DNA from: Methanoculleus frigidifontis
Lineage (GTDB): Archaea > Halobacteriota > Methanomicrobia > Methanomicrobiales > Methanoculleaceae
DNA: 64,000 bases
NCBI RefSeq assembly: GCF_030464345.1
Contig: NZ_VCYH01000002.1
Span: 186,001 to 250,000, forward strand
Direction: 5' to 3'
Part shown: one piece after another, positions 1 through 64,000 of the stretch
Layout of the letters: every line of letters begins with the position of its first letter
How positions within the stretch are numbered: the stretch's first letter is position 1
Notes under the pieces: model-generated
Database searches by the model: none
What the model was told of the DNA's origin: nothing
Seen by the model: the letters and a program-made list of their open reading frames with translations, nothing else
Position numbers and translations under genes: made by a program

Positions 1-400
1 GTGCTGAAAAGCGTTATTCGATAGGCAGCCTGCCGACATCTGAGAGTTTATCACTTAAGCAGCGGTCATGCATGCGCAAGATTCCGGCAAACCTGCCTGG
101 GCATTGTCGATCTGAAAAGGGAAGGGTATCAGCTCGCCAGTCCAAATTGGCCTCTCACATTGCTCTTCCGTGCTCCATTCCGCGGGGCGATCAGACACAA
201 TTACTTAGATATCCTTGTTGTGAACTTCGGGGAGCGCGAGTCTTGGTGTTGTCCATAATATGAGCGGGAAACGCAAATAGCAATCATTTAAGATGGAACG
301 CCCAAAACAATACCAATAAGAGATCATGAACCCATAATCCGGGGGGTGGATTCCCCCGGTGCTCATCAGTCAATACCAGGAAATGTTCATGTTTCGGACA
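1..400. other. Gene-poor stretch, nothing recognised
   Basis: I see no convincing coding region, RNA gene or repeat here. The longest open frame has no family-like sequence and no ribosome binding site. The stretch is AT-richer than the bulk of the window and leads into a decayed area. Confidence 0.4.
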
Positions 401-478
401 TTACGGAGGTATGTCAAGATTGACAGTAACCTCTCTCGTATTGCCCAAACGAATTTTGATCGAGATGGACATTGTCAT
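401..478 (-). CDS. 25-codon ORF or gene stub with strong RBS
   Basis: The minus strand carries a textbook Shine-Dalgarno sequence, AAGGAGGTGA (480-489), just before an ATG at 478. The frame runs 25 codons, starting MTMSISIKIRLGN, and stops at 401-403. A TATA-like box lies upstream at 562-573. It could be a real micro-protein or the 5' stub of a gene lost by rearrangement; the second copy of its leader at 741-764 supports the latter. I recognise no family. Confidence 0.35.
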   Translation of the reverse strand: MTMSISIKIRLGNTREVTVNLDIPP

Positions 479-480
479 TT

Positions 481-504
481 CACCTCCTTGTAAGTTTTTA
501 CCGT
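481..504 (-). repeat. Leader repeat, copy 1
   Basis: This 24-base stretch matches 741-764 at 20 of 24 positions. On the minus strand it is a leader ending in a Shine-Dalgarno core (GGAGGTG) next to the ATG at 478. The match suggests duplicated 5' ends of the same gene type. Confidence 0.45.
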
Positions 505-561
505 AGTGTTCCTCATCGGATTTTGTGAGAATCCTCGGAACAGTATTTGGTATTACAGACA

Positions 562-573
562 GGTTTATATAGG
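562..573 (-). promoter_or_regulatory. TATA-like archaeal promoter element
   Basis: Read on the minus strand this is CCTATATAAACC, a good archaeal box A. It lies about 85 bases upstream of the ATG at 478, leaving a leader of roughly 60 nt that contains the repeated sequence at 481-504. The core is nearly symmetrical, so direction is inferred from the downstream RBS and ATG. Confidence 0.35.
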
Positions 574-740
574 CATATCATTTATTGATATTTCAAAAAA
601 ATAGACCGAATGTTTTAAGTTAAAATGGTGAATAATACTAAACCATACTCACGAGTAGTATCCCACTCCGAGTATCGAAATGGAGCAATGTTCAGAGTGA
701 GTCGGGAATTGTTCATTGAGATCACTTGGACATAAGGTTA

Positions 741-764
741 CACCTCGAAGTAAGTTTTTGCCGT
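741..764 (-). repeat. Leader repeat, copy 2
   Basis: This is the second copy of the leader repeat. On the minus strand it ends in GAGGTG followed by an ATG near 733, but that frame stops after three codons, so this copy is an orphan leader. Confidence 0.45.
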
Positions 765-875
765 CCTTGAGCCCTGTGTTGTGAGTGGGGCTCAAGGGTT
801 TCCATTAAAGACACAATCGCTTAGACTAATTTTACTCTTCCTGTTCACATCCCTTGGCCAAAAACCAAATGCCCA

Positions 876-1126
876 ATGGACGAAACAACAAATCGAAGAC
901 TTTCATGAAAATCAAGTTTGTCACAACTGCGACACCATAATGAGGGTTAATCAACAGGTTCAAGCGACTTCTCGAATACAACGAAATTGGCGGAAATCTA
1001 ACCGAGGGACAAGAGGCAGACTATCATGCAGCAGCACTCTCTGGAGACTACGGAGACTGGGGAACGAACTGCACTACATACCAATGCCCAAAATGTCAAA
1101 AAGTCGTAGTAATCGAGATCGGGTGA
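876..1126 (+). pseudogene. Frameshifted small zinc-ribbon protein
   Basis: Two frames together give one sensible small protein. The first frame (to about 947) holds a CHNC pair after TKQQIEDFHEN. The second (about 947 to the TGA at 1124-1126) reads RFKRLLEYNEIGG and later a second pair, CPKC. Two CxxC pairs about 60 residues apart suggest a small zinc-ribbon protein of about 80 residues. The frame changes near 947 and the only nearby ATG (876) is also out of frame, so at least one indel and probably two have broken it. Function unknown. Confidence 0.35.
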
Positions 1127-1150
1127 ATCTATACGGGACCATTGGCTAGA

Positions 1151-2006
1151 ATCCAGGAGGACATCCTAAAATTATAAGACCTCTCAGATAATATTCCGGA
1201 TCATGGCCTTCCGGGAAATTGACGATGATCTCTGGGAAATCATCCGGAAATACCTCCCCTCGACGAAGCCGCACATCGGCCGACCACGGCGTGATCCCCG
1301 CGGGTTGATCAACGGTATCCTGTACGTCCTGACTACCGGGTGCACCTGGCACGACGTACCGGAAAAATATGGCACGAAATCGACGGTTCATCGGTATCAC
1401 CTCGAACTCTGTGAGAGAGGGGCGTACCAGGCGATCTTCCTCGACCTTCTCCAATCGGGATACGAGATCCGAAAAGTCGATCTCACGCATTGTTCCACCG
1501 ATACCAAGGATATCGTGGCTAAAAAAGGGGATCAACCGGCTATGATGGCTATAAGAAGGTAAACGGGAACAAGCTGAGTGCCCTGGTCGATCGAAATGGT
1601 CTCCCGCTTGCCTGCACGGTTTCACCTGCCAATACCCACGATTCACGGCTCTATGAACCAACCCTCGAAGCGTTTGAGATTCCCGGGACGGAGGAGCAAC
1701 CAATGATCATCTCGGCAGATGCGGCTTATGATGCCCGGGAGATTCGTCAGTACAACCGGAACCGGGGAATCAGGAGCAATATCCCGGTAAACAAGAGATC
1801 CCGGAGACATCCGAAACGAGGACGGCCATGCTGGTTCGATCCGGAACTCTACAAGAAGCGCAGTGCCGTCGAGCGGTTCTTCAGCTGGATTGAGGCGTTC
1901 AAGAAGATTACTCCACGGTTTGAACGCTATGAGCACTCATTCCTCGGGCTGATCCATCTGGCATGTGCCATGATGATCCGGAGAATTTTGGGATGAGTTC
2001 CAGGAT
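1151..2006 (+). mobile_element. IS5-family insertion sequence
   Basis: The element is bounded by imperfect inverted repeats of 23 bases: 1151-1173 and the reverse complement of 1984-2006 match at 18 of 23 positions, including ATCC at the outer edge and AAAATT at the inner edge. It is about 856 bp and encodes one transposase in two frames. I could not identify a clear target-site duplication, so the exact ends may be off by a few bases. Confidence 0.7.
1203..1996 (+). CDS. IS5-family transposase, needs -1 frameshift
   Basis: This DDE transposase is split over two frames. The first (1203-1562) holds the N-terminal IS5-type helix-turn-helix region, with TGCTWHDVPEKYG and the start of the catalytic core (DLTHCSTDTKDIVAKK). 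The second continues with GYDGYKKVNGNKLSALVD, then SADAAYD and a C-terminal domain with KRSAVERFFSWIEAFK, ending at 1996. The junction lies at AAAAAAGGGG (1521-1530). A -1 slip on the AAA AAA codons joins the frames without loss, as known for some IS5 subgroups. It could equally be an inactivating indel. Family call is firm, activity is not. Confidence 0.8.
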
Positions 2007-2262
2007 ACAGCAACAGAGCGATTAAAGAACATCTACGACAGTTGCCCCCTCAGGTTGGCCGATACACCTAATAAGATGAAAAGAGTGTCGATTTATGTCT
2101 GCGAGCACATCCGTCACGGGGACCGCTCTACAATCTTCCGGCGCCCCCGGCGTTCCATCACGCGGCCGATCGGAACATGGAACCCGGGCATCTGTTCATA
2201 CCCCTTTTCAGTCGCTCGCACCACATCGACGCATACGATACGCGGATAGGCTGCCTGCGTGA

Positions 2263-3375
2263 TCAGCAGCGGGTGACGACCGTCAGGACGTCCCCGTCGC
2301 TGAGGGTGTGCGCAAGGCCGACCCGCTGGGCGTCGTGCTTGACCGAGTTGCCCCAGACCTTTGCGTACCGGAACTTCTCCACGAAGTCGCGGTGGAGCCG
2401 GTTGCAGACGTCCTCGACGGTCGCGGGGCTCCGGATGACCAGCGGCTCGTCCATGTCGGCCGGCCCGCCGACGGGTTTTAGGAAGACCCGCATGAACCCG
2501 AGATTGTCGTAGATGGCGTCCTTGAGCTCCTCGATGTGGTAGCCGCTGTAGGCCGAGAGCATGATCGGCGGCTGCCCGAAGCGGTTCTCCATATCCTCTT
2601 CGATCTCGGCCCGCGACTCCGCGTCGACGAGGTCGACCTTGTTGACCGCGATGAACGCCGGGACGTAGACGCGGTTGCCGAACATGGCGTCGATGAAGTC
2701 GTCCTGCGACACGTCGCCGCGGATCAGGACGTCGGCGTTGACTATCTTGCTCTCCGCGAGGATCGAGCGGATGTCGTCGATATCGAGCTCGGCCGTCCCG
2801 ACGGTGTTCAGCCTGACACCGCCGCTCCCCGCCTTTTTGATGGTGACGTCCGGCCGGATGCGGTTGATCCGGATGCCGGCGTCGTAGAGTTCGCGGAGCA
2901 GCACGTCGACGTGCTTTTCGTTGAAGACGTCCACCAGCACCAGGATGAGGTCCGCGCCCCTGACGACGGCGATGACCTCTTTCCCGCGCCCCTTGCCGAT
3001 CGCCGCGCCGGCGATGAGCCCGGGTATATCGAGGACCTGGATCTTCGCGCCCCGGTGCTCGAGTGCGCCCGGGATCACCGTCAGGGTGGTGAACGCATAC
3101 GATGCGGTCTCACTCTCGGTGCCGGTGAGCGTGTTGAGCAGCGTACTCTTACCGACCGACGGGAACCCCACGAGGACGACCGTCGCGTCGCCGGACTTCT
3201 TGACCGAATACCCCTCCCCGCCGCCGCTCGACGCCATGGCACGCGCTACGGCCTCGTCCCGGATCTTCGCGAGCTTCGCCTTGAGGCGGCCGATGTGCTT
3301 CGATGTCGCCTTGTTGTACGGGGTCTTCTTTAATTCGTCTTCGATTTCCCGTATCTGCTCTTCTACACTGCTCAT
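2263..3375 (-). CDS. DRG-family GTP-binding protein with TGS domain
   Basis: This 370-aa protein is an Obg/DRG-type GTPase, thought to act on the ribosome or in translation control in archaea and eukaryotes. An N-terminal charged helical region (1-60) is followed by a G domain with Walker A GFPSVGKST (70-78), DIPG (116-119) and NKVD near 243. The C-terminal TGS domain covers about 295-368 and ends near LSDGDVLTVVT. Length and order match archaeal DRG proteins. It stands alone, with no operon partner. Confidence 0.93.
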   Translation of the reverse strand: MSSVEEQIREIEDELKKTPYNKATSKHIGRLKAKLAKIRDEAVARAMASSGGGEGYSVKKSGDATVVLVGFPSVGKSTLLNTLTGTESETASYAFTTLTVIPGALEHRGAKIQVLDIPGLIAGAAIGKGRGKEVIAVVRGADLILVLVDVFNEKHVDVLLRELYDAGIRINRIRPDVTIKKAGSGGVRLNTVGTAELDIDDIRSILAESKIVNADVLIRGDVSQDDFIDAMFGNRVYVPAFIAVNKVDLVDAESRAEIEEDMENRFGQPPIMLSAYSGYHIEELKDAIYDNLGFMRVFLKPVGGPADMDEPLVIRSPATVEDVCNRLHRDFVEKFRYAKVWGNSVKHDAQRVGLAHTLSDGDVLTVVTRC

Positions 3376-3559
3376 TGTTTGTTCATATACGTATGATCGA
3401 GAGCTACTTATTGGTGACTGTGGCCGCTATCGGCGGAATGAAACCGCGTGCCGGGCGAATACGGCCGCAATCGGTCTGCGAACGGCATCGCTGCCCGCCA
3501 CGCCGAGAAGAATACATTTAAGTACCACTGCGTCCAACAATATAGAGCACACCACGTGC

Positions 3560-3634
3560 GCTGCTATAGTGTAGTCCGGCCAATCATGTAGGACTCTCAC
3601 TCCTACGACTGGGGTTCGAATCCCCATAGCAGCA
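3560..3634 (+). tRNA. tRNA-Glu (anticodon CTC)
   Basis: A full cloverleaf can be drawn. The acceptor stem pairs GCTGCTA (3560-3566) with TAGCAGC (3627-3633), with discriminator A at 3634. The anticodon stem TAGGA/TCCTA encloses loop CTCTCAC with anticodon CTC at 3596-3598. The T arm is TGGGG-TTCGAAT-CCCCA. The CCA end is not encoded. An AT-rich box near 3510-3520 may be its promoter. Confidence 0.95.
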
Positions 3635-3639
3635 TTCCT

Positions 3640-3958
3640 TTTTCAGGTTCGAATCTTTTCGCCAGCGTTGTATCATCTGTTTCGACCTCTCTTGCACGGC
3701 AGTGTTTCCGGCACAGCCATCCGGGAGGCTTTTGCCAAAGGCCCGCGCCGACGCCGACCTCATTACCGGGTTTGCGACGCAGGTCCGGGCAAGCGCACGG
3801 GGTCACCCCGGGCAGTACGGCATCATCCGGCAGGAGGGGCCGCAGAGTGTGAAAACGGTTGTCGAGGCCGCCGAAGCGGTCGCGGAGGCCCCGAACGATC
3901 CGGAGACGTTCGCGATCTCCTCGAAGCCCGGGCGGGGAGGACCTGCGGGGAGACGTGA
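3640..3958 (+). other. Unassigned decayed stretch downstream of tRNA
   Basis: Several short open frames overlap here with no recognisable family. The plus frame from 3702 looks protein-like in places (ADADLITGFATQVRAS), but I cannot connect it to anything. It leads into a broken GNAT gene, so I take it as part of a degraded region beside the tRNA. Confidence 0.35.
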
Positions 3959-4339
3959 CCGGGGAAACTCGACTCCGAGATAGCAGGCTTCTTCACCCTC
4001 GTCACCGACTGCATCGGTGCGCAGTAGGTCGGCCCACAGGATGGGAAACGAGGGTATCCTTACCGGAAATATCCGGCGATAAAAATTGCCCGGCTGGCGA
4101 CATCGACGAAGTATCAGAACAGAGGCATCGGGTTTCTGATGCTCGGCGAGGTCCTGGCGCTCACGATAAAGCTGTCCGGGTACGTCGGTTGCAGGATCAT
4201 CACTGTGGACTCGAAACGCGAATCCGTAGGATTCTACGAGAAGTTCGGGTTCAAACGTGCAACCAGCAAACTCTCCGACCCGGTCCACCTGTATATGGAC
4301 TACCACAAACTGCTGGAGGAAGAGCACCTGACGGGATGA
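3959..4339 (+). pseudogene. Broken GNAT acetyltransferase
   Basis: In one frame the sequence reads as the core of a GCN5-related N-acetyltransferase: SEIAGFFTLVTDCIGAQ, an in-frame TAG at 4025-4027, then VGPQDGKRG, KYPAIKIARLAT, the acetyl-CoA-loop region KYQNRGIGFLMLGEVL and the C-terminal VGFYEKFGFKRA. A TGA at 3956 cuts off the N-terminus. Known relatives include TacT/AtaT-type toxins, but no DUF1778-like antitoxin is visible. The part from the ATG at 4139 alone would give 66 residues, too short to fold as a GNAT domain. Confidence 0.65.
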
Positions 4340-4525
4340 GGGTGCGATTTTGGGCTTACTTAGCGTGGTGCAGGGACGGATCGAAGCCCGGGCGAGGATG
4401 GTGAGCGAGCTTATCGAGGAGAAGAAGCGGAAGGGCGAGCGGTGATCCATTCCGCCCTACCCTTTTCGCCGCAGGGCTACCTTTTCCAGCACCCCACCAT
4501 ATCATGTACGGTAACCAGGGCTAAC

Positions 4526-4540
4526 GGTGCACCGTGCACC
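4526..4540. promoter_or_regulatory. 15-bp palindrome upstream of fic
   Basis: GGTGCAC-C-GTGCACC is a perfect inverted repeat. It lies inside a larger one formed by TAACGG (4522-4527) and CCGTTA (4548-4553). It is about 95 bases before the fic start and may be an operator. Confidence 0.45.
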
Positions 4541-4549
4541 GCTCCCTCC

Positions 4550-4565
4550 GTTAAGCAGACTTAAC
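4550..4565. promoter_or_regulatory. Inverted repeat GTTAAG-N4-CTTAAC upstream of fic
   Basis: This perfect 6-4-6 inverted repeat sits just upstream of an AT-rich TATA-like stretch (GAAGATATACC, near 4573-4583). The position fits repressor binding near the transcription start of fic. The Fic protein has its own winged helix, so autoregulation is possible. Confidence 0.4.
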
Positions 4566-4634
4566 GTAGAAGAAGATATACCGCTGTAAGTAAACTAAAG
4601 TTATCATAGAGATCATTCATCTCGCAGGTGATCC

Positions 4635-5795
4635 ATGCAAGAGAGCCGAAGTGGAGATTTTGTTCATCAAAAAGACGGCTATAACGCTTTCATACCAAAA
4701 GGCCTCCCGCCCGATCCGCCGATCGCGTACGACGAAACGCTGCAGTGCCTGCTCTCCGAAGCCGACCGGGCGCTTGCACGGCTCGACGGTATGTCGATGA
4801 CGCTCCCGAACCCGGACCTGTTCATCGCGATGTACATGAAGAAGGAGGCGTTGCTGAGCTCGCAGATCGAGGGGACGCAGGCGTCACTCAAAGGAGTCCT
4901 CGAATTCGAGGCGAACCTGAAACCGAGAGATAACATCAACGATCTCCGCGAGGTCATCAACTATCTGCGGGCTATGGACGACGGGCTGAAACAGATCAAG
5001 AGCACTCCAATATCCCTGAACCTCGTCAAGGATATCCACCGTATTCTGATCAAAGGCACGCGGGGATCGGATCGGCAGCCGGGGAATTTCCGGACCGTCC
5101 AGAATTACATAGCCCCGTCAGGAGCAACCTCCATCAGCGATGCCGTCTTTGTCCCGCCACCCCCACAGCGTGTGGACGACCTGATGAAAGATCTGGAGGA
5201 CTTCATCCTCTCGAAAGACTCTACCCCACCACTCATCAAGATCGCGCTCATTCACGCTCAGTTCGAGACCATCCACCCGTTCCTGGACGGAAACGGCCGG
5301 ATGGGACGGATGCTCATCACGTTTTATCTCTGCTGGAAGGGGATTCTCGCACGGCCTCTCCTGTACTTGAGTATCTACCTGAAAAGGCACCGGGAGGAGT
5401 ACTACCGGATTCTCAACAATATCCGGACGGACGGAGAATGGGAGGCATGGCTCACGTTCTTCCTGCGCGGGGTCGTTGAGGTCTCGAATGAGTCGCTTGC
5501 GTCGGCAAAAGAAGTGATCCGGCTGAAGGACGACGTTGTCGATACGCTTCTTAAGAACAATATCGGCGGGGCGAACGCCGTGAAACTGGTGTATGCACTC
5601 TTCGACGAGCCGATCATCACCGCGCCGGAGGCGGCGAAGGTGCTCGGGGTGAGCGGACCGGCCGCCTACCAGTTGATTAAGAAGCTCGAGGATATCGGCA
5701 TCCTGAAAGAGATTACCGGAAAGCAGCGATTCAGGCAGTACATGTTCGCGGATTATATCGCGATCATCGAACGGGGGACCCGAACGGGTCCGTGA
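4635..5795 (+). CDS. Fic-domain AMPylase-like protein with winged helix
   Basis: This 386-aa protein has the usual Fic_N plus Fic layout. The catalytic motif HPFLDGNGR is at 214-222, followed by the conserved MGR. An N-terminal inhibitory motif of the [S/T]xxxE[G/N] type, SSQIEG, is at 75-80, so this is a class II Fic protein in which the glutamate restrains ATP use. A winged-helix-like C-terminus (about 310-380) includes ITAPEAAKVLGVSGPAAYQLIKKLE. Such proteins transfer AMP or related groups to protein hydroxyls; the target is unknown. All key residues are present. Confidence 0.92.
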   Translation: MQESRSGDFVHQKDGYNAFIPKGLPPDPPIAYDETLQCLLSEADRALARLDGMSMTLPNPDLFIAMYMKKEALLSSQIEGTQASLKGVLEFEANLKPRDNINDLREVINYLRAMDDGLKQIKSTPISLNLVKDIHRILIKGTRGSDRQPGNFRTVQNYIAPSGATSISDAVFVPPPPQRVDDLMKDLEDFILSKDSTPPLIKIALIHAQFETIHPFLDGNGRMGRMLITFYLCWKGILARPLLYLSIYLKRHREEYYRILNNIRTDGEWEAWLTFFLRGVVEVSNESLASAKEVIRLKDDVVDTLLKNNIGGANAVKLVYALFDEPIITAPEAAKVLGVSGPAAYQLIKKLEDIGILKEITGKQRFRQYMFADYIAIIERGTRTGP

Positions 5796-5809
5796 GACGA
5801 GTGCGGACT

Positions 5810-6058
5810 ATGACCTATACTATCTGGATTATTCCGAGCGACGAGGACGAGGGGTTCATCGCCGTCGTCCCGGAGCTTGCCGGCTGCTCTGCATTCGGTG
5901 AGACCGAAGAGGAGGCTTTCGGCGAAGCGGCGGTGGCCGTCGACCTCTGGCTCAAGACCGCCCGGCAGGAGGGGCGGGAGATCCCGGAGCCGGGCGGCCG
6001 GGAGAGCCTCGCGGATATTCTTGCAGGGAAGGGTGGCTGTCGCGAGCAGATGGCGTGA
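5810..6058 (+). CDS. Orphan HicB-like antitoxin
   Basis: The 82-aa product (MTYTIWIIPSDEDEGF) has the HicB fold signature: a beta-strand start, EGFIAVVPELAGCSAFGET and a following helix with EEEAFGEAAVAVDLWL. I chose the ATG at 5810 over the GTG at 5792 because homologues start right at the first strand. No hicA gene lies next to it, so it may be a solitary regulator or a leftover. It begins 15 bases after the fic stop and may be co-transcribed with it. Confidence 0.75.
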   Translation: MTYTIWIIPSDEDEGFIAVVPELAGCSAFGETEEEAFGEAAVAVDLWLKTARQEGREIPEPGGRESLADILAGKGGCREQMA

Positions 6059-6274
6059 CCTCTTTTTGATAAGACATGATTTTGAAGGGGGAGGAGCACA
6101 TCTCCCCAAACAATTCGGCACCTTTCGGTATCGAGCGTTTACACATTCACTTCCACCACCGTTGCCCACTCTTTTTAATCCGGGTTTCCCCACGCTGAAT
6201 CAAGCGGTGCACGAAAACCGGCCTCTCCCTTCGAGAACGTCGACACACCGCAAAGTACAGCAACGAGGTTACGC

Positions 6275-6535
6275 ATGAAACGAAAACCGCGACCCGTAAC
6301 CCGGGACGACATCGAGGCCTTCGAGAAGCAGTATCCGCTGTATCGGGGCATCGGGAGACTGATGCTCCGCGAGGGCATCTGGATCCTGGTAGAATCGAAA
6401 AGAGAACGCGAATCTATCTGCGGCGGCAGCCGGGCACACCAAAATGTTCACAGCACCAGGATGCACCAGGCCGCCAATGGTACTCGGCACTGCAACGATA
6501 TAAGCGTGTCCGCCCCCGGAGCGTGCCCGCGATGA
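6275..6535 (+). CDS. Hypothetical protein, first gene of the replication operon
   Basis: The 86-aa frame starts MKRKPRPVTRDDIEAF and is basic and helical at first; the second half is low in structure and rich in His, Asn and Ser. Its TGA overlaps the next gene's ATG (ATGA at 6532-6535), which supports translation. I recognise no family. The unusual second half could mean that only the first 45 or so residues belong to the original gene. Confidence 0.45.
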   Translation: MKRKPRPVTRDDIEAFEKQYPLYRGIGRLMLREGIWILVESKRERESICGGSRAHQNVHSTRMHQAANGTRHCNDISVSAPGACPR

Positions 6536-6711
6536 GTCCGGAGGGACAGGCACCGAACGCGGTCCCGCTCTATCTCGTCGCACAGGTGGTGGCAAACGCG
6601 GTCGGCCGGCACGGCAAGGCACTCCGGGAGATCCACATCATCCGGACGGCCGGCCACTACTACACAGTCACGGCCATAACCGGGCAGGAGGCGGGCGGCA
6701 ATGAATACTGA
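6532..6711 (+). CDS. Small hypothetical protein of the replication operon
   Basis: This 59-aa protein begins MSPEGQAPNAVPLYLVAQ and contains a helix followed by a strand-like IIRTAGHYYTVTAITG. I chose the ATG at 6532 because it overlaps the previous stop; a GTG at 6523 is possible. It overlaps the next gene by 11 bases. Function unknown; small genes like this often precede rep genes in archaeal plasmids and proviruses. Confidence 0.5.
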   Translation: MSPEGQAPNAVPLYLVAQVVANAVGRHGKALREIHIIRTAGHYYTVTAITGQEAGGNEY

Positions 6712-7045
6712 ACCCGGGACGATCTCCTACGGCCTCGGCGGGGTGCTCCACATCCTTGTCGACGCCGAGCGTTACCGGATCGAGCCGGAGGACGTGAAGG
6801 CGCTGCTCTTCTCCGGGCGGGTGGTGCCGATCACCCAGGACTGCTCGAAGGCCAAGCGGGAGGACTACCTGATCTGCGACGTCGCCATCGAGGGGCATGC
6901 CGCGATCAACCGCTCCGGCAAGGCCGTTGCGCTCCACACCCGCGTCGGGTCGTACATCGTCCCGGTGGTCAGCCTGCAGCGGGTGGCGCGGGGCGAGGCT
7001 GTGAGCGCTCCGCTCTTCCCGATTATCCCGGGGGAGACGGGATGA
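6701..7045 (+). CDS. Hypothetical protein upstream of the primase-helicase
   Basis: The 114-aa product starts MNTEPGTISYGLGG and has alternating beta strands (LHILVDAERYRI, YLICDVAIEG, SYIVPVVSLQRVARG). It has no cysteine pair or nucleotide motif. Its TGA overlaps the primase-helicase start (ATGA at 7042-7045), so it is probably translated with it and may serve replication or its control. No family recognised. Confidence 0.6.
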   Translation: MNTEPGTISYGLGGVLHILVDAERYRIEPEDVKALLFSGRVVPITQDCSKAKREDYLICDVAIEGHAAINRSGKAVALHTRVGSYIVPVVSLQRVARGEAVSAPLFPIIPGETG

Positions 7046-9921
7046 AAGACGAACTGCTCCGGGCGGCGGCCGTCATCGCCCCCGAAGGCGTCGTCGAGGT
7101 GCGGGCGCTCGCCGAGAGCGCCGTCCACTCCGGCTACTTCGACGATCGTGCGGAGCTTGCCGAGCGGGCGGAGGTGCTCGACGCCGATCCGTCGGTCGGC
7201 GGGATCTACGTCACCCTCAACCCTGTGAACGGAGCGCTCCTCTCCCGGCGGGCGAACCGGATCAAGATGCGGCTCGGTAAGAAGGACGCGACCACGGCCG
7301 ACGCCGATATTGTGAAACGGCGCTGGCTGCCGATCGATATCGACCCAGTCCGGCCGAGCGGGGTCTCCTCGACCGAGGAAGAGCACGACCTGGCGCTGGC
7401 GACGGCCGAGAAGATCGCCGCATGGCTCGCAGAAGAAGGTTTCCCGGTGCCGGTGCGGGCCGACTCCGGCAACGGCGCCCACCTCCTCTACCGGATCGAT
7501 CTGCCGAACGACGACGTGGCGACGGATCTTGTGAAGAACTGTCTCACCGTCCTCGACGCCCTCTTCTCCAATGGAAAGGTTACGGTTGACACCGCAAACT
7601 ACAACGCCGCCCGGATCTGGAAACTCTACGGCACGGTCTCGCGGAAGGGCGACAACACGGCGGAGCGGCCGCACCGGAGGGCGAAGCTCCTCTCCGTTCC
7701 AGAGGAGATAGATATTGTTCCGCTGGAGCAGCTCACGCACCTCGCCGGGCTGCTCCCAAAAGAGGAGCCGGCGCCGAAGCGACCGAACGACAACGGGTTT
7801 GCCATCGACCTCGCCACCTGGCTCCTCGATCAGAACATCGCAGTGCGGTCGACGCGGCCGTACCGCGGCGGCACGCTCTACACTCTCGAGGACTGCCCGT
7901 TCTCCTCGGCGCACAAAGACGGCGCCTTTGCGATCCAGTTCGCGAACGGCGCGATCTTCGCCGGCTGCCACCACCAGAGCTGCGGCGGCGGTGCGCAGCG
8001 TTGGCCGGAGCTCCGCGACCGCTACCGCCCGCGGGAGAAGCGGACACTGATACCGAAGAGGAAGGAGGACAAATCCGACCCTCCTCCTGCTCCGCCGGAG
8101 GACGAGCACCACCGCCGGGCGATGGAGATCCTCCGCCAGGGCGACCCGCTCGGGTTCCTGCTCGAGACCTTCTACAGGTCCCACGTCGGCGACCGTATCG
8201 TCGCGGAGTGTCTGGTCCTGTCGGTCGCCTCGCAGTCGGTGATGAACACCAAAGGCCTGCACGTCGCGATCTCCGGTAACTCCGGGAAGGGCAAGAGCCA
8301 CGCCTGTTCGACGATGCTCAGCCTGATCCCGGAGGCCTACAAGATGACCGGCACTGTCTCCAACAAGGCGCTCTACTACGCCGACGACCTCCGGCCCGGG
8401 ACGGTGATCCTCTTCGACGACACGACGCTCTCAGATGATCTGCAGGAGGTCCTGAAAGCAGCGACGTCATCCTTCCACGACCCGATCGAGCACCGGACGC
8501 TCACCTCGGACCGGCAGCTCCGGGTCTGCAGCATCCCGGAGCGGTGCGTCTGGTGGCTCGCCAAGGTCGAGAACCCGGGCGATGACCAGGTGATGAACCG
8601 GATGCTCACGGTCTGGATCGACGACTCTGCCGAGCAGGACCGGGCGGTGCTCGAGCACCTCAAGCGGGTTGAGGCCGGCGAGCAGCCGAAGGGCGATGGC
8701 CCGGACGTCCTGACCGCCCGGGCACTCTGGGCAGCCATCAAGCAGCACCGGATCTTCGTCCGGATCCCGTTCGCCCGGCGGATCCAGTTCTCCAGCGCCG
8801 CGAACCGCCGCAACCCGGCGATGCTCTTCGACCTGATCAAGTGCCACGCGGCTTTGCGGTTCCTGCAACGGGAGCACCGGGAGGCCGGTGGCATCACCCA
8901 GATCGAGGCGACGCGGCAGGACTTCGAGGCCGCTGCCCGGCTCTACGGCGCGATCAACCAGGAGGGCGGCGGACAGGACTCGAAGATGACCCGTAACGAG
9001 GCGGCGGCACTGGCGACGATCGCCCGGATGGGGTGGGAGACGTTCACGGTCCGGATGCTGCAGCAGGCGACCGGATTGTCATATCATCAGGTCCGGCGAA
9101 TCCTGCAGGGCTACTCCGCCCGGGGGATGACCTACTGCGGCCTCCTCGAGAAGTGCCCGGCCATCAGCGTGGTGGACGCGACCGTCATCGACGAGAGCAC
9201 CGGGACGACCGTCCGCCGGCACGAGCGCCACTTTCAGTTCGATATCGAGCGTTACCGGGAGTGGGTGGCAGAGCTCGCGGTCTGGCTGGAAGACGAGGAT
9301 GAAGGTGCGGGGGAGGAGGGCTCCCCGCCGCCTCCGGACGGGTGTTGCAACACCGGTTGCAAACAGGAGTGCAAAGGGGTGTGCAAAGGGGTGTGCAAAG
9401 AGATCGAGGAGGAGTGTTCGGGGCATTCCGGCGATGAATCCGGAAATAACGAAGATCTGGTCGAGATCGATCGCGACGATCCGAGGTCGTTTGCAACAAT
9501 TTCCGGATCGCACGGCACGCCCGATCTAACTCCACCGGAAGAACAGCCTGATCACGTGCACGAACCCTCGAAGCTGTGCGTTTTCGGATCTGTTGCAAAC
9601 GAAAAAATCGAAAATGGCAATGTATCGAGGAATCTAAAATTCCCTGACGTATCAAAGAGTTCGGTCGCGAAAAGTGTTTGCACTCATGTTTGCACACCCC
9701 TTTGCAACACCATGTACAACAGTGTTGCAACACCCGTCCGGCCGCTGCCCGGACTGCTCGATCACCGGGCCTTCGAGCGGGCGCGCGTGGAGCTTGGCCG
9801 GTGCGATATCTGCGGTACCGGGAAGGCGGTCTATCGCTCCCGCGAGGCGCAGACGAACATCTGCCAGGGGTGTTATGCCCGGCTGGTGCGGGAGTGGAAC
9901 GCGAGGGAGGGGGTGCGGTGA
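7042..9921 (+). CDS. Primase-helicase-like replication protein of an integrated element
   Basis: The 959-aa protein has an archaeo-eukaryotic primase-like N-terminus with the acidic pair DID (99-101), SGNGAHLLYRID (about 142-153) and NAARIWKLYGTVSRKG. A Cys/His cluster follows (DCPF...CHHQSC). The helicase-type ATPase has Walker A GNSGKGKS (412-419) and a Walker B-like TVILFDD. A winged-helix region comes next, then a low-complexity linker with cysteine-lysine repeats and a final Cys4 ribbon (CDIC...CQGC). This fits plasmid or virus primase-helicases that start replication on their own origin. It sits in an overlapping gene chain without a visible integrase. The linker DNA carries iteron-like repeats. 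Confidence 0.8.
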   Translation: MKDELLRAAAVIAPEGVVEVRALAESAVHSGYFDDRAELAERAEVLDADPSVGGIYVTLNPVNGALLSRRANRIKMRLGKKDATTADADIVKRRWLPIDIDPVRPSGVSSTEEEHDLALATAEKIAAWLAEEGFPVPVRADSGNGAHLLYRIDLPNDDVATDLVKNCLTVLDALFSNGKVTVDTANYNAARIWKLYGTVSRKGDNTAERPHRRAKLLSVPEEIDIVPLEQLTHLAGLLPKEEPAPKRPNDNGFAIDLATWLLDQNIAVRSTRPYRGGTLYTLEDCPFSSAHKDGAFAIQFANGAIFAGCHHQSCGGGAQRWPELRDRYRPREKRTLIPKRKEDKSDPPPAPPEDEHHRRAMEILRQGDPLGFLLETFYRSHVGDRIVAECLVLSVASQSVMNTKGLHVAISGNSGKGKSHACSTMLSLIPEAYKMTGTVSNKALYYADDLRPGTVILFDDTTLSDDLQEVLKAATSSFHDPIEHRTLTSDRQLRVCSIPERCVWWLAKVENPGDDQVMNRMLTVWIDDSAEQDRAVLEHLKRVEAGEQPKGDGPDVLTARALWAAIKQHRIFVRIPFARRIQFSSAANRRNPAMLFDLIKCHAALRFLQREHREAGGITQIEATRQDFEAAARLYGAINQEGGGQDSKMTRNEAAALATIARMGWETFTVRMLQQATGLSYHQVRRILQGYSARGMTYCGLLEKCPAISVVDATVIDESTGTTVRRHERHFQFDIERYREWVAELAVWLEDEDEGAGEEGSPPPPDGCCNTGCKQECKGVCKGVCKEIEEECSGHSGDESGNNEDLVEIDRDDPRSFATISGSHGTPDLTPPEEQPDHVHEPSKLCVFGSVANEKIENGNVSRNLKFPDVSKSSVAKSVCTHVCTPLCNTMYNSVATPVRPLPGLLDHRAFERARVELGRCDICGTGKAVYRSREAQTNICQGCYARLVREWNAREGVR
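9341..9733. repeat. Iteron-like TTGCAA repeat field inside the rep gene
   Basis: About eleven TGCAAA/TTGCAA words lie in 390 bases. Three direct copies of TGCAAAGGGGTG-type units start at 9370, 9382 and 9394, exactly 12 bases apart. Opposite-orientation TTTGCA copies start at 9678, 9689 and 9701. The ends are perfect palindromes, GGTGTTGCAACACC (9341-9354) and GTGTTGCAACAC (9722-9733), so the two halves form a large inverted repeat. It encodes the linker of the primase-helicase. The layout resembles an origin or initiator-binding region. Confidence 0.65.
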
Positions 9922-10319
9922 TCCCGGTCGATCCCCTGCAGGGGCCGGCGGTGAAAAGCGCTGTGAAACACAGGCAAAATTCGTCACCTGATGATACTGC
10001 ACAGTTCAAGGAGGCAGTTCTAGGATGCAAGAAAATAGACCGAAAGGTGAGTTATGGGCATGAAACCGGAATTCAGAGCAGAGTAGGTGCCTTAATCAAA
10101 AGGGTCGGGCACCGGTATGTGACAAGCAGATCCATCCACTTTCAGGAGAAGATTATGCATCAGCCAGTATTGACAGGAGAAATGTGTCATCAGTGCACTG
10201 GTGAGAACGGGGTACCCTTATCCCATTTCAAAAGATTGATTATCATCCCCGGTGATACTCCGATTCAGAACAAGAAACTATTATCATCTGCCGCCCATAT
10301 ATCAAGGAGTGTGAAATGA
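9918..10319 (+). CDS. Possible linking ORF between rep and HEPN cassette
   Basis: A GTG at 9918 overlaps the rep stop (GTGA) and the frame runs 133 codons to a TGA that overlaps the next start (ATGA at 10316-10319). The predicted protein (MIPVDPLQGPAVKS...) is basic, with no family signature and a mixed composition. Overlaps at both ends argue for translation, but the unstructured sequence argues that part is chance open frame. Confidence 0.35.
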   Translation: MIPVDPLQGPAVKSAVKHRQNSSPDDTAQFKEAVLGCKKIDRKVSYGHETGIQSRVGALIKRVGHRYVTSRSIHFQEKIMHQPVLTGEMCHQCTGENGVPLSHFKRLIIIPGDTPIQNKKLLSSAAHISRSVK

Positions 10320-11053
10320 GCGGATATCGAAACCCACCGGTTATTGAGGCTGTCTGTGAATTTCGATTCCCACCGGATACACCATGGGATGCTGCCATTC
10401 CTGAGCGCCTCTATGAGCGGTTAAAAGAGGAGTTCCCCCACAGAGAAGTTCAGAAAGGGCAGGAACTTGAGATAACGCAAGGTAATTCCGGAGTCAGTCA
10501 AAAGGTCATATCGGTGGAGCGTACAATACTCTACTCGGAGAACCGTAAGATCCTGCTTCATATCGGGAACCATATTCTTGCGATCAACTGCCTGCAGCCG
10601 TACCCGTCCTGGAAAGTCTTCCAGCCTAAAATTCAACAGACATTCAACGCCATACAGGAGGTGACTGGGATCACAGGAATCGACCGGATCGGCCTCATGT
10701 ACCTAGATAAGATAGAGATCCCGGAAGAGACCGGAAAACTTAAAGATTACTTCAATTTCCACCCGGGTATCGGAGAACATCTTCCTCAAAAATTCGTCAA
10801 TTTCATAGTGGGGTGTGATTTTCCCTTTGCCGACATGCGGGATATTTGCCGCCTGCAACTCACACGCGCTATGCAGGAAAAACCGGGAAATTCGGCATTT
10901 ATCCTGACAACAGACTACTTCCTCGCAAAACGGCAGGCGATTGCTCCAGACGAAGTGTTTGAATGGCTCGAGAATGCACATAGAGAAGTGCGAGAGATCT
11001 TTGAAGGAAGTGTGACGGACAAATTGAGATCGCTGTTTGATCTGGAGGACTGA
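10316..11053 (+). CDS. TIGR04255-like protein of unknown function
   Basis: The 245-aa protein begins MSGYRNPPVIEAVCEFRF, the typical opening of the sporadically distributed TIGR04255 family, and keeps its mixed alpha/beta pattern, with FQPKIQQTFNAIQEVTG and RIGLMYLDKIEIP in the middle. Its role is not known; family members sit next to toxin-like or defence genes. It starts a three-gene set with gaps of 2 and 3 bases. The set is AT-richer than the rep gene upstream, which suggests separate acquisition. Confidence 0.7.
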   Translation: MSGYRNPPVIEAVCEFRFPPDTPWDAAIPERLYERLKEEFPHREVQKGQELEITQGNSGVSQKVISVERTILYSENRKILLHIGNHILAINCLQPYPSWKVFQPKIQQTFNAIQEVTGITGIDRIGLMYLDKIEIPEETGKLKDYFNFHPGIGEHLPQKFVNFIVGCDFPFADMRDICRLQLTRAMQEKPGNSAFILTTDYFLAKRQAIAPDEVFEWLENAHREVREIFEGSVTDKLRSLFDLED

Positions 11054-11055
11054 AT

Positions 11056-11622
11056 ATGGAAACAGGATGGTTCATCGATCCATATCGTGCACGCCAGAGA
11101 GTCTGGATTACTGCAGGCGAACTTGACAGAATCGAGACAGAGTATCCCTGGAAGGTACGGCTGCAGCAGCTACTTGAAAAATATCTGGGCTATACCTGTG
11201 TGAAATTCTGCGAGATGTTTGGAGAGAACATTGACCTTACTGACTACTCGGGTGAAAGCACCTATCTCTCCACCGATATTGAGCAATCTCTCCTACACCT
11301 CCATGAGTACCTCGGGTTCGAGTTTCCCAACCCAGGAAGTGTTGTCAACTACCTCCGTCAGAATCCGGGCATTTATGATGCCGTGCTCTATGCATGCATG
11401 CTAGCAGAAGAGGCGTTCGGTCAAAGAGCTCAGATCACCCTTGATGTGTATAGCGATCCCGAGATAGAGGACGAATACCTGACTATCTATATCCGCCAGC
11501 ATACGTACGATACCGACATTATGGAACAGATCGACGTGATCTGTGGCGAGTATGAAGCAGCCCTTGGTGATCAACCGGGCTGGATCGTCGTTACTACAGA
11601 CTTTAGACCTCCAACGGAGTAG
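11056..11622 (+). CDS. Unknown protein, middle gene of HEPN cassette
   Basis: The 188-aa product starts METGWFIDPYRARQRVW and is acidic, with alternating strands and helices (ITLDVYSDPEIEDEYLTIYI). I do not recognise it. It starts 2 bases after the TIGR04255-like gene and ends 3 bases before the HEPN-like gene, so the three are almost certainly co-expressed. The acidic nature and position between the other two would fit an antitoxin or adaptor, which is only inference. Confidence 0.65.
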   Translation: METGWFIDPYRARQRVWITAGELDRIETEYPWKVRLQQLLEKYLGYTCVKFCEMFGENIDLTDYSGESTYLSTDIEQSLLHLHEYLGFEFPNPGSVVNYLRQNPGIYDAVLYACMLAEEAFGQRAQITLDVYSDPEIEDEYLTIYIRQHTYDTDIMEQIDVICGEYEAALGDQPGWIVVTTDFRPPTE

Positions 11623-11625
11623 TTC

Positions 11626-11994
11626 ATGCAGTTTCAATGGTCTCACTTCATCGACGTCGCAATATTCCTTTTTAGTAACGCAGACGATACGACTATACCC
11701 AGGGAAGCTGCTTATAGGAGCGCGATCAGCCGAGCATATTATGCGGCGTTCTGTCACGCAAAGTGGCATGCAAAAGATAATTTCTTGTTTGAACCTGCCG
11801 ACAATGAAGAGGACCATCGCGATCTCCGAGACCATCTAAAAGACCATGGGAAGAAGGATATCGCACGATATCTCACTCAGCTTCGACAATGGCGGAACGA
11901 AAGCGACTATGATGACCCGGCATATAATGCGACCTCACAGAAGGTCCAGTCGGCCATCAGTCTTGCCGAGAAGGTAGTAAGTACTCTCAAGTGA
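11626..11994 (+). CDS. HEPN-like domain protein
   Basis: The 122-aa all-helical protein has the HEPN pattern: AAYRSAISRAYYAAFCHAKW in the second helix and the end motif RQWRNESDYDD. HEPN domains include many RNases of toxin-antitoxin and defence systems. The canonical R-x4-6-H pair is not obvious; the conserved Arg-Asn and Asp-Tyr place it in the RNxxDY-type subgroup, so it may bind rather than cut RNA. It closes the three-gene cassette and is followed by about 150 bases of decayed sequence. Confidence 0.7.
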   Translation: MQFQWSHFIDVAIFLFSNADDTTIPREAAYRSAISRAYYAAFCHAKWHAKDNFLFEPADNEEDHRDLRDHLKDHGKKDIARYLTQLRQWRNESDYDDPAYNATSQKVQSAISLAEKVVSTLK

Positions 11995-12151
11995 TTACGG
12001 CGTTCCACTCTCGGGCGAAAGGGAATCTAAGGGATTACTTCCTGTGACGTGAAGAAATACGCATCCCGAAGGAGATAGGCCAGTAATCCAACTTAATTTA
12101 TCTCTGCACGATTTTATAGGGAGCAACCCCATTTGCAACTGTGATGCAACC

Positions 12152-12544
12152 ATGGCCCCAGCCTCTTCCCGGCGTGCTCGACTACCGCGAGTTCGAGCGG
12201 GTGAAATGTTCGGAGCTCCGGGGATCTGTTCGAAGCAAAGCTCCGAACATTTGATCGCAAGCTCCGAACATTTGGATACATTACGCGAAATTGCAAGGCC
12301 GGTTAGATCTGTGCGGAAAGCGCCGAAGAAGGTAGTAGAGGAAACGATTCTCTGCCTCTGCGAGGAGAGATTCCTAACTCTCGATGACTTAGCCGAACTG
12401 CTAAACCGGAGCAAAGATTCGCTCCGGAACCACTATATCAACCCCATGCTGGAGGATGGCAGGATCGAGGCGAGGTACAAGAATGTTCCCACTCATCCCC
12501 TTCAGGGGTACCGGACGGCGGCCGGTGCAAAGATCGGGAAGTAG
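12152..12544 (+). pseudogene. Fused remnant: rep 3' end plus winged-helix tail
   Basis: A neighbouring frame at 12160-12200 reads PLPGVLDYREFERVK, closely like PLPGLLDHRAFERAR in the C-terminus of the 959-aa primase-helicase. This marks a decayed rep gene end. The open frame then passes through the TGTTCGGAGCT repeat and ends in a winged-helix region (FLTLDDLAELLNRSKDSLRNHYINPMLE) of the kind found at the C-terminus of AlbA/RecG-like ATP-binding proteins. The 130-aa frame is open, but its parts come from different genes. Confidence 0.5.
12201..12335 (+). repeat. Direct repeat A with TGTTCGGAGCT palindrome parts, copy 1
   Basis: It holds AAATGTTCGGAGCT (12204-12217) and two exact inverted copies AGCTCCGAACATTT (12239-12252 and 12260-12273). 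The whole stretch of about 135 bases is repeated with few differences at 13191-13325. It occupies the place where the intact rep gene has its zinc ribbon and TTGCAA repeats. Confidence 0.75.
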
Positions 12545-12575
12545 TGATTACCTGCCAGAGAGGAAGGCAGTTACC

Positions 12576-12983
12576 AATGTTTCGGCGACGCTCTCGGGCA
12601 ACCCGCTCCTCGCCGAGCCGATGTACCTGACCGGCTACATCGAGCGGATGGGCACGGGAACGCGGGACATGATCCGCCGCTGCACGGAGGCTGAGCTGCC
12701 GGAGCCGGAGTTTGGCGTCAGCGACGGGTTCCAGACGATCGTCCGCCGGGTCCAGGGTGGGGAAGAACCTTCGGGAAAAACTTCGGGAAAAACTTCGGGG
12801 TTAATCCTGGAGATGATCCGACGACAGCCAGAGATCACGATACCGGAGATGGCCGAAGCACTGGGCAAGAGCACCAGGGCCATAGAGTTGCAACTGGCAA
12901 AACTCAAAAAATCCGGAAAGGTGCAACGCATCGGCCCGGCAAAGGGTGGCCGCTGGGAGATTACCGAAGGCGGAGATGAGTAG
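12576..12983 (+). pseudogene. C-terminal fragment of AlbA/RecG-like ATP-binding protein
   Basis: The frame reads GNPLLAEPMYLTGYIERMG, TGTRDMIRRCTEAELPEPEF, then a winged helix (ITIPEMAEALGKSTRAIELQLAKLKKSGKVQRIG) and stops at 12983. These are the end of the ATPase-like domain and the C-terminal DNA-binding domain of Schlafen/AlbA_2-type ATP-binding proteins. The N-terminal two thirds are missing, so it is a 5'-truncated gene. A related frameshifted gene lies at 25602-27271. Confidence 0.65.
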
Positions 12984-13401
12984 CGTCGAAGAGGGCGAGA
13001 TCTTCACGCAGGTGTCGGTCGTCACCTCCTTCCGGGCGATGCGTGAAGGCAGGCTGAAAGAGGCGATGAAAGAGCACCCTCACGATATCACCGCGGCTCG
13101 TGGTGGTCTGGTCGGTAAGGAGCTTCTGATGCGTGAAGGATTGGGCAGGAGCACGTTCTCCTACCGTCCCGGCCACCACCCGATGGGAGGTGAAATGTTC
13201 GGAGCTCCTGGGATCTGTTCGAAGTCGAGCTCCGAACATCTGCCGGGGAGCTCCGAACATTTGGATACGCTGCACGAGATTGCAAGGCCGGTCGGATCTG
13301 TGCGGAAAGCGTCGAGGAAGGCGGCCTACCACTCACGCAAGAAGCGGGCGAACGTCAGCGAGGGGCGGTATGCCCGGCTGGTGCGGGAGGGGCGGCGGTG
13401 A
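12976..13401 (+). pseudogene. Mosaic ORF ending in a rep C-terminal tail
   Basis: The ATG at 12976 overlaps the stop of the fragment before it. The first 60 codons (MSSVEEGEIFTQVSVV) are unknown. The frame then crosses repeat A copy 2 and ends ANVSEGRYARLVREGRR, which matches TNICQGCYARLVREWN at the end of the 959-aa primase-helicase with both cysteines lost. I read this as another decayed rep 3' end fused to unrelated sequence. Confidence 0.4.
13191..13325 (+). repeat. Direct repeat A, copy 2
   Basis: The copy carries AAATGTTCGGAGCT (13193-13206), AGCTCCGAACAT (13228-13239) and AGCTCCGAACATTT (13249-13262) in the same order and spacing as the copy 990 bases upstream. The spacers between the motifs differ while the motifs are kept. 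Confidence 0.75.
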
Positions 13402-13505
13402 TGCGCCCGTGCTTTGAGAAAGGGTTATCGTTTGGCACCGGTAATACGCACACATACAGACTTGTTTTCCCGGGAGAGCGGAAGCTGCAGGGTCGAGGTG
13501 AGGGT

Positions 13506-14714
13506 ATGCGCAAGCAGACGTTGATCAATGCGTTGCTGTATGCAGTGGAGCGTGACAACCGCATCGGTCGGACGAAACTCCTGAAGTTCATCTTCCTTGT
13601 AGATCTCATCTACTACAACCAGAGAGGGACAACGCTCTGCGGGACGACCTATATCCGCATGCCCCAGGGGCCGGCCGAGGCTGCAGCATTTCAACTGACG
13701 TCGGTGTCGAGCGCCTACTTCGACGTGATGACACCGACGAAAAGGGCGCACCCGGGAAGACGGACAGCAGGCAGCCGTTCCCGAGGCAAGGCCTCCGAAT
13801 CCTACGGATATCACCCCAGGATGCAGGCGGATCTGTCGCTCTTTACGCCCTACGAACGGCTGCTTCTCTCGACCGTGCTCCAGTGGGTAAGGGCCCGAAG
13901 AGCCGACCGTATCAGCGACATCACCCACCAGTTCCGTCTCTGGAAGGAGTTCTCCGATGGCGAGGAGATCCCGCTTGAGCACTTCCGGTTACGTTCTGAC
14001 GAAATCGCGTACCTGGAGCGGAGCGGTCTGCATGCCGATGGGTTCGAGCGCACGTTCTGCACGAGCATCCTCCCCCTCTCCACGAAGGTTGCCGGTGCGG
14101 TTCATGCCCTGGACACGGAGCGGATTGCCACGGGATATATCCTGGACGATACCGAGGCGAGCCGCTCCGTGTACAGCCCGGTCTGCACGTTCTGCATCCA
14201 TCTCACCTCGGGACCGGATCGGACGTGCGAGGCTTTCCCGGGAGGAATCCCCGAAGAGATCTGGGAAGGCCGCAACACGGTGCGCTCCCCCCTGAACGCG
14301 GAGTGGATTGCCGCCGTCGAGGAGGTTTTAGACGGCCTCATTGCGGCGTATCCGCTTCCCGCTCTTGAGGTCTTCTACGACGCATACCTGGCGTGGGACG
14401 ACGCATACCGCCTCGCCCTCCGCCGCAACCCTTCGCGCGCCCCTACGCTCGCGACCGAAGGCTGCAATGCCCTCTGCTTCGTCTCGCACGTCGTCGCGAC
14501 GGGCATGATCCCGATTGTGTATACAGAGGAGCAATTGCAGGAGTTCTGCGACACGATGGAGCAGCGCTTCAATGTCGAGCGGGAGAACCTCGGCCGCGAT
14601 CATCAGCCCTCTCTCCCGCCGGACTCCGACGGCGACGTATCGGCTCTCGTCGATATGGCAATGCGTATCTCCCGCGATCTCGCGTGCGGCGCGTCTCCGG
14701 CAGGGAAGAGGTAG
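13506..14714 (+). CDS. Panacea (DUF4065-like) protein with Cys motif domain
   Basis: I chose the ATG at 13506, preceded by GAGGTGAGG, over an upstream ATG at 13398. The 402-aa protein opens with TLINALLYAVERDN and RTKLLKFIFLVDLIYYNQRG, the SocA/Panacea pattern of a domain known as a broad antitoxin against many toxins. From residue 226 it has a different domain with CTFCIHL...CEAFPGGIPEEIW, a probable metal-binding motif seen in phage and hypothetical proteins. No toxin gene is clearly paired with it. The fusion is the notable point; function is uncertain. Confidence 0.6.
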   Translation: MRKQTLINALLYAVERDNRIGRTKLLKFIFLVDLIYYNQRGTTLCGTTYIRMPQGPAEAAAFQLTSVSSAYFDVMTPTKRAHPGRRTAGSRSRGKASESYGYHPRMQADLSLFTPYERLLLSTVLQWVRARRADRISDITHQFRLWKEFSDGEEIPLEHFRLRSDEIAYLERSGLHADGFERTFCTSILPLSTKVAGAVHALDTERIATGYILDDTEASRSVYSPVCTFCIHLTSGPDRTCEAFPGGIPEEIWEGRNTVRSPLNAEWIAAVEEVLDGLIAAYPLPALEVFYDAYLAWDDAYRLALRRNPSRAPTLATEGCNALCFVSHVVATGMIPIVYTEEQLQEFCDTMEQRFNVERENLGRDHQPSLPPDSDGDVSALVDMAMRISRDLACGASPAGKR

Positions 14715-14715
14715 G

Positions 14716-15180
14716 CTGCCCTATCTCCTCGCCAGTGACGTCCTCATCGGGTACTATTTCCACGTCGCCGATACCTGGGGAGTCGAGGCTGCGGATGTCT
14801 TCGACGACCCGGAGCCGAACCATTCCAGCAGAGGAGTCTGTGCCGAGTGTTTCGGCGACGGGACGGGAGGGCGGTGCAACACCATCCGGCAGAATCTCGT
14901 CTGCGCATTCCGGCGGGCGGTCGCGCACCTGAGACCGGCCAGGTCGGCGGGGACCCTCCTCACCGAGGCCGAGAGCCGCGAGTGGCGGATCGTCCCACCT
15001 CTCCGGACGGTTGCCGAACGCTGCCGCGAATGCCCGGAAGCGGCTCTGGAGAAGCTCGCGGCGGCGGCGCTGTGTCCTCGCGGACCGGGAGGTGCTGGCG
15101 CTCTACACCGGAGACTACCGCCATATCGTCGTCAACCGCGATCTCATCCTCTCCACGACGTCAGGTACCTGGGCGAGCGG
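14716..15180 (+). pseudogene. Degraded ORF of unknown origin
   Basis: A plus frame without a usable start reads GRLPYLLASDVLIGYYFHVAD and VCAECFGDGTGG. At about 15070 sense-like sequence shifts to another frame (REVLALYTGDYRHIVVNR). This looks like one frameshifted gene that also lacks its start. No family recognised. Confidence 0.3.
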
Positions 15181-15247
15181 ACGGGCAGCCGCTCGCCGGT
15201 CTGATAGGGCTTGGAAACATTGGTGGCGCCCTCCTTCGACGAAGAGC

Positions 15248-15278
15248 AAATGCCAACCCTTTTGCCGGGCTGTTTTCC
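15248..15278 (+). repeat. 31-bp direct repeat, copy 1
   Basis: It matches 15790-15820 at 29 of 31 positions. The shared core is TTTTGCCGGGCTGTTTTCC. The two copies bracket a 510-bp segment holding the small minus-strand gene. It may be a duplicated junction or regulatory site. Confidence 0.65.
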
Positions 15279-15324
15279 CCATCTGCCTGACAGATCCGCC
15301 CCCCAGTCGCACCATACTGAACTG

Positions 15325-15597
15325 TCAGGGGAAGATCAGGCTGATTCTCCCCTCCGCGGTCTCAATGTAGGCGGGGAGCGGATGTTCGTAGGTGGAGTCC
15401 TCAAACTGTATCTGCGTGACGACCTCGACGGGGATCTCCACGCGGTATCGCTGACCGTCCTTGAAGATCCGGACGGTGATATCTCCCGGGGTGCCGATGA
15501 CGAGCATGTGATCCCTCTCGATGGCAGCCGGATACGTTTTCTCCTCAAGGTCAAACCCAGCTTCGACCAGATCTTCCTCATAGATCTCGAATATCAT
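15325..15597 (-). CDS. Small acidic hypothetical protein
   Basis: The 90-aa product starts MIFEIYEEDLVEAGFDLEE and continues with beta-rich segments (HMLVIGTPGDITVRIFKDG, YRVEIPVEVVTQ). It is acidic with sensible composition and has no Cys or membrane segment. It runs opposite to the restriction gene. AT-rich sequence at 15630-15680 may carry its promoter. I recognise no family; it could be an antitoxin or restriction-control protein by position only. Confidence 0.5.
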   Translation of the reverse strand: MIFEIYEEDLVEAGFDLEEKTYPAAIERDHMLVIGTPGDITVRIFKDGQRYRVEIPVEVVTQIQFEDSTYEHPLPAYIETAEGRISLIFP

Positions 15598-15789
15598 ACA
15601 TCTCTCCTCCCGATCGATATCTCTGCACGGTCATGGTAATTTTGTTTGCGTATTTTACCGTAATACACGATGTGTGATTCCTGCATGAGAGACGACAACT
15701 CATTAAAGATACCAAACGCCAGTGATCCGGCCCGACCGACCGCCGGCGAATCGCAGAATCCGTATCCCACCTCTCCAACCTCCGGGAAT

Positions 15790-15820
15790 AAATGCTAACC
15801 TTTTTGCCGGGCTGTTTTCC
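15790..15820 (+). repeat. 31-bp direct repeat, copy 2
   Basis: This second copy ends 17 bases before the ATG of the restriction-methylation gene. If it is a promoter or operator element, the copy at 15248-15278 has lost its gene. Confidence 0.65.
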
Positions 15821-15836
15821 ATATTCACGTGATACC

Positions 15837-18800
15837 ATGCCTGCCCCGCCCGAGATCGTCGATCTGGTCAAGCGGTTTGACCAGTACTCTGCAAAGTATA
15901 CGTCTCCCTCCTACAACGAGTTCCAGGTCAGAAAAGAGTTCATCGATCCTTTCTTCGAGGCGCTTGGCTGGGACGTGAACAACCGCTCGGGGCTTGACGA
16001 GCGCTACAAGGACGTGATCCACGAGGATACGGTCAGGGTGGAGAAGTCCACCAAAGCGCCGGACTACTCGTTCCGGATCGGCGGGGTGCGGAAGTTCTTC
16101 GTCGAGGCGAAGAAGCCCGCCGTGAACCTCAAGGAAAACCCGGAGCCGGCCTACCAGGTACGCCGGTATGCCTGGAGCGCGAAGCTGCCGGTCAGCCTGC
16201 TCACGGACTTCGAGGAGTTCATCATCTACGACTGCACGGCGAAACCGTCTCCGAAGGATAAGGCGTCGGCGAAACGGATCGGCTACTACCGATATACCGA
16301 CTATATTGAGAAGTGGGACGAGATTGCGGCGATCTTCTCGAAGCAGGGCATCCTGACCGGCGGGTACGACGAGTACGTCGATAACCTGAAGCAGAAGAAG
16401 GGCGGGAAGGGCACCGCCGGTATCGACGACGCGTTCCTCGCCGAGATCGAGGGGTGGCGCGACCTCCTTGCGAAGAACATCGCGCTCCGGAACAAGGATC
16501 TCTCGGTCAGGGAGCTGAACGCGGCGGTGCAGAAGACGATCGACCGGATCGTGTTTCTCCGGATCTGCGAGGACCGCGGGATCGAGGAGTACGAGCAGCT
16601 GAAGACGATCGCCGCCGGGAAGGATATCTACGAGCGGTTGCGGTCGCTCTTCCGCTACGCGGACGACAGGTACAACTCCGGGCTGTTCCACTTCTCGACG
16701 GAGCCGGGGCGGGAGGACCCGGACACCCTGACGCTCTCGCTCTCCATCGACGATAAGGTGCTCAAGCAGATCATCAGCCACCTCTACTACCCGGACTCGC
16801 CCTACGAGTTCTCGGTCTTCCCGGCGGATATCCTCGGCCAGGTCTACGAGCAGTTCCTGGGAAAGGTCATCCGCCTGACGGCCGGGCACCAGGCGAAGGT
16901 CGAGGAGAAGCCGGAGGTGAAGAAGGCGGGCGGGGTCTTCTATACGCCGACCTACATCGTGGAGTATATCGTGCAGCAGACCGTCGGGAGCCTCCTCTTC
17001 GGGAAGGACCCGAAGGCGGCGGCGGAGATCCACGTCCTCGACCCGGCCTGCGGTTCGGGTTCGTTCCTGCTCGGCGCCTACCAGTACCTCCTGGACTGGC
17101 ACCTCCAGTGGTATATGGATCACCTCGTCCCGCTGCTCGCTGCCGGGAAGAAGACGACCGACCCGGCGGTGCTGGCGCTGCTGCCGGCAAAGCCTGCGCC
17201 GGCGAAGAAGGGCCGGGGCAGGAAGACGCGGGGCGACGAGTACTTCCTCCCGGTCTACCAGGTGACCGATACCGACTGGCGGCTGACGACAGAGGAGAAG
17301 AAGCGGATTCTCTTGAACAACATCTACGGCGTGGACATCGACCCGCAGGCGGTGGAGGTGACGAAGCTCTCGCTGCTCCTGAAGGTGCTCGAGGGCGAGA
17401 AGTCCGAGCGGATCGGCAAGCAGCTGACGATCACGCAGGAGCGGGTGCTCCCATCCCTCCACGAGAATATCAAGTGCGGGAACTCGCTGATCGGCCCGGA
17501 TATCTACAATGACGTGCAGCTGACGCTCGACGACGAGGAGACGATCTTCCGGATCAACGCCTTCGACTGGGACCGGGCGTTCCCGGCCATTCTGCAGGCG
17601 GGCGGGTTCGACGCGGTGATCGGGAATCCGCCGTATGTCCGTCAGGAGATCCTCGGGCGGGAGTTCAAGGAGTATGCGAAGCAGCACTACGCGGTCTACC
17701 ACGGCGTCGCCGACCTCTACACCTACTTCATCGAGAAGGGCGTCTCGCTCCTCCGCCCGGGCGGGCAGTTCGCCTACATCGTGGCGAACAAGTGGATGCG
17801 GGCGAATTACGGGAAGCCCCTGCGACAGTGGCTGAAAGAGAAGCGGATCGAGGAGATCGTGGACTTCGGGGATCTGCCGGTTTTTGAGGGGACGACGGCA
17901 TATACGTGTATTGTGCGGGTGTCAACTGGGGAGCCGGATGGTGTGTTCAAGGTGACAAATGTCGATTCGCTCGATTTCGGTGATCTCGCCACCTATGTGA
18001 ACGAAACTTGTTTTCCGTTGAGTCTAAGTTCGTTGGACGATACAGGATGGTCGCTAATCGATGAGCAGTCTCGAGAGTTACTCAAAAAACTTCAAGCGGT
18101 TGGCGTTTCCCTTGCAGACTACATCCACGGGAAGATATACTGGGGAGTGAAAACCGGCCTCAACAAAGCATTTGTCATTGATGAAAGCACGAAACAACGC
18201 CTGATAACTGAAGATCCAAAGAGTGCTCCATTCATCAAGCCATATCTCGCTGGGAAAGAGATTAAGCGATACAGCCCGCTCAAAAATTCACTGTTTCTGA
18301 TTCTATTCGAAAAAGGCTGGACGGATCTCAATTCACAGGGGCATCGAAACAAATGGCTCTGGTTGAAAGAGAATGTGCCCGCGATTGCCAACCACCTGGA
18401 ACCTCATGCAAAGGAGGCAGAGAAGCGCTATGATAAAGGCGATTACTGGTGGGAGCTCCGCGCTTGTGAATACTATGGCGTATTCGAAGAACCGAAGATA
18501 CTCTATCCTGAAATATGCCAGAGACCGGAATTTACAATAGATGCCGAAGGGCTCTATCCAAACAACAAGTGTTTTGCTATTCCAAGCGACGACAAGTACC
18601 TGTTGGGCATACTGAACAGCAAGTTAACCGCATTCCTTTTCGAAACATTGCTCCCTAAACTACGGGGAGGGTTCTTCATGCCCGCAGCAGTCGTCGTCCA
18701 GACCTTTCCCATCCGCACCATAGACCCCGCAAGCCCCGCCGACGTCGCCCGCCACGACCGCATGGTCGCTCTCGTTGAGCAGATGCTCGACCTGAACAAA

Positions 18801-18947
18801 CGCCTGCAGGCGGCGAAGGCTCCGCACGAGCGGGAGGTGCTCGCCGGGATGATCGATGCGACCGACCGGCAGATCGACCGGCTGGTGTATGAGATCTACG
18901 GGCTGACGGAGGATGAGGTGGCAATTGTGGAGGGAGTACATGAATAG
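15837..18947 (+). CDS. Type IIG-like restriction enzyme/adenine methyltransferase
   Basis: The 1036-aa protein combines cleavage, methylation and recognition in one chain. An N-terminal nuclease domain has the PD-ExK pattern PDYSF...VEAKK (P75, D76, E90, K92). A helical linker follows, then an N6-adenine methyltransferase with motif I DPACGSGSF (402-410) and motif IV NPPY (597-600). The C-terminal third is a TaqI/Eco57I-type target-recognition region. I prefer the ATG at 15837 to 15792 because the domain begins at once (PPEIVDLVKRF). Codons 690-950 are visibly AT-richer than the flanks, suggesting a swapped recognition domain. The last 8 bases overlap the SIR2 gene. Confidence 0.85.
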   Translation: MPAPPEIVDLVKRFDQYSAKYTSPSYNEFQVRKEFIDPFFEALGWDVNNRSGLDERYKDVIHEDTVRVEKSTKAPDYSFRIGGVRKFFVEAKKPAVNLKENPEPAYQVRRYAWSAKLPVSLLTDFEEFIIYDCTAKPSPKDKASAKRIGYYRYTDYIEKWDEIAAIFSKQGILTGGYDEYVDNLKQKKGGKGTAGIDDAFLAEIEGWRDLLAKNIALRNKDLSVRELNAAVQKTIDRIVFLRICEDRGIEEYEQLKTIAAGKDIYERLRSLFRYADDRYNSGLFHFSTEPGREDPDTLTLSLSIDDKVLKQIISHLYYPDSPYEFSVFPADILGQVYEQFLGKVIRLTAGHQAKVEEKPEVKKAGGVFYTPTYIVEYIVQQTVGSLLFGKDPKAAAEIHVLDPACGSGSFLLGAYQYLLDWHLQWYMDHLVPLLAAGKKTTDPAVLALLPAKPAPAKKGRGRKTRGDEYFLPVYQVTDTDWRLTTEEKKRILLNNIYGVDIDPQAVEVTKLSLLLKVLEGEKSERIGKQLTITQERVLPSLHENIKCGNSLIGPDIYNDVQLTLDDEETIFRINAFDWDRAFPAILQAGGFDAVIGNPPYVRQEILGREFKEYAKQHYAVYHGVADLYTYFIEKGVSLLRPGGQFAYIVANKWMRANYGKPLRQWLKEKRIEEIVDFGDLPVFEGTTAYTCIVRVSTGEPDGVFKVTNVDSLDFGDLATYVNETCFPLSLSSLDDTGWSLIDEQSRELLKKLQAVGVSLADYIHGKIYWGVKTGLNKAFVIDESTKQRLITEDPKSAPFIKPYLAGKEIKRYSPLKNSLFLILFEKGWTDLNSQGHRNKWLWLKENVPAIANHLEPHAKEAEKRYDKGDYWWELRACEYYGVFEEPKILYPEICQRPEFTIDAEGLYPNNKCFAIPSDDKYLLGILNSKLTAFLFETLLPKLRGGFFMPAAVVVQTFPIRTIDPASPADVARHDRMVALVEQMLDLNKRLQAAKAPHEREVLAGMIDATDRQIDRLVYEIYGLTEDEVAIVEGVHE

Positions 18948-21900
18948 TAAACTCCCTCTAGACGATCAAATCCACATCGAACAGATTCGAAAATACCTTT
19001 GGAGCGGAAGAGAATACGGCAAAGCCGCAGTAATGGTTGGTAGCGGATTCAGCCGGAATGCCGAAAGATTCTCTCAAAACACCCGCTTATTCCCCCTTTG
19101 GAATGATCTTGGAGTGTTGTTCTATGATGCGCTCAACCCGAAATGGGGTGAGCATGCGTCGGAAAGAGCCTACTCAACTTCTGGAGCGAACGCCGTAAAG
19201 TACGCGTCCGAATATGAGGCCAAATTTGGGAGATTGGCTTTAAACAACCTTCTACTCGAAAATATACCCGATAATGAGTACTTCCCTGGAAATCTGCATG
19301 AGCTCCTGCTCTCGTTACCGTGGTCAGATGTCTTCACCACAAATTATGACACTTTGCTAGAGAGAACGCTTCCAAGAATATTCGATAAAAAATACGATAT
19401 CATACAGAATATCAACCAAATCCCTACTAAGATTAAACCAAGGGTAATCAAGTTACATGGGAGTTTTCCCTCAAATTTTCCATTTATTATAACTCAAAAA
19501 GACTATGAGGATTACCCTACAGATTTTGCTCCGTTCACGAATCTGGTTCAACAATCAGTAATGGAAAACATCTTCTGCCTTATTGGTTTTTCAGGAGATG
19601 ACCCGAACTTCACACGATGGGTCGAATGGGTTAGAAAGTATCTCGGAAAATATGCTCCTCCTATCTATCTGTGTGGGGTTTTGGACGCTGACCAAGCTGA
19701 GAGAGATAGATGTGAGGCAAACGGCGTCAAGATGATCGATCTAGCGCCGCTATTCCCTCGTACAGAGTGGCCTGATACAGATGAAAGGCACCGATGTGCC
19801 CTGGAATGGTTTTTGTGGACCTTAAAACTTGGAGAACCTCAAAACAAGTTGAGATGGCCAAAACCTGCAAGGATTCCGCAGCCCAATCTCAGCAGTTGTT
19901 TCATTCCCCAAATTCCACCAGGCACCCCCCCATTGCCAGATTTAGGGTCACAGGGTCCCAAAGATAATAATATTTCACCAGAGGAACTCCTCGAATTATC
20001 TAAAAAGTGGCGCGAGCAGAGACTTCACTATCCAGGTTGGGTCGTCACCCCCGGCGAAAACCGTGCGGTGATTTGGAATTATACTCATTACTGGATTAAC
20101 CCTGTTGCAAACTCAGTTAGAGCTCTTCATTTCCCTGATAACCTTTACTTACTCTTTGAGCTGATCTGGAGGCTTGAGAAGTCTCTTGTCCCGCTATTTA
20201 GTAATGTTGCTGATGTCTTGAGGGAACTATTGGTCTCAATAAATCCCTACCCTCAGATCATTCATCTGGACAGCGCGGAATACAGGCCAGACGATGAAAA
20301 TGCAAGAGATTTCAATTGGAAACAAATCGGCGAAAGCTGGGTTTACCTCGCTTTTGCTATGGCGAGGCAAACGCGGGAGTTCTTCGACGAGAGCGAGCAT
20401 CGCCAGTGGATGGACAGACTGGAAAAAGTAGGTGATTTGAAGAAGGAGTGGAAAATCAGATATTGCTACGAGGACTCACTGTATAATCTTTTCAAATTCG
20501 ATCACGATCAGGTCTTCAAGATACTCGAGACATGGCCGGAAGATTACGATATACCTCATTTCGCAGTTAAACGTGCTGCAATTCTCGCAGAGTTGGGTGA
20601 ACTAACCGAAGCCGAGCGAACATTACGTGCCACACTGACACGGATCCGATCCCACCTTCAGTCAAACATTGAGGATTATGCCTTACTCTCACAAGAGGGA
20701 TGGACAATGAATTTGCTGAGCATGGTTGATTATAGCAATTCGTGGACTTCCGGCGACACCCTTCGTGAAGAGTACCATAATCGGTGGGATCGGTTGGGGC
20801 ATTATCGTTGCAACCCTCAGCCTGAGATTGAAAGGTTGACAGCGGGCGTCAGTACTCCTCCACAACAATCAACTCCACAAATTGAAAGAAAGAAAGACTT
20901 TGATCCTGGTAGAGTGACAAATACGTTGCACTTCGCGTCGGATCAAGATGTCGAAAGGTCTCTTCCCGCCTTTTCCTTCCTGAGAATGTATGAGGAAGCT
21001 GGTATGCCGATGAAGTGCGGGTTGATCTCGGTATATTCTGACGAAATTGCCAACGCATCGGATCGTATCGAAGCGCTCGCACCACTTTGGTCCCTTAACA
21101 CAATAATTCGGTCAAGAAAGACCGACCGGGTGAAGAAGAGATTCAATCGCGCATTTATCGCTGCAATCAGCCAAGAACAGGTAGATACATATCATTCATT
21201 GTTACTCGATTCATTCCAAAAGTCAGTACAGTATTTGATTGAAAATCCCTCAATCAATCATAGAAGAACGCCATCTTTTCAATATCAACAGGTGCAAACA
21301 CTCTCCGAGCTCCTATCCAGGCTTTGCATAAGATTCTCTCCATCAGAACTGTCGCAACTGCTAGATCTCACTATCAGAATGTATAAGAATCCTGTCTTCT
21401 ACCGAGATCCCTCAGTATATGATGGCATCAAGCAATTATTCCAGAGAATACTTCACTCAATGACGAAAGATCAAACGCTATCGCTACTCCCACGGTTATT
21501 ATCGCTGCCGGTAGCAAATGAAGATGATTATCACCCTGCAGTCGTAAGTCATTGGGTCGAGCCGTTCCACTACATCAATTTGGGCAAGAGTGCCAGTGTT
21601 ACCAAAAACTTTGATCAAGGCGTAGTGAAGTCACAGATCGAGCGACTAACACGGATCGTAAGGGTTGGAAATGACGAGGCAAGGTCACGTGCGCTCTTGC
21701 GGTTGGTTTCGCTTGTCGACATCGGTGCGCTTGATGAAGTAGAAGAAAGGGAGTTTGCAGATGCTTTGTGGGAAAGAATCGATCCAGAAACAGGCCTTCC
21801 AGATCAGACACCGTTTTTGAAATCAGCATTCTTCAGGCTCCCTGAAATTGAGAACGGCGGTTCCAAAGAAAAATTCAGAAAGTACTTATCCTCAATGCCA

Positions 21901-22875
21901 ATCCCAAGGATAGTTGTCCGCAATTTTGCACCGGATGGTAGACAGATTGGTGTAAAGGCTCACTCTGCAGGTGGTGTCTTATCAGACTACTTAGATGAAT
22001 GGGGGACTGCATCTCCACCGATAACGTGTCCTGACATTTGTGAAGATGACAAGTACATCGATTGGACTCCCGAAGAGTTATCTGCTCTGCTCTTTAAAAT
22101 CGCAGAGGTATGGGACGATCTAAAAGATCTTCTTGGCGAATCCGGGAAAACTCTCAGGGTCTTTAGCCTTGACTCACTCGATTCGCAGTTTTCCGGGCTC
22201 GTCAGGTTAATGAACAATATAATATTGCCGAGAATCCGTCGGCTGCAGAACAAAGAGGCAGAGGAACTCATATTCCGACTGTTGTCCGAGATGGAAAAAC
22301 TCGGGGTCGATGTCCTTTCAGCCTATCCTTTTGTTCTTCTGATAGACTCCAGTTATTATGAGCAAGTAACTGCGAAGTTGCGAGATGGGATTATTTCACC
22401 AAATCCCTCGAAGGTGCGTGATGCACTGATTGGCATTTACCATTGGGTCTGTTGTAGCCGAAATGAAAGCAGTTTGTCACCGCCGGAAGATTTACTGAAC
22501 GAATTGGTGCATAAGATTTCTACTCGCAGGCAACCCGAACTGGACACGGCACTGAAAATTGCCGCAGCAATAGTGGAGCGCTGCTCGGATGCCCTTTCTC
22601 AAGAGCAACTGCAGGAACTCTATATTGGATTAGAGTATCTTAGCGCTGAGACAGACCTTGCGCACGAGGGTGAGAGAGATGTGCATCCAGATCAGCCTGA
22701 TTTCATTCCGCTTGATGATAAACCCGACATACGGCGGCATTCTGCGGCTTTAGCGCACTACCTCTACAATTATTGTACCGCCCATGGAGAGGGTGTGCCG
22801 GACGTGCTCAACAAATGGAAACAGATCTGTGAGACTGATCCATTACCGGAAGTCCGGAAAGCGTGGGAAGAGTAG
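18940..22875 (+). CDS. Large SIR2-domain defence-type protein
   Basis: The 1311-aa protein starts with a SIR2_2-type NAD-binding domain: VMVGSGFSR (GSG at 34-36), TTNYDTLLER with N135, and KLHGS with H173, so the residues needed for NAD cleavage are present. The remaining 1000 residues are helical and repeat-like, resembling the sensor parts of SIR2 antiphage proteins and possibly DUF4020. SIR2 effectors typically deplete NAD on phage infection. The ATG at 18940 lies inside the end of the restriction gene after GGAGGG, so the two are translationally coupled. The gene is AT-richer than the restriction gene core. Confidence 0.8.
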   Translation: MNSKLPLDDQIHIEQIRKYLWSGREYGKAAVMVGSGFSRNAERFSQNTRLFPLWNDLGVLFYDALNPKWGEHASERAYSTSGANAVKYASEYEAKFGRLALNNLLLENIPDNEYFPGNLHELLLSLPWSDVFTTNYDTLLERTLPRIFDKKYDIIQNINQIPTKIKPRVIKLHGSFPSNFPFIITQKDYEDYPTDFAPFTNLVQQSVMENIFCLIGFSGDDPNFTRWVEWVRKYLGKYAPPIYLCGVLDADQAERDRCEANGVKMIDLAPLFPRTEWPDTDERHRCALEWFLWTLKLGEPQNKLRWPKPARIPQPNLSSCFIPQIPPGTPPLPDLGSQGPKDNNISPEELLELSKKWREQRLHYPGWVVTPGENRAVIWNYTHYWINPVANSVRALHFPDNLYLLFELIWRLEKSLVPLFSNVADVLRELLVSINPYPQIIHLDSAEYRPDDENARDFNWKQIGESWVYLAFAMARQTREFFDESEHRQWMDRLEKVGDLKKEWKIRYCYEDSLYNLFKFDHDQVFKILETWPEDYDIPHFAVKRAAILAELGELTEAERTLRATLTRIRSHLQSNIEDYALLSQEGWTMNLLSMVDYSNSWTSGDTLREEYHNRWDRLGHYRCNPQPEIERLTAGVSTPPQQSTPQIERKKDFDPGRVTNTLHFASDQDVERSLPAFSFLRMYEEAGMPMKCGLISVYSDEIANASDRIEALAPLWSLNTIIRSRKTDRVKKRFNRAFIAAISQEQVDTYHSLLLDSFQKSVQYLIENPSINHRRTPSFQYQQVQTLSELLSRLCIRFSPSELSQLLDLTIRMYKNPVFYRDPSVYDGIKQLFQRILHSMTKDQTLSLLPRLLSLPVANEDDYHPAVVSHWVEPFHYINLGKSASVTKNFDQGVVKSQIERLTRIVRVGNDEARSRALLRLVSLVDIGALDEVEEREFADALWERIDPETGLPDQTPFLKSAFFRLPEIENGGSKEKFRKYLSSMPIPRIVVRNFAPDGRQIGVKAHSAGGVLSDYLDEWGTASPPITCPDICEDDKYIDWTPEELSALLFKIAEVWDDLKDLLGESGKTLRVFSLDSLDSQFSGLVRLMNNIILPRIRRLQNKEAEELIFRLLSEMEKLGVDVLSAYPFVLLIDSSYYEQVTAKLRDGIISPNPSKVRDALIGIYHWVCCSRNESSLSPPEDLLNELVHKISTRRQPELDTALKIAAAIVERCSDALSQEQLQELYIGLEYLSAETDLAHEGERDVHPDQPDFIPLDDKPDIRRHSAALAHYLYNYCTAHGEGVPDVLNKWKQICETDPLPEVRKAWEE

Positions 22876-22898
22876 GGCAGAATCAAAGGGGTAGTCAG

Positions 22899-23000
22899 GA
22901 CACCCACCTTCCCGTCGGGCGTCGTCTTTGAAAGGCGCACATGGCTCCCCGATTGCCCGGTCACGACAAACCCGTACCGTTTTGAGAGTATCTTTATCAC
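22899..23000 (-). pseudogene. hicA: 3'-truncated hicA toxin gene
   Basis: From the GTG at 23000 the frame reads MIKILSKRYGFVVTGQSG and SHVRLSKTTPDGKVGV, the typical HicA double-stranded-RNA-binding-like fold with the catalytic His in GSHVRL. After Val34, where HicA normally continues TVPLH, the sequence becomes unrelated and runs antisense into the SIR2 gene. About half of the toxin is missing, so it is probably inactive. It follows hicB on the same strand. Confidence 0.75.
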
Positions 23001-23021
23001 CGTCTCGCCCGAGACGGGTTT

Positions 23022-23234
23022 TCAGCCCGCGGCACCCTCGGCCGCCGCAAACGTCGTGATGATCGGCCTCCTCCCGCCGTCCAGCGGGAACTCTTCGAGG
23101 TACAGCTCCGTCGCTTCCTTGAGATTGGCCACCGCCTCCTCCACCGTCCGGCCCTGGCTGACGGTGCCGACCTCCGGGCACTCCGCTACGTACATATCCT
23201 CTTTCTTGGAGAGCACGGCCGCAAGCGTCCTCAT
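23022..23234 (-). CDS. hicB: HicB antitoxin
   Basis: The 70-aa protein from the ATG at 23234 reads MRTLAAVLSKKEDMYVAECP, TVSQGRTVEEAVANLKEATELYLEEFP, the classic HicB partial-RNase-H fold with EAVANLKEA. The longer frame starting at 23312 adds residues unlike the family. It is complete but its toxin partner downstream is truncated. A 21-bp element repeated at 25150-25170 lies about 90 bases upstream. Confidence 0.85.
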   Translation of the reverse strand: MRTLAAVLSKKEDMYVAECPEVGTVSQGRTVEEAVANLKEATELYLEEFPLDGGRRPIITTFAAAEGAAG

Positions 23235-23324
23235 GATCCCACCAAGAGAAGAGCATCTCTCTTCGGGGTGATACTGCTGACCAAAAACATATCCGGGTGA
23301 ACATCGCGTCACCCTTGCAAAGGT

Positions 23325-23346
23325 TACAACGCGGGTTCAAACCCGT
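23325..23346. repeat. Element with CGGGTTCAAACCCG, copy 1
   Basis: Positions 23325-23345 are identical to 25150-25170 (21 bases). The core CGGGTTCAAACCCG is a near-palindrome resembling a tRNA T arm. Both copies lie upstream of a hicB sequence on the minus strand, so it is either part of the hicB control region or of a duplicated block. Confidence 0.6.
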
Positions 23347-23778
23347 AAAACCCCCGCGCCGCATCAGGTGACCGCTCCCAACGAGCGTCCTCGTCCATCA
23401 CGCATGCCTCGCCCTCATCATGGCTATTCTTTTCGGCCGGATCTTCTGCTCGGCCACATGGGGCGAGGCGGTGCGGGAGCGGCCTCGCTCTTCCGGGGGA
23501 GATGGAGCCGGGCAGAACGTTTCTCGATCACAAAAGCGCTCGTGCGGAACCAGGAGGAGGAACCAGGAGGAGGAACCCGGGTGCAGGGTGGACGCGGTGA
23601 CCGAAAAGGCGCTCAAGGAGCGCTGCCGCGTAAGGATCTTGAGCGAGCGGGTGCCCTCATAACCCGCTCCTCACGCTGTCGAACGCTGTGACGGACGCCT
23701 GATCGGTACATCCTCTCCTCCATCTCCGACAGACACATTTCCCCCCGAACGTCTATACGGGATGATGACAAAATAATG
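23347..23778. other. Intergenic stretch, no gene seen
   Basis: This region of about 430 bases holds no convincing gene. Overlapping open frames are unlike any family and lack start signals. A short tandem AACCAGGAGGAGGAACC-like repeat lies near 23550-23580. The last 60 bases turn AT-rich and lead into the MNT promoter. Confidence 0.4.
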
Positions 23779-23803
23779 GACATATGTCTAAAAAAATAGA
23801 CAT
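23779..23803. promoter_or_regulatory. Operator-like palindromes on the MNT start codon
   Basis: GACATATGTC (23779-23788) is a perfect palindrome covering the ATG at 23784. ATGTCTA (23784-23790) and TAGACAT (23797-23803) form a second inverted repeat around an A-run. Placed over the start codon, they are good candidates for autorepression by the protein's own winged helix. Confidence 0.6.
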
Positions 23804-24368
23804 GACTGAGAACGACCTCATGGTACTCGCCTTATTCTCCGATGGCTACGATCGCGAATATTACATCAGGGAGATCTGCACCTATCTCCCTCTCAGCCAC
23901 GGGACTGCGCAGGCGATCCTCGTGCGACTGGAACAGAAACGCGTGCTTGTATCGTCGCAGCGCGGAAGGACCAGGCTTTTCCGGATCAAAACCGGCGAAA
24001 CCGCCATCCAGTACTTTGCTCTGGCCGAGATCTATAAAAAGATCCGCTTTCTGGAAGAAAACCCGTATGTCTCGGAGATCATGAACAAAGTCGCCTCTCG
24101 TGCAGAGGGCACAGTCCTTCTCTTCGGAAGTTATGCCAGAGGCACCGCCGCCGAGGAATCCGATATCGATATCTTCGTTGCAGGAACCATCGATGAACGG
24201 GAAGTAGCCAGAATCGAGAAGGTGTACGACGTCGAGGTCAACACGGTGACCTACCCGGCAGATGCATTCGCCCCGCGAGATCGGTCCGACCCGCTTCTTG
24301 TCGAAGTGAAGCGCAACCACATCGTCTGGAAGAACGCGGAATCGTTTGTCCGGGAGATGATGGCATGA
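23784..24368 (+). CDS. MNT-type nucleotidyltransferase antitoxin with winged helix
   Basis: The 194-aa protein has an N-terminal winged helix (10-75; REICTYLPLSHGTAQAILVRLE) and a minimal nucleotidyltransferase domain with GSYARGTAAEESDIDIF, the GSxxRGxxxxxSDxD signature. Such MNT proteins are antitoxins that modify HEPN toxins, as in MntA-HepT. Its stop overlaps the HEPN gene start (ATGA at 24365-24368). All catalytic residues are present. The winged helix suggests it represses its own operon through the palindromes at the start. Confidence 0.88.
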   Translation: MSKKIDMTENDLMVLALFSDGYDREYYIREICTYLPLSHGTAQAILVRLEQKRVLVSSQRGRTRLFRIKTGETAIQYFALAEIYKKIRFLEENPYVSEIMNKVASRAEGTVLLFGSYARGTAAEESDIDIFVAGTIDEREVARIEKVYDVEVNTVTYPADAFAPRDRSDPLLVEVKRNHIVWKNAESFVREMMA

Positions 24369-24859
24369 GAGATCGATTGTCCTGGTGTGCCGGAATAAAA
24401 AACGGCATCGTGTTTGTCGAGCCAAGCGACAATCTCGCGGGCGCATACCTGAAAAAAGCTGAAGATGCCATGGACGCCATGCATTCCGTTGCTTCACCCG
24501 ACTGGAAGATCTCGGCGGGGTACTATTCCCTGTACTTTTCCCTCTACGCCGTACTGATGAAGATCGGGATACGATCCGAAAACCACACCTGCACTATCGA
24601 AGTTATGCAGCGACTTCTTGGCGACTATTTCACCTCCGATGAGTGCGAGGTGCTCGAGAAAGCGCGACGGGCACGCGTGGAAACACAGTACTACGTCGCG
24701 AGCAGCGTTTCCGAGACCGTTTCCGGCACCCTTTCAAAACGGGTGCCCCGTTTTCTCGTGAAGTGCAGATCGGTTATCGAAGGCCTCGATGAAAAGCAGG
24801 TACGGCGGCTGCGGGAGCTGCTACGCGAACGGATCGAGGAGGGTCGACATCACCGATAA
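24365..24859 (+). CDS. HEPN-domain toxin partner of MNT
   Basis: The 164-aa helical protein (NLAGAYLKKAEDAMDAMHS, DWKISAGYYSLYFSLYAVLMKIG) is a HEPN protein of the kind paired with MNT antitoxins. HEPN toxins usually cut RNA with an R-x4-6-H motif; here the only near match is RSENH, with a shorter spacing, so RNase activity is uncertain. Operon position next to the MNT gene is strong support for the pair. Confidence 0.8.
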   Translation: MRDRLSWCAGIKNGIVFVEPSDNLAGAYLKKAEDAMDAMHSVASPDWKISAGYYSLYFSLYAVLMKIGIRSENHTCTIEVMQRLLGDYFTSDECEVLEKARRARVETQYYVASSVSETVSGTLSKRVPRFLVKCRSVIEGLDEKQVRRLRELLRERIEEGRHHR

Positions 24860-24979
24860 AGCAGCCGGGCCTGACCGCCGGAAGGCGATCCTCCACCGGT
24901 TTCGGCATTTCTCCGCCCGTGGCCGGAGGATCCGTCGCCGTGCGCGGATTCGGTCAGGACTGTTCCTGCAGGACGAACC

Positions 24980-25075
24980 GGCCACCGTCAGGCCCCGGCC
25001 GGCGGCGGCGACCACCGGGCACTCTGCGGAGTACCTATCCTCTTCCCCGGAGAGCGCGGCCGCAAGCGTCCTCAT
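24980..25075 (-). pseudogene. Fragment of a second hicB
   Basis: From the ATG at 25075 the minus strand reads MRTLAAALSGEEDRY, SAECPVVAAAGRGLTV, clearly like the hicB gene at 23022-23234 (MRTLAAVLSKKEDMYVAECPEV). It diverges after about 32 codons. The bases around the start (CATGATC..ACCA.GAGAAGAGC) also match, so the region is a decayed duplicate. Confidence 0.7.
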
Positions 25076-25149
25076 GATCTCACCAGGAGAAGAGCGGTTC
25101 TCCCCTCGTGCCCGGCGTATCCGCAGGATCAGCGCGTCCATCTGAAGAG

Positions 25150-25170
25150 TACAACGCGGGTTCAAACCCG
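25150..25170. repeat. Element with CGGGTTCAAACCCG, copy 2
   Basis: It is identical over 21 bases to 23325-23345 and again stands upstream of a hicB sequence. Its conservation while the hicB copy decayed could mean a shared function or a recent duplication end. Confidence 0.6.
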
Positions 25171-25181
25171 CAAGGCCCCTC

Positions 25182-25360
25182 TCACCCACACGCCGCCACC
25201 ACCAAATCCCTCTCATACCGCAGCGCGATACCCCGCGTCCATCCCCCCTCATTCCGGTGCTGCATATCGATCAGCCGCATCTCGTTGAGCTTCCTGAGCC
25301 GGTCGAAGAAGACCGGATACGACAGTTGCAGCCGCTCCTTCGCAGACCGGAGAACCTTGC
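25182..25360 (-). pseudogene. Duplicated 3' fragment of orc1/cdc6
   Basis: About 180 bases match 27389-27567, the 3' end of the intact cdc6, in the same orientation and including the stop codon. The translated piece ends GIALRYERDLVVAACG in both. It encodes the C-terminal winged helix only. Differences such as I/V and M/I changes show some age. Sequence beyond 25360 is unrelated. Confidence 0.85.
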
Positions 25361-25601
25361 CATGAAAGAATTAAGTTCCGCCTCAGGATCGAGGGCGGGC
25401 GACGCCGGAAAGAAAGAATTGCACCGGCGGCAAACGGGGGTGCAAAGGGATCCCGGGCAAGGTCTCTCGACAATCTCCTACAATCTCCTACAATCTTTTT
25501 CCGAGAGTCGTCTCAAAATATTGGCTCTCCTTCGCCGGATTGCATTGTTGAGCGGATTTCACGAAGTTCATTTCTACAATCATCTTCAATCCTTTCGCCG
25601 G

Positions 25602-27271
25602 TCACGCATCGTGCGACCGGTCGGAGGCAAGAACCCACGTAGCGCCCTTCGTTCTCCCGACAGTTCGTATCGTCCCTTCCTTTCGCATCTCCTGAAGCAG
25701 ATCCCTGATAAAGAGGTACTTCTGTTCGTCGTTCAAGGCGTCCGAGACCTTGTCGAACAACAGGTCTTCAATATCCGACCTCTTCGCCTCGTGATACGTT
25801 TTCAGATACGCCGTCACCAGCCCCTTGAAATGCGCTTTATCAAGCGAGTGCTTCCGAATATAATCGGCCCGCGTATCTGTTTCGGCAGCGACACCCGCCG
25901 AGACGTGCAGGTTCGGAGACCGGCCCTCGATGAGTCGCTTCTTTCGCAGAGCTCTCTGCTCCTCCAGAGTTATCGGCATCCCCTTCTGCACCTTATCGAG
26001 GGCGATCACATCCGTCAGCGTCAGATCCGTACGCTTGACGAGCATCCGGGTATACTTCTCGTCGATCACCCGTCCGGGAACGGTAACCCGCACCATCCCT
26101 GCTTCGCTGAAGTCATAGTCGGGCATTGGGAAGTTACGATCCCGCTGTTTTGTAAACATCCGCTTGATCCCGCTGCCGATGGTGTCGATCATATCCAACT
26201 CGACCATCGCATTCGCGAGGAACGGGTTTCGATACCAGTCGGAGGGCATATCCCGCTCAATAACACTCTGGACGGTTCCCGGAATAAAATCGCCGCGGTT
26301 CGTAAACAGGAGGGAATCCGGCCTTTCGGTCACCGTGATGCGGGCGGATTGGCGGTAGTCCTGGTGGGCGATGCAGTTGTGCAGCGCTTCGCGGATCACC
26401 CACTGGTCATACTGTGGGATTTCCGTGGGAAACAGCGTCTCCTCGGAAATATAGCGAATCGTGAGATTTCGGATCTTTTCAAACACTTTATCGACCGCAA
26501 GGATCATCGGCTGATCAAAGTGAGCATAATCGACCTCGATCTCTGCGTCGTCCCGCAAAACCCAGGTGATGCGTGCAATCGCAGGTGAGAGGTAGTGTCC
26601 CGCTTCGCCCTTTCCAAGGAGAATGATTGCGGTCTTCGTTATTTTTCCGTCTCTGCAGACCTTTGCTTTACTCAGGAAGGTGGCATCGTCCCATTCGTCA
26701 ACCTCTTCTGCAAGGTTCCTGTGCTTTTTCTTATATTTGGCGCGTGCAAACGCGATCGCTTCCGGATCGAGATCGGCAATTGTTGCGCCGTCGCAGAACT
26801 CCGCCGACCAGTCGGGCAGCGGTACCTGAGCACGTATCCGATCAATCTCATGAGGCCCAAAGGTGTAAGCGAGTCGTGAATGCGGCCATATGCAATGCTC
26901 CTCCACGTGGTCGGAGCTCCACGGAGAGCAGGCGGTATCTCAAACAGGATCACCCGCTTCCCATCGACGGTGATCTCGTGAACTGCAGAAAACGTCATCT
27001 GATGATTTGTCTGCTGCCCGATCTTCTGCTTGAGCCGGTCAAGCCCGGGCGGAGTGGGATAATAGTTTGAGCCGACAACCTCCCGGGGAGGCTTGTCCGT
27101 GACGCCGAAGACAAGCCATCCGGCAGGTTGCCCGTTCAGGTTGGCTTCGTTGCTCAACCCAGAGAAGTATCTGCCGAGATCATCGAAATCAAAGTTATTC
27201 TTTGCTTCCTTGAACTCGACCCATTCCGTTTCGGCCGGAAGCAACAGGAGTTCCCGTAGCAGGGAATGCAT
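25602..27271 (-). pseudogene. AlbA_2-type ATP-binding protein, frameshifted
   Basis: Two minus-strand frames make one protein. The N-terminal frame from 27271 (MHSLLRELLLLPAETEWVEFKEAKNNF) is the AlbA_2/Schlafen-like DNA-binding domain, with GWLVFGVTDK. The C-terminal frame to 25602 has the HATPase-like domain (REALHNCIAHQDY, LLFTNRGDFIPG, IGSGIKRMF) and a winged-helix tail. They meet near 26860, where the frame shifts at SLTPLG/HEIDRIRAQV. Restored length is about 555 aa, normal for the family. Such proteins are putative regulators in accessory regions. A single indel, natural or a sequencing error, splits it. Confidence 0.8.
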
Positions 27272-27388
27272 TGTACTAGATATTGCCCTGCCACGTTAGG
27301 ATAGTTTCGTTGCATGTGATTCCTCTTCTATGGGGTCTTCCCGCGCCTCTGTTGCAACGGCCGTGGGGAGTGAGGAAGCCCGGCCCCC

Positions 27389-28516
27389 TCACCCACACGC
27401 CGCCACCACCAAATCCCTCTCATACCGCAGCGCGATACCCCGCGTCCGTCCCCCCTCGTTCCGGTGCTGCACACCGATCAGCCGCATCTCGTCGAGCTTC
27501 CTGAGCCGGTCGAAGAAACTCGAGTACGAGAGCTGCATCCGCTCCTTCGCAGACCGGAAGACCTCGCCGGACGTCAGCCCCGCACTTGCCCGGCTCATCT
27601 CCGCGATGTGCCGGAGCAGCCGGCGTTCGGCCGCCGAGAGCGTCCGCACCGTGCAGGCGAGATGCACGTAGCGCGAGTGCTCGTACGCGGCGCAGACGTC
27701 CGCGCGGCAGACCTCCTTCCTGCCCGCCGTCTCCGCGAGCAGCACCGACCGCTTGATCAGGTCGAGCCCCACCCGGAGGTCCCAGGGCGCAATCGTCTGC
27801 GTCACCACGAAGTCGAGCATCTCCGCTGATAGGACGCCCGGGTAGAGGCCCTGCACCGCCCGATCCTTCAGGATGGCGCACATCTCTCCGGCCGTGTAGG
27901 GGTCGAAGGAGATCTCCGCCGGCTGGAAGACCGAGGTCACGCAGGCGTCGAGCTCCGCCTTCAGGTCGCGGTGCACGTCCGAGAGCGTCGCGATCACGCC
28001 CATCCGGGTGCCCGGATACTCCTCGTGCGTCCGGATCAGAGTGTAGAGCACGCCGTTTACGGTCTCCGCGTCCTGCAGGTAGTTGATATCGTCCAGGCAG
28101 ACGATCACAACCTGCTGCTCATCGAGCATGTGGCGGGCGATAGCGGCGAGCACTTTGCGCTGCGGCACGCCGTTCGTCTGCGGAGCGTGCCCGACCAGCT
28201 GCTCGTAGACCTTCGCAAACACCTTCGCCCGCGTCCGTTCGACCTGGCAGTTCACGAAGACCGGCATCAGCGTCCGGGTCGCCTCCTCGATATCGGCGAA
28301 GAGCTTCTTCACGCACGTCGTCTTCCCGGTGCCCGGCAGCCCCTTGCAGATAGCGTTCAGCGGCCGGCCGCCCCGGAGCGCCGGGCGGATGTGAAAGGCG
28401 AGTTCCCGCAGCTGCCGGTCGCGGTGGTGGAGCTGGTCCGGGACAAAATCGATCTCGAAGACGTCCTGGTCGCGAAAGAGCGTCTGATCCCACCCGAGGT
28501 AATCTTTCGTCGCCAT
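27389..28516 (-). CDS. ORC1/Cdc6-type replication initiator
   Basis: The 375-aa AAA+ protein has Walker A GLPGTGKTT (59-67), Walker B VIVCLDDIN (DD at 142-143) and a C-terminal winged helix ending VAACG. Archaeal Orc1/Cdc6 proteins bind ORB elements at origins and load MCM. Length is slightly short but complete. It is surrounded by accessory genes, so it may be an extra paralogue linked to an element rather than the main origin protein. Its 3' end has been copied to 25182-25360. Confidence 0.9.
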   Translation of the reverse strand: MATKDYLGWDQTLFRDQDVFEIDFVPDQLHHRDRQLRELAFHIRPALRGGRPLNAICKGLPGTGKTTCVKKLFADIEEATRTLMPVFVNCQVERTRAKVFAKVYEQLVGHAPQTNGVPQRKVLAAIARHMLDEQQVVIVCLDDINYLQDAETVNGVLYTLIRTHEEYPGTRMGVIATLSDVHRDLKAELDACVTSVFQPAEISFDPYTAGEMCAILKDRAVQGLYPGVLSAEMLDFVVTQTIAPWDLRVGLDLIKRSVLLAETAGRKEVCRADVCAAYEHSRYVHLACTVRTLSAAERRLLRHIAEMSRASAGLTSGEVFRSAKERMQLSYSSFFDRLRKLDEMRLIGVQHRNEGGRTRGIALRYERDLVVAACG

Positions 28517-28741
28517 GATCTGATCGTCGCCCGCCGCGATGATAAGGATGGATGCAATTCACATTCGCCGCGCTTGCAAAGGACTCTTAAAGAGACCTCC
28601 CGGAGCCCGGTTTTCCCGGGGAAGTGCGCAGATCGATTACTTTCGCACCGCACGCGGCCGGGTGTTCAATACGCCGGGGAGCGCCGCAACCGGCACAGTT
28701 TGGAATAAACCGGGGATGCCAGCGTTCCAAGGCACTGCAGA
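28517..28741. other. Intergenic region upstream of cdc6 with GC-rich repeats
   Basis: No gene is visible. The region contains three CCGGGGA words (in TTTTCCCGGGGAAG near 28615, ACGCCGGGGAG near 28675, and AACCGGGGATG near 28710) next to short T- or A-rich runs. ORB elements also have a G-run beside an AT part, but these do not match the euryarchaeal consensus well. It may be an origin-like region or only the cdc6 leader. Confidence 0.35.
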
Positions 28742-29113
28742 TCACTTTCCGTGCCCGGAAACCCATTCGCTGCCGAGCTCCGTCAGGCTGTAGATGATCC
28801 AGTTCCCCTGCTGATCGCCGGCGATCAGCCCGGCCTTCTTCAGGACCGAGAGGTGGTAGGAGAGCTTCGAGTCTGCAATATCGAGCACCGTCTTGATCAC
28901 ACAGACGCAGAGCGGCTGAACCGCGAGCATGGCGAGGATCTTCAGCCGCAGCGGGTCGGCGAGCACACGGTAAAGGCCACAGTCCTGCTCGAATATCGTA
29001 TCGTCCGGCAGCTGCTCTACCAGCCCCGCAATCCCGCCGCACCGGCAGAGTGACTCCTCGACCCCGGGAGGGAGGGGAAGGGACGCATCCTGATACCGTT
29101 CGTCTTTCGTCAT
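28742..29113 (-). CDS. arsR: ArsR-family metalloregulator
   Basis: The 123-aa protein has the ArsR winged helix: LADPLRLKILAMLAVQPLCVCVI, then ADSKLSYHLSVLKKAGLIAG. The C-x-C in the recognition-helix region (LCVC) is the usual arsenic or metal site, and extra cysteines (LCRCGG, EQDCG) may add ligands. It diverges from the proC-like gene and is flanked by TTTCAAA-type operators that also precede the main cluster. Release from DNA on As(III) or organoarsenical binding is expected. Confidence 0.88.
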   Translation of the reverse strand: MTKDERYQDASLPLPPGVEESLCRCGGIAGLVEQLPDDTIFEQDCGLYRVLADPLRLKILAMLAVQPLCVCVIKTVLDIADSKLSYHLSVLKKAGLIAGDQQGNWIIYSLTELGSEWVSGHGK

Positions 29114-29132
29114 CCGAATTTCACACGCCGTG

Positions 29133-29150
29133 TTTCAAAATAATATGAAA
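29133..29150. promoter_or_regulatory. ArsR operator candidate 1
   Basis: TTTCAAA-ATAA-TATGAAA is an inverted repeat with one mismatch. It lies in the arsR/proC-like intergenic region, 20 bases upstream of the arsR ATG, and would let ArsR control both divergent genes. The same 7-4-7 pattern recurs at 30061-30078. Confidence 0.65.
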
Positions 29151-29222
29151 TGTAAATGCCTATAACCTTTCGCTGCCACCATACGATACCGGCTACCCGT
29201 TCGATAGCAGAGGAGAAAAAAC

Positions 29223-30002
29223 ATGGACACACCAAGCGTCGGTTTCATCGGCGGCGGCAGGGTTGCCCGGATCATCCTGTCAGGATGGGAGATAGGCAAA
29301 GCGATGCCGGAGCGGGTCATCGTCAGCGATGCCAGCCCTGCGGCGCTCGCCGCGCTCACGGAACAGTTCCCGTCGATCGAGGCCGCCGGCAACGACAACA
29401 CCTGCCCGGCATCGGCGGATATCGTGGTGCTCGGCCTGCACCCGCCCGCCGTCGGAGCGGTGCTGCAGGCGATCGCCCAGGCCCTGCAGGAGGAGGCGCT
29501 TCTCGTCTCGCTCGCACCGAAGTGGAAGATCGCCGGGCTTGCAGAGGGGCTCGGCGGAAGGCCGGCGATCGCCCGGATGAACCCGAACGCACCGGCGGCC
29601 GTCGGCGAGGGCTACAACCCGGTCGCGTTCTCCGCAGGGGTGACCGACGAGCAGAAACAGCAGTTTGAACGGGTCTTCGGCGTGCTCGGCAGAATGCCGG
29701 AGGTCGCCGAAGAGAAACTCGAGGCCTACGCCATCCTGACTGCCATGGGGCCAACCTACTTCTGGTTCCAGTGGTACGAACTCCTCGACCTCGCCCGGTC
29801 GTTCGGTCTTTCCGGCGCCGAGGCGGGGGAAGGGCTCGCTGCCATGGTTGAGGGGGCGCTCCGGACGATGCAGAGCCCGGGTTTGGCGCCCGACATCGTG
29901 ACGGATCTCGTCCCGGTCAGACCGATCGCAGCCGGAGAAGAAGCTATCCGGGAGATCTACCGAACGAACCTGATCGGGCTCTACCGCAAGCTCACCGAGT
30001 GA
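29223..30002 (+). CDS. ProC-like NAD(P)-binding oxidoreductase
   Basis: The 259-aa protein starts SVGFIGGGRVARIILSG, a Rossmann nucleotide-binding loop, and ends with the helical dimerisation domain of the pyrroline-5-carboxylate reductase superfamily (AYAILTAMGPTYFWFQWYELLD). It lacks the usual proline-pathway context. It is divergent from arsR and shares its operator region, so it probably belongs to the arsenic regulon; its substrate is unknown. Confidence 0.75.
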   Translation: MDTPSVGFIGGGRVARIILSGWEIGKAMPERVIVSDASPAALAALTEQFPSIEAAGNDNTCPASADIVVLGLHPPAVGAVLQAIAQALQEEALLVSLAPKWKIAGLAEGLGGRPAIARMNPNAPAAVGEGYNPVAFSAGVTDEQKQQFERVFGVLGRMPEVAEEKLEAYAILTAMGPTYFWFQWYELLDLARSFGLSGAEAGEGLAAMVEGALRTMQSPGLAPDIVTDLVPVRPIAAGEEAIREIYRTNLIGLYRKLTE

Positions 30003-30008
30003 TCGCTA

Positions 30009-30026
30009 CTTCAACTCTTTTTGAAA
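30009..30026. promoter_or_regulatory. ArsR operator candidate 2 (weak)
   Basis: CTTCAAC-TCTT-TTTGAAA has one intact half site and a 5 of 7 match in the other, with the same spacing as the other two sites. It stands directly before a TATA-like ACATTTATG (30031-30040). Confidence 0.45.
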
Positions 30027-30060
30027 CCAGAACATTTATGTGACACTATAACCCACATGG

Positions 30061-30078
30061 TTTCAAACGGATTTGAAA
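30061..30078. promoter_or_regulatory. ArsR operator candidate 3
   Basis: TTTCAAA-CGGA-TTTGAAA is a perfect 7-4-7 inverted repeat 35 bases upstream of the first gene of the long cluster. Together with site 2 it flanks the presumed promoter, a good layout for repression. Confidence 0.75.
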
Positions 30079-30112
30079 TTGTCAGAACCTCATCGTGATG
30101 GAGTGTACCCCT

Positions 30113-30250
30113 ATGGCAGACGGCACCAGCAAAAACCAAAAAGAGGGCATCGCCGGAAAGATCAAAAAACTCTTCACGCCGGAGAACGACTGCGGCTGCT
30201 GCTGCAACGTGAAGATCGTGCCGAAGAAGACGGACGAGAAGAAGGAGTGA
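30113..30250 (+). CDS. Small Cys-rich protein (CGCCC)
   Basis: This 45-aa protein (MADGTSKNQKEGIAGKIKKLF, ending KTDEKKE) carries a compact CGCCC motif in a basic context. I chose the ATG at 30113, with GGAG 9 bases upstream; an in-frame ATG at 30098 is possible. It is the first gene after the operators. The cysteine cluster could bind metal or arsenic, perhaps as a chaperone; that is inference. Confidence 0.7.
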   Translation: MADGTSKNQKEGIAGKIKKLFTPENDCGCCCNVKIVPKKTDEKKE

Positions 30251-30263
30251 CCGGAAGCGGACA

Positions 30264-30581
30264 ATGGTAGACAAACCGACGTCCCTGACCGAAGACGAAC
30301 TGGTCGAAGAGATCCGTGCCTGGGCGGAGCAGTACGCCCGTGAGAACGACCTTATTCTCAACCCGGACGAACGAGTGCGAAACGCCGTCCTCCAGGGGCT
30401 CGCCCGGAACCAGATCCGTTACGGGGTGCGCTACTGCCCCTGCCGCATCCGGAAGGGAGTGGCGGAAGAGGACGCACAGATCGCCTGTCCCTGCGCTTAC
30501 CACCGGGAGGAGATCGAGGCCGAGGGCAGATGCCACTGCAACCTCTTCTTCCGGAAGGATGCAGCCCGGACGGAGGAGTAA
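30264..30581 (+). CDS. Ferredoxin-thioredoxin reductase catalytic subunit
   Basis: The 105-aa protein has the three cysteine motifs of the FTR catalytic chain: CPC (58-60), CPC (75-77) and CHC (90-92). They hold a 4Fe-4S cluster next to a redox disulfide. The enzyme passes electrons from ferredoxin to thioredoxin-like proteins. In this cluster the CAKC proteins at 33089 and 33710 are obvious partners, and ArsC a likely final user. Single-chain FTR forms are usual in methanogens. Confidence 0.88.
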   Translation: MVDKPTSLTEDELVEEIRAWAEQYARENDLILNPDERVRNAVLQGLARNQIRYGVRYCPCRIRKGVAEEDAQIACPCAYHREEIEAEGRCHCNLFFRKDAARTEE

Positions 30582-30584
30582 CGG

Positions 30585-30782
30585 ATGGCCGACCCCGGAC
30601 TGACGATAGAGATCGGAGCGGATATCCTGTGGGTGCTGCTGGCGGTCGTCATCGTCGCGATCGCCTTCGTCATCGGAATGATCGTCCTGATGCGGAGACG
30701 TATGGCGGCCATGATGGAGTACGGCTGCCACTGCATGCCGCCGGCCGAAGCCGAACCGCACGAAGAGAAGCGGGACCGGTGA
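30585..30782 (+). CDS. Small membrane protein with CHC tail
   Basis: The 65-aa product has one membrane helix (about 13-36, LWVLLAVVIVAIAFVIGMIV) followed by RRRM, so a cytoplasmic C-terminus with CHC is expected. It lies 3 bases after the FTR gene and just before the permease. It may assist the permease or anchor a metal site. No family recognised. Confidence 0.65.
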   Translation: MADPGLTIEIGADILWVLLAVVIVAIAFVIGMIVLMRRRMAAMMEYGCHCMPPAEAEPHEEKRDR

Positions 30783-30791
30783 GTGACTGTC

Positions 30792-31673
30792 ATGGATATC
30801 GTCGCAAGTCTTCTCACCGCCGGGCAGTTCTTCGTCGTCATCGCCGGGGAACTGATCCTGCTCTTTGTCGCGATCACCTTTCTCGTCGGGCTCCTCCACG
30901 CCTACGTGCCGGAGGAGCGGATCCGGAGCGTGCTTTCAGGAAAACGGCCGGGCGCCGGCAACGTGCTCGGGGCCGGATTCGGCGCTCTCACCCCGTTCTG
31001 CTCCTGCTCGACCATCCCGATCCTCCTCGGCCTCTTAGACGCCGGAGTCCCGTTCGGGGTCTGCATGTCGTTCCTGCTCGCATCCCCGCTCTTAAACCCG
31101 GTGATCCTCTCGCTCCTCGTGGCACTGGTCGGCATCGTCCCGACCGCTGTTTATGCGGGGATCACCTTTGTAGCGGCGGTAGTGGTCGGGGCGCTCCTCG
31201 GCAGGATGGGATATGGGCGGTACGTCAAGGACGTCACGGTCGCCGGACGGCCGGAACCGTGCGACTGCACCGCCGGCCACGGGACGCGGATCCGCGGCGC
31301 GTTCTCCTTCGCCGTCTCCCTGTTCCGGCAGGTGCTCCCCTACCTGCTGCTCGGCGCCGGGATCGGGGCGTTCATCTACGGGTTCGTCCCCGAAGGCCTG
31401 ATCGTCGCGGTCGCGGGGCCTGGTAATCCCTTCGCCATCCCGGTCGCGGCGGTCATCGGCGTGCCGATGTACATCCGGGCCGAGACGATCATCCCGATCA
31501 GCGCCGTCCTCCTCGAGAAGGGGATGGGAATCGGCGGTGCGGGCGCGAGCATCCCGGAAGTGACGCTGCTTGCCGCTATCTTCGAGCGGCGCCTGGTCGC
31601 CGCCTTCGTGGCGGTCATCCTCGGAGTCGCCGTCCTCGCCGGGGTGGCTTTCCAGGCGCTCGCCGTCATCTGA
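30792..31673 (+). CDS. ArsP-type permease 1 (DUF318)
   Basis: The 293-aa membrane protein has about 8 helices and the family motif FCSCSTIPILLG near residue 70. ArsP/DUF318 permeases export trivalent organoarsenicals in bacteria; the paired cysteines in the membrane are important. I chose the ATG at 30792, preceded by GGTGAG at a good distance, over the GTG at 30783. A second, longer paralogue follows, so the two may form a heteromer or have different substrates. Confidence 0.82.
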   Translation: MDIVASLLTAGQFFVVIAGELILLFVAITFLVGLLHAYVPEERIRSVLSGKRPGAGNVLGAGFGALTPFCSCSTIPILLGLLDAGVPFGVCMSFLLASPLLNPVILSLLVALVGIVPTAVYAGITFVAAVVVGALLGRMGYGRYVKDVTVAGRPEPCDCTAGHGTRIRGAFSFAVSLFRQVLPYLLLGAGIGAFIYGFVPEGLIVAVAGPGNPFAIPVAAVIGVPMYIRAETIIPISAVLLEKGMGIGGAGASIPEVTLLAAIFERRLVAAFVAVILGVAVLAGVAFQALAVI

Positions 31674-31729
31674 ACTGCAGATTGAACAGACGTTGAGAGA
31701 ACACCATACAGTAACAAAAGGAACAGACC

Positions 31730-32809
31730 ATGATTGACCTACTCACCGGCGCTCTTGCGTCCGGGCTCGCGGCAGTGCTCGACTACCTCTCGGCACACGT
31801 CCTCACCTGCCTGGTGCCGGCGTTCTTCATCGCCGGCGCCATTGCCGCTTTCGTCAAGAAAGATGCAATCCTGAAGTACTTCAGCCCGGACACGCCGAAA
31901 CACATCTCCTACGGGATCGCCTCGGTCTCCGGGACGATCCTCGCGGTCTGCAGCTGCACCATCCTCCCGATCTACGCGGGCATCCTCAAGAAGGGGAGCG
32001 GCATCGGCCCGGCGACGACCTTCCTCTTCGCGGGCCCGGCGATCAACGTCCTCGCGATCATCTACACCGCACGGGTGCTCGGCTTCGACCTCGGCGCCGC
32101 CCGGGCGGTCTCTGCGGTCCTGCTCGCGATCGTCATCGGGCTTGGGATGGCGCTGATCTTCCGGTCGACGGACGTCGAGACGCTCAAGAAGAGGGAGATG
32201 GCGCCGAGCGTCGCCGGGGCCTGCGAGGAGGAGAAACCGCGCTGGGTCACGCCCGCGTTCTTCGCCCTCCTCGTCGGGGTGCTGGTCTTCGGGGCGTCGC
32301 AGCTCGACTGGGCAATCCGGATCGGCATCGTCTACGTTCTGACGCTGGCGATCGCCGTCCTCCTCATCTACTACTTCGATAGGGACGAGGTGACCGACTG
32401 GGGGCTCGAGACCTGGGATCTCACGAAGAAGATCTTCCCGATCCTGATCGGAGGGACGTTCATCGTCGGGATCATCGCCTTCTTCCTCCCACCCGAGACC
32501 TTCCAGCCGTTCTTCGGGAACAACTCCGTTGTCGCCTGTGCTCTGGCCTCGATCGTCGGTATGATCCTTTACATGCCGACGCTCCTCGAGGTCCCGATCA
32601 TCGGAACGACCTTCGGCTACTCGGCGGGGCTCATGGCCCCGGGCCCGGCGCTCGCCCTCCTGCTGGCAGGCCCGACGGTCAGCCTCCCCTCCGTCCTCGT
32701 CATCTACCGGATCGTCGGGGCGGCGAAGACCGCAGCCTACGTGGCGCTGGTGGTCGTCTTCGCGACCTTCGCCGGGTTCGTGTACGGGAACGGTATGCTG
32801 CTGATCTAG
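31730..32809 (+). CDS. ArsP-type permease 2 (DUF318)
   Basis: The 359-aa membrane protein shares the motif VCSCTILPIYAG near residue 73 and the two-block architecture of the family, with a central soluble loop (about 145-165). It ends YGNGMLLI. It is longer than its neighbour, with which it probably arose by old duplication. The cluster context points to arsenical efflux. The 5' gap of 56 bases shows no separate promoter. Confidence 0.82.
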   Translation: MIDLLTGALASGLAAVLDYLSAHVLTCLVPAFFIAGAIAAFVKKDAILKYFSPDTPKHISYGIASVSGTILAVCSCTILPIYAGILKKGSGIGPATTFLFAGPAINVLAIIYTARVLGFDLGAARAVSAVLLAIVIGLGMALIFRSTDVETLKKREMAPSVAGACEEEKPRWVTPAFFALLVGVLVFGASQLDWAIRIGIVYVLTLAIAVLLIYYFDRDEVTDWGLETWDLTKKIFPILIGGTFIVGIIAFFLPPETFQPFFGNNSVVACALASIVGMILYMPTLLEVPIIGTTFGYSAGLMAPGPALALLLAGPTVSLPSVLVIYRIVGAAKTAAYVALVVVFATFAGFVYGNGMLLI

Positions 32810-32819
32810 GAGAGAACCA

Positions 32820-33089
32820 ATGGAGACGACGAAGAAACGGGAGAAACCCTGTTGCGCCGCCGAGGCGCTGCGGCGGATCCGCCGGATCGAGGTCGGGGAG
32901 GTCGTCGTCGGGCTGGCGATGCTCGACGACATCCTGGCCGACGTCATCGATCTCGGTCTCGCCGGGGAAACCGCTATCGGCGATGAACTGATCAGACAGG
33001 TAAAGATCTACAACTACGTCCCGAAGGAGGCCGAACCAATCTACCGGGCGGCGCTCCTCCGGGAGTATCACAGCGAGGTGAAGAAATAA
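32820..33089 (+). CDS. Small hypothetical protein with CC motif
   Basis: The 89-aa protein starts METTKKREKPCCAAEALRRI and is helical throughout. The vicinal Cys11-Cys12 pair would suit arsenic or metal binding. Its stop overlaps the start of the CAKC gene (ATGA), so it is translated with it. No family recognised. Confidence 0.65.
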   Translation: METTKKREKPCCAAEALRRIRRIEVGEVVVGLAMLDDILADVIDLGLAGETAIGDELIRQVKIYNYVPKEAEPIYRAALLREYHSEVKK

Positions 33090-33322
33090 TGAAAGTAGAA
33101 GTACTCGGAACCGGCTGCGCCAAGTGCAAGCGGCTCACAAAGAACGTAGAGACAGCGATCAAGGACCTCGGCATCGAGGCCGAACTCGTCAAGGTCGACG
33201 ACATCACCGAGATTATGGAGCGGGGCGTGATGCTGACGCCGGCACTCGCCGTCGACGGCGACCTCAAGGTCTCCGGCCGGGTGGCCGACGTCAAAGAGAT
33301 AAAAGAGATCCTGCAGGGGTGA
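33089..33322 (+). CDS. Thioredoxin-like redox-disulfide protein 1 (CAKC)
   Basis: The 77-aa protein is a minimal thioredoxin fold with the active site GTGCAKC (C10, C13) and the cis-Pro-like MLTPAL. Such small redox-active disulfide proteins of methanogens accept electrons from thioredoxin reductase or FTR. Similar proteins stand beside arsenic genes (ArsE-like). The FTR gene upstream suggests the donor. Confidence 0.85.
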   Translation: MKVEVLGTGCAKCKRLTKNVETAIKDLGIEAELVKVDDITEIMERGVMLTPALAVDGDLKVSGRVADVKEIKEILQG

Positions 33323-33327
33323 CGGAC

Positions 33328-33723
33328 GTGACCCGCGAACGGCGCGTCATCGTCGCCTGCTGCGGTGGGTCGTATCCCGGACAACTCGCCTGCCGCGGCG
33401 CGGTGCGGCTCGCCCGTGAAGGTTACGGCGATCTTGTCGGCGTCGCTGCTCTCGCAGCCGGGCATGTGCCCGAGATAGAACGGGTGCGGGCCGCAGACGA
33501 TATCGTCGTCATCGACGGCTGCGAGACCGGCTGCGCCCGTGCCGTCCTCGACCTGCTCGGGATCGAGCCCGCCCAGTACATCGTCGTCGCCGATCTCGAT
33601 CTCCGGTCGACCGGCTACCTCGGGATCGACCGGCGGGACGTCGACGCGGTCGTCTCTGCCGGATGGGTGCGGGATCGTGCGGCCCGCAATCCCCGGAGGG
33701 GGAGAGAGCATGGTGCTGATTGA
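33328..33723 (+). CDS. DGC-type putative zinc-binding protein 1
   Basis: The 131-aa protein begins RRVIVACCGGSYPGQLACR and has VVIDGCETGCARAVLDLLG, the DGC-domain pattern with Cys clusters at each end. I chose the GTG at 33328, preceded by GGGGTGA, over the GTG at 33319 that overlaps the previous stop. Function of the family is not established; metal binding is inferred from the Cys residues. Two relatives follow in the cluster (33954 and 36024). Confidence 0.72.
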   Translation: MTRERRVIVACCGGSYPGQLACRGAVRLAREGYGDLVGVAALAAGHVPEIERVRAADDIVVIDGCETGCARAVLDLLGIEPAQYIVVADLDLRSTGYLGIDRRDVDAVVSAGWVRDRAARNPRRGREHGAD

Positions 33724-33952
33724 AGTATTCGGGACCGGTTGCGCCAAATGCAAGCGGATGAACAAGAACGTCGAGATCGCGGTCAAGGACCTCGGGATCG
33801 ATGCGGATGTACGGAAGATTGAAGACCTCGATGCGATGATCGAACGCGGTGTCATGCTGACGCCGGCGCTCTACGTCGACGGCGAGCCAAAAGTCGTCGG
33901 GCACGTCCCCTGCGTCGAGGACATCAAACAGATACTGCTTGGAGTGAAGTGA
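33710..33952 (+). CDS. Thioredoxin-like redox-disulfide protein 2 (CAKC)
   Basis: The 80-aa protein repeats the layout of the first, with GTGCAKCKR (C11, C14) and MLTPALYVDG. It overlaps the DGC gene by 14 bases. A GGAGGGGG stretch precedes the ATG. The two copies are clear paralogues and alternate with DGC genes, which suggests a duplicated two-gene unit. Confidence 0.85.
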   Translation: MVLIEVFGTGCAKCKRMNKNVEIAVKDLGIDADVRKIEDLDAMIERGVMLTPALYVDGEPKVVGHVPCVEDIKQILLGVK

Positions 33953-33953
33953 C

Positions 33954-34817
33954 ATGGCAGAACAGACAGTACCCCGGTGCGCCTGCGGAGGCGACGCGGA
34001 GCCGGAAGGCGGAACGAAACGGATCATCTTCGCCTGCGCCGGCGCGTCGAAGGCCGGACAACTCACAAACGAGGCTGCCGTTCAGTTAGCAGAGGAAGGA
34101 TACGGGAATATCGCCTGCACGGCGTCGCTCGCCGTCGGAACACCCTCGATCACGAAGAAGGTCGAGGCGGCGGACGAGGTGATCGTCATCGACGGCTGCC
34201 CGGTCGGCTGCGCCCGCCAGATCGCAGAGCAGGCCGGGGTTACGCCCGACCAGGAGATCGTGGTCACGGACCTCGGGATCGAGAAAGGCGGGAGCCTCGA
34301 TTGTACCGAAGAGGACGTCGAGACGGTCGTCTCCGCCGCCTGGGAGGGAAAAGGGAGAGAAAAGACCTGCCGGCCCGCCGGCGGCTGCGGGTGCGGCTGC
34401 GACTGCGCAGAGCCGGCAGACACTCTCGTCGTCGAGTGGCGGCATATCGGGAAAGATGTCGGGAACACCTGCGAGCGCTGCGGCGAGACCGGACGGGCGG
34501 TTCTGGCCGTCATTGAAGAGATACGCCCGATCCTCGAAGAGGAGGGGATAGAGGTCCGGTTCGTCGAGACCGTCCTGCCAGACGATGTGGTCGCGGAGTC
34601 GAACAGCATCCTCGTGGGCGGCGTCCCGCTCGAAGACCTGATCGAGGGGATTGAAGTAACCAGCACGCCCTGCGCCTCCTGCGCCTGCATCACCGGCAAG
34701 GACGACGTGGAGTGCCGTGCGGTCGAGTACGGGGGCGAACGCTACGAGGCGATCCCACCGGAGCTGATCGCCCGGGCGGCGCTCAAAGCGCTCGGAATCG
34801 ATACCACAGCGGAATAA
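33954..34817 (+). CDS. DGC-domain protein fused to DUF2703-like domain
   Basis: The 287-aa protein has an N-terminal DGC domain (RIIFACAGASKAGQL, VIVIDGCPVGCARQI), a Cys-rich linker (GGCGCGCDC) and a C-terminal DUF2703-like domain beginning LVVEWRHIGKDVGNTC with CERCGE. The final part holds CASCACITG. At least 14 cysteines make metal or arsenic binding likely. Fusion of these two families suggests that they work together; the function is unknown. Confidence 0.72.
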   Translation: MAEQTVPRCACGGDAEPEGGTKRIIFACAGASKAGQLTNEAAVQLAEEGYGNIACTASLAVGTPSITKKVEAADEVIVIDGCPVGCARQIAEQAGVTPDQEIVVTDLGIEKGGSLDCTEEDVETVVSAAWEGKGREKTCRPAGGCGCGCDCAEPADTLVVEWRHIGKDVGNTCERCGETGRAVLAVIEEIRPILEEEGIEVRFVETVLPDDVVAESNSILVGGVPLEDLIEGIEVTSTPCASCACITGKDDVECRAVEYGGERYEAIPPELIARAALKALGIDTTAE

Positions 34818-34818
34818 C

Positions 34819-35598
34819 GTGATAACTGTGACAACTATCGACGGCATTCAGAAAATGGGATCGACGATGAAGGAGCTCCTCGAGCTCTCCGGGTCGCCTG
34901 TCGGCGTACGGATCGTGAAACGGGCCGATGAGATCGCAGAGGCCGAGCCCGCCGGGGGGCACCGGTTCTGCCAGGCGCTGATGCGGGGGAGGCGCGGCGA
35001 CCACGTCGTCGTGACCGCCGAGACGATCGCGTGCCCGGCGGCTGCCCGTGCCTTCGGGTTCAAGCCGCTCCCTGAGGCGCTGAACTCGGGGAAGGGCCTG
35101 GTCGGTTTCGGGATCACCGCAGAAGAAGCGGTCGGGCAGCAGATGTTCGCCGGGATGACCACCTTCGAGCCGGGCGAGATCGTCCAGCTCGACGTCTTCC
35201 CGCAGGACGCCGCCGGGAGCGAGCCCGATATCGTGGTCGTGGAGGACGAGGTCGAGAAACTGATGTGGATCGTCCTCGCCTACATGCATGCCCGCAGGGG
35301 AGAACGGGTCTCGGGCTCGACCGCCGTCCTGCAGGCGACCTGCGTGGATTCAACGATCATCCCCTACGTTGAAGACCGGCTCAACTACGGATTCGGCTGC
35401 TACGGGTGCCGGGACGCGACCGACATGAGGCCGGGCGAGGCGATCGTCGGGTTCCCGGCGCACTACCTCCCCGAGATCGTCGAGCACCTCGAGTACCTGA
35501 ACCAAAAGGCGCTCCCGCATTCCCGGGGCAAGCACGCATTTGCGGCGCTCACGAAACAGCGGGGAGGCGATGAACAGGGCTCCTGCTCATCGCTCTGA
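34819..35598 (+). CDS. DUF169-family protein
   Basis: The 259-aa protein has the DUF169 pattern: MKELLELSGSPVGVRIVK near the start, RFCQALMRGRRG, TIACPAAARAFGF and the end motif YGCRDATDM. DUF169 proteins are common in methanogens and of unknown function, with conserved cysteines. A GTG at 34819 or 34828 is the start; the gap to the previous gene is one base for the first. Confidence 0.8.
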   Translation: MITVTTIDGIQKMGSTMKELLELSGSPVGVRIVKRADEIAEAEPAGGHRFCQALMRGRRGDHVVVTAETIACPAAARAFGFKPLPEALNSGKGLVGFGITAEEAVGQQMFAGMTTFEPGEIVQLDVFPQDAAGSEPDIVVVEDEVEKLMWIVLAYMHARRGERVSGSTAVLQATCVDSTIIPYVEDRLNYGFGCYGCRDATDMRPGEAIVGFPAHYLPEIVEHLEYLNQKALPHSRGKHAFAALTKQRGGDEQGSCSSL

Positions 35599-35613
35599 CG
35601 AGAGGTGATCTTC

Positions 35614-36021
35614 ATGAAAAAGAGAGTGCTCTTCGTCTGCACCCACAACGCCGCCCGCTCACAGATGGCGGAGGGCTACGTGAACGCCCGGTACGGCGAC
35701 CGGTACCAGGCGTTCTCCGCCGGCACCGAGCCCGGGACTCTGAACCCCTACGCCGTCCGGGCGATGGCAGAGATCGGGATCGACATCTCCGGCCACCGCG
35801 TCAAGGATCTCGCCAAGTTCGACGAGCAGGAGATGGACGTCCTCGTCGCCGTCTGCGAAGGAGGGCTCTGCCCCTTCTTTCCCTGGGCGAAAGAGGAGAA
35901 ACACCAGGAATTCCCGGACTCCTCGACCCTCACCGGCACCGACGAGGAGATCATGGCCGGTGTCAGGCGCATCCGGGACGCGATCACCGGCTGGATCGAC
36001 GAGACGTTCGGAGAAGACTGA
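35614..36021 (+). CDS. arsC: Thioredoxin-coupled arsenate reductase
   Basis: The 135-aa protein is an ArsC of the low-molecular-weight phosphatase type with the P-loop CTHNAARS (9-16) and two further cysteines in VCEGGLC (C81, C86), so the full Cys relay for thioredoxin-dependent arsenate reduction is present. I chose the ATG at 35614, behind GAGGTGAT, not the GTG at 35605. It turns As(V) into As(III) for export. FTR plus CAKC proteins in the same cluster are a likely electron route. Confidence 0.92.
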   Translation: MKKRVLFVCTHNAARSQMAEGYVNARYGDRYQAFSAGTEPGTLNPYAVRAMAEIGIDISGHRVKDLAKFDEQEMDVLVAVCEGGLCPFFPWAKEEKHQEFPDSSTLTGTDEEIMAGVRRIRDAITGWIDETFGED

Positions 36022-36023
36022 CG

Positions 36024-36371
36024 ATGGCAGTCACGGTCGTCGCCTGCTCCGGGATCTCGAACACCGGAAAGCTGACCTTCCATGCCGGGACGGCGCTCGT
36101 CCACCGCTCCTGCGGGGCGGTCGAAGCCTGCATCGCGGCCACCCGGCCGACGGCGTCGCTGGAGAATGCCCTGCGGCATGCAGAGCGGATCCTGGTACTG
36201 GACGGCTGCAGCGACTGTTGCGGGAGGAAGAAGGTGCAGGCGCTCGGGGTCGAACCGCACCTGCACCTGGTTGCAACCGACTGCGGGATCGAAAAGAATG
36301 GAATGGCCGAGCCCCGGTTCGAGGAGATCGAACGGCTGGCCGCAGCCGTGCTGGAGGCGGTACGGCGGTGA
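36024..36371 (+). CDS. DGC-type putative zinc-binding protein 3
   Basis: The 115-aa protein starts VTVVACSGISNTGKLTF and has ILVLDGCSDCCGRKK, the DGC motif with an extra vicinal cysteine pair. It follows arsC by 2 bases. Shorter than its two relatives in the cluster, it is otherwise of the same family. Role unknown. Confidence 0.72.
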   Translation: MAVTVVACSGISNTGKLTFHAGTALVHRSCGAVEACIAATRPTASLENALRHAERILVLDGCSDCCGRKKVQALGVEPHLHLVATDCGIEKNGMAEPRFEEIERLAAAVLEAVRR

Positions 36372-36465
36372 AAGCCCCGTCTCTCCCACCCGTCACCGTC
36401 CTGCAGAGGGGAGAAACGCTCTTTTTCAATGACAGGTGGATCGCCGGCCGGATGACTCCCGGGAG

Positions 36466-36479
36466 AAAGTATATATAGC
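36466..36479 (+). promoter_or_regulatory. BRE/TATA promoter of arsF-arsG-like genes
   Basis: GAAAGTATATATAG is a strong archaeal BRE plus TATA box. It lies about 70 bases before the arsF-like ATG, giving a short leader. It implies that the last two genes have their own promoter, apart from the upstream cluster. No TTTCAAA site is next to it. Confidence 0.7.
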
Positions 36480-36549
36480 GGCGTGCATAATAGGCCGCCA
36501 CCACTTCAAATAAAATTGTAATAGCAACCTGCACAAGGAGTGTCCCCTG

Positions 36550-37098
36550 ATGAAACCAGAAAGAACAAGCACTACCGTATCCCGGCGCACGCCCGGGCGG
36601 CGTACCGGCAGCATATCCGGCGGAAAGATCCTGCCGTTTGCCATGCTGGCGGTGCTCCTCGCCTGCACGGCGCTCTTTACCGGATGCGTCGCAGCACCCG
36701 AAGGGGAGGCCACAGCTGCCGCCGCTGCGCCGGAGACGATCAGCGGCACCGTCGCCAGAGTCGAAGTCATTCACTTCACCACGCCAAACCAGTGTTACTC
36801 CTGTGTGGTGCTCGGTGACTATGCCGAAGAGACCGTGAACACGCACTTCGCCGACGAACTCGCCTCCGGGAAGATGGTCTTCGACCATATCAGTATCGCC
36901 GACCCGGCGCAGCAGGAGATCGTCGAGCGCTACGGCGCGACCGGGTCGTCGCTCTGGATCGGCGTCTACGACGACCAGGGCGGGTTCTACCCGGAGGAGG
37001 ACGTCAGGGTCTGGTACAAATTGAACGACAAACCCGGTTTTACGACCTACCTGAAGACGGTCCTTGAGATGCGCCTCCGGGGTGATCTGACGCAATGA
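36550..37098 (+). CDS. ArsF-like membrane-anchored redox protein
   Basis: The 182-aa protein has a basic N-terminus, a membrane segment with lipobox-like LFTGC (about 30-48), and a thioredoxin-like outer domain with CYSC. This matches the ArsF family described with reduction of nitro-aromatic arsenicals such as roxarsone. The rest (VEVIHFTTPNQCYSCVV...) is the usual family core. The last 4 bases overlap the ArsG-like gene. Substrate is inferred from the family name and context. Confidence 0.75.
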   Translation: MKPERTSTTVSRRTPGRRTGSISGGKILPFAMLAVLLACTALFTGCVAAPEGEATAAAAAPETISGTVARVEVIHFTTPNQCYSCVVLGDYAEETVNTHFADELASGKMVFDHISIADPAQQEIVERYGATGSSLWIGVYDDQGGFYPEEDVRVWYKLNDKPGFTTYLKTVLEMRLRGDLTQ

Positions 37099-37811
37099 AC
37101 CTGATGGGGTTCATGGAGACGATGGGGACGAGCAGTATTCCTCTCGTCGCCGCGTTCTTCATCGGGCTGATGATGGCGCTCTCCCCCTGCCCGCTGGCGA
37201 CGAACATCGCCGCGATAGGGTATCTCTCCCGCAGGATTGGCAGCCCCGGCCAGACCCTCCTCGCCGGGTCGCTCTACGGCGCAGGAAGGATGGTCGTCTA
37301 CGTCGGGCTTGCGGCACTGATCGTCATGCTCGGGCTGAATGTTCAGGCGGTCTCGCTCTTCCTGCAGGCCTGGGGCGAGGTGCTGGTCGGCCCGCTGCTG
37401 ATCGGGGTCGGGATCGTGATGCTCGATCTCGTCCCGCTCAGTTTCGGATTCGGCGGCAGCAGCAGGCTCGCGGCGTTCAAGGAGCGGCTCGCCAATCAGG
37501 GCTTGGCGGGGAGCTTTCTCCTCGGTGTGCTCTTCGCGCTGGCCTTCTGCCCGTTCTCGGCGGTGCTCTTCTTCGCCATGCTCGTCCCGCTGGCGCTCCG
37601 GACCGGCGACCCGCTGGGCGTCCCGGCGGTCTTTGCCGTCGCCACGGCTCTGCCGGTGATCGCGTTCTCGCTGATCATGGTGACCGGGGCTACAAAGGTG
37701 GGGAGCGCGATGAAGGCGGCGGAGACGTTCGAGTTCTGGATGCGGCGGATCGTCGGGGTGCTCTTCATCGGGATCGGGGTTTACCTCCTCGCGGCAATGC
37801 TGCTCGGGTGA
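37095..37811 (+). CDS. ArsG-like aromatic arsenical efflux permease (CcdA-type)
   Basis: The 238-aa membrane protein has six helices in the CcdA/DsbD style, with LMMALSPCPLATN near the start and LFALAFCPFSAVLFF later, each with a membrane Cys-Pro. ArsG relatives export trivalent aromatic arsenicals together with ArsE and ArsF. ATGA overlap with arsF-like gene shows coupling. It ends the arsenic region. Confidence 0.75.
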   Translation: MNLMGFMETMGTSSIPLVAAFFIGLMMALSPCPLATNIAAIGYLSRRIGSPGQTLLAGSLYGAGRMVVYVGLAALIVMLGLNVQAVSLFLQAWGEVLVGPLLIGVGIVMLDLVPLSFGFGGSSRLAAFKERLANQGLAGSFLLGVLFALAFCPFSAVLFFAMLVPLALRTGDPLGVPAVFAVATALPVIAFSLIMVTGATKVGSAMKAAETFEFWMRRIVGVLFIGIGVYLLAAMLLG

Positions 37812-37873
37812 TGCTCACCAGAAACCACTGCCCGATGACGGACGCCGCTCCTTTCTCCTTATCCGAGAGGGTG

Positions 37874-38002
37874 TCATGCTTGCATCGCCTCGAGCAATCT
37901 CCTGGCGGCGGCGTTCCTGAGGGCGGTTATGGAGCAGGGCAGCAGCATCGCCTTGCAGAGCCCGGCGCCGTCCGCGGTGAGCGAATACTCCTCGCGGGGG
38001 CG
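37874..38002 (-). pseudogene. Fragment of a winged-helix regulator
   Basis: A minus-strand frame reads RPREEYSLTADGAGLCKAM, LLPCSITALRNAAARRLLEA and stops at 37874. The REEYSLTADG piece looks like the wing of HxlR/MarR-type regulators. No start or upstream helix-turn-helix remains. I report it as a truncated remnant. Confidence 0.3.
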
Positions 38003-38089
38003 ATGCGCTGATCGGGCCCGGGGCTGTGATGCTCGATCTCGCGTCCGCTCGCCATCGGGACGGCAGGAAAAATCGTTCAGGGGAGGGGA

Positions 38090-38506
38090 TTATTTCCATT
38101 CCCACATTCTGTCGTGCACCGTTCCGTCGGGATCGATCTCGACCTCAAAGGCCAGCGGCACATCGTTGAGCCGGCTCATAACCGGCGACGTGGTCCGCAG
38201 GTGCCGGATTCCCCGCACGCTCCATCCGGATCCGTCTTTAGGTATGCGGATCCCGGAATCGTGCAGTATGGCCACGCCACCGGTCCCGGTCATTATGGTT
38301 CCGTCGCCTTTCAGGAACGTGCCGCCCGGGAGTCTTTCCTTCGACCAGAATGTTGCGGTAACGGTGATCTCGGTACCAAGAACCTTCCCGTTCGACTCGA
38401 TGATCCTCTCGATCCTCGGTTCTCCTCCACGGTGGCGGACAAGGCGCTGCTCGACCACCCTGCCCGTCGTTTCTCCAACCAGCTCTCCGATCATACGTAT
38501 CACCAA
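38090..38506 (-). CDS. Conserved hypothetical protein ending WEWK
   Basis: The 138-aa protein is beta-rich (IGELVGETTGRVVEQRLV, GTEITVTATFWS, GTIMTGTGGVAI) and ends VHDRMWEWK. From memory this matches a conserved archaeal and bacterial family of unknown function with the same Gly-rich core and WEWK end. It stands alone on the minus strand. No signal peptide or cysteines. Confidence 0.7.
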   Translation of the reverse strand: MVIRMIGELVGETTGRVVEQRLVRHRGGEPRIERIIESNGKVLGTEITVTATFWSKERLPGGTFLKGDGTIMTGTGGVAILHDSGIRIPKDGSGWSVRGIRHLRTTSPVMSRLNDVPLAFEVEIDPDGTVHDRMWEWK

Positions 38507-38636
38507 ATGGACTGATCGCGTCGATGTATATAATGGTAGACTCTCCTGCTCGTTTTAGTGCACGAACGGTGTCGGTGCCGCTGTTCCTGCTCTCACTTCG
38601 CGGGATGATATCCGGCGGCCTGCCCCGGAACCGGCG

Positions 38637-38882
38637 TCACCACCCACCAATCACCCTTACCATCACCGCCACGACCCCGCCGACCAGCCCGCCGGCACCG
38701 GCACCGATCCGCGAGACCCGCTGCTCCTCGCCGATCTTCGTGTGCCGCCAACCCTCGAGGTCACGGAGACGGGTCTCGTGATCACCTGCCTGCTCCTTCA
38801 TCTCCGTGAGCGTCTTGCACATCCACTTCACGTCCCTGCTGATCTCGTAGACCATCTCCCGAGTTGTCTTCTCCTCCGGCAT
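38637..38882 (-). CDS. Small phage-like coiled-coil membrane protein
   Basis: The 81-aa protein from the ATG at 38882 has a charged helical N-terminus (TREMVYEISRDVKWMCKTL) and a C-terminal glycine-rich membrane helix (GAGAGGLVGGVVAVMVRV). This layout resembles XhlA/holin-associated proteins of phages. The frame upstream of 38882 looks non-coding. It diverges from the gene at 38999, with a 17-bp palindrome between them. Confidence 0.6.
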   Translation of the reverse strand: MPEEKTTREMVYEISRDVKWMCKTLTEMKEQAGDHETRLRDLEGWRHTKIGEEQRVSRIGAGAGGLVGGVVAVMVRVIGGW

Positions 38883-38930
38883 AACCGCATTCCTCCATTG
38901 GAGAAAGGATAGGCGGTAAAGGCAGATTAC

Positions 38931-38947
38931 TATTACTTTAAGTAATA
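38931..38947. promoter_or_regulatory. Perfect 17-bp palindrome in a divergent promoter
   Basis: TATTACTT-T-AAGTAATA lies between the minus gene starting at 38882 and the plus gene starting at 38999, about 50 bases from each. It is AT-rich and overlaps TATA-like sequence. A repressor site controlling both genes is likely; no nearby regulator gene is seen. Confidence 0.65.
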
Positions 38948-38998
38948 TATTATGATTGTCTGTCATAATCCCGGGACTCGGCAGGCAGGAGCAATCCA

Positions 38999-39501
38999 AT
39001 GGCAGACTTTGTCGAGACCAACAACACCAAGACGGCGGTCCGGGAGCTCACCGCTCCGATCGCCGACATCAGCACCTTCGACGCGCTCGTCGCGTCGGTG
39101 CTGAACGACAACCCCTTCGGGTGCGTGGACTACGTCGAGGGCGGCGTCACGTATGACGGCATCAGCCGCAACCGTGAGTCCTACACCGCGAAGGTGATCT
39201 ACGAGGACGCGGCCGCGAAGACCGTCGGCCGGATCTCCGCACGGGCGCCGAGCGTCGCCGCGTTCGGTGCCGCGGCAACCGAGCTGATGGGCAACGCAGC
39301 ACTCGAGGCCGCGATGGGCGGCGACGCCGTCCGCGACGCTCCGCACGACACCTACTCGTGCCAGCTCAAGTGCCACGACCCGTCCGGGGAGATCTCCTAC
39401 GTCACGTTCTCCCGTGATGCGTTCGGATCACGAGCTACCAGAGCGACACCATCCGCACCACGGTCGGGACCTGGGCGGACAGCGTGCCGACCCTGGCGTG
39501 A
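38999..39501 (+). pseudogene. Phage-like hypothetical gene with terminal frameshift
   Basis: The frame from 38999 codes MADFVETNNTKTAVRELT and stays sense-like to SYVTFSRDA near 39420. The sense-like end then continues in another frame, RITSYQSDTIRTTVG, to a TGA at 39499-39501. Restored length is about 167 aa. The domain resembles small tail- or capsid-type proteins only in general style. A single-base change most likely broke the end; the unrestored frame would run to 39532. Confidence 0.5.
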
Positions 39502-40263
39502 GGGAGGGAATATCCCTCTCTTTCTGTCCTGAAAGAAGGGCAATTTGGCGTTCTTTTTCGATTTTAGCGAAGGTTTCAGATGCCAGATTCCGGCATTGGA
39601 ATTAACCGGCTTATATCGCTCCGATTGTCGGGAAACGGCAGGATCGGAAGGCCATATCGATCATATGAGCGAGAGTAATTTTCGAAGGATGTTTGGTATG
39701 GGTCGCCCCGAGATCGGCCGTCTGAGGGCTTCTGTGAGGGTGCTTTTTCCGGCGGATCCGGCCGGAATTGCTGGTATTTAAGTATTGCTTGACCAAAAAC
39801 GGTCTCCTACTTACTGCGTACCTCCGAGGGAGAGCATAAAAAGAAGGGGTCTGGAAAGGAAGGACGTGCAACGGAACACCGGCATTCGGATACGGTATGA
39901 GGCGATATGAAACCCGCTATCCGGGACACTCTGAGGGTCACCCCTCACACAATAGTGTTACTTTATTGTATAAAAGTATTACCTAATAATTGAAATATTG
40001 CAGTATGTAACAACAATCGCATCGAATGCACCGCAATGGAACCGGGAAGAAGGCCGGAAAGGCGGTAGCCATCGCGGATAAAACTCGGAGGCACGGCGTG
40101 ATCAGGCCCCCTTTCCCGGGGACAGCGATCCGCAGATAGATCTGTGGGAGTCCCGATAGTCCGGCACAGAGATGGACTCGCACGGAAAGTACAGAGAGAG
40201 TCTGATAAATCGCAGCATTTTTCGAAAATAATAATACCACCGGATGAATATACGCAATCAAGT
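39502..40263. other. Long intergenic region before the surface-protein operon
   Basis: I see no convincing gene. At 39955-40000 it becomes AT-rich with a TATA-like TTGTATAAAAGT and paired GTTACTTTA / TAAAAGTATTAC segments that could form an operator. A second AT-rich stretch near 40205-40240 leads to the DUF3344 gene and may hold its promoter. Other short frames look non-coding. Confidence 0.4.
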
Positions 40264-42030
40264 ATGAAGAGCCGTCGCATCATCAGCCTGCTGTGTCTCT
40301 CCGCGTTTCTCCTTCTCTGCTGCACGCCTGCGGCTTCGGCACTGTACGAGTTTGAGGGAATACCGCTGACACTCTCCGCTCAGGGAGCCGTTCCGGGAGA
40401 AGTACTCACCTTCGGCACCTACGGCCTTGCAGAGCCGCCGATGGAATGCACCTTCGATCTTCCGGCAGTGCCGGTCTATGCACGGGTGTACGCAGGGGTA
40501 TGGGGCGGCACCGAAGACTACACCGGATGGGCAGATATAACCGTGAACGACGCCGGACCTACCCGGTTCGCCCTCTCCGGCACCCGCGACACGAGCCCGG
40601 ACATCTCTGTCTCCAGCCACGGGATCTACTGGATCGCCGCCGACCCGGCCGGAAACCTCCGGGAGGGCCAAAATACCGTCACCGTCACCACAAGCCGCGG
40701 AGAGGCGGGGAACCGTCTGGACGGCCGCGTCTATGCCGTCTGCGTGGTCGCCGTCGTCGAGAAAGCCGGCGGAACGGTCACGCAGTACTGGATCGCCGAA
40801 GGGAACGAGAACCTGCACGGCGAGGGATGGGCGGGAAGCAACCCCACCCGGAAGGACACCGCATCGGTCTCGTTCGGACACGCCGACCGCTCCGGCATGA
40901 CGGCCGCCGAACTCATGATCGTCCTCCTCGCTTCGAACCGGGGCCAGCCCGACTACCTTGCCATGAACGGCCGCGACCTCGGCTCGCCCTCATGCACGGC
41001 AGATATCGGCAACGAGCGCTCGTTTGATGCCGACGGCGGCGGCGGAATCGAATCGCGGTACGTCGATGCCGAGCGGTTCGATGTCACCGCCCTTCTCGAA
41101 CGCACCAACACCGTCCTCTTTGAGCGGGGGAGAGACCAGAACGGCGACGGCACCATAACATCGTCGGGAACGGCGATCGAAGGCGAGGACTACATCCACC
41201 CCTGCCTCGCCGTGCTGACCCTGGAGCGGTCCGGCACCGATCCGCTTCCGGACCTCGTCGTCGAACGCATCCGCACCGAAAACGCCTATGCCGGGGAGAC
41301 GGCGACGGCGGTCGCCGAGATCAAAAACTACGGCTCGCCCCCGGCAACGCCGGTCACCGTCACGTTTGATCTGAACGGCAACCGTATCGGCGAGGATACG
41401 GTCACGCCCGACCCGGCCGGCAACGCCGAGGCAACAGTCACCTGGCCGGCGTCCGGCGGAGCGTTCACCCTCACCGCGGCGATAGCGGAGGCAGGCAGCC
41501 GGGCATCCGTCGACCTGACGATAGGCTCGCTGCCCGACCTTGCCGTCACGATCGGGACACCCTACCGCGCCGGTGCCGGGGCGGCAGAACCGCCGGAGTC
41601 CCCGCTCTCTCTCGTGCCGCTGATCGCCGGTCTCGGCGCGATCGCCTACCTCCGCCGCTCCCGTCCGCCGGGCAGCCTCGGGCTTCTTCCCTGTCTCCTC
41701 ATCGCCGCACTGCTGACGGGATGCCTCTGCACCGGCGGCACATCGGCAGGCGCCGGCGGCTACGCCGAATACCTGCTCCCGGTCCATATCGAGAACAGCG
41801 GCGGAAGCGATGCCCCTTCCTTCCCGGTCACGGTCTATCTCGACGGTGAAAAAGCGGCATACAAACCGGTGGACTTTGGCGTCGCGGCGGGGAGCAGCAC
41901 AACGGTCACAATCCCACTCTACACCACCCCGGGTACGCACCGGGTGCGGGTTGTTCTGGACGAGACCGGTGCGGTCAGAGAGCAGACGACGGAGAACAAC
42001 ATCGCCGAGGGTTCGTATGGCTTCCCGTAG
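40264..42030 (+). CDS. DUF3344/CARDB surface protein with internal membrane segments
   Basis: The 588-aa protein has a signal peptide (1-26), a DUF3344 domain (about 27-325; GNENLHGEGW), and a CARDB-type domain (PDLVVERIRTENAYAGE). After residue 443 comes LVPLIAGLGAIAYLRRSRP, like a C-terminal anchor, and then LIAALLTGCLCTGG, like a lipoprotein signal, followed by more CARDB-like sequence to the end. I start at the ATG at 40264 since the earlier frame has no signal peptide. It is the first of four overlapping genes with an ABC transporter. Confidence 0.75.
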   Translation: MKSRRIISLLCLSAFLLLCCTPAASALYEFEGIPLTLSAQGAVPGEVLTFGTYGLAEPPMECTFDLPAVPVYARVYAGVWGGTEDYTGWADITVNDAGPTRFALSGTRDTSPDISVSSHGIYWIAADPAGNLREGQNTVTVTTSRGEAGNRLDGRVYAVCVVAVVEKAGGTVTQYWIAEGNENLHGEGWAGSNPTRKDTASVSFGHADRSGMTAAELMIVLLASNRGQPDYLAMNGRDLGSPSCTADIGNERSFDADGGGGIESRYVDAERFDVTALLERTNTVLFERGRDQNGDGTITSSGTAIEGEDYIHPCLAVLTLERSGTDPLPDLVVERIRTENAYAGETATAVAEIKNYGSPPATPVTVTFDLNGNRIGEDTVTPDPAGNAEATVTWPASGGAFTLTAAIAEAGSRASVDLTIGSLPDLAVTIGTPYRAGAGAAEPPESPLSLVPLIAGLGAIAYLRRSRPPGSLGLLPCLLIAALLTGCLCTGGTSAGAGGYAEYLLPVHIENSGGSDAPSFPVTVYLDGEKAAYKPVDFGVAAGSSTTVTIPLYTTPGTHRVRVVLDETGAVREQTTENNIAEGSYGFP

Positions 42031-43003
42031 CTTCACCGTCCTTGGTATCGCTCTCCTCATCGCGCTGGCAGCGCCGGCATCGGCATCCTATGCGGGCGAC
42101 AAACCCCTGACCACCGTCATGGCCGACGAGATCGGCGGCGGCTACGCCTTCACCCTCGGGAACAGCACCTACAGCGGAACGCTCGAACCCGGCGACACCT
42201 ACACCGTCGCATTCGAGCAGACGCTCCCCGCCGACGCCCGCATCACCGACGCCCGGGCGTACGTCTACTGGGCATGGAGCAGGGTCGGGCAGCAGGCCGT
42301 CTATCCTGCCATGCAGGTCGCACTCCCGGGAGTGGGACGGCAGGAACTCAACCGTTCGCAGCGGTACGTCGACAGCAAAGGCTTCGTCAGTTCGAACGAC
42401 TTCTTCTCCGGGATGGACGTCTACCCGCTCCCTGCCGCCGCCGTCGCAAAAAACCCTGCAACCGTGACGGTCGCGAACGCGGCGGACGACAACACCTCGT
42501 TCGTCGTGCAGGGAGTGGGGCTCCTGATAGTCTACGAGAGCCCCTCCTCCCCCCAGGGGATGCTCTGGGTGAAAGAGGGGTGCGACATGCTCTACAGCAG
42601 CTACGGCGTGCAGCCCGAGATGGCCACGAACAGGATCGAGTTTGCGGGCGCAGTCGATACGAGTGCCGTCCGTTCGGCGACCCTGCAGCTCGTCGCCCCC
42701 TCCGGCGGATACACCCGGACGGACGTGCCGCAGAAGAACGCCGTCACGGTCAACCGCAACACCGGCGACCGCCTCCCCGCCTTCATCGAAGTCATCCTGG
42801 AAGCCCTCTTCCCGGGATACAACGGGAGAGAATGGACCGATGCGTTCGACGCCACCGAACAGACCCAGGTCGGCACCGACACCCGGGATATTGCCCCCTA
42901 CCTCCGGTCGCGGGAGAACATCGTCACCGTCCGCGATAACGGCGACTACCTCCTGCTGACGAACGCGTTCCTCTGGATCGATCTTGGGGAGGAACAGGCA
43001 TGA
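42017..43003 (+). CDS. DUF3344 secreted protein
   Basis: The 328-aa protein has a signal peptide (MASRSFTVLGIALLIALAAP) and one DUF3344 domain with LLIVYESPSSPQGMLWVKEGCD and repeated NxT/S sites typical of exported archaeal glycoproteins. Its start lies within the last codons of the gene before it, and its stop overlaps the ABC ATPase start. It has no C-terminal anchor, so it may be released or be held by the first protein. Confidence 0.8.
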   Translation: MASRSFTVLGIALLIALAAPASASYAGDKPLTTVMADEIGGGYAFTLGNSTYSGTLEPGDTYTVAFEQTLPADARITDARAYVYWAWSRVGQQAVYPAMQVALPGVGRQELNRSQRYVDSKGFVSSNDFFSGMDVYPLPAAAVAKNPATVTVANAADDNTSFVVQGVGLLIVYESPSSPQGMLWVKEGCDMLYSSYGVQPEMATNRIEFAGAVDTSAVRSATLQLVAPSGGYTRTDVPQKNAVTVNRNTGDRLPAFIEVILEALFPGYNGREWTDAFDATEQTQVGTDTRDIAPYLRSRENIVTVRDNGDYLLLTNAFLWIDLGEEQA

Positions 43004-43665
43004 CCGCGATCGTTGCAACAGAGCGGCTCACGAAACGCTACGGTACAACGGTGACGGCGCTCGACGATGTCTCGATCGAGATCCGGAGAGGGGAGTTCGC
43101 CGCGATCGTCGGCCGCAGCGGCAGCGGCAAGAGCACGCTGATGAATATCCTCGGCTGCCTTGATGCGCCGACCTCCGGCAGCGTTGCCATCGGCGGCCGG
43201 CAGGTCGACTACACCGACCGAAGCGCCCTCGTGCACCTGCGGCGGACGGCCATAGGGTTTGTCTTCCAGCAGTTCAACCTCATCCCGAACCTGACGGCCG
43301 AGGAGAACGTGGAGTACCCGCTCCTCTTCAACTACCGGGAGAGGGGCGAGCGGACGGAGCGGGCACGGGCGCTCCTCGAACGGGTCGGCCTTCCCGAACG
43401 CGCTTCGCATTACCCGGCCGAGCTCTCCGGCGGCGAACAGCAGCGCGTCGCCATCGCCCGTGCGCTCGTCCACGACCCGCTCATCGTCCTCGCAGACGAA
43501 CCGACCGGAAACCTGGACTCGAAGACCAGCACCGATATCCTCGAGCTGCTCCGCGAGCTGAACCGCGACCGGCAGACGACGTTCGTCGTCGTGACGCACG
43601 ACCGGGAATGCGAGTCGCTCTTCGACCGGACGATCGGGATGGTCGACGGGCGGGTGGTGGCATGA
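43000..43665 (+). CDS. MacB/LolD-type ABC transporter ATPase
   Basis: The 221-aa ATPase has Walker A GRSGSGKS (38-45), signature LSGGEQQR (142-149), Walker B LIVLADEPTGNLDS and the later His loop. This is the class that works with MacB/FtsX-type permeases to move lipoproteins or peptides across the membrane. It overlaps the DUF3344 gene upstream and the permease downstream. Confidence 0.93.
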   Translation: MTAIVATERLTKRYGTTVTALDDVSIEIRRGEFAAIVGRSGSGKSTLMNILGCLDAPTSGSVAIGGRQVDYTDRSALVHLRRTAIGFVFQQFNLIPNLTAEENVEYPLLFNYRERGERTERARALLERVGLPERASHYPAELSGGEQQRVAIARALVHDPLIVLADEPTGNLDSKTSTDILELLRELNRDRQTTFVVVTHDRECESLFDRTIGMVDGRVVA

Positions 43666-44879
43666 TGGCGAAATGGCTTGAGTATGCACGGATCGCCGGC
43701 CGGCAGGCGCTGCGGAAACGGGCACGCCTGCTGCTCACCGCGCTCGGGATCGCCATCGGGGTCGCCGCCGTCGTCGGCATCGTCTCGCTCGGCGAAGGTA
43801 TCCGCTGCCAGTCCGTAGCGATGATCGAGGAGCAGTCTGACCTGGCGCTGATCGAAGTGACCGCCGGCCTCCACGGGGGGACGATCGTCCCCATCACGGC
43901 ATCGAAGACGGCCTCGATAGCCTCGCTGCCGCACGTGCAGGCTTCGGCACCGGTGGTGAAGGCTGCCTTCGCCACGCGGCAGCAGACCTATCTCGGGGTC
44001 GTCGGCGGCAGGTGGGACGAGATGGTCGCGGTCTTCGATCCGGTTCTGCACCAGGGCAGAGGATACCGTGCCGGGAGCGCCGACGCGGTCATCGGGCGCG
44101 ACCTCGCCGACCAGCTCCTGCGCTACGAGGGTATCAGGCCGGGCGATACCTTCGGCGTGCTGGTACGGGAGTACGGCGAGTCGGGACTGCCGGAGGACCG
44201 CGAGGGCGACCTTGCGGCGGTCGGTATCCTGCAGGAGCGGGACGATGCGCTCGATACCGCCGTCCTCATGGATGCCGCGACCGTTACGGCGCTTGCGGGC
44301 GAGCGGGACACCTACGACGCGGTCTACGTCCGGGTGGACAGCCCCGAGAACGTCTTCTCCGTCGTCGAGGGGATCGAGGGGCTCGGCCTGAACGCAAACG
44401 GGGCGTTCGAGGAGATAGAATCGGTGAACAACCTCATGGACGTCGTCATCCTCGTCCTCTCCTCCTTCACCGGCATCTCGCTGGTCGTCGGCGCCCTTAT
44501 GATCGTGAACACCATGATCATCTCGGTCTTCGAGCGGATGCGGGAGATCGGGATCACCATGGCCGTCGGCGCATCGCAGAGCGACGTTGTCGGGCTGATC
44601 CTGCTCGAATGCCTCTACATCGGCATCATCGGGGGGCTCATCGGCGACCTGATGGGGATCGGGTTTGCTGCGATCATCAACACAGTCGGAAGAAGCCTGA
44701 TCCTCGATCGGCTCGGTGCGAACTTCGCCGGATTCGCGGAAGCGGACATAACGCTGATCACGCCGCAGATCCTGGCTGCCGGGATGCTGATAGCCGTCCT
44801 CCTCTCCCTGCTCGCCGGCATCTACCCGGCGCTGAAAGCAGCCCGGCTCAATCCGGTGGAGGCCATCCGGCAGATGTAG
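43662..44879 (+). CDS. MacB/FtsX-type ABC permease
   Basis: The 405-aa permease has one membrane helix near residue 25 (LLLTALGIAIGVAAVVGIVS), a large outer MacB-periplasmic-core domain (about 50-265) and three C-terminal helices. This is the four-helix MacB pattern. The start at 43662 overlaps the ATPase stop. Together they form a mechanotransmission-type exporter, perhaps for the DUF3344 proteins of the operon. A hairpin and T-run follow. Confidence 0.88.
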   Translation: MMAKWLEYARIAGRQALRKRARLLLTALGIAIGVAAVVGIVSLGEGIRCQSVAMIEEQSDLALIEVTAGLHGGTIVPITASKTASIASLPHVQASAPVVKAAFATRQQTYLGVVGGRWDEMVAVFDPVLHQGRGYRAGSADAVIGRDLADQLLRYEGIRPGDTFGVLVREYGESGLPEDREGDLAAVGILQERDDALDTAVLMDAATVTALAGERDTYDAVYVRVDSPENVFSVVEGIEGLGLNANGAFEEIESVNNLMDVVILVLSSFTGISLVVGALMIVNTMIISVFERMREIGITMAVGASQSDVVGLILLECLYIGIIGGLIGDLMGIGFAAIINTVGRSLILDRLGANFAGFAEADITLITPQILAAGMLIAVLLSLLAGIYPALKAARLNPVEAIRQM

Positions 44880-44888
44880 TTGTGCTAC

Positions 44889-44907
44889 GTTTTCGAAAAC
44901 TCTTTTT
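44889..44907 (+). terminator. Terminator after the ABC operon
   Basis: GTTTTCGAAAAC (44889-44900) is a perfect palindrome, directly followed by TCTTTTT. This fits a T-tract-type archaeal terminator for the four-gene operon. Confidence 0.6.
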
Positions 44908-45012
44908 ACTTCATGGATGTAATGCACACACTAGTATTCGCGGTTTTCTGCGCTCCGCTGCCCACGTGCCCGGTTCAGAACCGTGAACCGACCGGATCCG
45001 GGTGAAATTCCG

Positions 45013-48000
45013 ATGAAAATCCTTTGCAATCCTCTATCCCGGCAGTATGCCCCCGTCGCCGTCGGCGTGCTGCTCGTCCTCCTGCTGCCGAGCGCCGCAT
45101 CCGCCGATACCTACATCGGCGGGATCCCGCTCTCGACCGTGCAGCAGGGAACAGTCTCCGGCGATCTCTGGTGGGACTCGTTCTACGGCATCGCCGGCCA
45201 GCCGATCGGCCAGCCGAATACCCAGGTCAAGACATTCACACTCCCGCAGCACACCGGGATACAGTGGGCACGCGTCTACGTCGCCGTCTACTGCGGGAAC
45301 CAGCAGAGCAACTACGAAGGAACGGCGCGGGTGCGGCTTGACGGCGACGGCGACGGCACGTATGAACGGACGCTCGGGACGGAGACACTGGACGTTCCCT
45401 ACACCTTTCCGGGTGAGGGCGGCACCGGTCCGGTCACGGTCAACGGTCACTGCAACCGGGTTTCGAGCGATTACCTGATGTGGTACGACGTCGCCGACGA
45501 GATCACCGGCAGCCGCGTCTCCGTCGAGGTGCACACGGATAAGAACGAAGGCTACACGGGCACCTTCGACGGCAGGATCAAGCTCATCACCCTGGTGGTC
45601 GCCTACGACGACGGCGACACGGACGAGGTCCGCTACTGGGTCAACCAGGGCCACGACGTCTGCAGCTATCAGGACGATGCCTACGTCGGCGAGTCCGTCT
45701 TCTCTGCAGGCAGCATTCCCGACTCCTGGTCCGATGCCCGTCTCGCCATCGCCCACATGGCGAGCTCGGAGGGGGAGTACGAGTTTAACCGCGAGTACCT
45801 GGATGCAGGGTCGGCACGGGGCTCCTACGCAGGTTCGCAGTCCTGGGACGTCACGGACACCGTGGAGGTCTCGGACGCCAACTCGTTCGTCTACCGCAGG
45901 AGCGCGGAGTTCTTCAAGATCCCGCTCGCCATGCTCACCGTGACCTATCCGGGCGACCGGAACGGCGCGATCCGCGTCACCTCGAGCCCGGCAGGCGCTG
46001 ACGTCCTGCTCGACGACGAAGAGACGGGAGAGTCGACAAACACGACGCTGCAGGGGGTGCCGGCCGGCGACCATGTCGTCACGGTCTTCAAGGACGGCTA
46101 CCGCGAACCCGACGAGAAGTGGGTGACCGTCGAGGGCGGCGGCACCGCGGAGGTGCACTTCTCTCTGACACCCATCACCGGAAGTATCCAGGTTCTATCA
46201 GAGCCGGCAGGCGCCGCGATCTATCTTGACGGAGAGAAGCAGGCCGCCGTGACCGATGCGACACTGAGCGACGTCCCGGTCGGCGAACATACGGTCACGG
46301 TGAAGAAGGCGGGATACCAGGATGCCTCCGAGACCGTCACCGTCGAGGAGGACGAGACAGCAGAGGTCTCTTTCGAGCTCTCGGCCGCTGCGGGCGGCGG
46401 AGCGGGAGGGACGACGTCGTCCGGCGGATCCGCCGCGTCGGATACGCAGGGCTACTCGGGCGGGGCTCTCACCCTGTACCGGACGGGAACGCTTTCCGGC
46501 GGGTTCCTCTTCGTGAACGCAAGCGGCTACTCGGGCCTCCTCGCCCCGGGAGACGCAAAGGAGTACACCCTCCCGGTGGAGGTTCCCGCCGGCACCACCG
46601 TCGAGGCAGCCCGCCTGTACCTCTACTCGACGTGGAGCCACGATGCCCGGACAAGGAACGGCGTTGAGCCGAAGATCTTTCTCTCTGTAAACGGAAAGCA
46701 GACCAAAGCGGACGCAACCTACACCGACCGGAAGGGCACAGGTGCATACGACTACCTGATCGGCACCGGGTGCTACGATCTTGCGAAGGTGGTGACTGCG
46801 TCCGGCGATCTTCGGATCACCGTCAGGAACGACGGGAGCGGCGATGCGGAGTTCGCCCTCTACGGCGCCGCCCTCGCCGTCGTCTACCGCGATGCCGGCG
46901 CCCCCGAGATCACCTACTGGCTCTACGAGGGATGCGACGCGCTCCTCGCATCTCCTGAGTTCGGGACGACGACAGAGACAGCAACGACGAGCATCTCGGT
47001 CCCGGGCGAGATCGACGCGGCACAGGCCGACGGGGCGCGCCTGTACGTCGTCGCCACCGCGGCGTCGGGAACGGATGCGGACGAGAACCGCATCGCCTTC
47101 AACGACTGGGAGTGGTTCAACCTGCTCGGCGGCGGATCGTCGGCCATCAGCATCGCCGACCTCGCCGTCCAGCCCTACCTGAGCGGCCGTGACAACAGGG
47201 TGGAGATCCAGAGCTATATGGCCGGCGCAAAAGGCGACTACCTCGAGAGCAGGAACGTCTTCCTGATCCTCGGCCAGGGTGATACCGCCGGCACCGCTTC
47301 TCCCCCGCCCGCACGGGAAACGCCGGCGAACCGCACGGCGGCCGCCACAGCCTCGGCGTATCCCCTCTCCCTTACCGGCGGCCGGGTGCAGGCCAGCCAC
47401 ATCGCCACTCCCGACGGCATGCTGACGCTCCACATCAGCGAGGGGACACGCCTCCTGGACGGCGAGGGCACGCCGGTCACGGCCGTCACGATAGAAAAAC
47501 TGACCGCAGCCGGAGCAGGGCTCGCCCCCGATATCACCTGGGTCTACCGCATCGGCCCCAATACCGCATCTTCAGACATCCCCATGGTGCTGGCGGCGGA
47601 ATGCAACGGGACAGCGGGCTCGTTCATCCGGATCGATCCCGGCAGCGGAGCGTGGCGGGAGGTTGCGACGAAGGCCGACCCTGACGCCGCCACATTCTCC
47701 TGCCGCATCACCGCGTTCGGCACGTACGCCTTCCGGCCGGACGCAGCGGGAGAGGCGGACACCGTTCAGATCGCCGTTGGCCGGCCGGACGGTGGCGGAG
47801 GCCTGCTCGCCACCCTCATCGACGCGATTGTTGCCCCCCTGCTCACGCTCATCTTCGGCCCCGCGCCGGTGGAGACCGGGATCACGGAGATCACGGTGAT
47901 CGAACCTGCCGGAGATGCGTCCGCGGCACCAACCGGATCGGCGGCGCCCCCCGGCGATGATGATGAGACGCCCCCGTCGCTCCGGGTCCGTTCGAACCCC

Positions 48001-49137
48001 GCCGGCGCCCGGATCACCCTCGACGGCACCTACCTCGGGAAGACGACGCCCGCGACGATCACGGCCGTTGCAGCAGGCACCCACCGGGTACGGATCGAGC
48101 ATGACGGTTTTCGGCCGGTCGAACAGGAGGTGATCGTCGACGGCGAAACCGACATCTGCATTGAGCTCTTTGCGGAAGGCGGACTGACGCTGAACCACCT
48201 GAAGATCGACGGCATCGACGGACTGGCCGACGGAAACATGCTCGGCGGCGTATACGTCGAGTCCCTGCCTGCCGGGGCAGAGATCTATGTCGACGGGAAA
48301 AAAACCGGTCTTTTCACCCCGAAGGTCGTCTACGGCCTGAAAGAGGGGAAACACACGATTAAAATCATGAAGAAGGGTGCACTGGTTGAGGACGGAGACG
48401 TTACCGCATGGACGGCTTCGGAGAGCACCTGGGTGTACCCCGATGCCGTCACCGGTGTAGCATTCTACCAGGGCCCCGCCCCCATGGTAAAGAACGTCAC
48501 CATCGAGTCGGCGGCGTACGCGGGGAAGGGCGTGACCGTCGACGGCAGGTACCCGCTGCACACGATCCCCTGCACCGTCGAGACCGATGACATCCATCCC
48601 TATATCACCATCTTCAACGAGGGCAGGTACCTCTCACACCGGATAACGCCGAACGAAATTCTGACGACCGTCACCATCCCCGAGATGCCGCCGGCGACCG
48701 GCACCGTCCGGGTCGACTCGGTCCCGTCGGGAGCAGATATTTACCTCGACGGGCACCCGACCGGCTTCTGCACCCCGTATCTCATCGGAGACGTCTCCGA
48801 AGGGCCGCACCGCATCCTGGTGTCGAGGAACGGGTACCACCCGGAGGAAGCACAGATCTGGGTGGTTCCCGGCGGTGCAGATCCGGACGACGAGATCACC
48901 TTCACCCTCGGCTCCTACGTCTACGGCTCGCTCATGGTGAACAGCACCCCGGCAGGGGCGAAGGTCTATCTCTACGGCAGGGATGCCGGCGTGACGACAC
49001 CCTGCCTCATTCCCTACCTGGAGATCGGAACATACGACATCAAGTTGAAGGCCGACCGCTCGTCGGAGCTGGTCGAAGGTGTCCTGGTCACGCCCTATGC
49101 GGTGCGGGAGATCCGGGTAGATCTGGCGGAAGAATAA
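45013..49137 (+). CDS. Large DUF3344/PEGA surface protein
   Basis: The 1374-aa protein has a signal peptide (1-29), a DUF3344 domain (30-315), two PEGA domains (317-458, GSIQVLSEPAGAAIYLDG), a second DUF3344 domain (479-755), a beta-rich region with a hydrophobic stretch (LLATLIDAIVAPLLTLIFG) and four more PEGA domains (from about 987, 1076, 1229 and 1299 to the end). PEGA domains are found on archaeal cell surfaces. I chose the ATG at 45013, after GGGTGA, over 44983. Its likely place is the cell surface; the ligand is unknown. Confidence 0.85.
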   Translation: MKILCNPLSRQYAPVAVGVLLVLLLPSAASADTYIGGIPLSTVQQGTVSGDLWWDSFYGIAGQPIGQPNTQVKTFTLPQHTGIQWARVYVAVYCGNQQSNYEGTARVRLDGDGDGTYERTLGTETLDVPYTFPGEGGTGPVTVNGHCNRVSSDYLMWYDVADEITGSRVSVEVHTDKNEGYTGTFDGRIKLITLVVAYDDGDTDEVRYWVNQGHDVCSYQDDAYVGESVFSAGSIPDSWSDARLAIAHMASSEGEYEFNREYLDAGSARGSYAGSQSWDVTDTVEVSDANSFVYRRSAEFFKIPLAMLTVTYPGDRNGAIRVTSSPAGADVLLDDEETGESTNTTLQGVPAGDHVVTVFKDGYREPDEKWVTVEGGGTAEVHFSLTPITGSIQVLSEPAGAAIYLDGEKQAAVTDATLSDVPVGEHTVTVKKAGYQDASETVTVEEDETAEVSFELSAAAGGGAGGTTSSGGSAASDTQGYSGGALTLYRTGTLSGGFLFVNASGYSGLLAPGDAKEYTLPVEVPAGTTVEAARLYLYSTWSHDARTRNGVEPKIFLSVNGKQTKADATYTDRKGTGAYDYLIGTGCYDLAKVVTASGDLRITVRNDGSGDAEFALYGAALAVVYRDAGAPEITYWLYEGCDALLASPEFGTTTETATTSISVPGEIDAAQADGARLYVVATAASGTDADENRIAFNDWEWFNLLGGGSSAISIADLAVQPYLSGRDNRVEIQSYMAGAKGDYLESRNVFLILGQGDTAGTASPPPARETPANRTAAATASAYPLSLTGGRVQASHIATPDGMLTLHISEGTRLLDGEGTPVTAVTIEKLTAAGAGLAPDITWVYRIGPNTASSDIPMVLAAECNGTAGSFIRIDPGSGAWREVATKADPDAATFSCRITAFGTYAFRPDAAGEADTVQIAVGRPDGGGGLLATLIDAIVAPLLTLIFGPAPVETGITEITVIEPAGDASAAPTGSAAPPGDDDETPPSLRVRSNPAGARITLDGTYLGKTTPATITAVAAGTHRVRIEHDGFRPVEQEVIVDGETDICIELFAEGGLTLNHLKIDGIDGLADGNMLGGVYVESLPAGAEIYVDGKKTGLFTPKVVYGLKEGKHTIKIMKKGALVEDGDVTAWTASESTWVYPDAVTGVAFYQGPAPMVKNVTIESAAYAGKGVTVDGRYPLHTIPCTVETDDIHPYITIFNEGRYLSHRITPNEILTTVTIPEMPPATGTVRVDSVPSGADIYLDGHPTGFCTPYLIGDVSEGPHRILVSRNGYHPEEAQIWVVPGGADPDDEITFTLGSYVYGSLMVNSTPAGAKVYLYGRDAGVTTPCLIPYLEIGTYDIKLKADRSSELVEGVLVTPYAVREIRVDLAEE

Positions 49138-49142
49138 CGCAT

Positions 49143-49150
49143 CTTTTTTT
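49143..49150 (+). terminator. T-tract terminator after the PEGA protein
   Basis: A run of seven T after C directly follows the stop codon at 49137, the usual archaeal termination signal. No hairpin is visible. Confidence 0.55.
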
Positions 49151-49230
49151 CAGAAACGCCGCATTCGCCCTGATGCAGAATTATTCGTACAATTTGATAA
49201 ATTTTCCCACATATTGTGATAGTATAATTC

Positions 49231-49246
49231 ATAAGTTTTATTTAGT
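49231..49246 (+). promoter_or_regulatory. TATA-like promoter of the CARDB/DUF3344 gene
   Basis: The stretch ATAAGTTTTATTTAG lies about 45 bases before the ATG at 49283 in a strongly AT-rich intergenic region. It fits a box A with a leader of about 15-20 nt. Confidence 0.5.
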
Positions 49247-49282
49247 ATTGAATTTTTAGAGAAACGTAATAATGGTGAGACG

Positions 49283-52200
49283 ATGAAACGACATATTCCA
49301 CACCTTCTTTTCGTGCTTCTCTGTATTGCACTCCTTGCGCCCTCTGTTTCTGCAACTGGCGCACCGGATCTCGTAATTTCCAGTCTTACGACCAACGGCG
49401 GCGAGATCTTCGCTCACGAACCGAACAACGTCACCGCGACCGTCGCGAACATCGGCAATATGGATGCAGGCGCTTTTGACCTGCAGTTTGCGATCGGCGG
49501 GAACGACACCGTGGTCGCAATCCCCGGCCTTGCCGTGGGTGCCACGACGACCGTCGAGATCACCGATCCCACGATCCGCGCCTTCGGCGAGTCCGTGACG
49601 ATCACCGTCACCGCCGATCCCAATGACGAAGTCGCCGAGCTGAACGAGACGAACAACACCGCCACCGTCACCAGGACCGTCGTCTACAACGGCTACAAGG
49701 GCAAGCGCTACACCGACGGCGACGACCTGACGACGCGGGTGTCCTTCGCGGGACGGTATGACGTCGTCTACTCCGCCGGGAACACCGCCTACAACGGAGC
49801 GCTCTGGACTACCCAGACCTACGGGTGGACCGCAGCCGATCTCCCAATCCCGGCCGGCGCCACGGTGGTCAGCGCCCGGCTCTACCAGGGCTACACCTAC
49901 AACAAGATGGGCGTCGACCCGGCCTTCACGCTCTCGTTCAACGGCAACACGGTCACGCCTGCCGCGACCTACCAGGACATCAAGAACTTCGGATCCTACA
50001 GTTACCCCTACGGGATGTACGTCTACAACGTGACCGACCAGTTCGACCCGGCCGGGAGCAGCATGACCATCACCCCGGAGGCCGGGAACAACTACGGCCT
50101 CTACGGCGCCTACCTGGTCGTCGTCTACGAGGACGCCGCGGCCACCGAGAAGACCATTCTGATCAACGACGAGTTCGATATGCTCTACGCCCGCGCCTCC
50201 TACGCCGTCACCTCCGACGAGGCGACCGCGTATGCGCCCTTCGCGAACGTCGATACCGCCAACCTCCAGAGCGCCCGGGCGGTCGCCGTCCTCTTCTCGG
50301 CCGGCGACGCCGATAAGAGCAAGTTCTTCTTCAACGCCCAGGAGTATGCCGGGTTCTGGACAGACTACCAGACAAATCCGCAGCTCGGGTTCTCGGTCTA
50401 CGACGTGACCGCCGCCGTGCAGGACGGCACGAACGAGGCACGCCTGCAGAGTTACGACGGCGGCGCGAACGGCGACAACATGTATGCCGCCACCGCCATT
50501 CTGGTCGCCGAATACACGGGCAGGCCGAAGGCCGACCTGATAGTCACCGGCATTGCGACCAACGGCGGCGAGATCTTCGCTCACGAACCGAACAACGTCA
50601 CCGCGACCGTCGCGAACATCGGCGATGCGCCCGCAGGCGCGTTCGACGTCGGGTTCCTCGTCGGGAATTACACCGCCCTGATAAACGTCACCGGCCTTGC
50701 CGCGAACGCCACGACGACCGTCGAGATCACCGATCCCACGATCCGCGCCTTCGGCGAGTCCGTGACAATCACCGTCACCGCCGATGCCGGCGACGCCGTT
50801 TTCGAGGCAAACGAGACGAACAACACCGCCACCGTCACCAGGACCGTCGTCTACAACGGCTACAAGGGCAAGCGCTACACCGACGGCGACGACCTGACGA
50901 CGCGGGTGTCCTTCGCGGGACAGTATGACGTCGTCTACTCCGCCGGGAACACCGCCTACAACGGAGCGCTCTGGACTACCCAGACCTACGGGTGGACCGC
51001 AGCCGATCTCCCAATCCCGGCCGGCGCCACGGTGGTCAGCGCCCGGCTCTACCAGGGCTACACCTACAACAAGATGGGCGTCGACCCGGCCTTCACGCTC
51101 TCGTTCAACGGCAACACGGTCACGCCTGCCGCGACCTACCAGGACATCAAGAACTTCGGATCCTACAGTTACCCCTACGGGATGTACGTCTACAACGTGA
51201 CCGACCAGTTCGACCCGGCCGGGAGCAGCATGACCATCACCCCGGAGGCCGGGAACAACTACGGCCTCTACGGCGCCTACCTGGTCGTCGTCTACGAGGA
51301 CGCCGCGGCCACCGAGAAGACCATTCTGATCAACGACGAGTTCGATATGCTCTACGCCCGCGCCTCCTACGCCGTCACCTCCGACGAGGCGACCGCGTAT
51401 GCGCCCTTCGCGAACGTCGATACCGCCAACCTCCAGAGCGCCCGGGCGGTCGCCGTCCTCTTCTCGGCCGGCGACGCCGATAAGAGCAAGTTCTTCTTCA
51501 ACGCCCAGGAGTATGCCGGGTTCTGGACAGACTACCAGACAAATCCGCAGCTCGGGTTCTCGGTCTACGACGTGACCGCCGCCGTGCAGGACGGCACGAA
51601 CGAGGCACGCCTGCAGAGTTACGACGGCGGCGCGAACGGCGACAACATGTATGCCGCCACCGCCATCCTGATCGCCGAATACGCCGCCCCTGCCCCCACG
51701 CCGGTTCCGACGGCCGCACCGTCCACCGGAGGCGGCGGCAACGGCGGGAACTCACGGTTCATATTCGATGCCGGAGCGGGCACCATCCTGACCTCTTCTG
51801 AAGGGAAGGTGCTCCGCGAAGTCGATATCGCGGCGGCAGACGGCATCGCGGCGCTCGTGATCCCCCAGAACGTCCTGGCGCTGGACGGCGAAGGGTCGCC
51901 GGTGCACGAGATATCGATCGAACCCGCCTCGTCGGCATCCTTACCGCAGCCGGCGAACGCACGGTTTGCCTTTGCAGGGAGCGTCTACGACTGCTCGCCT
52001 GCAGGAGCCACATTCGATCCCGCGATAGATCTCGTCTTCACCCTCTCCGAGGAGGAGTGGAATGCTCTCCAGAATTCCGACCTGAAGGTGCAGTACTACA
52101 ATGCAAAGACCGGAGCATGGGAGGACGTTCCGGCGACCGTCGACGCGGCGACCCGCACGGTCACGGCCAGCGTTGCGCACTTCAGTACCTTCGCCCTGGT

Positions 52201-52384
52201 TGCGGCAGAGGCAGGTTTGGCCAACAGTGCGCCGGCGCCGACGGCAGCGGCACATACACCGGCACCTGCAACGACCTCATCCGCCGCGGGCGCCGCAGAA
52301 CCGACGCAGGCACCGGGCTTTGAAACGGTGCTTGCGCTCGCCGCCCTTGCCGCTGGAGCCGCCGCGATTGCACGACGGCACTAA
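49283..52384 (+). CDS. CARDB/DUF3344 tandem surface protein with PGF-CTERM tail
   Basis: The 1033-aa protein has a signal peptide (1-25), two units of CARDB (about 30-130 and 418-520) plus DUF3344-type domain (135-410 and 525-800), a Pro/Gly linker, a C-terminal beta region like that in the protein upstream, and a Thr/Pro/Ala-rich stretch. It ends APGFETVLALAALAAG...ARRH, the PGF-CTERM signal recognised by archaeosortase A, which implies lipid anchoring after cleavage. The two units are nearly identical in DNA, a recent internal duplication. Confidence 0.88.
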   Translation: MKRHIPHLLFVLLCIALLAPSVSATGAPDLVISSLTTNGGEIFAHEPNNVTATVANIGNMDAGAFDLQFAIGGNDTVVAIPGLAVGATTTVEITDPTIRAFGESVTITVTADPNDEVAELNETNNTATVTRTVVYNGYKGKRYTDGDDLTTRVSFAGRYDVVYSAGNTAYNGALWTTQTYGWTAADLPIPAGATVVSARLYQGYTYNKMGVDPAFTLSFNGNTVTPAATYQDIKNFGSYSYPYGMYVYNVTDQFDPAGSSMTITPEAGNNYGLYGAYLVVVYEDAAATEKTILINDEFDMLYARASYAVTSDEATAYAPFANVDTANLQSARAVAVLFSAGDADKSKFFFNAQEYAGFWTDYQTNPQLGFSVYDVTAAVQDGTNEARLQSYDGGANGDNMYAATAILVAEYTGRPKADLIVTGIATNGGEIFAHEPNNVTATVANIGDAPAGAFDVGFLVGNYTALINVTGLAANATTTVEITDPTIRAFGESVTITVTADAGDAVFEANETNNTATVTRTVVYNGYKGKRYTDGDDLTTRVSFAGQYDVVYSAGNTAYNGALWTTQTYGWTAADLPIPAGATVVSARLYQGYTYNKMGVDPAFTLSFNGNTVTPAATYQDIKNFGSYSYPYGMYVYNVTDQFDPAGSSMTITPEAGNNYGLYGAYLVVVYEDAAATEKTILINDEFDMLYARASYAVTSDEATAYAPFANVDTANLQSARAVAVLFSAGDADKSKFFFNAQEYAGFWTDYQTNPQLGFSVYDVTAAVQDGTNEARLQSYDGGANGDNMYAATAILIAEYAAPAPTPVPTAAPSTGGGGNGGNSRFIFDAGAGTILTSSEGKVLREVDIAAADGIAALVIPQNVLALDGEGSPVHEISIEPASSASLPQPANARFAFAGSVYDCSPAGATFDPAIDLVFTLSEEEWNALQNSDLKVQYYNAKTGAWEDVPATVDAATRTVTASVAHFSTFALVAAEAGLANSAPAPTAAAHTPAPATTSSAAGAAEPTQAPGFETVLALAALAAGAAAIARRH
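49390..51680 (+). repeat. Intragenic tandem duplication, 1167-bp period
   Basis: Two in-frame copies begin at about 49390 and 50557, offset 1167 bp (389 codons). From about 49660 to 50500 the copies are almost identical at DNA level: long alternate-frame translations (163 codons from 49825 and from 50992) are the same. The parts coding CARDB differ more. This is a recent duplication or a gene-conversion tract. Confidence 0.9.
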
Positions 52385-52390
52385 CCCCCT

Positions 52391-52397
52391 CTTTTTC
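52391..52397 (+). terminator. T-tract terminator after the PGF-CTERM protein
   Basis: CTTTTTC follows the stop at 52384 by 6 bases. A short T-tract like this can end transcription in archaea. Evidence is weak without a hairpin. Confidence 0.4.
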
Positions 52398-52501
52398 GCA
52401 GAAGTGTCCGGCCGGCCGGAGATGCAAGGGTTGATGAAAGGCCGGGCGAATACCTACAGAGTGCGCAGACTCCCAGGAACAGAACGGAACACCGGTGACG
52501 C

Positions 52502-53452
52502 ATGATTGCGATCGGATCTCTCCCCACGCTCGCCGCCTACCTGATTCAGGCCGTCGTGCTCATAACGGCAGGCATCATCCTCGCCAGTATCATCGCCGAG
52601 ACCGGGGTTTTCTCACGCCTGACCAGGGTCTCCCGCCCGCTCTGCCGGGTTTGCGGCCTCTCCGAACCCTGCGTGGTCTGCGTCCTCGCGATGGTGGTCA
52701 ATGCCACGGCAGGAAAGTCAATGCTCGCCGAATACTTCCGCGACGAAAAGGTCCGGAGAGAAGAGGTCATCCCCGCACTGCTGATGGGGACATTCCCGGC
52801 CGTCCTCGGCGAGTCGCTCTTCCGCGTCCAGCTGCCGACGGCGCTCGTCCTCCTCGGACCGGTCGTCGGAACGCTCCATACGCTCTTTAACCTCTTCTCG
52901 AGTTTCCTCCAGACGCTGGCCGCCATCGCCTTCTCCCACATCTTCCTCAGGACCCATCTCGAGAGCCTGATTCCCGCTCCCGATGAGAAACCGCTCTCGT
53001 TCTCGGCCGCAGCCGTCAAACAGGGATTCTTCCGGGCGATACCGACGCTCCGGCGCGTCCTCCCGGCGACCGTGGCGGCGACGCTGGTCTTCTCGGTGCT
53101 CTGGGCCTCCGGCGGGATGGACGTCATCGCGGCGATCTTCGATCCGCTGCTCCACCTGGTCGGCCTTCCCGGGGAGAGCAGCGCAGCGCTCGTCGCGCAG
53201 TTCGTTCACTTCTCGGCCGGCTACGCCATCGTGGGGTCGCTGATGATCGAGGGCGTGCTCATCCTGAAGACCGCGCTGATCACGCTCGTCATCGGGAGCA
53301 TGATCATCATCACAAGCATCTACATCAAGTACACGGGCCCGCTCTACCTCTCCCTCTTCGGCAGATACGGCGTCCGCGTGACACTCGTCACCTACGGCGC
53401 CAGCATGGGAGCGAAGCTCGTGACGATCGCACTCATCATGGCCTTCTTCTGA
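52502..53452 (+). CDS. Gate-domain (nucleoside-recognition-like) membrane protein
   Basis: The 316-aa membrane protein has about 8 helices and the Gate pattern, with VNATAGKSMLAEYF near residue 65 and a second half with QFVHFSAGYAIVGSLM. Gate proteins include nucleoside and metal carriers. GGTGA stands 6 bases before the ATG. A CxxC-like CRVCGL, EPCVVC cluster on one face might bind metal. Being just upstream of CobN, it could take part in cobalt handling; this is inference. Confidence 0.65.
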   Translation: MIAIGSLPTLAAYLIQAVVLITAGIILASIIAETGVFSRLTRVSRPLCRVCGLSEPCVVCVLAMVVNATAGKSMLAEYFRDEKVRREEVIPALLMGTFPAVLGESLFRVQLPTALVLLGPVVGTLHTLFNLFSSFLQTLAAIAFSHIFLRTHLESLIPAPDEKPLSFSAAAVKQGFFRAIPTLRRVLPATVAATLVFSVLWASGGMDVIAAIFDPLLHLVGLPGESSAALVAQFVHFSAGYAIVGSLMIEGVLILKTALITLVIGSMIIITSIYIKYTGPLYLSLFGRYGVRVTLVTYGASMGAKLVTIALIMAFF

Positions 53453-53563
53453 TGCGCCCATGGCGATATACGAATTCATACGAATTTCACAAAGTTCATA
53501 ATGGATATTACAAGAATGTAGATCAGTAGCCGTGCCCGGGACCACCGTCCGGGACGAGCAGGG

Positions 53564-56500
53564 ATGTCCATGAAACTATCCGTGATTGCATGGGGAAGCG
53601 AGGTGCTGCAGATCGCCGGCGCTGCGGAGGGCCTCGGCATCGAGCTCGACGCATGGCCGGTTCACGGCCTGCGGGAGGATGTGCATCAGGTGGGCGCCTG
53701 CAGAAAGGCGCTCGCAGATGCGGACTGTATCCTTGTCCACCCGTCGTACGACCCGTTCTGGGACGATCTCCTCGCCGACCTCCGCGAGGATCTTCCGCTG
53801 ATCGCTTTTGGCTATGCCGACACCTTCTGGTCCGCCTCGACCGTACCGCCGTCCGTCGCAGCGACGGTGAGCACCTACTTCCTGTATGGCGGAGAGGAGA
53901 ATATCGCCAATATGCTCCGCTACCTGCTCGCCGAGGTCATGCACCGCGACGCGGCCTACGATCCTCCCCGGCCGATGCCGTGGGAGGGGCTCTACCACCC
54001 GGACGCCCCGGAGGTCTTCGATGACGTCGAGGCGTACCTGGCGTGGCACGGCCGCCGCCGTCCCCACTGCATCGGGCTGCTCTTCTCCCGGACGCACTGG
54101 GTCGCCGGGGATTGTGCTGTCGTCGACAGTCTTATCCGAAAACTCGAGGAGTTCGCGGACGTCATACCGGTCTTCTGCTACGGGGTGGCGGACGCCGAGC
54201 TTGGCACCCGGTCCGCCCGCGATCTGATCGAGACGGTCTTTGCCGGCAGGATCGACGCCCTCGTGGAAGCCCGTTCTTTCATCCATTCAAGCGACGTCGA
54301 TGCCTACGTCGGGGCGCTCTCCGATCTCGGCGTTCCGGCCTTCCACCCGCTCATCCTCTACCACAGCACCGCAGAGGAGTGGGCAGCGGGCACGGAGGGC
54401 ATGTCCAGCACCGAGCTCTGCTGGTGCGTCGCGATCCCTGAGTTCCAGGGGCTGATCGAGATGATCCCGGCGGGCGCCGCGGAGAGCAGCGAACGGTCGG
54501 GCACGGAGTGCGAGGTGCACGTCCCGCTCGAGGAGCGGATCGACCGGATCGCCGCACGCATCCGGAAGTGGATCACGCTTCGCAAGAAGCCGCCCGCGGA
54601 GCGGAAGATCGTCTTTGTCCTGCACAACAAGCCCTGCTCGTCCGTGGAAGCGACGGTCGGGGCGGGCGCCCACCTCGACACGCTCGAGAGCGTCGCCCGG
54701 ATCCTCCGCGCCATGCGCGATCAGGGCTACGCAGTCGAGTGCCCGGAGAGCGGCGAAGACCTGATCGCCGCCATCATGGGGAAGAAGGCGATATCCGAGT
54801 TCCGGTGGACGTCGGTCGAGGAGATAGTCAGGTGCGGGGGCGCCCTCGCCCTGGTGGGCAGGGAGGAGTACGAAGCCTGGTTCGAGACGCTCCCCGAAGA
54901 CGTGCGCCGGGCGGTCGTCGAGGCATGGGGCGCACCTCCCGGAGAGGAGATGAACGGGGTGCCGCCGGCGATGGTCTACCGGGACGCGATCGTCGTCACC
55001 GGCATCCGCTACGGAAACGCCGTCGTCTGCGTACAGCCGAAACGCGGATGCGCCGGGCCGCGGTGCGACGGGCAGGTCTGCAGGATTCTCCACGACCCCG
55101 GCATCCCGCCGACGCACCAGTACCTGGCGACCTACCACTGGCTCGAGGAGACGTTCGGGGCCGACGTCATCATCCATGTCGGTACGCACGGGAACCTGGA
55201 GTTTCTGCCGGGAAAGAGCGTCGCTCTCTCGGGGAGCTGCTTCCCGGACATCGCCGTCGGCACGGTCCCGCACCTCTATATCTACAACTCGGACAACCCT
55301 CCCGAAGGGACGATGGCGAAACGCCGGTCGTATGCGACGATCGTCGACCATATGCAGACCGTCATGACCGAGAGCGACCTCTACGCCGAGCTCAAGGACC
55401 TTGAGGAGCAGATCGCGGCATACGGGCGGGCAAAACCGTCCGACGCGGCCCGCGCCCACGCGCTCGAGCATACCATCGTCGACCTTCTCAGGGAGACGAA
55501 CCTCGCGGACGACGTCCGGCTGGACGAACGCCTGGCACGGGGCGAACCGTTCGAAGCGATCTGCGAGGCGGCGCACCGGGTCGTCACCGGGATCTACAAC
55601 ACGCAGATCCCGGACGGCATGCACATCTTCGGGGATCTTCCGGACGGCTCCCGGCGGACGGAGTGCATCGGCGCCATCCTGCGCTACACCGGAGAAGCCC
55701 GCCGCCTCGTCCTGGAGATGACAGGCGGCGGCGTCGATCCCGCCGGAGCCGACAGCATTCTCCTCCGGGAGGTCGACGAAGCGGCGAAAGGCCTGATCGC
55801 TGCGTTCCTCGACGGCCTCTCTCCTGCCGCCGCCGCAGAGCGCGCCCTCGGCGACCGGCTCCGCGCCCTCCCGGAGGCGGCGCTTTCCTCCCTGCAGGCG
55901 ACCGTCCTTGAGATATCCGGGAAGATCGAGGCCTCCGACGAGATCGAAAGCCTCCTCCGTGGCTGCGCCGGCGGCTACATCGAGGCGGGGCCCGCAGGAC
56001 TGATCACGCGGGGCAGGCCGGACGTCCTCCCGACCGGCAGGAACTTCTACTCGCTCGACCCGTTCCGCGTGCCCACGAAGGCGGCCTGGCGGATAGGCAG
56101 CCGTCTCGCCGAGGGCGTGGTGAACAAGTATCGCGAAGAACACGGCGCGATGCCCGAAAACATCGCGATGTACTGGATGGCATCCGACATCATGTGGGCC
56201 GACGGCGAAGGGCTCGCCCAGATCCTGGCGCTCATCGGCGTGGAGCCGGTCTGGGTGAACGGAAGGGTCACGACCTACCGGGTCATCCCGCTCGAAGAAC
56301 TCGACCGGCCGCGGATCGACGTCACCGTCAGGACGAGCGGGATCCTCCGCGACAACTTCTATAACTGCATCGAACTCCTCGACGACGCTATCCGGGAGGT
56401 CGCGCTCCTCGACGAACCGGCGGAGATGAACGCTCTCAAACGGCACGAGCAGGGCGGAGCGCCGCAGCCCCGGATCTTCGGCAGCCGTCCCGGCACCTAC

Positions 56501-57325
56501 GGCAACGGGGTCAACCTCGCAGTTCACGCTTCGGCCTGGAAGGAAGAGGCGGATCTTGCGGACATCTTCATTACCTGGAACGGCTTTGCCTACGGCCGCG
56601 GGTCGTACGGGGAAGCGGCGCACGATTCGTTTGCAGACCACCTGCGGTCGGTCGACGTCACGTTCAACAAGACCGTGACCGACGAGTACGACCTCCTCGG
56701 GTGCTGCTGTTACTTCGGGTCGCACGGCGGGATGACGGCCGCCGCCCGCACCCTCGGCAACAAAGATGTCCCCGTCTACTACGGCGACACGCGGGAGAGC
56801 GACCGGGTCGAGGTGCGGACGCTCGCCGAGGAGGTCCGGCGGGTGGTGCGGACGAAGCTCCTGAACCCGGCATGGATCGAGGGGATGCGCCGCCACGGCT
56901 ACAAGGGAGCCGGCGACATCTCCCGCCGCGTGGGATCGGTCTACGGCTGGGAGGCGACCACGCAGGAGGTCGACGACTGGATCTTCGACGATATCGCGAA
57001 GACGTTCGTCCTCGACGATTCGATGCGGCAGTTCTTCGAGGAGCAGAACCCCTGGGCGCTCGAAGAGATCGGCAGGCGCCTGCTGGAGGCGAACGAGCGC
57101 GGTCTCTGGGAGGCCGACCCAGACGTCCTCGACGGCCTGCGGGCGGCGTACCTCGAGATGGAGGGCTGGATCGAGGAGCGGATGGGGGATGCGGGCGGCG
57201 ACGTCCAGGGCGGCGCGATCAGGGTCATCGACGCGGCGGAGGCAAAAGCCTGGAGAAAGAAGCCCGGTGCCGACCGGCCATCGGGAGGCTCCCCTGAAGG
57301 ATCTCCGGAGAGCCGTGCCGGATGA
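53564..57325 (+). CDS. cobN: CobN-type cobaltochelatase large subunit
   Basis: The 1253-aa protein is the large subunit of the ATP-dependent chelatase that inserts cobalt into the corrin ring (or, in related enzymes, another metal into a tetrapyrrole). Typical family parts are an N-terminal region with HNKPCSSVEATVGAGAHLD, the central VHVGTHGN-like VIHVGTHGNLEFLPGKS, and the C-terminal RGSYGEAAHDSF and FGSHGGM. Length and order are normal. The BchI/BchD-type partner follows at 57427 and a metal importer after it. Methanogens may have several paralogues, so corrin versus other substrate is not certain. Confidence 0.88.
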   Translation: MSMKLSVIAWGSEVLQIAGAAEGLGIELDAWPVHGLREDVHQVGACRKALADADCILVHPSYDPFWDDLLADLREDLPLIAFGYADTFWSASTVPPSVAATVSTYFLYGGEENIANMLRYLLAEVMHRDAAYDPPRPMPWEGLYHPDAPEVFDDVEAYLAWHGRRRPHCIGLLFSRTHWVAGDCAVVDSLIRKLEEFADVIPVFCYGVADAELGTRSARDLIETVFAGRIDALVEARSFIHSSDVDAYVGALSDLGVPAFHPLILYHSTAEEWAAGTEGMSSTELCWCVAIPEFQGLIEMIPAGAAESSERSGTECEVHVPLEERIDRIAARIRKWITLRKKPPAERKIVFVLHNKPCSSVEATVGAGAHLDTLESVARILRAMRDQGYAVECPESGEDLIAAIMGKKAISEFRWTSVEEIVRCGGALALVGREEYEAWFETLPEDVRRAVVEAWGAPPGEEMNGVPPAMVYRDAIVVTGIRYGNAVVCVQPKRGCAGPRCDGQVCRILHDPGIPPTHQYLATYHWLEETFGADVIIHVGTHGNLEFLPGKSVALSGSCFPDIAVGTVPHLYIYNSDNPPEGTMAKRRSYATIVDHMQTVMTESDLYAELKDLEEQIAAYGRAKPSDAARAHALEHTIVDLLRETNLADDVRLDERLARGEPFEAICEAAHRVVTGIYNTQIPDGMHIFGDLPDGSRRTECIGAILRYTGEARRLVLEMTGGGVDPAGADSILLREVDEAAKGLIAAFLDGLSPAAAAERALGDRLRALPEAALSSLQATVLEISGKIEASDEIESLLRGCAGGYIEAGPAGLITRGRPDVLPTGRNFYSLDPFRVPTKAAWRIGSRLAEGVVNKYREEHGAMPENIAMYWMASDIMWADGEGLAQILALIGVEPVWVNGRVTTYRVIPLEELDRPRIDVTVRTSGILRDNFYNCIELLDDAIREVALLDEPAEMNALKRHEQGGAPQPRIFGSRPGTYGNGVNLAVHASAWKEEADLADIFITWNGFAYGRGSYGEAAHDSFADHLRSVDVTFNKTVTDEYDLLGCCCYFGSHGGMTAAARTLGNKDVPVYYGDTRESDRVEVRTLAEEVRRVVRTKLLNPAWIEGMRRHGYKGAGDISRRVGSVYGWEATTQEVDDWIFDDIAKTFVLDDSMRQFFEEQNPWALEEIGRRLLEANERGLWEADPDVLDGLRAAYLEMEGWIEERMGDAGGDVQGGAIRVIDAAEAKAWRKKPGADRPSGGSPEGSPESRAG

Positions 57326-57390
57326 CACGAAAGGCCCTGCGACCCGCGCCATCCGTGTGAGAATCAGCACCTGATCGTAATACTGTTCGG

Positions 57391-57400
57391 AACATATTTA
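57391..57400 (+). promoter_or_regulatory. TATA box of the chelatase subunit gene
   Basis: AACATATTTA is a good box A. Its centre lies about 30 bases before the ATG at 57427, so the transcript is probably leaderless. Thus the gene is not only read from cobN. Confidence 0.6.
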
Positions 57401-57426
57401 ACACTAAATAATCAATTTCTCTTCTA

Positions 57427-59445
57427 ATGCCACACCACGTGCGACGCGGCGTGCTGCCGTTCACCGCGATCATCGGCCAGGAGACGATGAAGCGCGCTCT
57501 GCTCCTGAACGCCGTCAACCCCAGGATTGGCGGGGTACTCATCCGCGGAGAGAAAGGGACCGCAAAGTCCACCGCCGTCAGGGGGCTTGCCGACCTCCTG
57601 CCCGAGATCGAGGTCGTCGCCGGCTGCCCGTTCGGGTGCAACCCGGCGGATCAGCGGGAGATCTGCGACATCTGCTGTGAAAAAACAAAGACGGGAGGAG
57701 ATCTTGCAATCGGAAAGCGGCGGGTCAGGGTCGTCGACCTTCCGCTCGGGGCGACCGAAGACCGCGTCGTCGGGACGATCGACATCGAGCGGGCGATCAA
57801 GGAAGGCGTCAGGGCGCTTGAACCGGGTATCCTGGCGCAGGTCAACCGGGGGATTCTCTACATCGACGAGGTCAATCTCCTGGACGATCACGTCACCGAC
57901 ATCCTCCTCGACGCAGCGGCGATGGGCGTCAACACGGTCGAGCGGGAGGGCATCTCGGTCTCGCACCCGGCCCGGTTCATCCTGATCGGGACGATGAACC
58001 CGGAAGAGGGCGAACTTCGGCCGCAGCTCCTGGACCGGTTCGGACTCCAGGTGACGGTTGCCGGGATCGCCGAGATCGACCAGCGGATCAGGATCGTGGA
58101 GACCGCCGAGGCGTTCGAGAGCGACCCCGAAGGATTCAGGAGAACCTGCGAGGGCGATCTTGCGGCGCTCCGGGAGCAGATAACCGCCGCAAAGCGCCTC
58201 CTCCCGCATGTTGCCGTCCCGCCCGATCTCATCCGCAGGACGGCAGAGACCTGCGTCCGTCTCGGCGTCGACACCCACCGTGCCGAGATCGCCGTCATCA
58301 GGACGGCAAAGACGATCGCCGCGCTGGAGGGGCGCAGCGAGGTGACGCTTGCCGATATCCGCGAGGCCATGGAGCTTGCCCTGCCGCACCGGATGCGGCG
58401 CCGGCCGTTCGAAGAGCCACGGGTAGACCCAGAGCACCTCGACGACCTCCTGCAGGACGACCCGCCCGAACCGGAGAGGGAGACCGAGGACGGGCACCGG
58501 GAACCTCCGGACCAGCCGCCCGCTCCGGGAGAGGGAGGCGAGACGGCAGACGGGGATTTGGGGGCTGCAACTACCGTCCACGCCGCCGGCTCCCCGATCG
58601 ATGCGGCGAAGGTCGAGCGGAAACCGGAGCAGGATAGAAAGACGCGGCGAACGGCGGACGGCAGGCGCGTTCCGACCTACTCGGCGCGAAAGACCGGCAG
58701 GTATGTCGCTGCCCGGGAGACGGCGACGCCCCGCGACGTCGCACTCGACGCCACGATCCGCGCCGCCGCGCCGTACCAGAATGAGCGCCCGAAGAACGGC
58801 CTTGCCCTTGCCATCCGCGACCAGGACATCAGGGAGAAGGTGCGGATCGGCAGGGTGTCGACCTCATGCCTCTTCCTGGTGGATGCCAGCGGATCGATGG
58901 GTGCCGTGCGGCGGATGGAGGCTGCAAAGGGCGCGGTGCTCTCGCTCCTCGAGGAGTCGTACCTGATGCGCGATCGCGTCGGGCTGATCGCTTTTTGCGG
59001 AAGCGGTGCGGAAAATCTGCTCCCGCTCTGTTCGAGCGCCGATCTGGCCGTAAAACGGCTCGAAGAGATCCCGACCGGCGGGAAGACGCCCCTCCCCGCA
59101 GCGCTCGCCCTTGCCGCTGACGTCTTCCGGCGCGAGACGCGGAAGAACGCCGGCACCATACCGATAATGGTGCTCCTCTCCGACGGGCGGGGAAACGTTT
59201 CGCTCTCCGGCGATATCCGCCGCGACATCGAGCGCCTCGCAACCGATATCGGGGAACAGGGCATCCATACCGTCGTCCTGGACACCGAATCGACGGACTC
59301 GTCGTACCTCCGGATGCAGCTTGGCTACTGCAGGGAGATCGCCGAGCGTTCCGGCGGCAGGTACTACCCGATAGGCGATCTCGCACCGGAGCAGGTGCAC
59401 GCGATCGTCGAAGCGGAGCGAAACAGGCTTTTCCAGGAGACCTGA
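57427..59445 (+). CDS. Fused BchI/BchD-type chelatase AAA+ and VWA subunit
   Basis: The 672-aa protein joins an AAA+ domain (1-330) and a C-terminal VWA domain. Walker A is GEKGTAKST (41-49), Walker [11 protein letters not shown], and the MIDAS DASGSM is near 486. A Cys-rich insertion near 70-90 (CPFGC, CDICC) may bind metal. An acidic Pro-rich linker (350-400) joins the halves, as in ChlD. It powers the chelatase formed with CobN. The VWA and AAA+ parts fit ATP-driven metal insertion. Confidence 0.9.
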
Positions 59446-59473
59446 GCGGCCGGGGTGCCGCATTCCCTGCCGC

Positions 59474-59496
59474 TTTTCTCTTTTTGCCCGGTTTTT
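59474..59496 (+). terminator. T-rich terminator after the chelatase gene
   Basis: Three short T-runs (TTTT, TTTTT and TTTTT) within about 24 bases follow the stop at 59445. This is consistent with an archaeal terminator ahead of the importer operon. Confidence 0.5.
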
Positions 59497-59589
59497 AGGC
59501 CTGGCTGGAATGCGACACACATCTCGAAAGGTATGATTTGTTAGCACAAGAAGAAACCTTCTTATTACAAAATCGACAACTGAAGTGTG

Positions 59590-60126
59590 ATGACGAGATT
59601 TTCGGTGCTCTGCCTCGCCTGTATCGGGCTGCTGCTCCTCTCGGTGCCCGTCTGCGCTTCCTCCTCTCCGATCACCCGGACGCTCTCCACCATAGAACCC
59701 TCCGGGGGAGACGAGTTCACCGTGACCCTTTCCATCCGGGATATCGCGATCGGTGGGATCGTCGAGTCGCTGCCGGCGGGATATGTCTTTGTCGGGACAA
59801 CGCACCCGGCAAGCCGGATTCTGCTCAGGGGGCAGACGATTGCGTTCGCCGTTCTGAACGAGACCGAGATCTCATACACCGTCCGGGCTCCCGCAACCGG
59901 AAGCGGAGAGATCACCGGCCGGTGGGAAGACCTCGCCGGTGACGAGACCGGGACGGTTCCGGCATCGCACGTCGCCGTGGACGGCATCGACACGCCCGGC
60001 GAGGCCGCGGGAGCGAAACCCGCCGGGACAAACGCGCAGGCAGGATCGCCGTCCGGCATTCTCGCCGCAGCGGCGGCCGTTCTCATCGGCGCCTGCCTGC
60101 TTGCAGTGCGGAGGGATGACCGATGA
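59590..60126 (+). CDS. Small secreted surface protein with C-terminal anchor
   Basis: The 178-aa product has a signal peptide (MTRFSVLCLACIGLLLLSVP), a beta-rich domain with VTLSIRDIAIGGIVESLPAGY (the type seen next to archaeal binding proteins), an Ala/Gly/Thr linker and a C-terminal membrane helix followed by RRDD. The ATG at 59590 is preferred to the GTG at 59587. It overlaps the binding-protein gene by 4 bases. It may help hold the importer's binding protein or a metal complex at the surface. Confidence 0.7.
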   Translation: MTRFSVLCLACIGLLLLSVPVCASSSPITRTLSTIEPSGGDEFTVTLSIRDIAIGGIVESLPAGYVFVGTTHPASRILLRGQTIAFAVLNETEISYTVRAPATGSGEITGRWEDLAGDETGTVPASHVAVDGIDTPGEAAGAKPAGTNAQAGSPSGILAAAAAVLIGACLLAVRRDDR

Positions 60127-61334
60127 TGCGGACGATCCTCCTGGCCGCCCTCGCCGCCCTTCTCTTCCTTGCCGTTCCAGTCTCTGCAGCGGATACTGAT
60201 TCTCTCCCGGGAGACGCCGACGGTGACGGAACGCTCACCGGCGACGAGGTCTCGGCAACCGTCCTCGCCTACCTCGATGCCGCCTACATGGGCGGGACCG
60301 GCACCGACCGCACCGAAGCTCTCGACGCCGCCCAGGTCTACGCGTTCTGGGGCGGCAGGCCGAAGATTGTCACCGACTCGGCCGGGAAGACGGCAACCCT
60401 CTACCGGCCGCTCCGGCGGATCGTGGTCTGCAACGGCGAGACGCTGGAGACCCTCCGGTCGATCGGGCTTGACGCCGGCAGGGTCGTGGCCGTCGACAAG
60501 TACAGCCTTGAAAAATCGTCGTTCTTCCCCGAATACCAGGGCAAAACAAATATCGGGAGCATCTGGTCGCCGGACATGGAGAAGATCGTGACCGCCCGAC
60601 CGGACGCGGTCTTCCTCTATGCAACGATCAGCACCGCCGCCTGCGATGATATTCAGCAGAAACTGGAGGCCACGGTTCCCGGAATCCACGTCTTCCGGTT
60701 CGACTGCTTCAAACCCGCGACCTATGCCGATGAGGTCCGGGCTATCGCGGCGATGACCGGCCGGGAAGAGCGCGGTGAAGCGTTCATCGCGTTCTACGAA
60801 TCGGCGATGAACACGATCCGGGACGGTGTCCCTGACGCAGACAGGCCCCGTGTCTACTTCGAGTACTGGATCGACTACAGGACAGTCGCCCGCAATGCAG
60901 GGTACAACGAGAAGATCGGGCTCGCGGGCGGAGTGAATCCCTACTCCGGCGAGTCGACGGACTACCCGGATATCGATCCGGAGTCGGTCATCGCCAACAA
61001 CCCGCAAGTCGTGGTCAAACTGGCCGGACAGGGACTCGAGTTCGGCGGCTATGCCGGGCACGATCTCGATTCGTTCGCCCGGATTCGGTCGGCGCTGCTC
61101 CTGCGGCCGGGCTGGACGACGCTCGATGCGGTGAAGAACAACCGCGTCTACGTCATCCACTCGGATATCCTGGGCGGGGCGCAGCATTTCATCGGAACGG
61201 CGTACCTGGCGAAGATCATCTCCCCGGAGCGGTTCGGCACCCTCGACCCGCAGGCGATTCACCAGCGCTACCTGACCGACTTCCAGGGGATCGACTTCGA
61301 CCTTGCCACGCAGGGCGCGTTCGTATACCCGTAA
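60123..61334 (+). CDS. Metal or cobamide binding protein with dockerin-like domain
   Basis: The 403-aa protein has a signal peptide (1-23), a short Ca-binding, dockerin-like segment (25-78; DADGDGTLTGDE) and a FecB/BtuF-type periplasmic-binding domain (90-403). It supplies ligand to the ABC importer encoded next. Dockerin-like domains in methanogen binding proteins may attach them to surface proteins. Ligand is open: corrinoid, haem-like chelate or iron or cobalt chelate. Place beside cobN supports cobalt or corrinoid. Confidence 0.82.
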   Translation: MMRTILLAALAALLFLAVPVSAADTDSLPGDADGDGTLTGDEVSATVLAYLDAAYMGGTGTDRTEALDAAQVYAFWGGRPKIVTDSAGKTATLYRPLRRIVVCNGETLETLRSIGLDAGRVVAVDKYSLEKSSFFPEYQGKTNIGSIWSPDMEKIVTARPDAVFLYATISTAACDDIQQKLEATVPGIHVFRFDCFKPATYADEVRAIAAMTGREERGEAFIAFYESAMNTIRDGVPDADRPRVYFEYWIDYRTVARNAGYNEKIGLAGGVNPYSGESTDYPDIDPESVIANNPQVVVKLAGQGLEFGGYAGHDLDSFARIRSALLLRPGWTTLDAVKNNRVYVIHSDILGGAQHFIGTAYLAKIISPERFGTLDPQAIHQRYLTDFQGIDFDLATQGAFVYP

Positions 61335-61340
61335 CCGGAG

Positions 61341-62411
61341 ATGAGGAGCATGACCGAACAGATCACCCGTCCGGCGGACGGATATGCAGAGATCAGGAGG
61401 GTGCGGGGGATCTTCATCGCCGCCCTCCTTCTCGTGCTGGCTCTCCTCGTCGGCGTGGCGGTCACGCTCGGGTCGGCGGATCTCTCGGTGAGCGAGTCGT
61501 ACCTGGCTATCCTGGCGGGCCTCTTCCCGGGGACATTCCAGGCTCCCGAACTTGCGGAGGTGATCGTCTGGGACTACCGCCTGCACCGCGTGCTCTTCGC
61601 CGTCTGCGCCGGGTTCGGCCTTGCGATCGCCGGAACGGTGATGCAGGGGATCCTCCGAAACCCGCTCGCAAGCCCCTTCACCCTGGGCATCGCCTCTGCG
61701 GCCGCCACGGGCGCCTCCATCGCCATCGTTCTCGGCGCCGGCTTTCTCGGCGGGGACTACCTGATCATCGGCAATGCGTTCCTCTTCGCCCTGCTCGCCT
61801 CGATGGCCATCTACGGGATGGCGCGCTACCGGGGCGTCAGCTCCGAGACGATGATCCTCGGGGGCATCGCGCTCATGTATCTCTTCTCGGCGATCACCTC
61901 GCTCCTCCAGTACCTCGGTTCCGCCGAACAGCTTCAGGCGGTGGTCTTCTGGATGTTCGGCTCGATGGACAGGTCTTCGTGGATGAAACTCGGGATCGTC
62001 GCCGCAATCCTCGCCGTCATCGTCCCGTACTTCATTATCCGCGCCTGGGACCTCAACGTCCTCGCCGAAGGCGACGAGGTGGCGAGCAGCCTCGGCGTCC
62101 CGGTCGAGCGGTCGATGACCGTCTTCATGATACTCTCCTCCCTCGTCACGGCGGCGATCATCTGCTTCACCGGGACGATCGGGTTCATCGGCCTCGTCGC
62201 CCCCCACATCACCCGGATGGCCGTCGGCGGCGACCACCGGGTCCTCATCCCCGCATCGGGCCTGGTCGGCGCCGTCCTCCTCCTCGGCGCCGACAGCATA
62301 GCCCGCAGCATCCTTGCACCCGAGATCCTGCCGGTCGGGATCGTGACCGCCTTCCTCGGCGTGCCGTTCTTCATGTATCTCTTCCTGCACCGGAGGGATG
62401 GAGGATGGTGA
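61341..62411 (+). CDS. FecCD/BtuC-type importer permease
   Basis: The 356-aa permease has about 10 helices and the family pattern DYRLHRVLFAVCAGFGLA, IAGTVMQGILRNPLASP, TIGFIGLVAPHITRM. It forms the channel of a binding-protein-dependent importer. The ATG at 61341 or 61350 is the start; its end overlaps the ATPase start. Conserved motifs for ATPase coupling are present. Confidence 0.9.
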   Translation: MRSMTEQITRPADGYAEIRRVRGIFIAALLLVLALLVGVAVTLGSADLSVSESYLAILAGLFPGTFQAPELAEVIVWDYRLHRVLFAVCAGFGLAIAGTVMQGILRNPLASPFTLGIASAAATGASIAIVLGAGFLGGDYLIIGNAFLFALLASMAIYGMARYRGVSSETMILGGIALMYLFSAITSLLQYLGSAEQLQAVVFWMFGSMDRSSWMKLGIVAAILAVIVPYFIIRAWDLNVLAEGDEVASSLGVPVERSMTVFMILSSLVTAAIICFTGTIGFIGLVAPHITRMAVGGDHRVLIPASGLVGAVLLLGADSIARSILAPEILPVGIVTAFLGVPFFMYLFLHRRDGGW

Positions 62412-63193
62412 GGCTGTCGGTCAGCGATCTTGCGTTCTCCTACCGCGACCGCCCGGTGCTCTCGGATATCGCTTTCTGCGTCGACGCCGGTGAGGTGCTC
62501 GGCCTTGTCGGGCCGAACGGGTGCGGCAAGACGACGCTGATCAAATGCGTCGACGGCATCCTGACCCCCTGCCGGGGGAGGGTGGCGCTGGAGGGGCAGG
62601 ACCTTGCCCGGATGCACCGCCGCGAGGTCGCCCGGCTCATCGCCTACGTCCCGCAGTCCATCACGAATCACACCTCCTCGACGGTCTTTGAGACCGTCCT
62701 GATGGGGAGACGGCCGTACCTGAACTGGTCGGTGCGACCGGAGGACGAAGAGAAGGTACAGGAAGCACTCTCGCTCCTCGACCTCGACGACCTGGCGTTC
62801 CGGCAGGTCCGGGAACTTTCCGGCGGCGAGCGGCAGCGGGTGATGATCGCCCGGGCTATCGCCCAGGAGACGAAAGCAATTCTTCTCGACGAACCGACGA
62901 GCAGTTTAGACGTCCACCACCAGATGGCGGTGATGGAGGTGATCCGCAGCCTTGCAGAAGAGCGGGACCTCTCGGTGGTCATTGCCGTGCACGACCTGAA
63001 CCTGGCGGCGGCGTTCTGCCACCGGCTCCTCGTGATGAAGCAGGGGTCTATCCAGGGCAACGGGATACCTGCTGATGTTCTCACCGCGGCCACGATACGC
63101 GATGTGTACGGCATCGATGCGGTCGTCAAGCACGATCTTGCGACGCCGTATATGGTTCCCGTGCCCTCGGGCAGGCGCCGGGGGAAGACCTGA
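62405..63193 (+). CDS. FecE/BtuD-type importer ATPase
   Basis: The 262-aa ATPase has Walker A GPNGCGKT (36-43), signature LSGGERQRVMIARA and Walker B AILLDEPTSSLD. It drives the importer with the permease upstream, whose last 7 bases it overlaps. The start is the ATG at 62405. The last 30 residues are the usual family tail. Ligand as for the binding protein. Confidence 0.92.
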   Translation: MVRLSVSDLAFSYRDRPVLSDIAFCVDAGEVLGLVGPNGCGKTTLIKCVDGILTPCRGRVALEGQDLARMHRREVARLIAYVPQSITNHTSSTVFETVLMGRRPYLNWSVRPEDEEKVQEALSLLDLDDLAFRQVRELSGGERQRVMIARAIAQETKAILLDEPTSSLDVHHQMAVMEVIRSLAEERDLSVVIAVHDLNLAAAFCHRLLVMKQGSIQGNGIPADVLTAATIRDVYGIDAVVKHDLATPYMVPVPSGRRRGKT

Positions 63194-63430
63194 TCGTCTC
63201 CGCGTACGATCGGTGCAGGGCCGGAAAAAGAGAGATGACCGCGTTCTGAAGGCTCTTTCCCGTCCGGCCACCGGCGGCTTCCGGAACGCGGCGCCGATCG
63301 CCGGCCCTTGCCGCATGCCCCGGGCGGTGATGCGAGCGCCGTGCGGGAGACGGCCTGCCGGTAAGCCCCGCCGGGATCGTCCCGGCCGATGCTCCGCGGA
63401 GCACCACAGCGAGAATTGCCGAAAAAGGGT

Positions 63431-63877
63431 TTAATCGTAGGCGAGCCGGGTTTTTTCATCGGCAAGGGTGGGGGCGGTCAGGGCTTTCCAGAGTTCCGAA
63501 TCCCATGAGCCAAGCTCCGTGTGCGTGGTGTGGTACTTCTGGGGGATCGGGTGCGTTCCCACAACCACCTCCATGCCATACTTCTCCTGTATGAAGCGGG
63601 AAAAGTACGAAATCCGGGGACAGGGGGGATACCCGACAACCATGCCGGTGGCAAGGTGCACGACCTCGGCACCGTTGTTCTTCATCTCCTGCGGCACGTA
63701 TTCGACGTTCCCGCCGGGACAGCCGTTGCAGGTCGCAAATCCGACGAGTTCAACGTCTTTCCCTTTGTACCGTTCAAATGCGCCTTCGCGGTTGCGCAGT
63801 GCCCGCAGGCACTTGCCTCCGGCACAGGTCCGGTAGCGGTCGCAGATGATGATTCCCACTCTGATCGGATCTTCCAT
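63431..63877 (-). CDS. CGGC-domain putative metal-binding protein
   Basis: The 148-aa protein starts VGIIICDRYRTCAGGKCLRAL and has ATCNGCPGGNVEYV, the CGGC-domain pattern of conserved cysteines, common in methanogens and of unknown function. It lies opposite the importer genes. A role in metal handling is only inferred from the Cys clusters. The 236 bases between 63194 and 63430 hold no gene. Confidence 0.8.
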   Translation of the reverse strand: MEDPIRVGIIICDRYRTCAGGKCLRALRNREGAFERYKGKDVELVGFATCNGCPGGNVEYVPQEMKNNGAEVVHLATGMVVGYPPCPRISYFSRFIQEKYGMEVVVGTHPIPQKYHTTHTELGSWDSELWKALTAPTLADEKTRLAYD

Positions 63878-64000
63878 AGATATGCTCTCCCTGGTGCAGG
63901 ATGTTCAGTTATCAATTCTCTACCTGATACGAGAAATATGCTGTGCCGAACGCCTGCAGAGAGGCGGCGAAGAATGTTCCGATTCCCGGAGCACGTTCAC

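Follow-up and report, generated by a model that had tools for sequence, protein, structure and literature searches.

A putative ArsR-controlled arsenic detoxification island with a proposed ferredoxin-fed thiol relay in Methanoculleus frigidifontis

The stretch of Methanoculleus frigidifontis DNA analysed here (the window; 64,000 nucleotides) holds, between positions 30113 and 37811 of its forward strand, a run of genes which an initial annotation had read as a complete, ferredoxin-driven arsenic pathway in a methanogen. Family models verified these genes at their positions, and the host is indeed a methanogen, with two mcrA genes in its genome. The ferredoxin:thioredoxin reductase (FTR), two CAKC proteins, ArsC, three DGC-domain proteins, DUF169, ArsG and CGCCC proteins that had been named were each found where they had been placed; the cluster is, moreover, wider than first noted, and takes in an ArsR regulator, a second ArsP_1 permease, ArsF, proteins of 65 and 89 amino acids, and operator sites.

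The ArsR/SmtB-family repressor (28742..29113, reverse strand; NF033788, 76 bits, cut-off 55) is divergent from the operon; it bears CRC at its N-terminus, and its winged-helix region contains an LCVC motif. Putative ArsR operators lie in the intergenic region between arsR and a pyrroline-5-carboxylate-reductase-like (P5CR-like) gene (TTTCAAAATAATATGAAA, 29133..29150), and upstream of the main operon (TTTCAAACGGATTTGAAA, 30061..30078, with an imperfect copy nearby at 30009-30026); an imperfect operator upstream of arsF (CTTCAAATAAAATTGTAA, 36504..36521) is conserved in family members. The palindrome TTTCA-N8-TGAAA occurs at four places in the 3.17 Mb genome, two of them in this cluster, at both the regulator and the operon promoters. 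Relatives carry it at the same promoters, and their 60 loci, over which the cluster counts were taken, contain 86 such sites against 1.2 expected. From the LCVC motif we predict that the ArsR regulon is As(III)-responsive, and since the conserved operator delimits this regulon, the arsenic claim is directly testable. A bacterial promoter scan was disregarded, the host being archaeal.

The P5CR-like Rossmann protein (29223..30002, forward strand, as are all the genes that follow; TIGR00112, 105.7 bits, below the cut-off of 196.75) is a recurrent optional member, present in 10/60 clusters. Next comes a 45-residue Cys-rich CGCCC protein (30113..30250, ATG at 30113; consensus CGC..GCC..VKIVPK) with 32 conserved homologues, 30 of them encoded directly before an ArsP_1 gene; it is a candidate to chaperone As(III) for the permease. 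The FTR catalytic chain (30264..30581; PF02943, 95 bits) passes its family cut-off and retains all six cysteines of CPC-CPC-CHC, which are invariant among the cluster FTRs. Its kin in the PDB are 4tpu and 7pwe, and a single clade (99/99) unites seven cluster FTRs and leaves out the two other FTRs of the genome. A tRNA call at 30314-30402 was rejected as spurious: it falls on the FTR gene and lacks a valid anticodon. A 65-residue, single-transmembrane protein with a GCHC motif (30585..30782) precedes two ArsP_1 permeases, a (CSCS motif, 30783..31673; PF03773, 157 bits) and b (CSCT motif, cluster core, 31730..32809; PF03773, 235 bits). The initial annotation was thus right about an ArsP-type exporter, but had counted one. 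Neither permease attains the cut-off of any characterised subfamily; their nearest NCBIfam models are the SaoE and Cu/Zn SO_0444 exporters, both far below cut-off.

Downstream, a core protein of 89 residues with a PCC motif (32820..33089), for which no family match was found in Pfam or NCBIfam and whose AF2 model is a beta-hairpin plus helices, is followed by two CAKC thioredoxin-like proteins of the MTH895/ArsE family (33089..33322 and 33710..33952; TIGR00412, 108 and 93.7 bits, cut-off 62) on either side of DGC-domain protein a (33328..33723; PF08859, 79 bits). Then come a DGC~DUF2703 fusion with the Cys-rich linker GGCGCGCDC (33954..34817), a DUF169 protein (GCYGC, 34819..35598; PF02596, 165 bits), which is an optional member found in 13/60 clusters, ArsC (35605..36021) and DGC-domain protein c (36024..36371; PF08859, 81 bits). 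The last two genes encode an ArsF-family lipoprotein with a CYSC motif (36550..37098; NF040494, 93.5 bits, cut-off 60), whose Cys is invariant among cluster copies, and an ArsG membrane protein of the DsbD/CcdA fold family (37095..37811; NF040495, 266 bits, cut-off 200; PF13386), with two invariant Cys (SPCP, FCPF). The ArsE, ArsF and ArsG models (TIGR00412, NF040494 and NF040495) were therefore all passed, and the cluster holds every DGC and CAKC gene of the genome. PDB sequence profiles gave no significant match for ArsF, the fusion or the 89-residue protein; Foldseek with AF2 models of the latter two found nothing below E 0.001; and when ArsF and DUF2703 were compared by hhalign with the CAKC profile, no thioredoxin kinship emerged.

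ArsC is of the low-molecular-weight-phosphatase type (likely ATG at 35614), with CX5R and two further Cys, and its profile matches B. subtilis ArsC (1jl3) at 2e-37 with the C10/C82/C89 equivalents aligned. All three redox cysteines are kept in the window copy. Among 32 full-length cluster sequences the CX5R catalytic loop and a conserved Asp are invariant, and the three equivalents are 91-100% conserved (91% and 97% for the resolving C82 and C89). At 99.7 bits it lies under the cut-off of the NCBIfam equivalog TIGR02691 (174.3), so that we would describe it as probably working like the thioredoxin-coupled arsenate reductase (pI258 type) rather than as a certified family member. With the pI258/B. 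subtilis enzymes it shares fold family, CX5R loop, Asp, two resolving Cys and the need for a thioredoxin-like partner; however, those systems draw on NADPH-thioredoxin reductase, whereas here the electron source would be ferredoxin via a [4Fe-4S] FTR, and this cluster is without ArsB or Acr3.

The gene order is common to about 60 regions of relatives, and this recurrence, with the 32 conserved CGCCC copies, means that the cluster is not a product of chance; it is conserved across the order Methanomicrobiales. ArsP_1, DGC, CAKC and the 89-residue protein each occur in 45-59/60 clusters, and ArsC in 41/60, a count of any ArsC match, fragments included. In relatives, 46/54 Acr3 genes and 25/28 ArsG genes have a DGC gene within 10 kb, where chance would give about 2% for either. 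That this is an arsenic cluster, as proposed at the outset, is supported by the ArsR operator, the ArsC cysteine triad, the ArsE/F/G models and the relatives' Acr3 in the same cluster. A Cys tail as a mark of DGC genes directly before acr3 was rejected (4/15 versus 21/79).

The pathway cannot, however, be called complete, because the arsenite pump Acr3, the usual neighbour in relatives, is missing from this 99%-complete genome and the DGC~DUF2703 fusion occupies its place: relatives have DGC-acr3-DUF2703 there, and a same-genus relative (G001) has acr3 within the same operon. In a scan of named genomes the fusion was seen only in Methanoculleus and other Methanomicrobiales relatives. ArsB-like matches reach 65-94 bits against curated ArsB cut-offs of 415-457, and their identity as ArsB was rejected, as MamN or DASS models score equally or better, all below cut-off. 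We therefore speak of a cluster that is probably for arsenic detoxification, and not of a classical complete pathway. Arsenic would leave via the ArsP permeases, and may first be methylated by an ArsM encoded elsewhere in the genome, unlinked to the cluster (355 bits, cut-off 263). The cluster permeases share Pfam family PF03773 and an arsenic context with the ArsP organoarsenical permeases, their own substrates being putative; the ArsP of C. jejuni is an exporter of MAs(III) and Rox(III) but not of inorganic arsenite (PMC6205960).

The Cys-rich set had been described as without known function, which holds only in part. It is wrong for CAKC (MTH895/ArsE family) and for DUF2703, for which a thioredoxin fold (PMC3091736) and, in Rhodococcus, induction by As(V) (PMC6514093) have been published; as for DGC, the most oxidation-sensitive Cys known from P. 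aeruginosa belongs to AnvM, a protein of this family (PMC6650552). Our literature search turned up no publication linking DGC with arsenic resistance, and outside methanogens DGC genes can occur in non-arsenic contexts.

The ferredoxin to FTR to CAKC to ArsC chain is a sound and plausible hypothesis, because ArsC keeps its three redox Cys, and FTR its six and a clade of its own. It requires no further part, and the intact ArsC of the window belongs to one gene run with FTR. Nevertheless, FTR is present in 8/41 clusters with any ArsC match, and the 12 FTR clusters have ArsP_1 in 12/12 and CAKC in 11/12 but any ArsC match in 8/12, ArsC being absent from four. Even beside FTR arsC is often degraded, as a broken remnant in three clusters (L126, L127 and L135) and frameshifted in a fourth (L114); among relatives inspected by tblastn it is broken in 9/15. 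The electrons of FTR therefore need not end at arsenate, and FTR must, on these distributions, have clients besides ArsC. This is consistent with an alternative in which FTR mainly reduces permease partners or DGC/DUF2703 disulfides, and ArsC depends instead on the general thioredoxin system of the cell; the GCHC protein, restricted to FTR-bearing clusters and always between FTR and permease (6/6), would fit such a role, and we hold this alternative to be a real possibility, if short of an even chance.

The family counts over the 60 clusters could be read as a cluster for thiol redox and for efflux of soft metals (Cu, Zn, Hg, Sb), with ArsP_1, CAKC, the 89-residue protein and DGC as functional core, the often broken ArsC as an add-on, and arsenic as one substrate or an accident; the permeases' nearest models, and a Citrobacter plasmid on which a permease-thioredoxin-DUF2703 module neighbours a cation diffusion facilitator gene, point the same way. 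We think this quite unlikely: these clusters repeatedly include Acr3, ArsC, ArsF and ArsG, the regulator's CxC motif is of the As(III)-sensing kind, the match to the Cu/Zn model is 84 bits against a cut-off of 300, and a broken arsC would equally be expected where the arsenic present is arsenite to begin with. A cluster against oxidative or nitrosative stress, with ArsC a protein phosphatase or thiol repair enzyme, might be suggested by the AnvM cysteine and by a plasmid DGC gene found together with NnrS, YtfE and NorR, but it is highly improbable given the linkage to Acr3, ArsF and ArsG and the retention of both arsenate-reductase resolving Cys in full-length ArsC copies; nor did the cluster yield a peroxidase, rubrerythrin or comparable gene.

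Methanogens inhabit settings in which arsenic undergoes reduction and methylation, and to our knowledge their arsenic genes have been little described. As a whole explanation we favour, as fairly probable, an island of Methanomicrobiales that ArsR controls, that detoxifies a metalloid (most likely arsenic) and that has an FTR-fed relay. The families, intact cysteines, shared operators, conserved linkage and Acr3 absence are read from the DNA itself, and from them we infer the electron route, chaperone role and substrates. As(III) would bind ArsR, which would leave its TTTCA-N8-TGAAA operators and allow expression; the cluster FTR would spend ferredoxin electrons, rather than NADPH, on keeping CAKC/ArsE (perhaps also DUF2703) reduced; and these thioredoxin-like proteins would serve ArsC as it reduces arsenate to arsenite, and probably also further cysteine clients within the cluster. 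The Cys-Gly-rich proteins (CGCCC, and the DGC tail or linker) may bind As(III) and hand it on, either as it is or once methylated by ArsM, to the ArsP_1 permeases. ArsE-ArsG-ArsF could form a further branch for organic arsenicals, in which thiol electrons would cross the membrane through CcdA-like ArsG to reach the lipoprotein ArsF. A fully specified version, in which the relay has two outlets, from FTR through ArsE either to cytoplasmic ArsC or by way of ArsG to extracellular ArsF, with Cys-Gly-tailed DGC proteins and CGCCC as an As(III) chaperone line to ArsP replacing Acr3, we regard as rather doubtful. If the relay is true, the low-potential ferredoxin pool on which methanogenesis runs would also directly serve arsenic handling, and a role in carrying As(III) could be put to the test for the DGC domain and CGCCC protein.

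Parts of this arrangement have counterparts elsewhere. The catalytic chain CPC-CPC-CHC is common to archaeal FTR/FDR proteins, such as the FTR-rubredoxin of PDB 4tpu, but the cluster FTR has no rubredoxin domain and is an extra paralogue borne by the cluster. An arsEFG module was reportedly described by Chen, Zhang and Rosen in 2019 (doi 10.1021/acs.est.9b01187); here too an ArsE-family CAKC protein, an ArsF lipoprotein and ArsG lie in one putative regulon, but ArsF and ArsG form a separate unit downstream of arsC, with two ArsE copies further up, FTR, DGC and ArsP_1 genes are added, and the organoarsenical role is putative. In Rhodococcus BCP1 (arsR-acr3-arsC2-arsC3-DUF2703-arsO), the arsenate-induced DUF2703 gene adjoins acr3 and arsC, and its product was proposed as a thioredoxin partner of ArsC (PMC6514093); that system is NADPH-based, whereas in M. 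frigidifontis acr3 is missing and DUF2703 is fused to DGC.

The arsenic gene run of Methanoculleus frigidifontis appears, from its sequence and that of its relatives, to be a real arsenic island, conserved among those relatives, under ArsR control and equipped with an FTR of its own. The genome (99% complete) is that of a methanogen, with two mcrA copies. The genes named in the initial annotation were all found, closely spaced on the + strand: those for a 45-aa Cys-rich CGCCC protein (30113-30250), the FTR catalytic chain (30264-30581), a first ArsP_1 permease (30783-31673), the thioredoxin-like CAKC1 (33089-33322) and CAKC2 (33710-33952), a DGC protein (33328-33723), a DGC~DUF2703 fusion (33954-34817), DUF169 (34819-35598), ArsC (35605/35614-36021), a third DGC (36024-36371) and ArsG (37095-37811). 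It overlooked, on the same strand, a 65-aa single-TM protein (30585-30782), a second ArsP_1 permease (31730-32809), an 89-aa protein (32820-33089) and ArsF (36550-37098), and also a divergent ArsR (28742-29113). This genome has no DGC domain or TIGR00412 (CAKC) protein outside the cluster, which contains three of the former and two of the latter.

We sampled relatives in the same order by retrieving 60 regions, none longer than 20 kb, centred on ArsG or DGC genes and annotated with profiles made from the window proteins. The gene order ArsR< / CGCCC-(FTR-TM65)-ArsPa-ArsPb-S89-CAKC-DGC-(Acr3-USP)-DUF2703-(DUF169)-ArsC-DGC-ArsF-ArsG recurs (TM65 and S89 being the 65- and 89-aa proteins), with some parts absent or split. 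Present among the 60 were DGC (59) and ArsG (25), both inflated by the choice of regions, ArsP_1 (55), ArsR (50), CAKC (47), the 89-aa protein (45), ArsC (41, fragments included), Acr3 (38), DUF2703 (34), CGCCC (29), ArsF (26), DUF169 (13), FTR (12) and TM65 (6). Genome-wide distances give an unbiased test of linkage: a DGC gene lies within 10 kb of Acr3 in 46/54 cases and of ArsG in 25/28, the figure for a randomly chosen position being about 2%. The CGCCC gene is real; 30 of its 32 homologues (consensus CGC..GCC..VKIVPK) lie directly 5′ of an ArsP_1 gene. Away from the cluster, the window genome encodes the 89-aa core protein a second time, as a diverged paralogue (G000:C3:160096-160356); a second copy is also present in many relatives. 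A permease (PF03773)-CAKC thioredoxin-rhodanese-DUF2703 module on a Citrobacter amalonaticus Y19 plasmid (L172) means that the core module extends beyond archaea.

The 3.17-Mb genome contains four copies of the palindrome TTTCA-N8-TGAAA, and the cluster accounts for two: one at 29133, between arsR and a P5CR-like gene, and one at 30061, immediately upstream of the CGCCC ORF. When mismatches were tolerated, four of six window matches were intergenic in the cluster (29133, 30009, 30061 and, upstream of arsF, 36504). In the relatives the exact motif is present in 47/60 loci, chiefly at ArsR, CGCCC or ArsP promoters, with 86 copies in the 60 loci versus 1.2 expected from first-order Markov sequences; a near-match precedes arsF in 12/28 loci versus 4.3% of random 500-bp windows. 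These common putative operators connect both the FTR operon and arsFG with a single ArsR. Its LCVC motif resembles the CxC motif at which known ArsR proteins bind arsenite. The P5CR-like Rossmann gene (29223-30002), seen in 10/60 clusters, sits between both operators.

The window's ArsC is an ArsC-like protein with intact chemistry, not a certified family member: B. subtilis ArsC is the top match of its profile (E 2e-37), it scores under the NCBIfam equivalog cut-off, and all full-length copies retain the catalytic Cys, Arg and Asp, with conservation of 91% and 97% at the two resolving Cys. By tblastn, arsC was broken in 9 of 15 relatives, being cut down to a C-terminal piece (L098, L102, L108, L119), frameshifted (L110 and the FTR cluster L114) or degraded (L126, L127 and L135, all FTR clusters), while the adjoining DGC and permease genes were kept. 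The pattern looks as though these anaerobes could do without arsenate reduction.

FTR, with its six Cys all invariant, was found in 97/100 relatives and is therefore a housekeeping enzyme; the cluster copies from this family form a separate clade (support 99/99), and the cluster FTR is thus a dedicated paralogue. The 12 FTR clusters hold ArsP_1 in 12, CAKC in 11 and any ArsC match in 8. Because of these counts, and of the broken arsC in FTR clusters, FTR to CAKC is the better supported step of the proposed electron route, and FTR/CAKC must have clients besides ArsC, which is plausibly one of them where its gene is unbroken, as is the case in the window. As a hypothesis the ferredoxin chain is a good one, stronger where CAKC is concerned than for ArsC by itself. 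In one relative (G002) the cluster FTR is truncated (L135:12599-12811), a natural FTR loss from the cluster. ArsG, from the DsbD/CcdA fold families, retains two Cys, one within SPCP and the other within FCPF; by analogy with CcdA biology, it would pass thiol electrons outward to ArsF, a lipoprotein with CYSC.

The claim that the pathway is complete fails for inorganic arsenite efflux via standard pumps: we found no Acr3 in the window genome (the sole match was 23-bit), and its two ArsB-superfamily matches lie far under the ArsB cut-offs. In a same-genus relative (G001) and others, Acr3 occupies the DGC/DUF2703 interval of the same operon. DGC runs straight into DUF2703 in 13/13 fusion-bearing loci, with Acr3 elsewhere in the region in five. 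The fusion linker (GGCGCGCDC in the window) corresponds to the Cys-Gly tail with which unfused DGC proteins end freely at the C-terminus (GGCGCGGGGCC in G001), suggesting that the neighbours of acr3(-usp) became fused when it was lost. In an AF2 model of the fusion (mean pLDDT 86), two ordered domains flank a disordered Cys-rich linker; Foldseek gave no significant PDB match for it. An ArsM gene unlinked to the cluster (355 bits; G000:C12:20121-20948, L168:9622-10476) follows a small AbrB-like ORF. Since this ArsM is present, and C. jejuni ArsP exports methylarsenite but not arsenite (PMC6205960), it is a reasonable guess that this strain methylates arsenic and then exports it through ArsP. 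The ArsM N-terminus has CGCGSGCC, similar to the DGC Cys-Gly linker/tail.

DGC itself seems to be a reactive-thiol domain of general use that the arsenic cluster has recruited, because it is found elsewhere in nitric-oxide-type contexts too. MTH895, of the CAKC family, is the protein of PDB 1ilo. DUF2703 has been placed in the thioredoxin superfamily with 1ilo as best match (PMC3091736), and in Rhodococcus it adjoins acr3-arsC and is arsenate-induced (PMC6514093). AnvM, a DGC protein named here for a 24%-identity match in a plasmid search, carries a cysteine reported to be more sensitive to oxidation than any other in its proteome (PMC6650552).

Adjoining the ars cluster is a Cdc6/Orc1-like AAA+ gene (27389-28516), near which lies a RecG-C-terminal/HATPase_c_4 protein (25602-26906). 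Upstream, a defence-like island (4635-22875), of low GC at 18-22 kb, encodes a Fic protein, an Eco57I-type restriction-modification methylase and a 1320-aa SIR2-domain protein.
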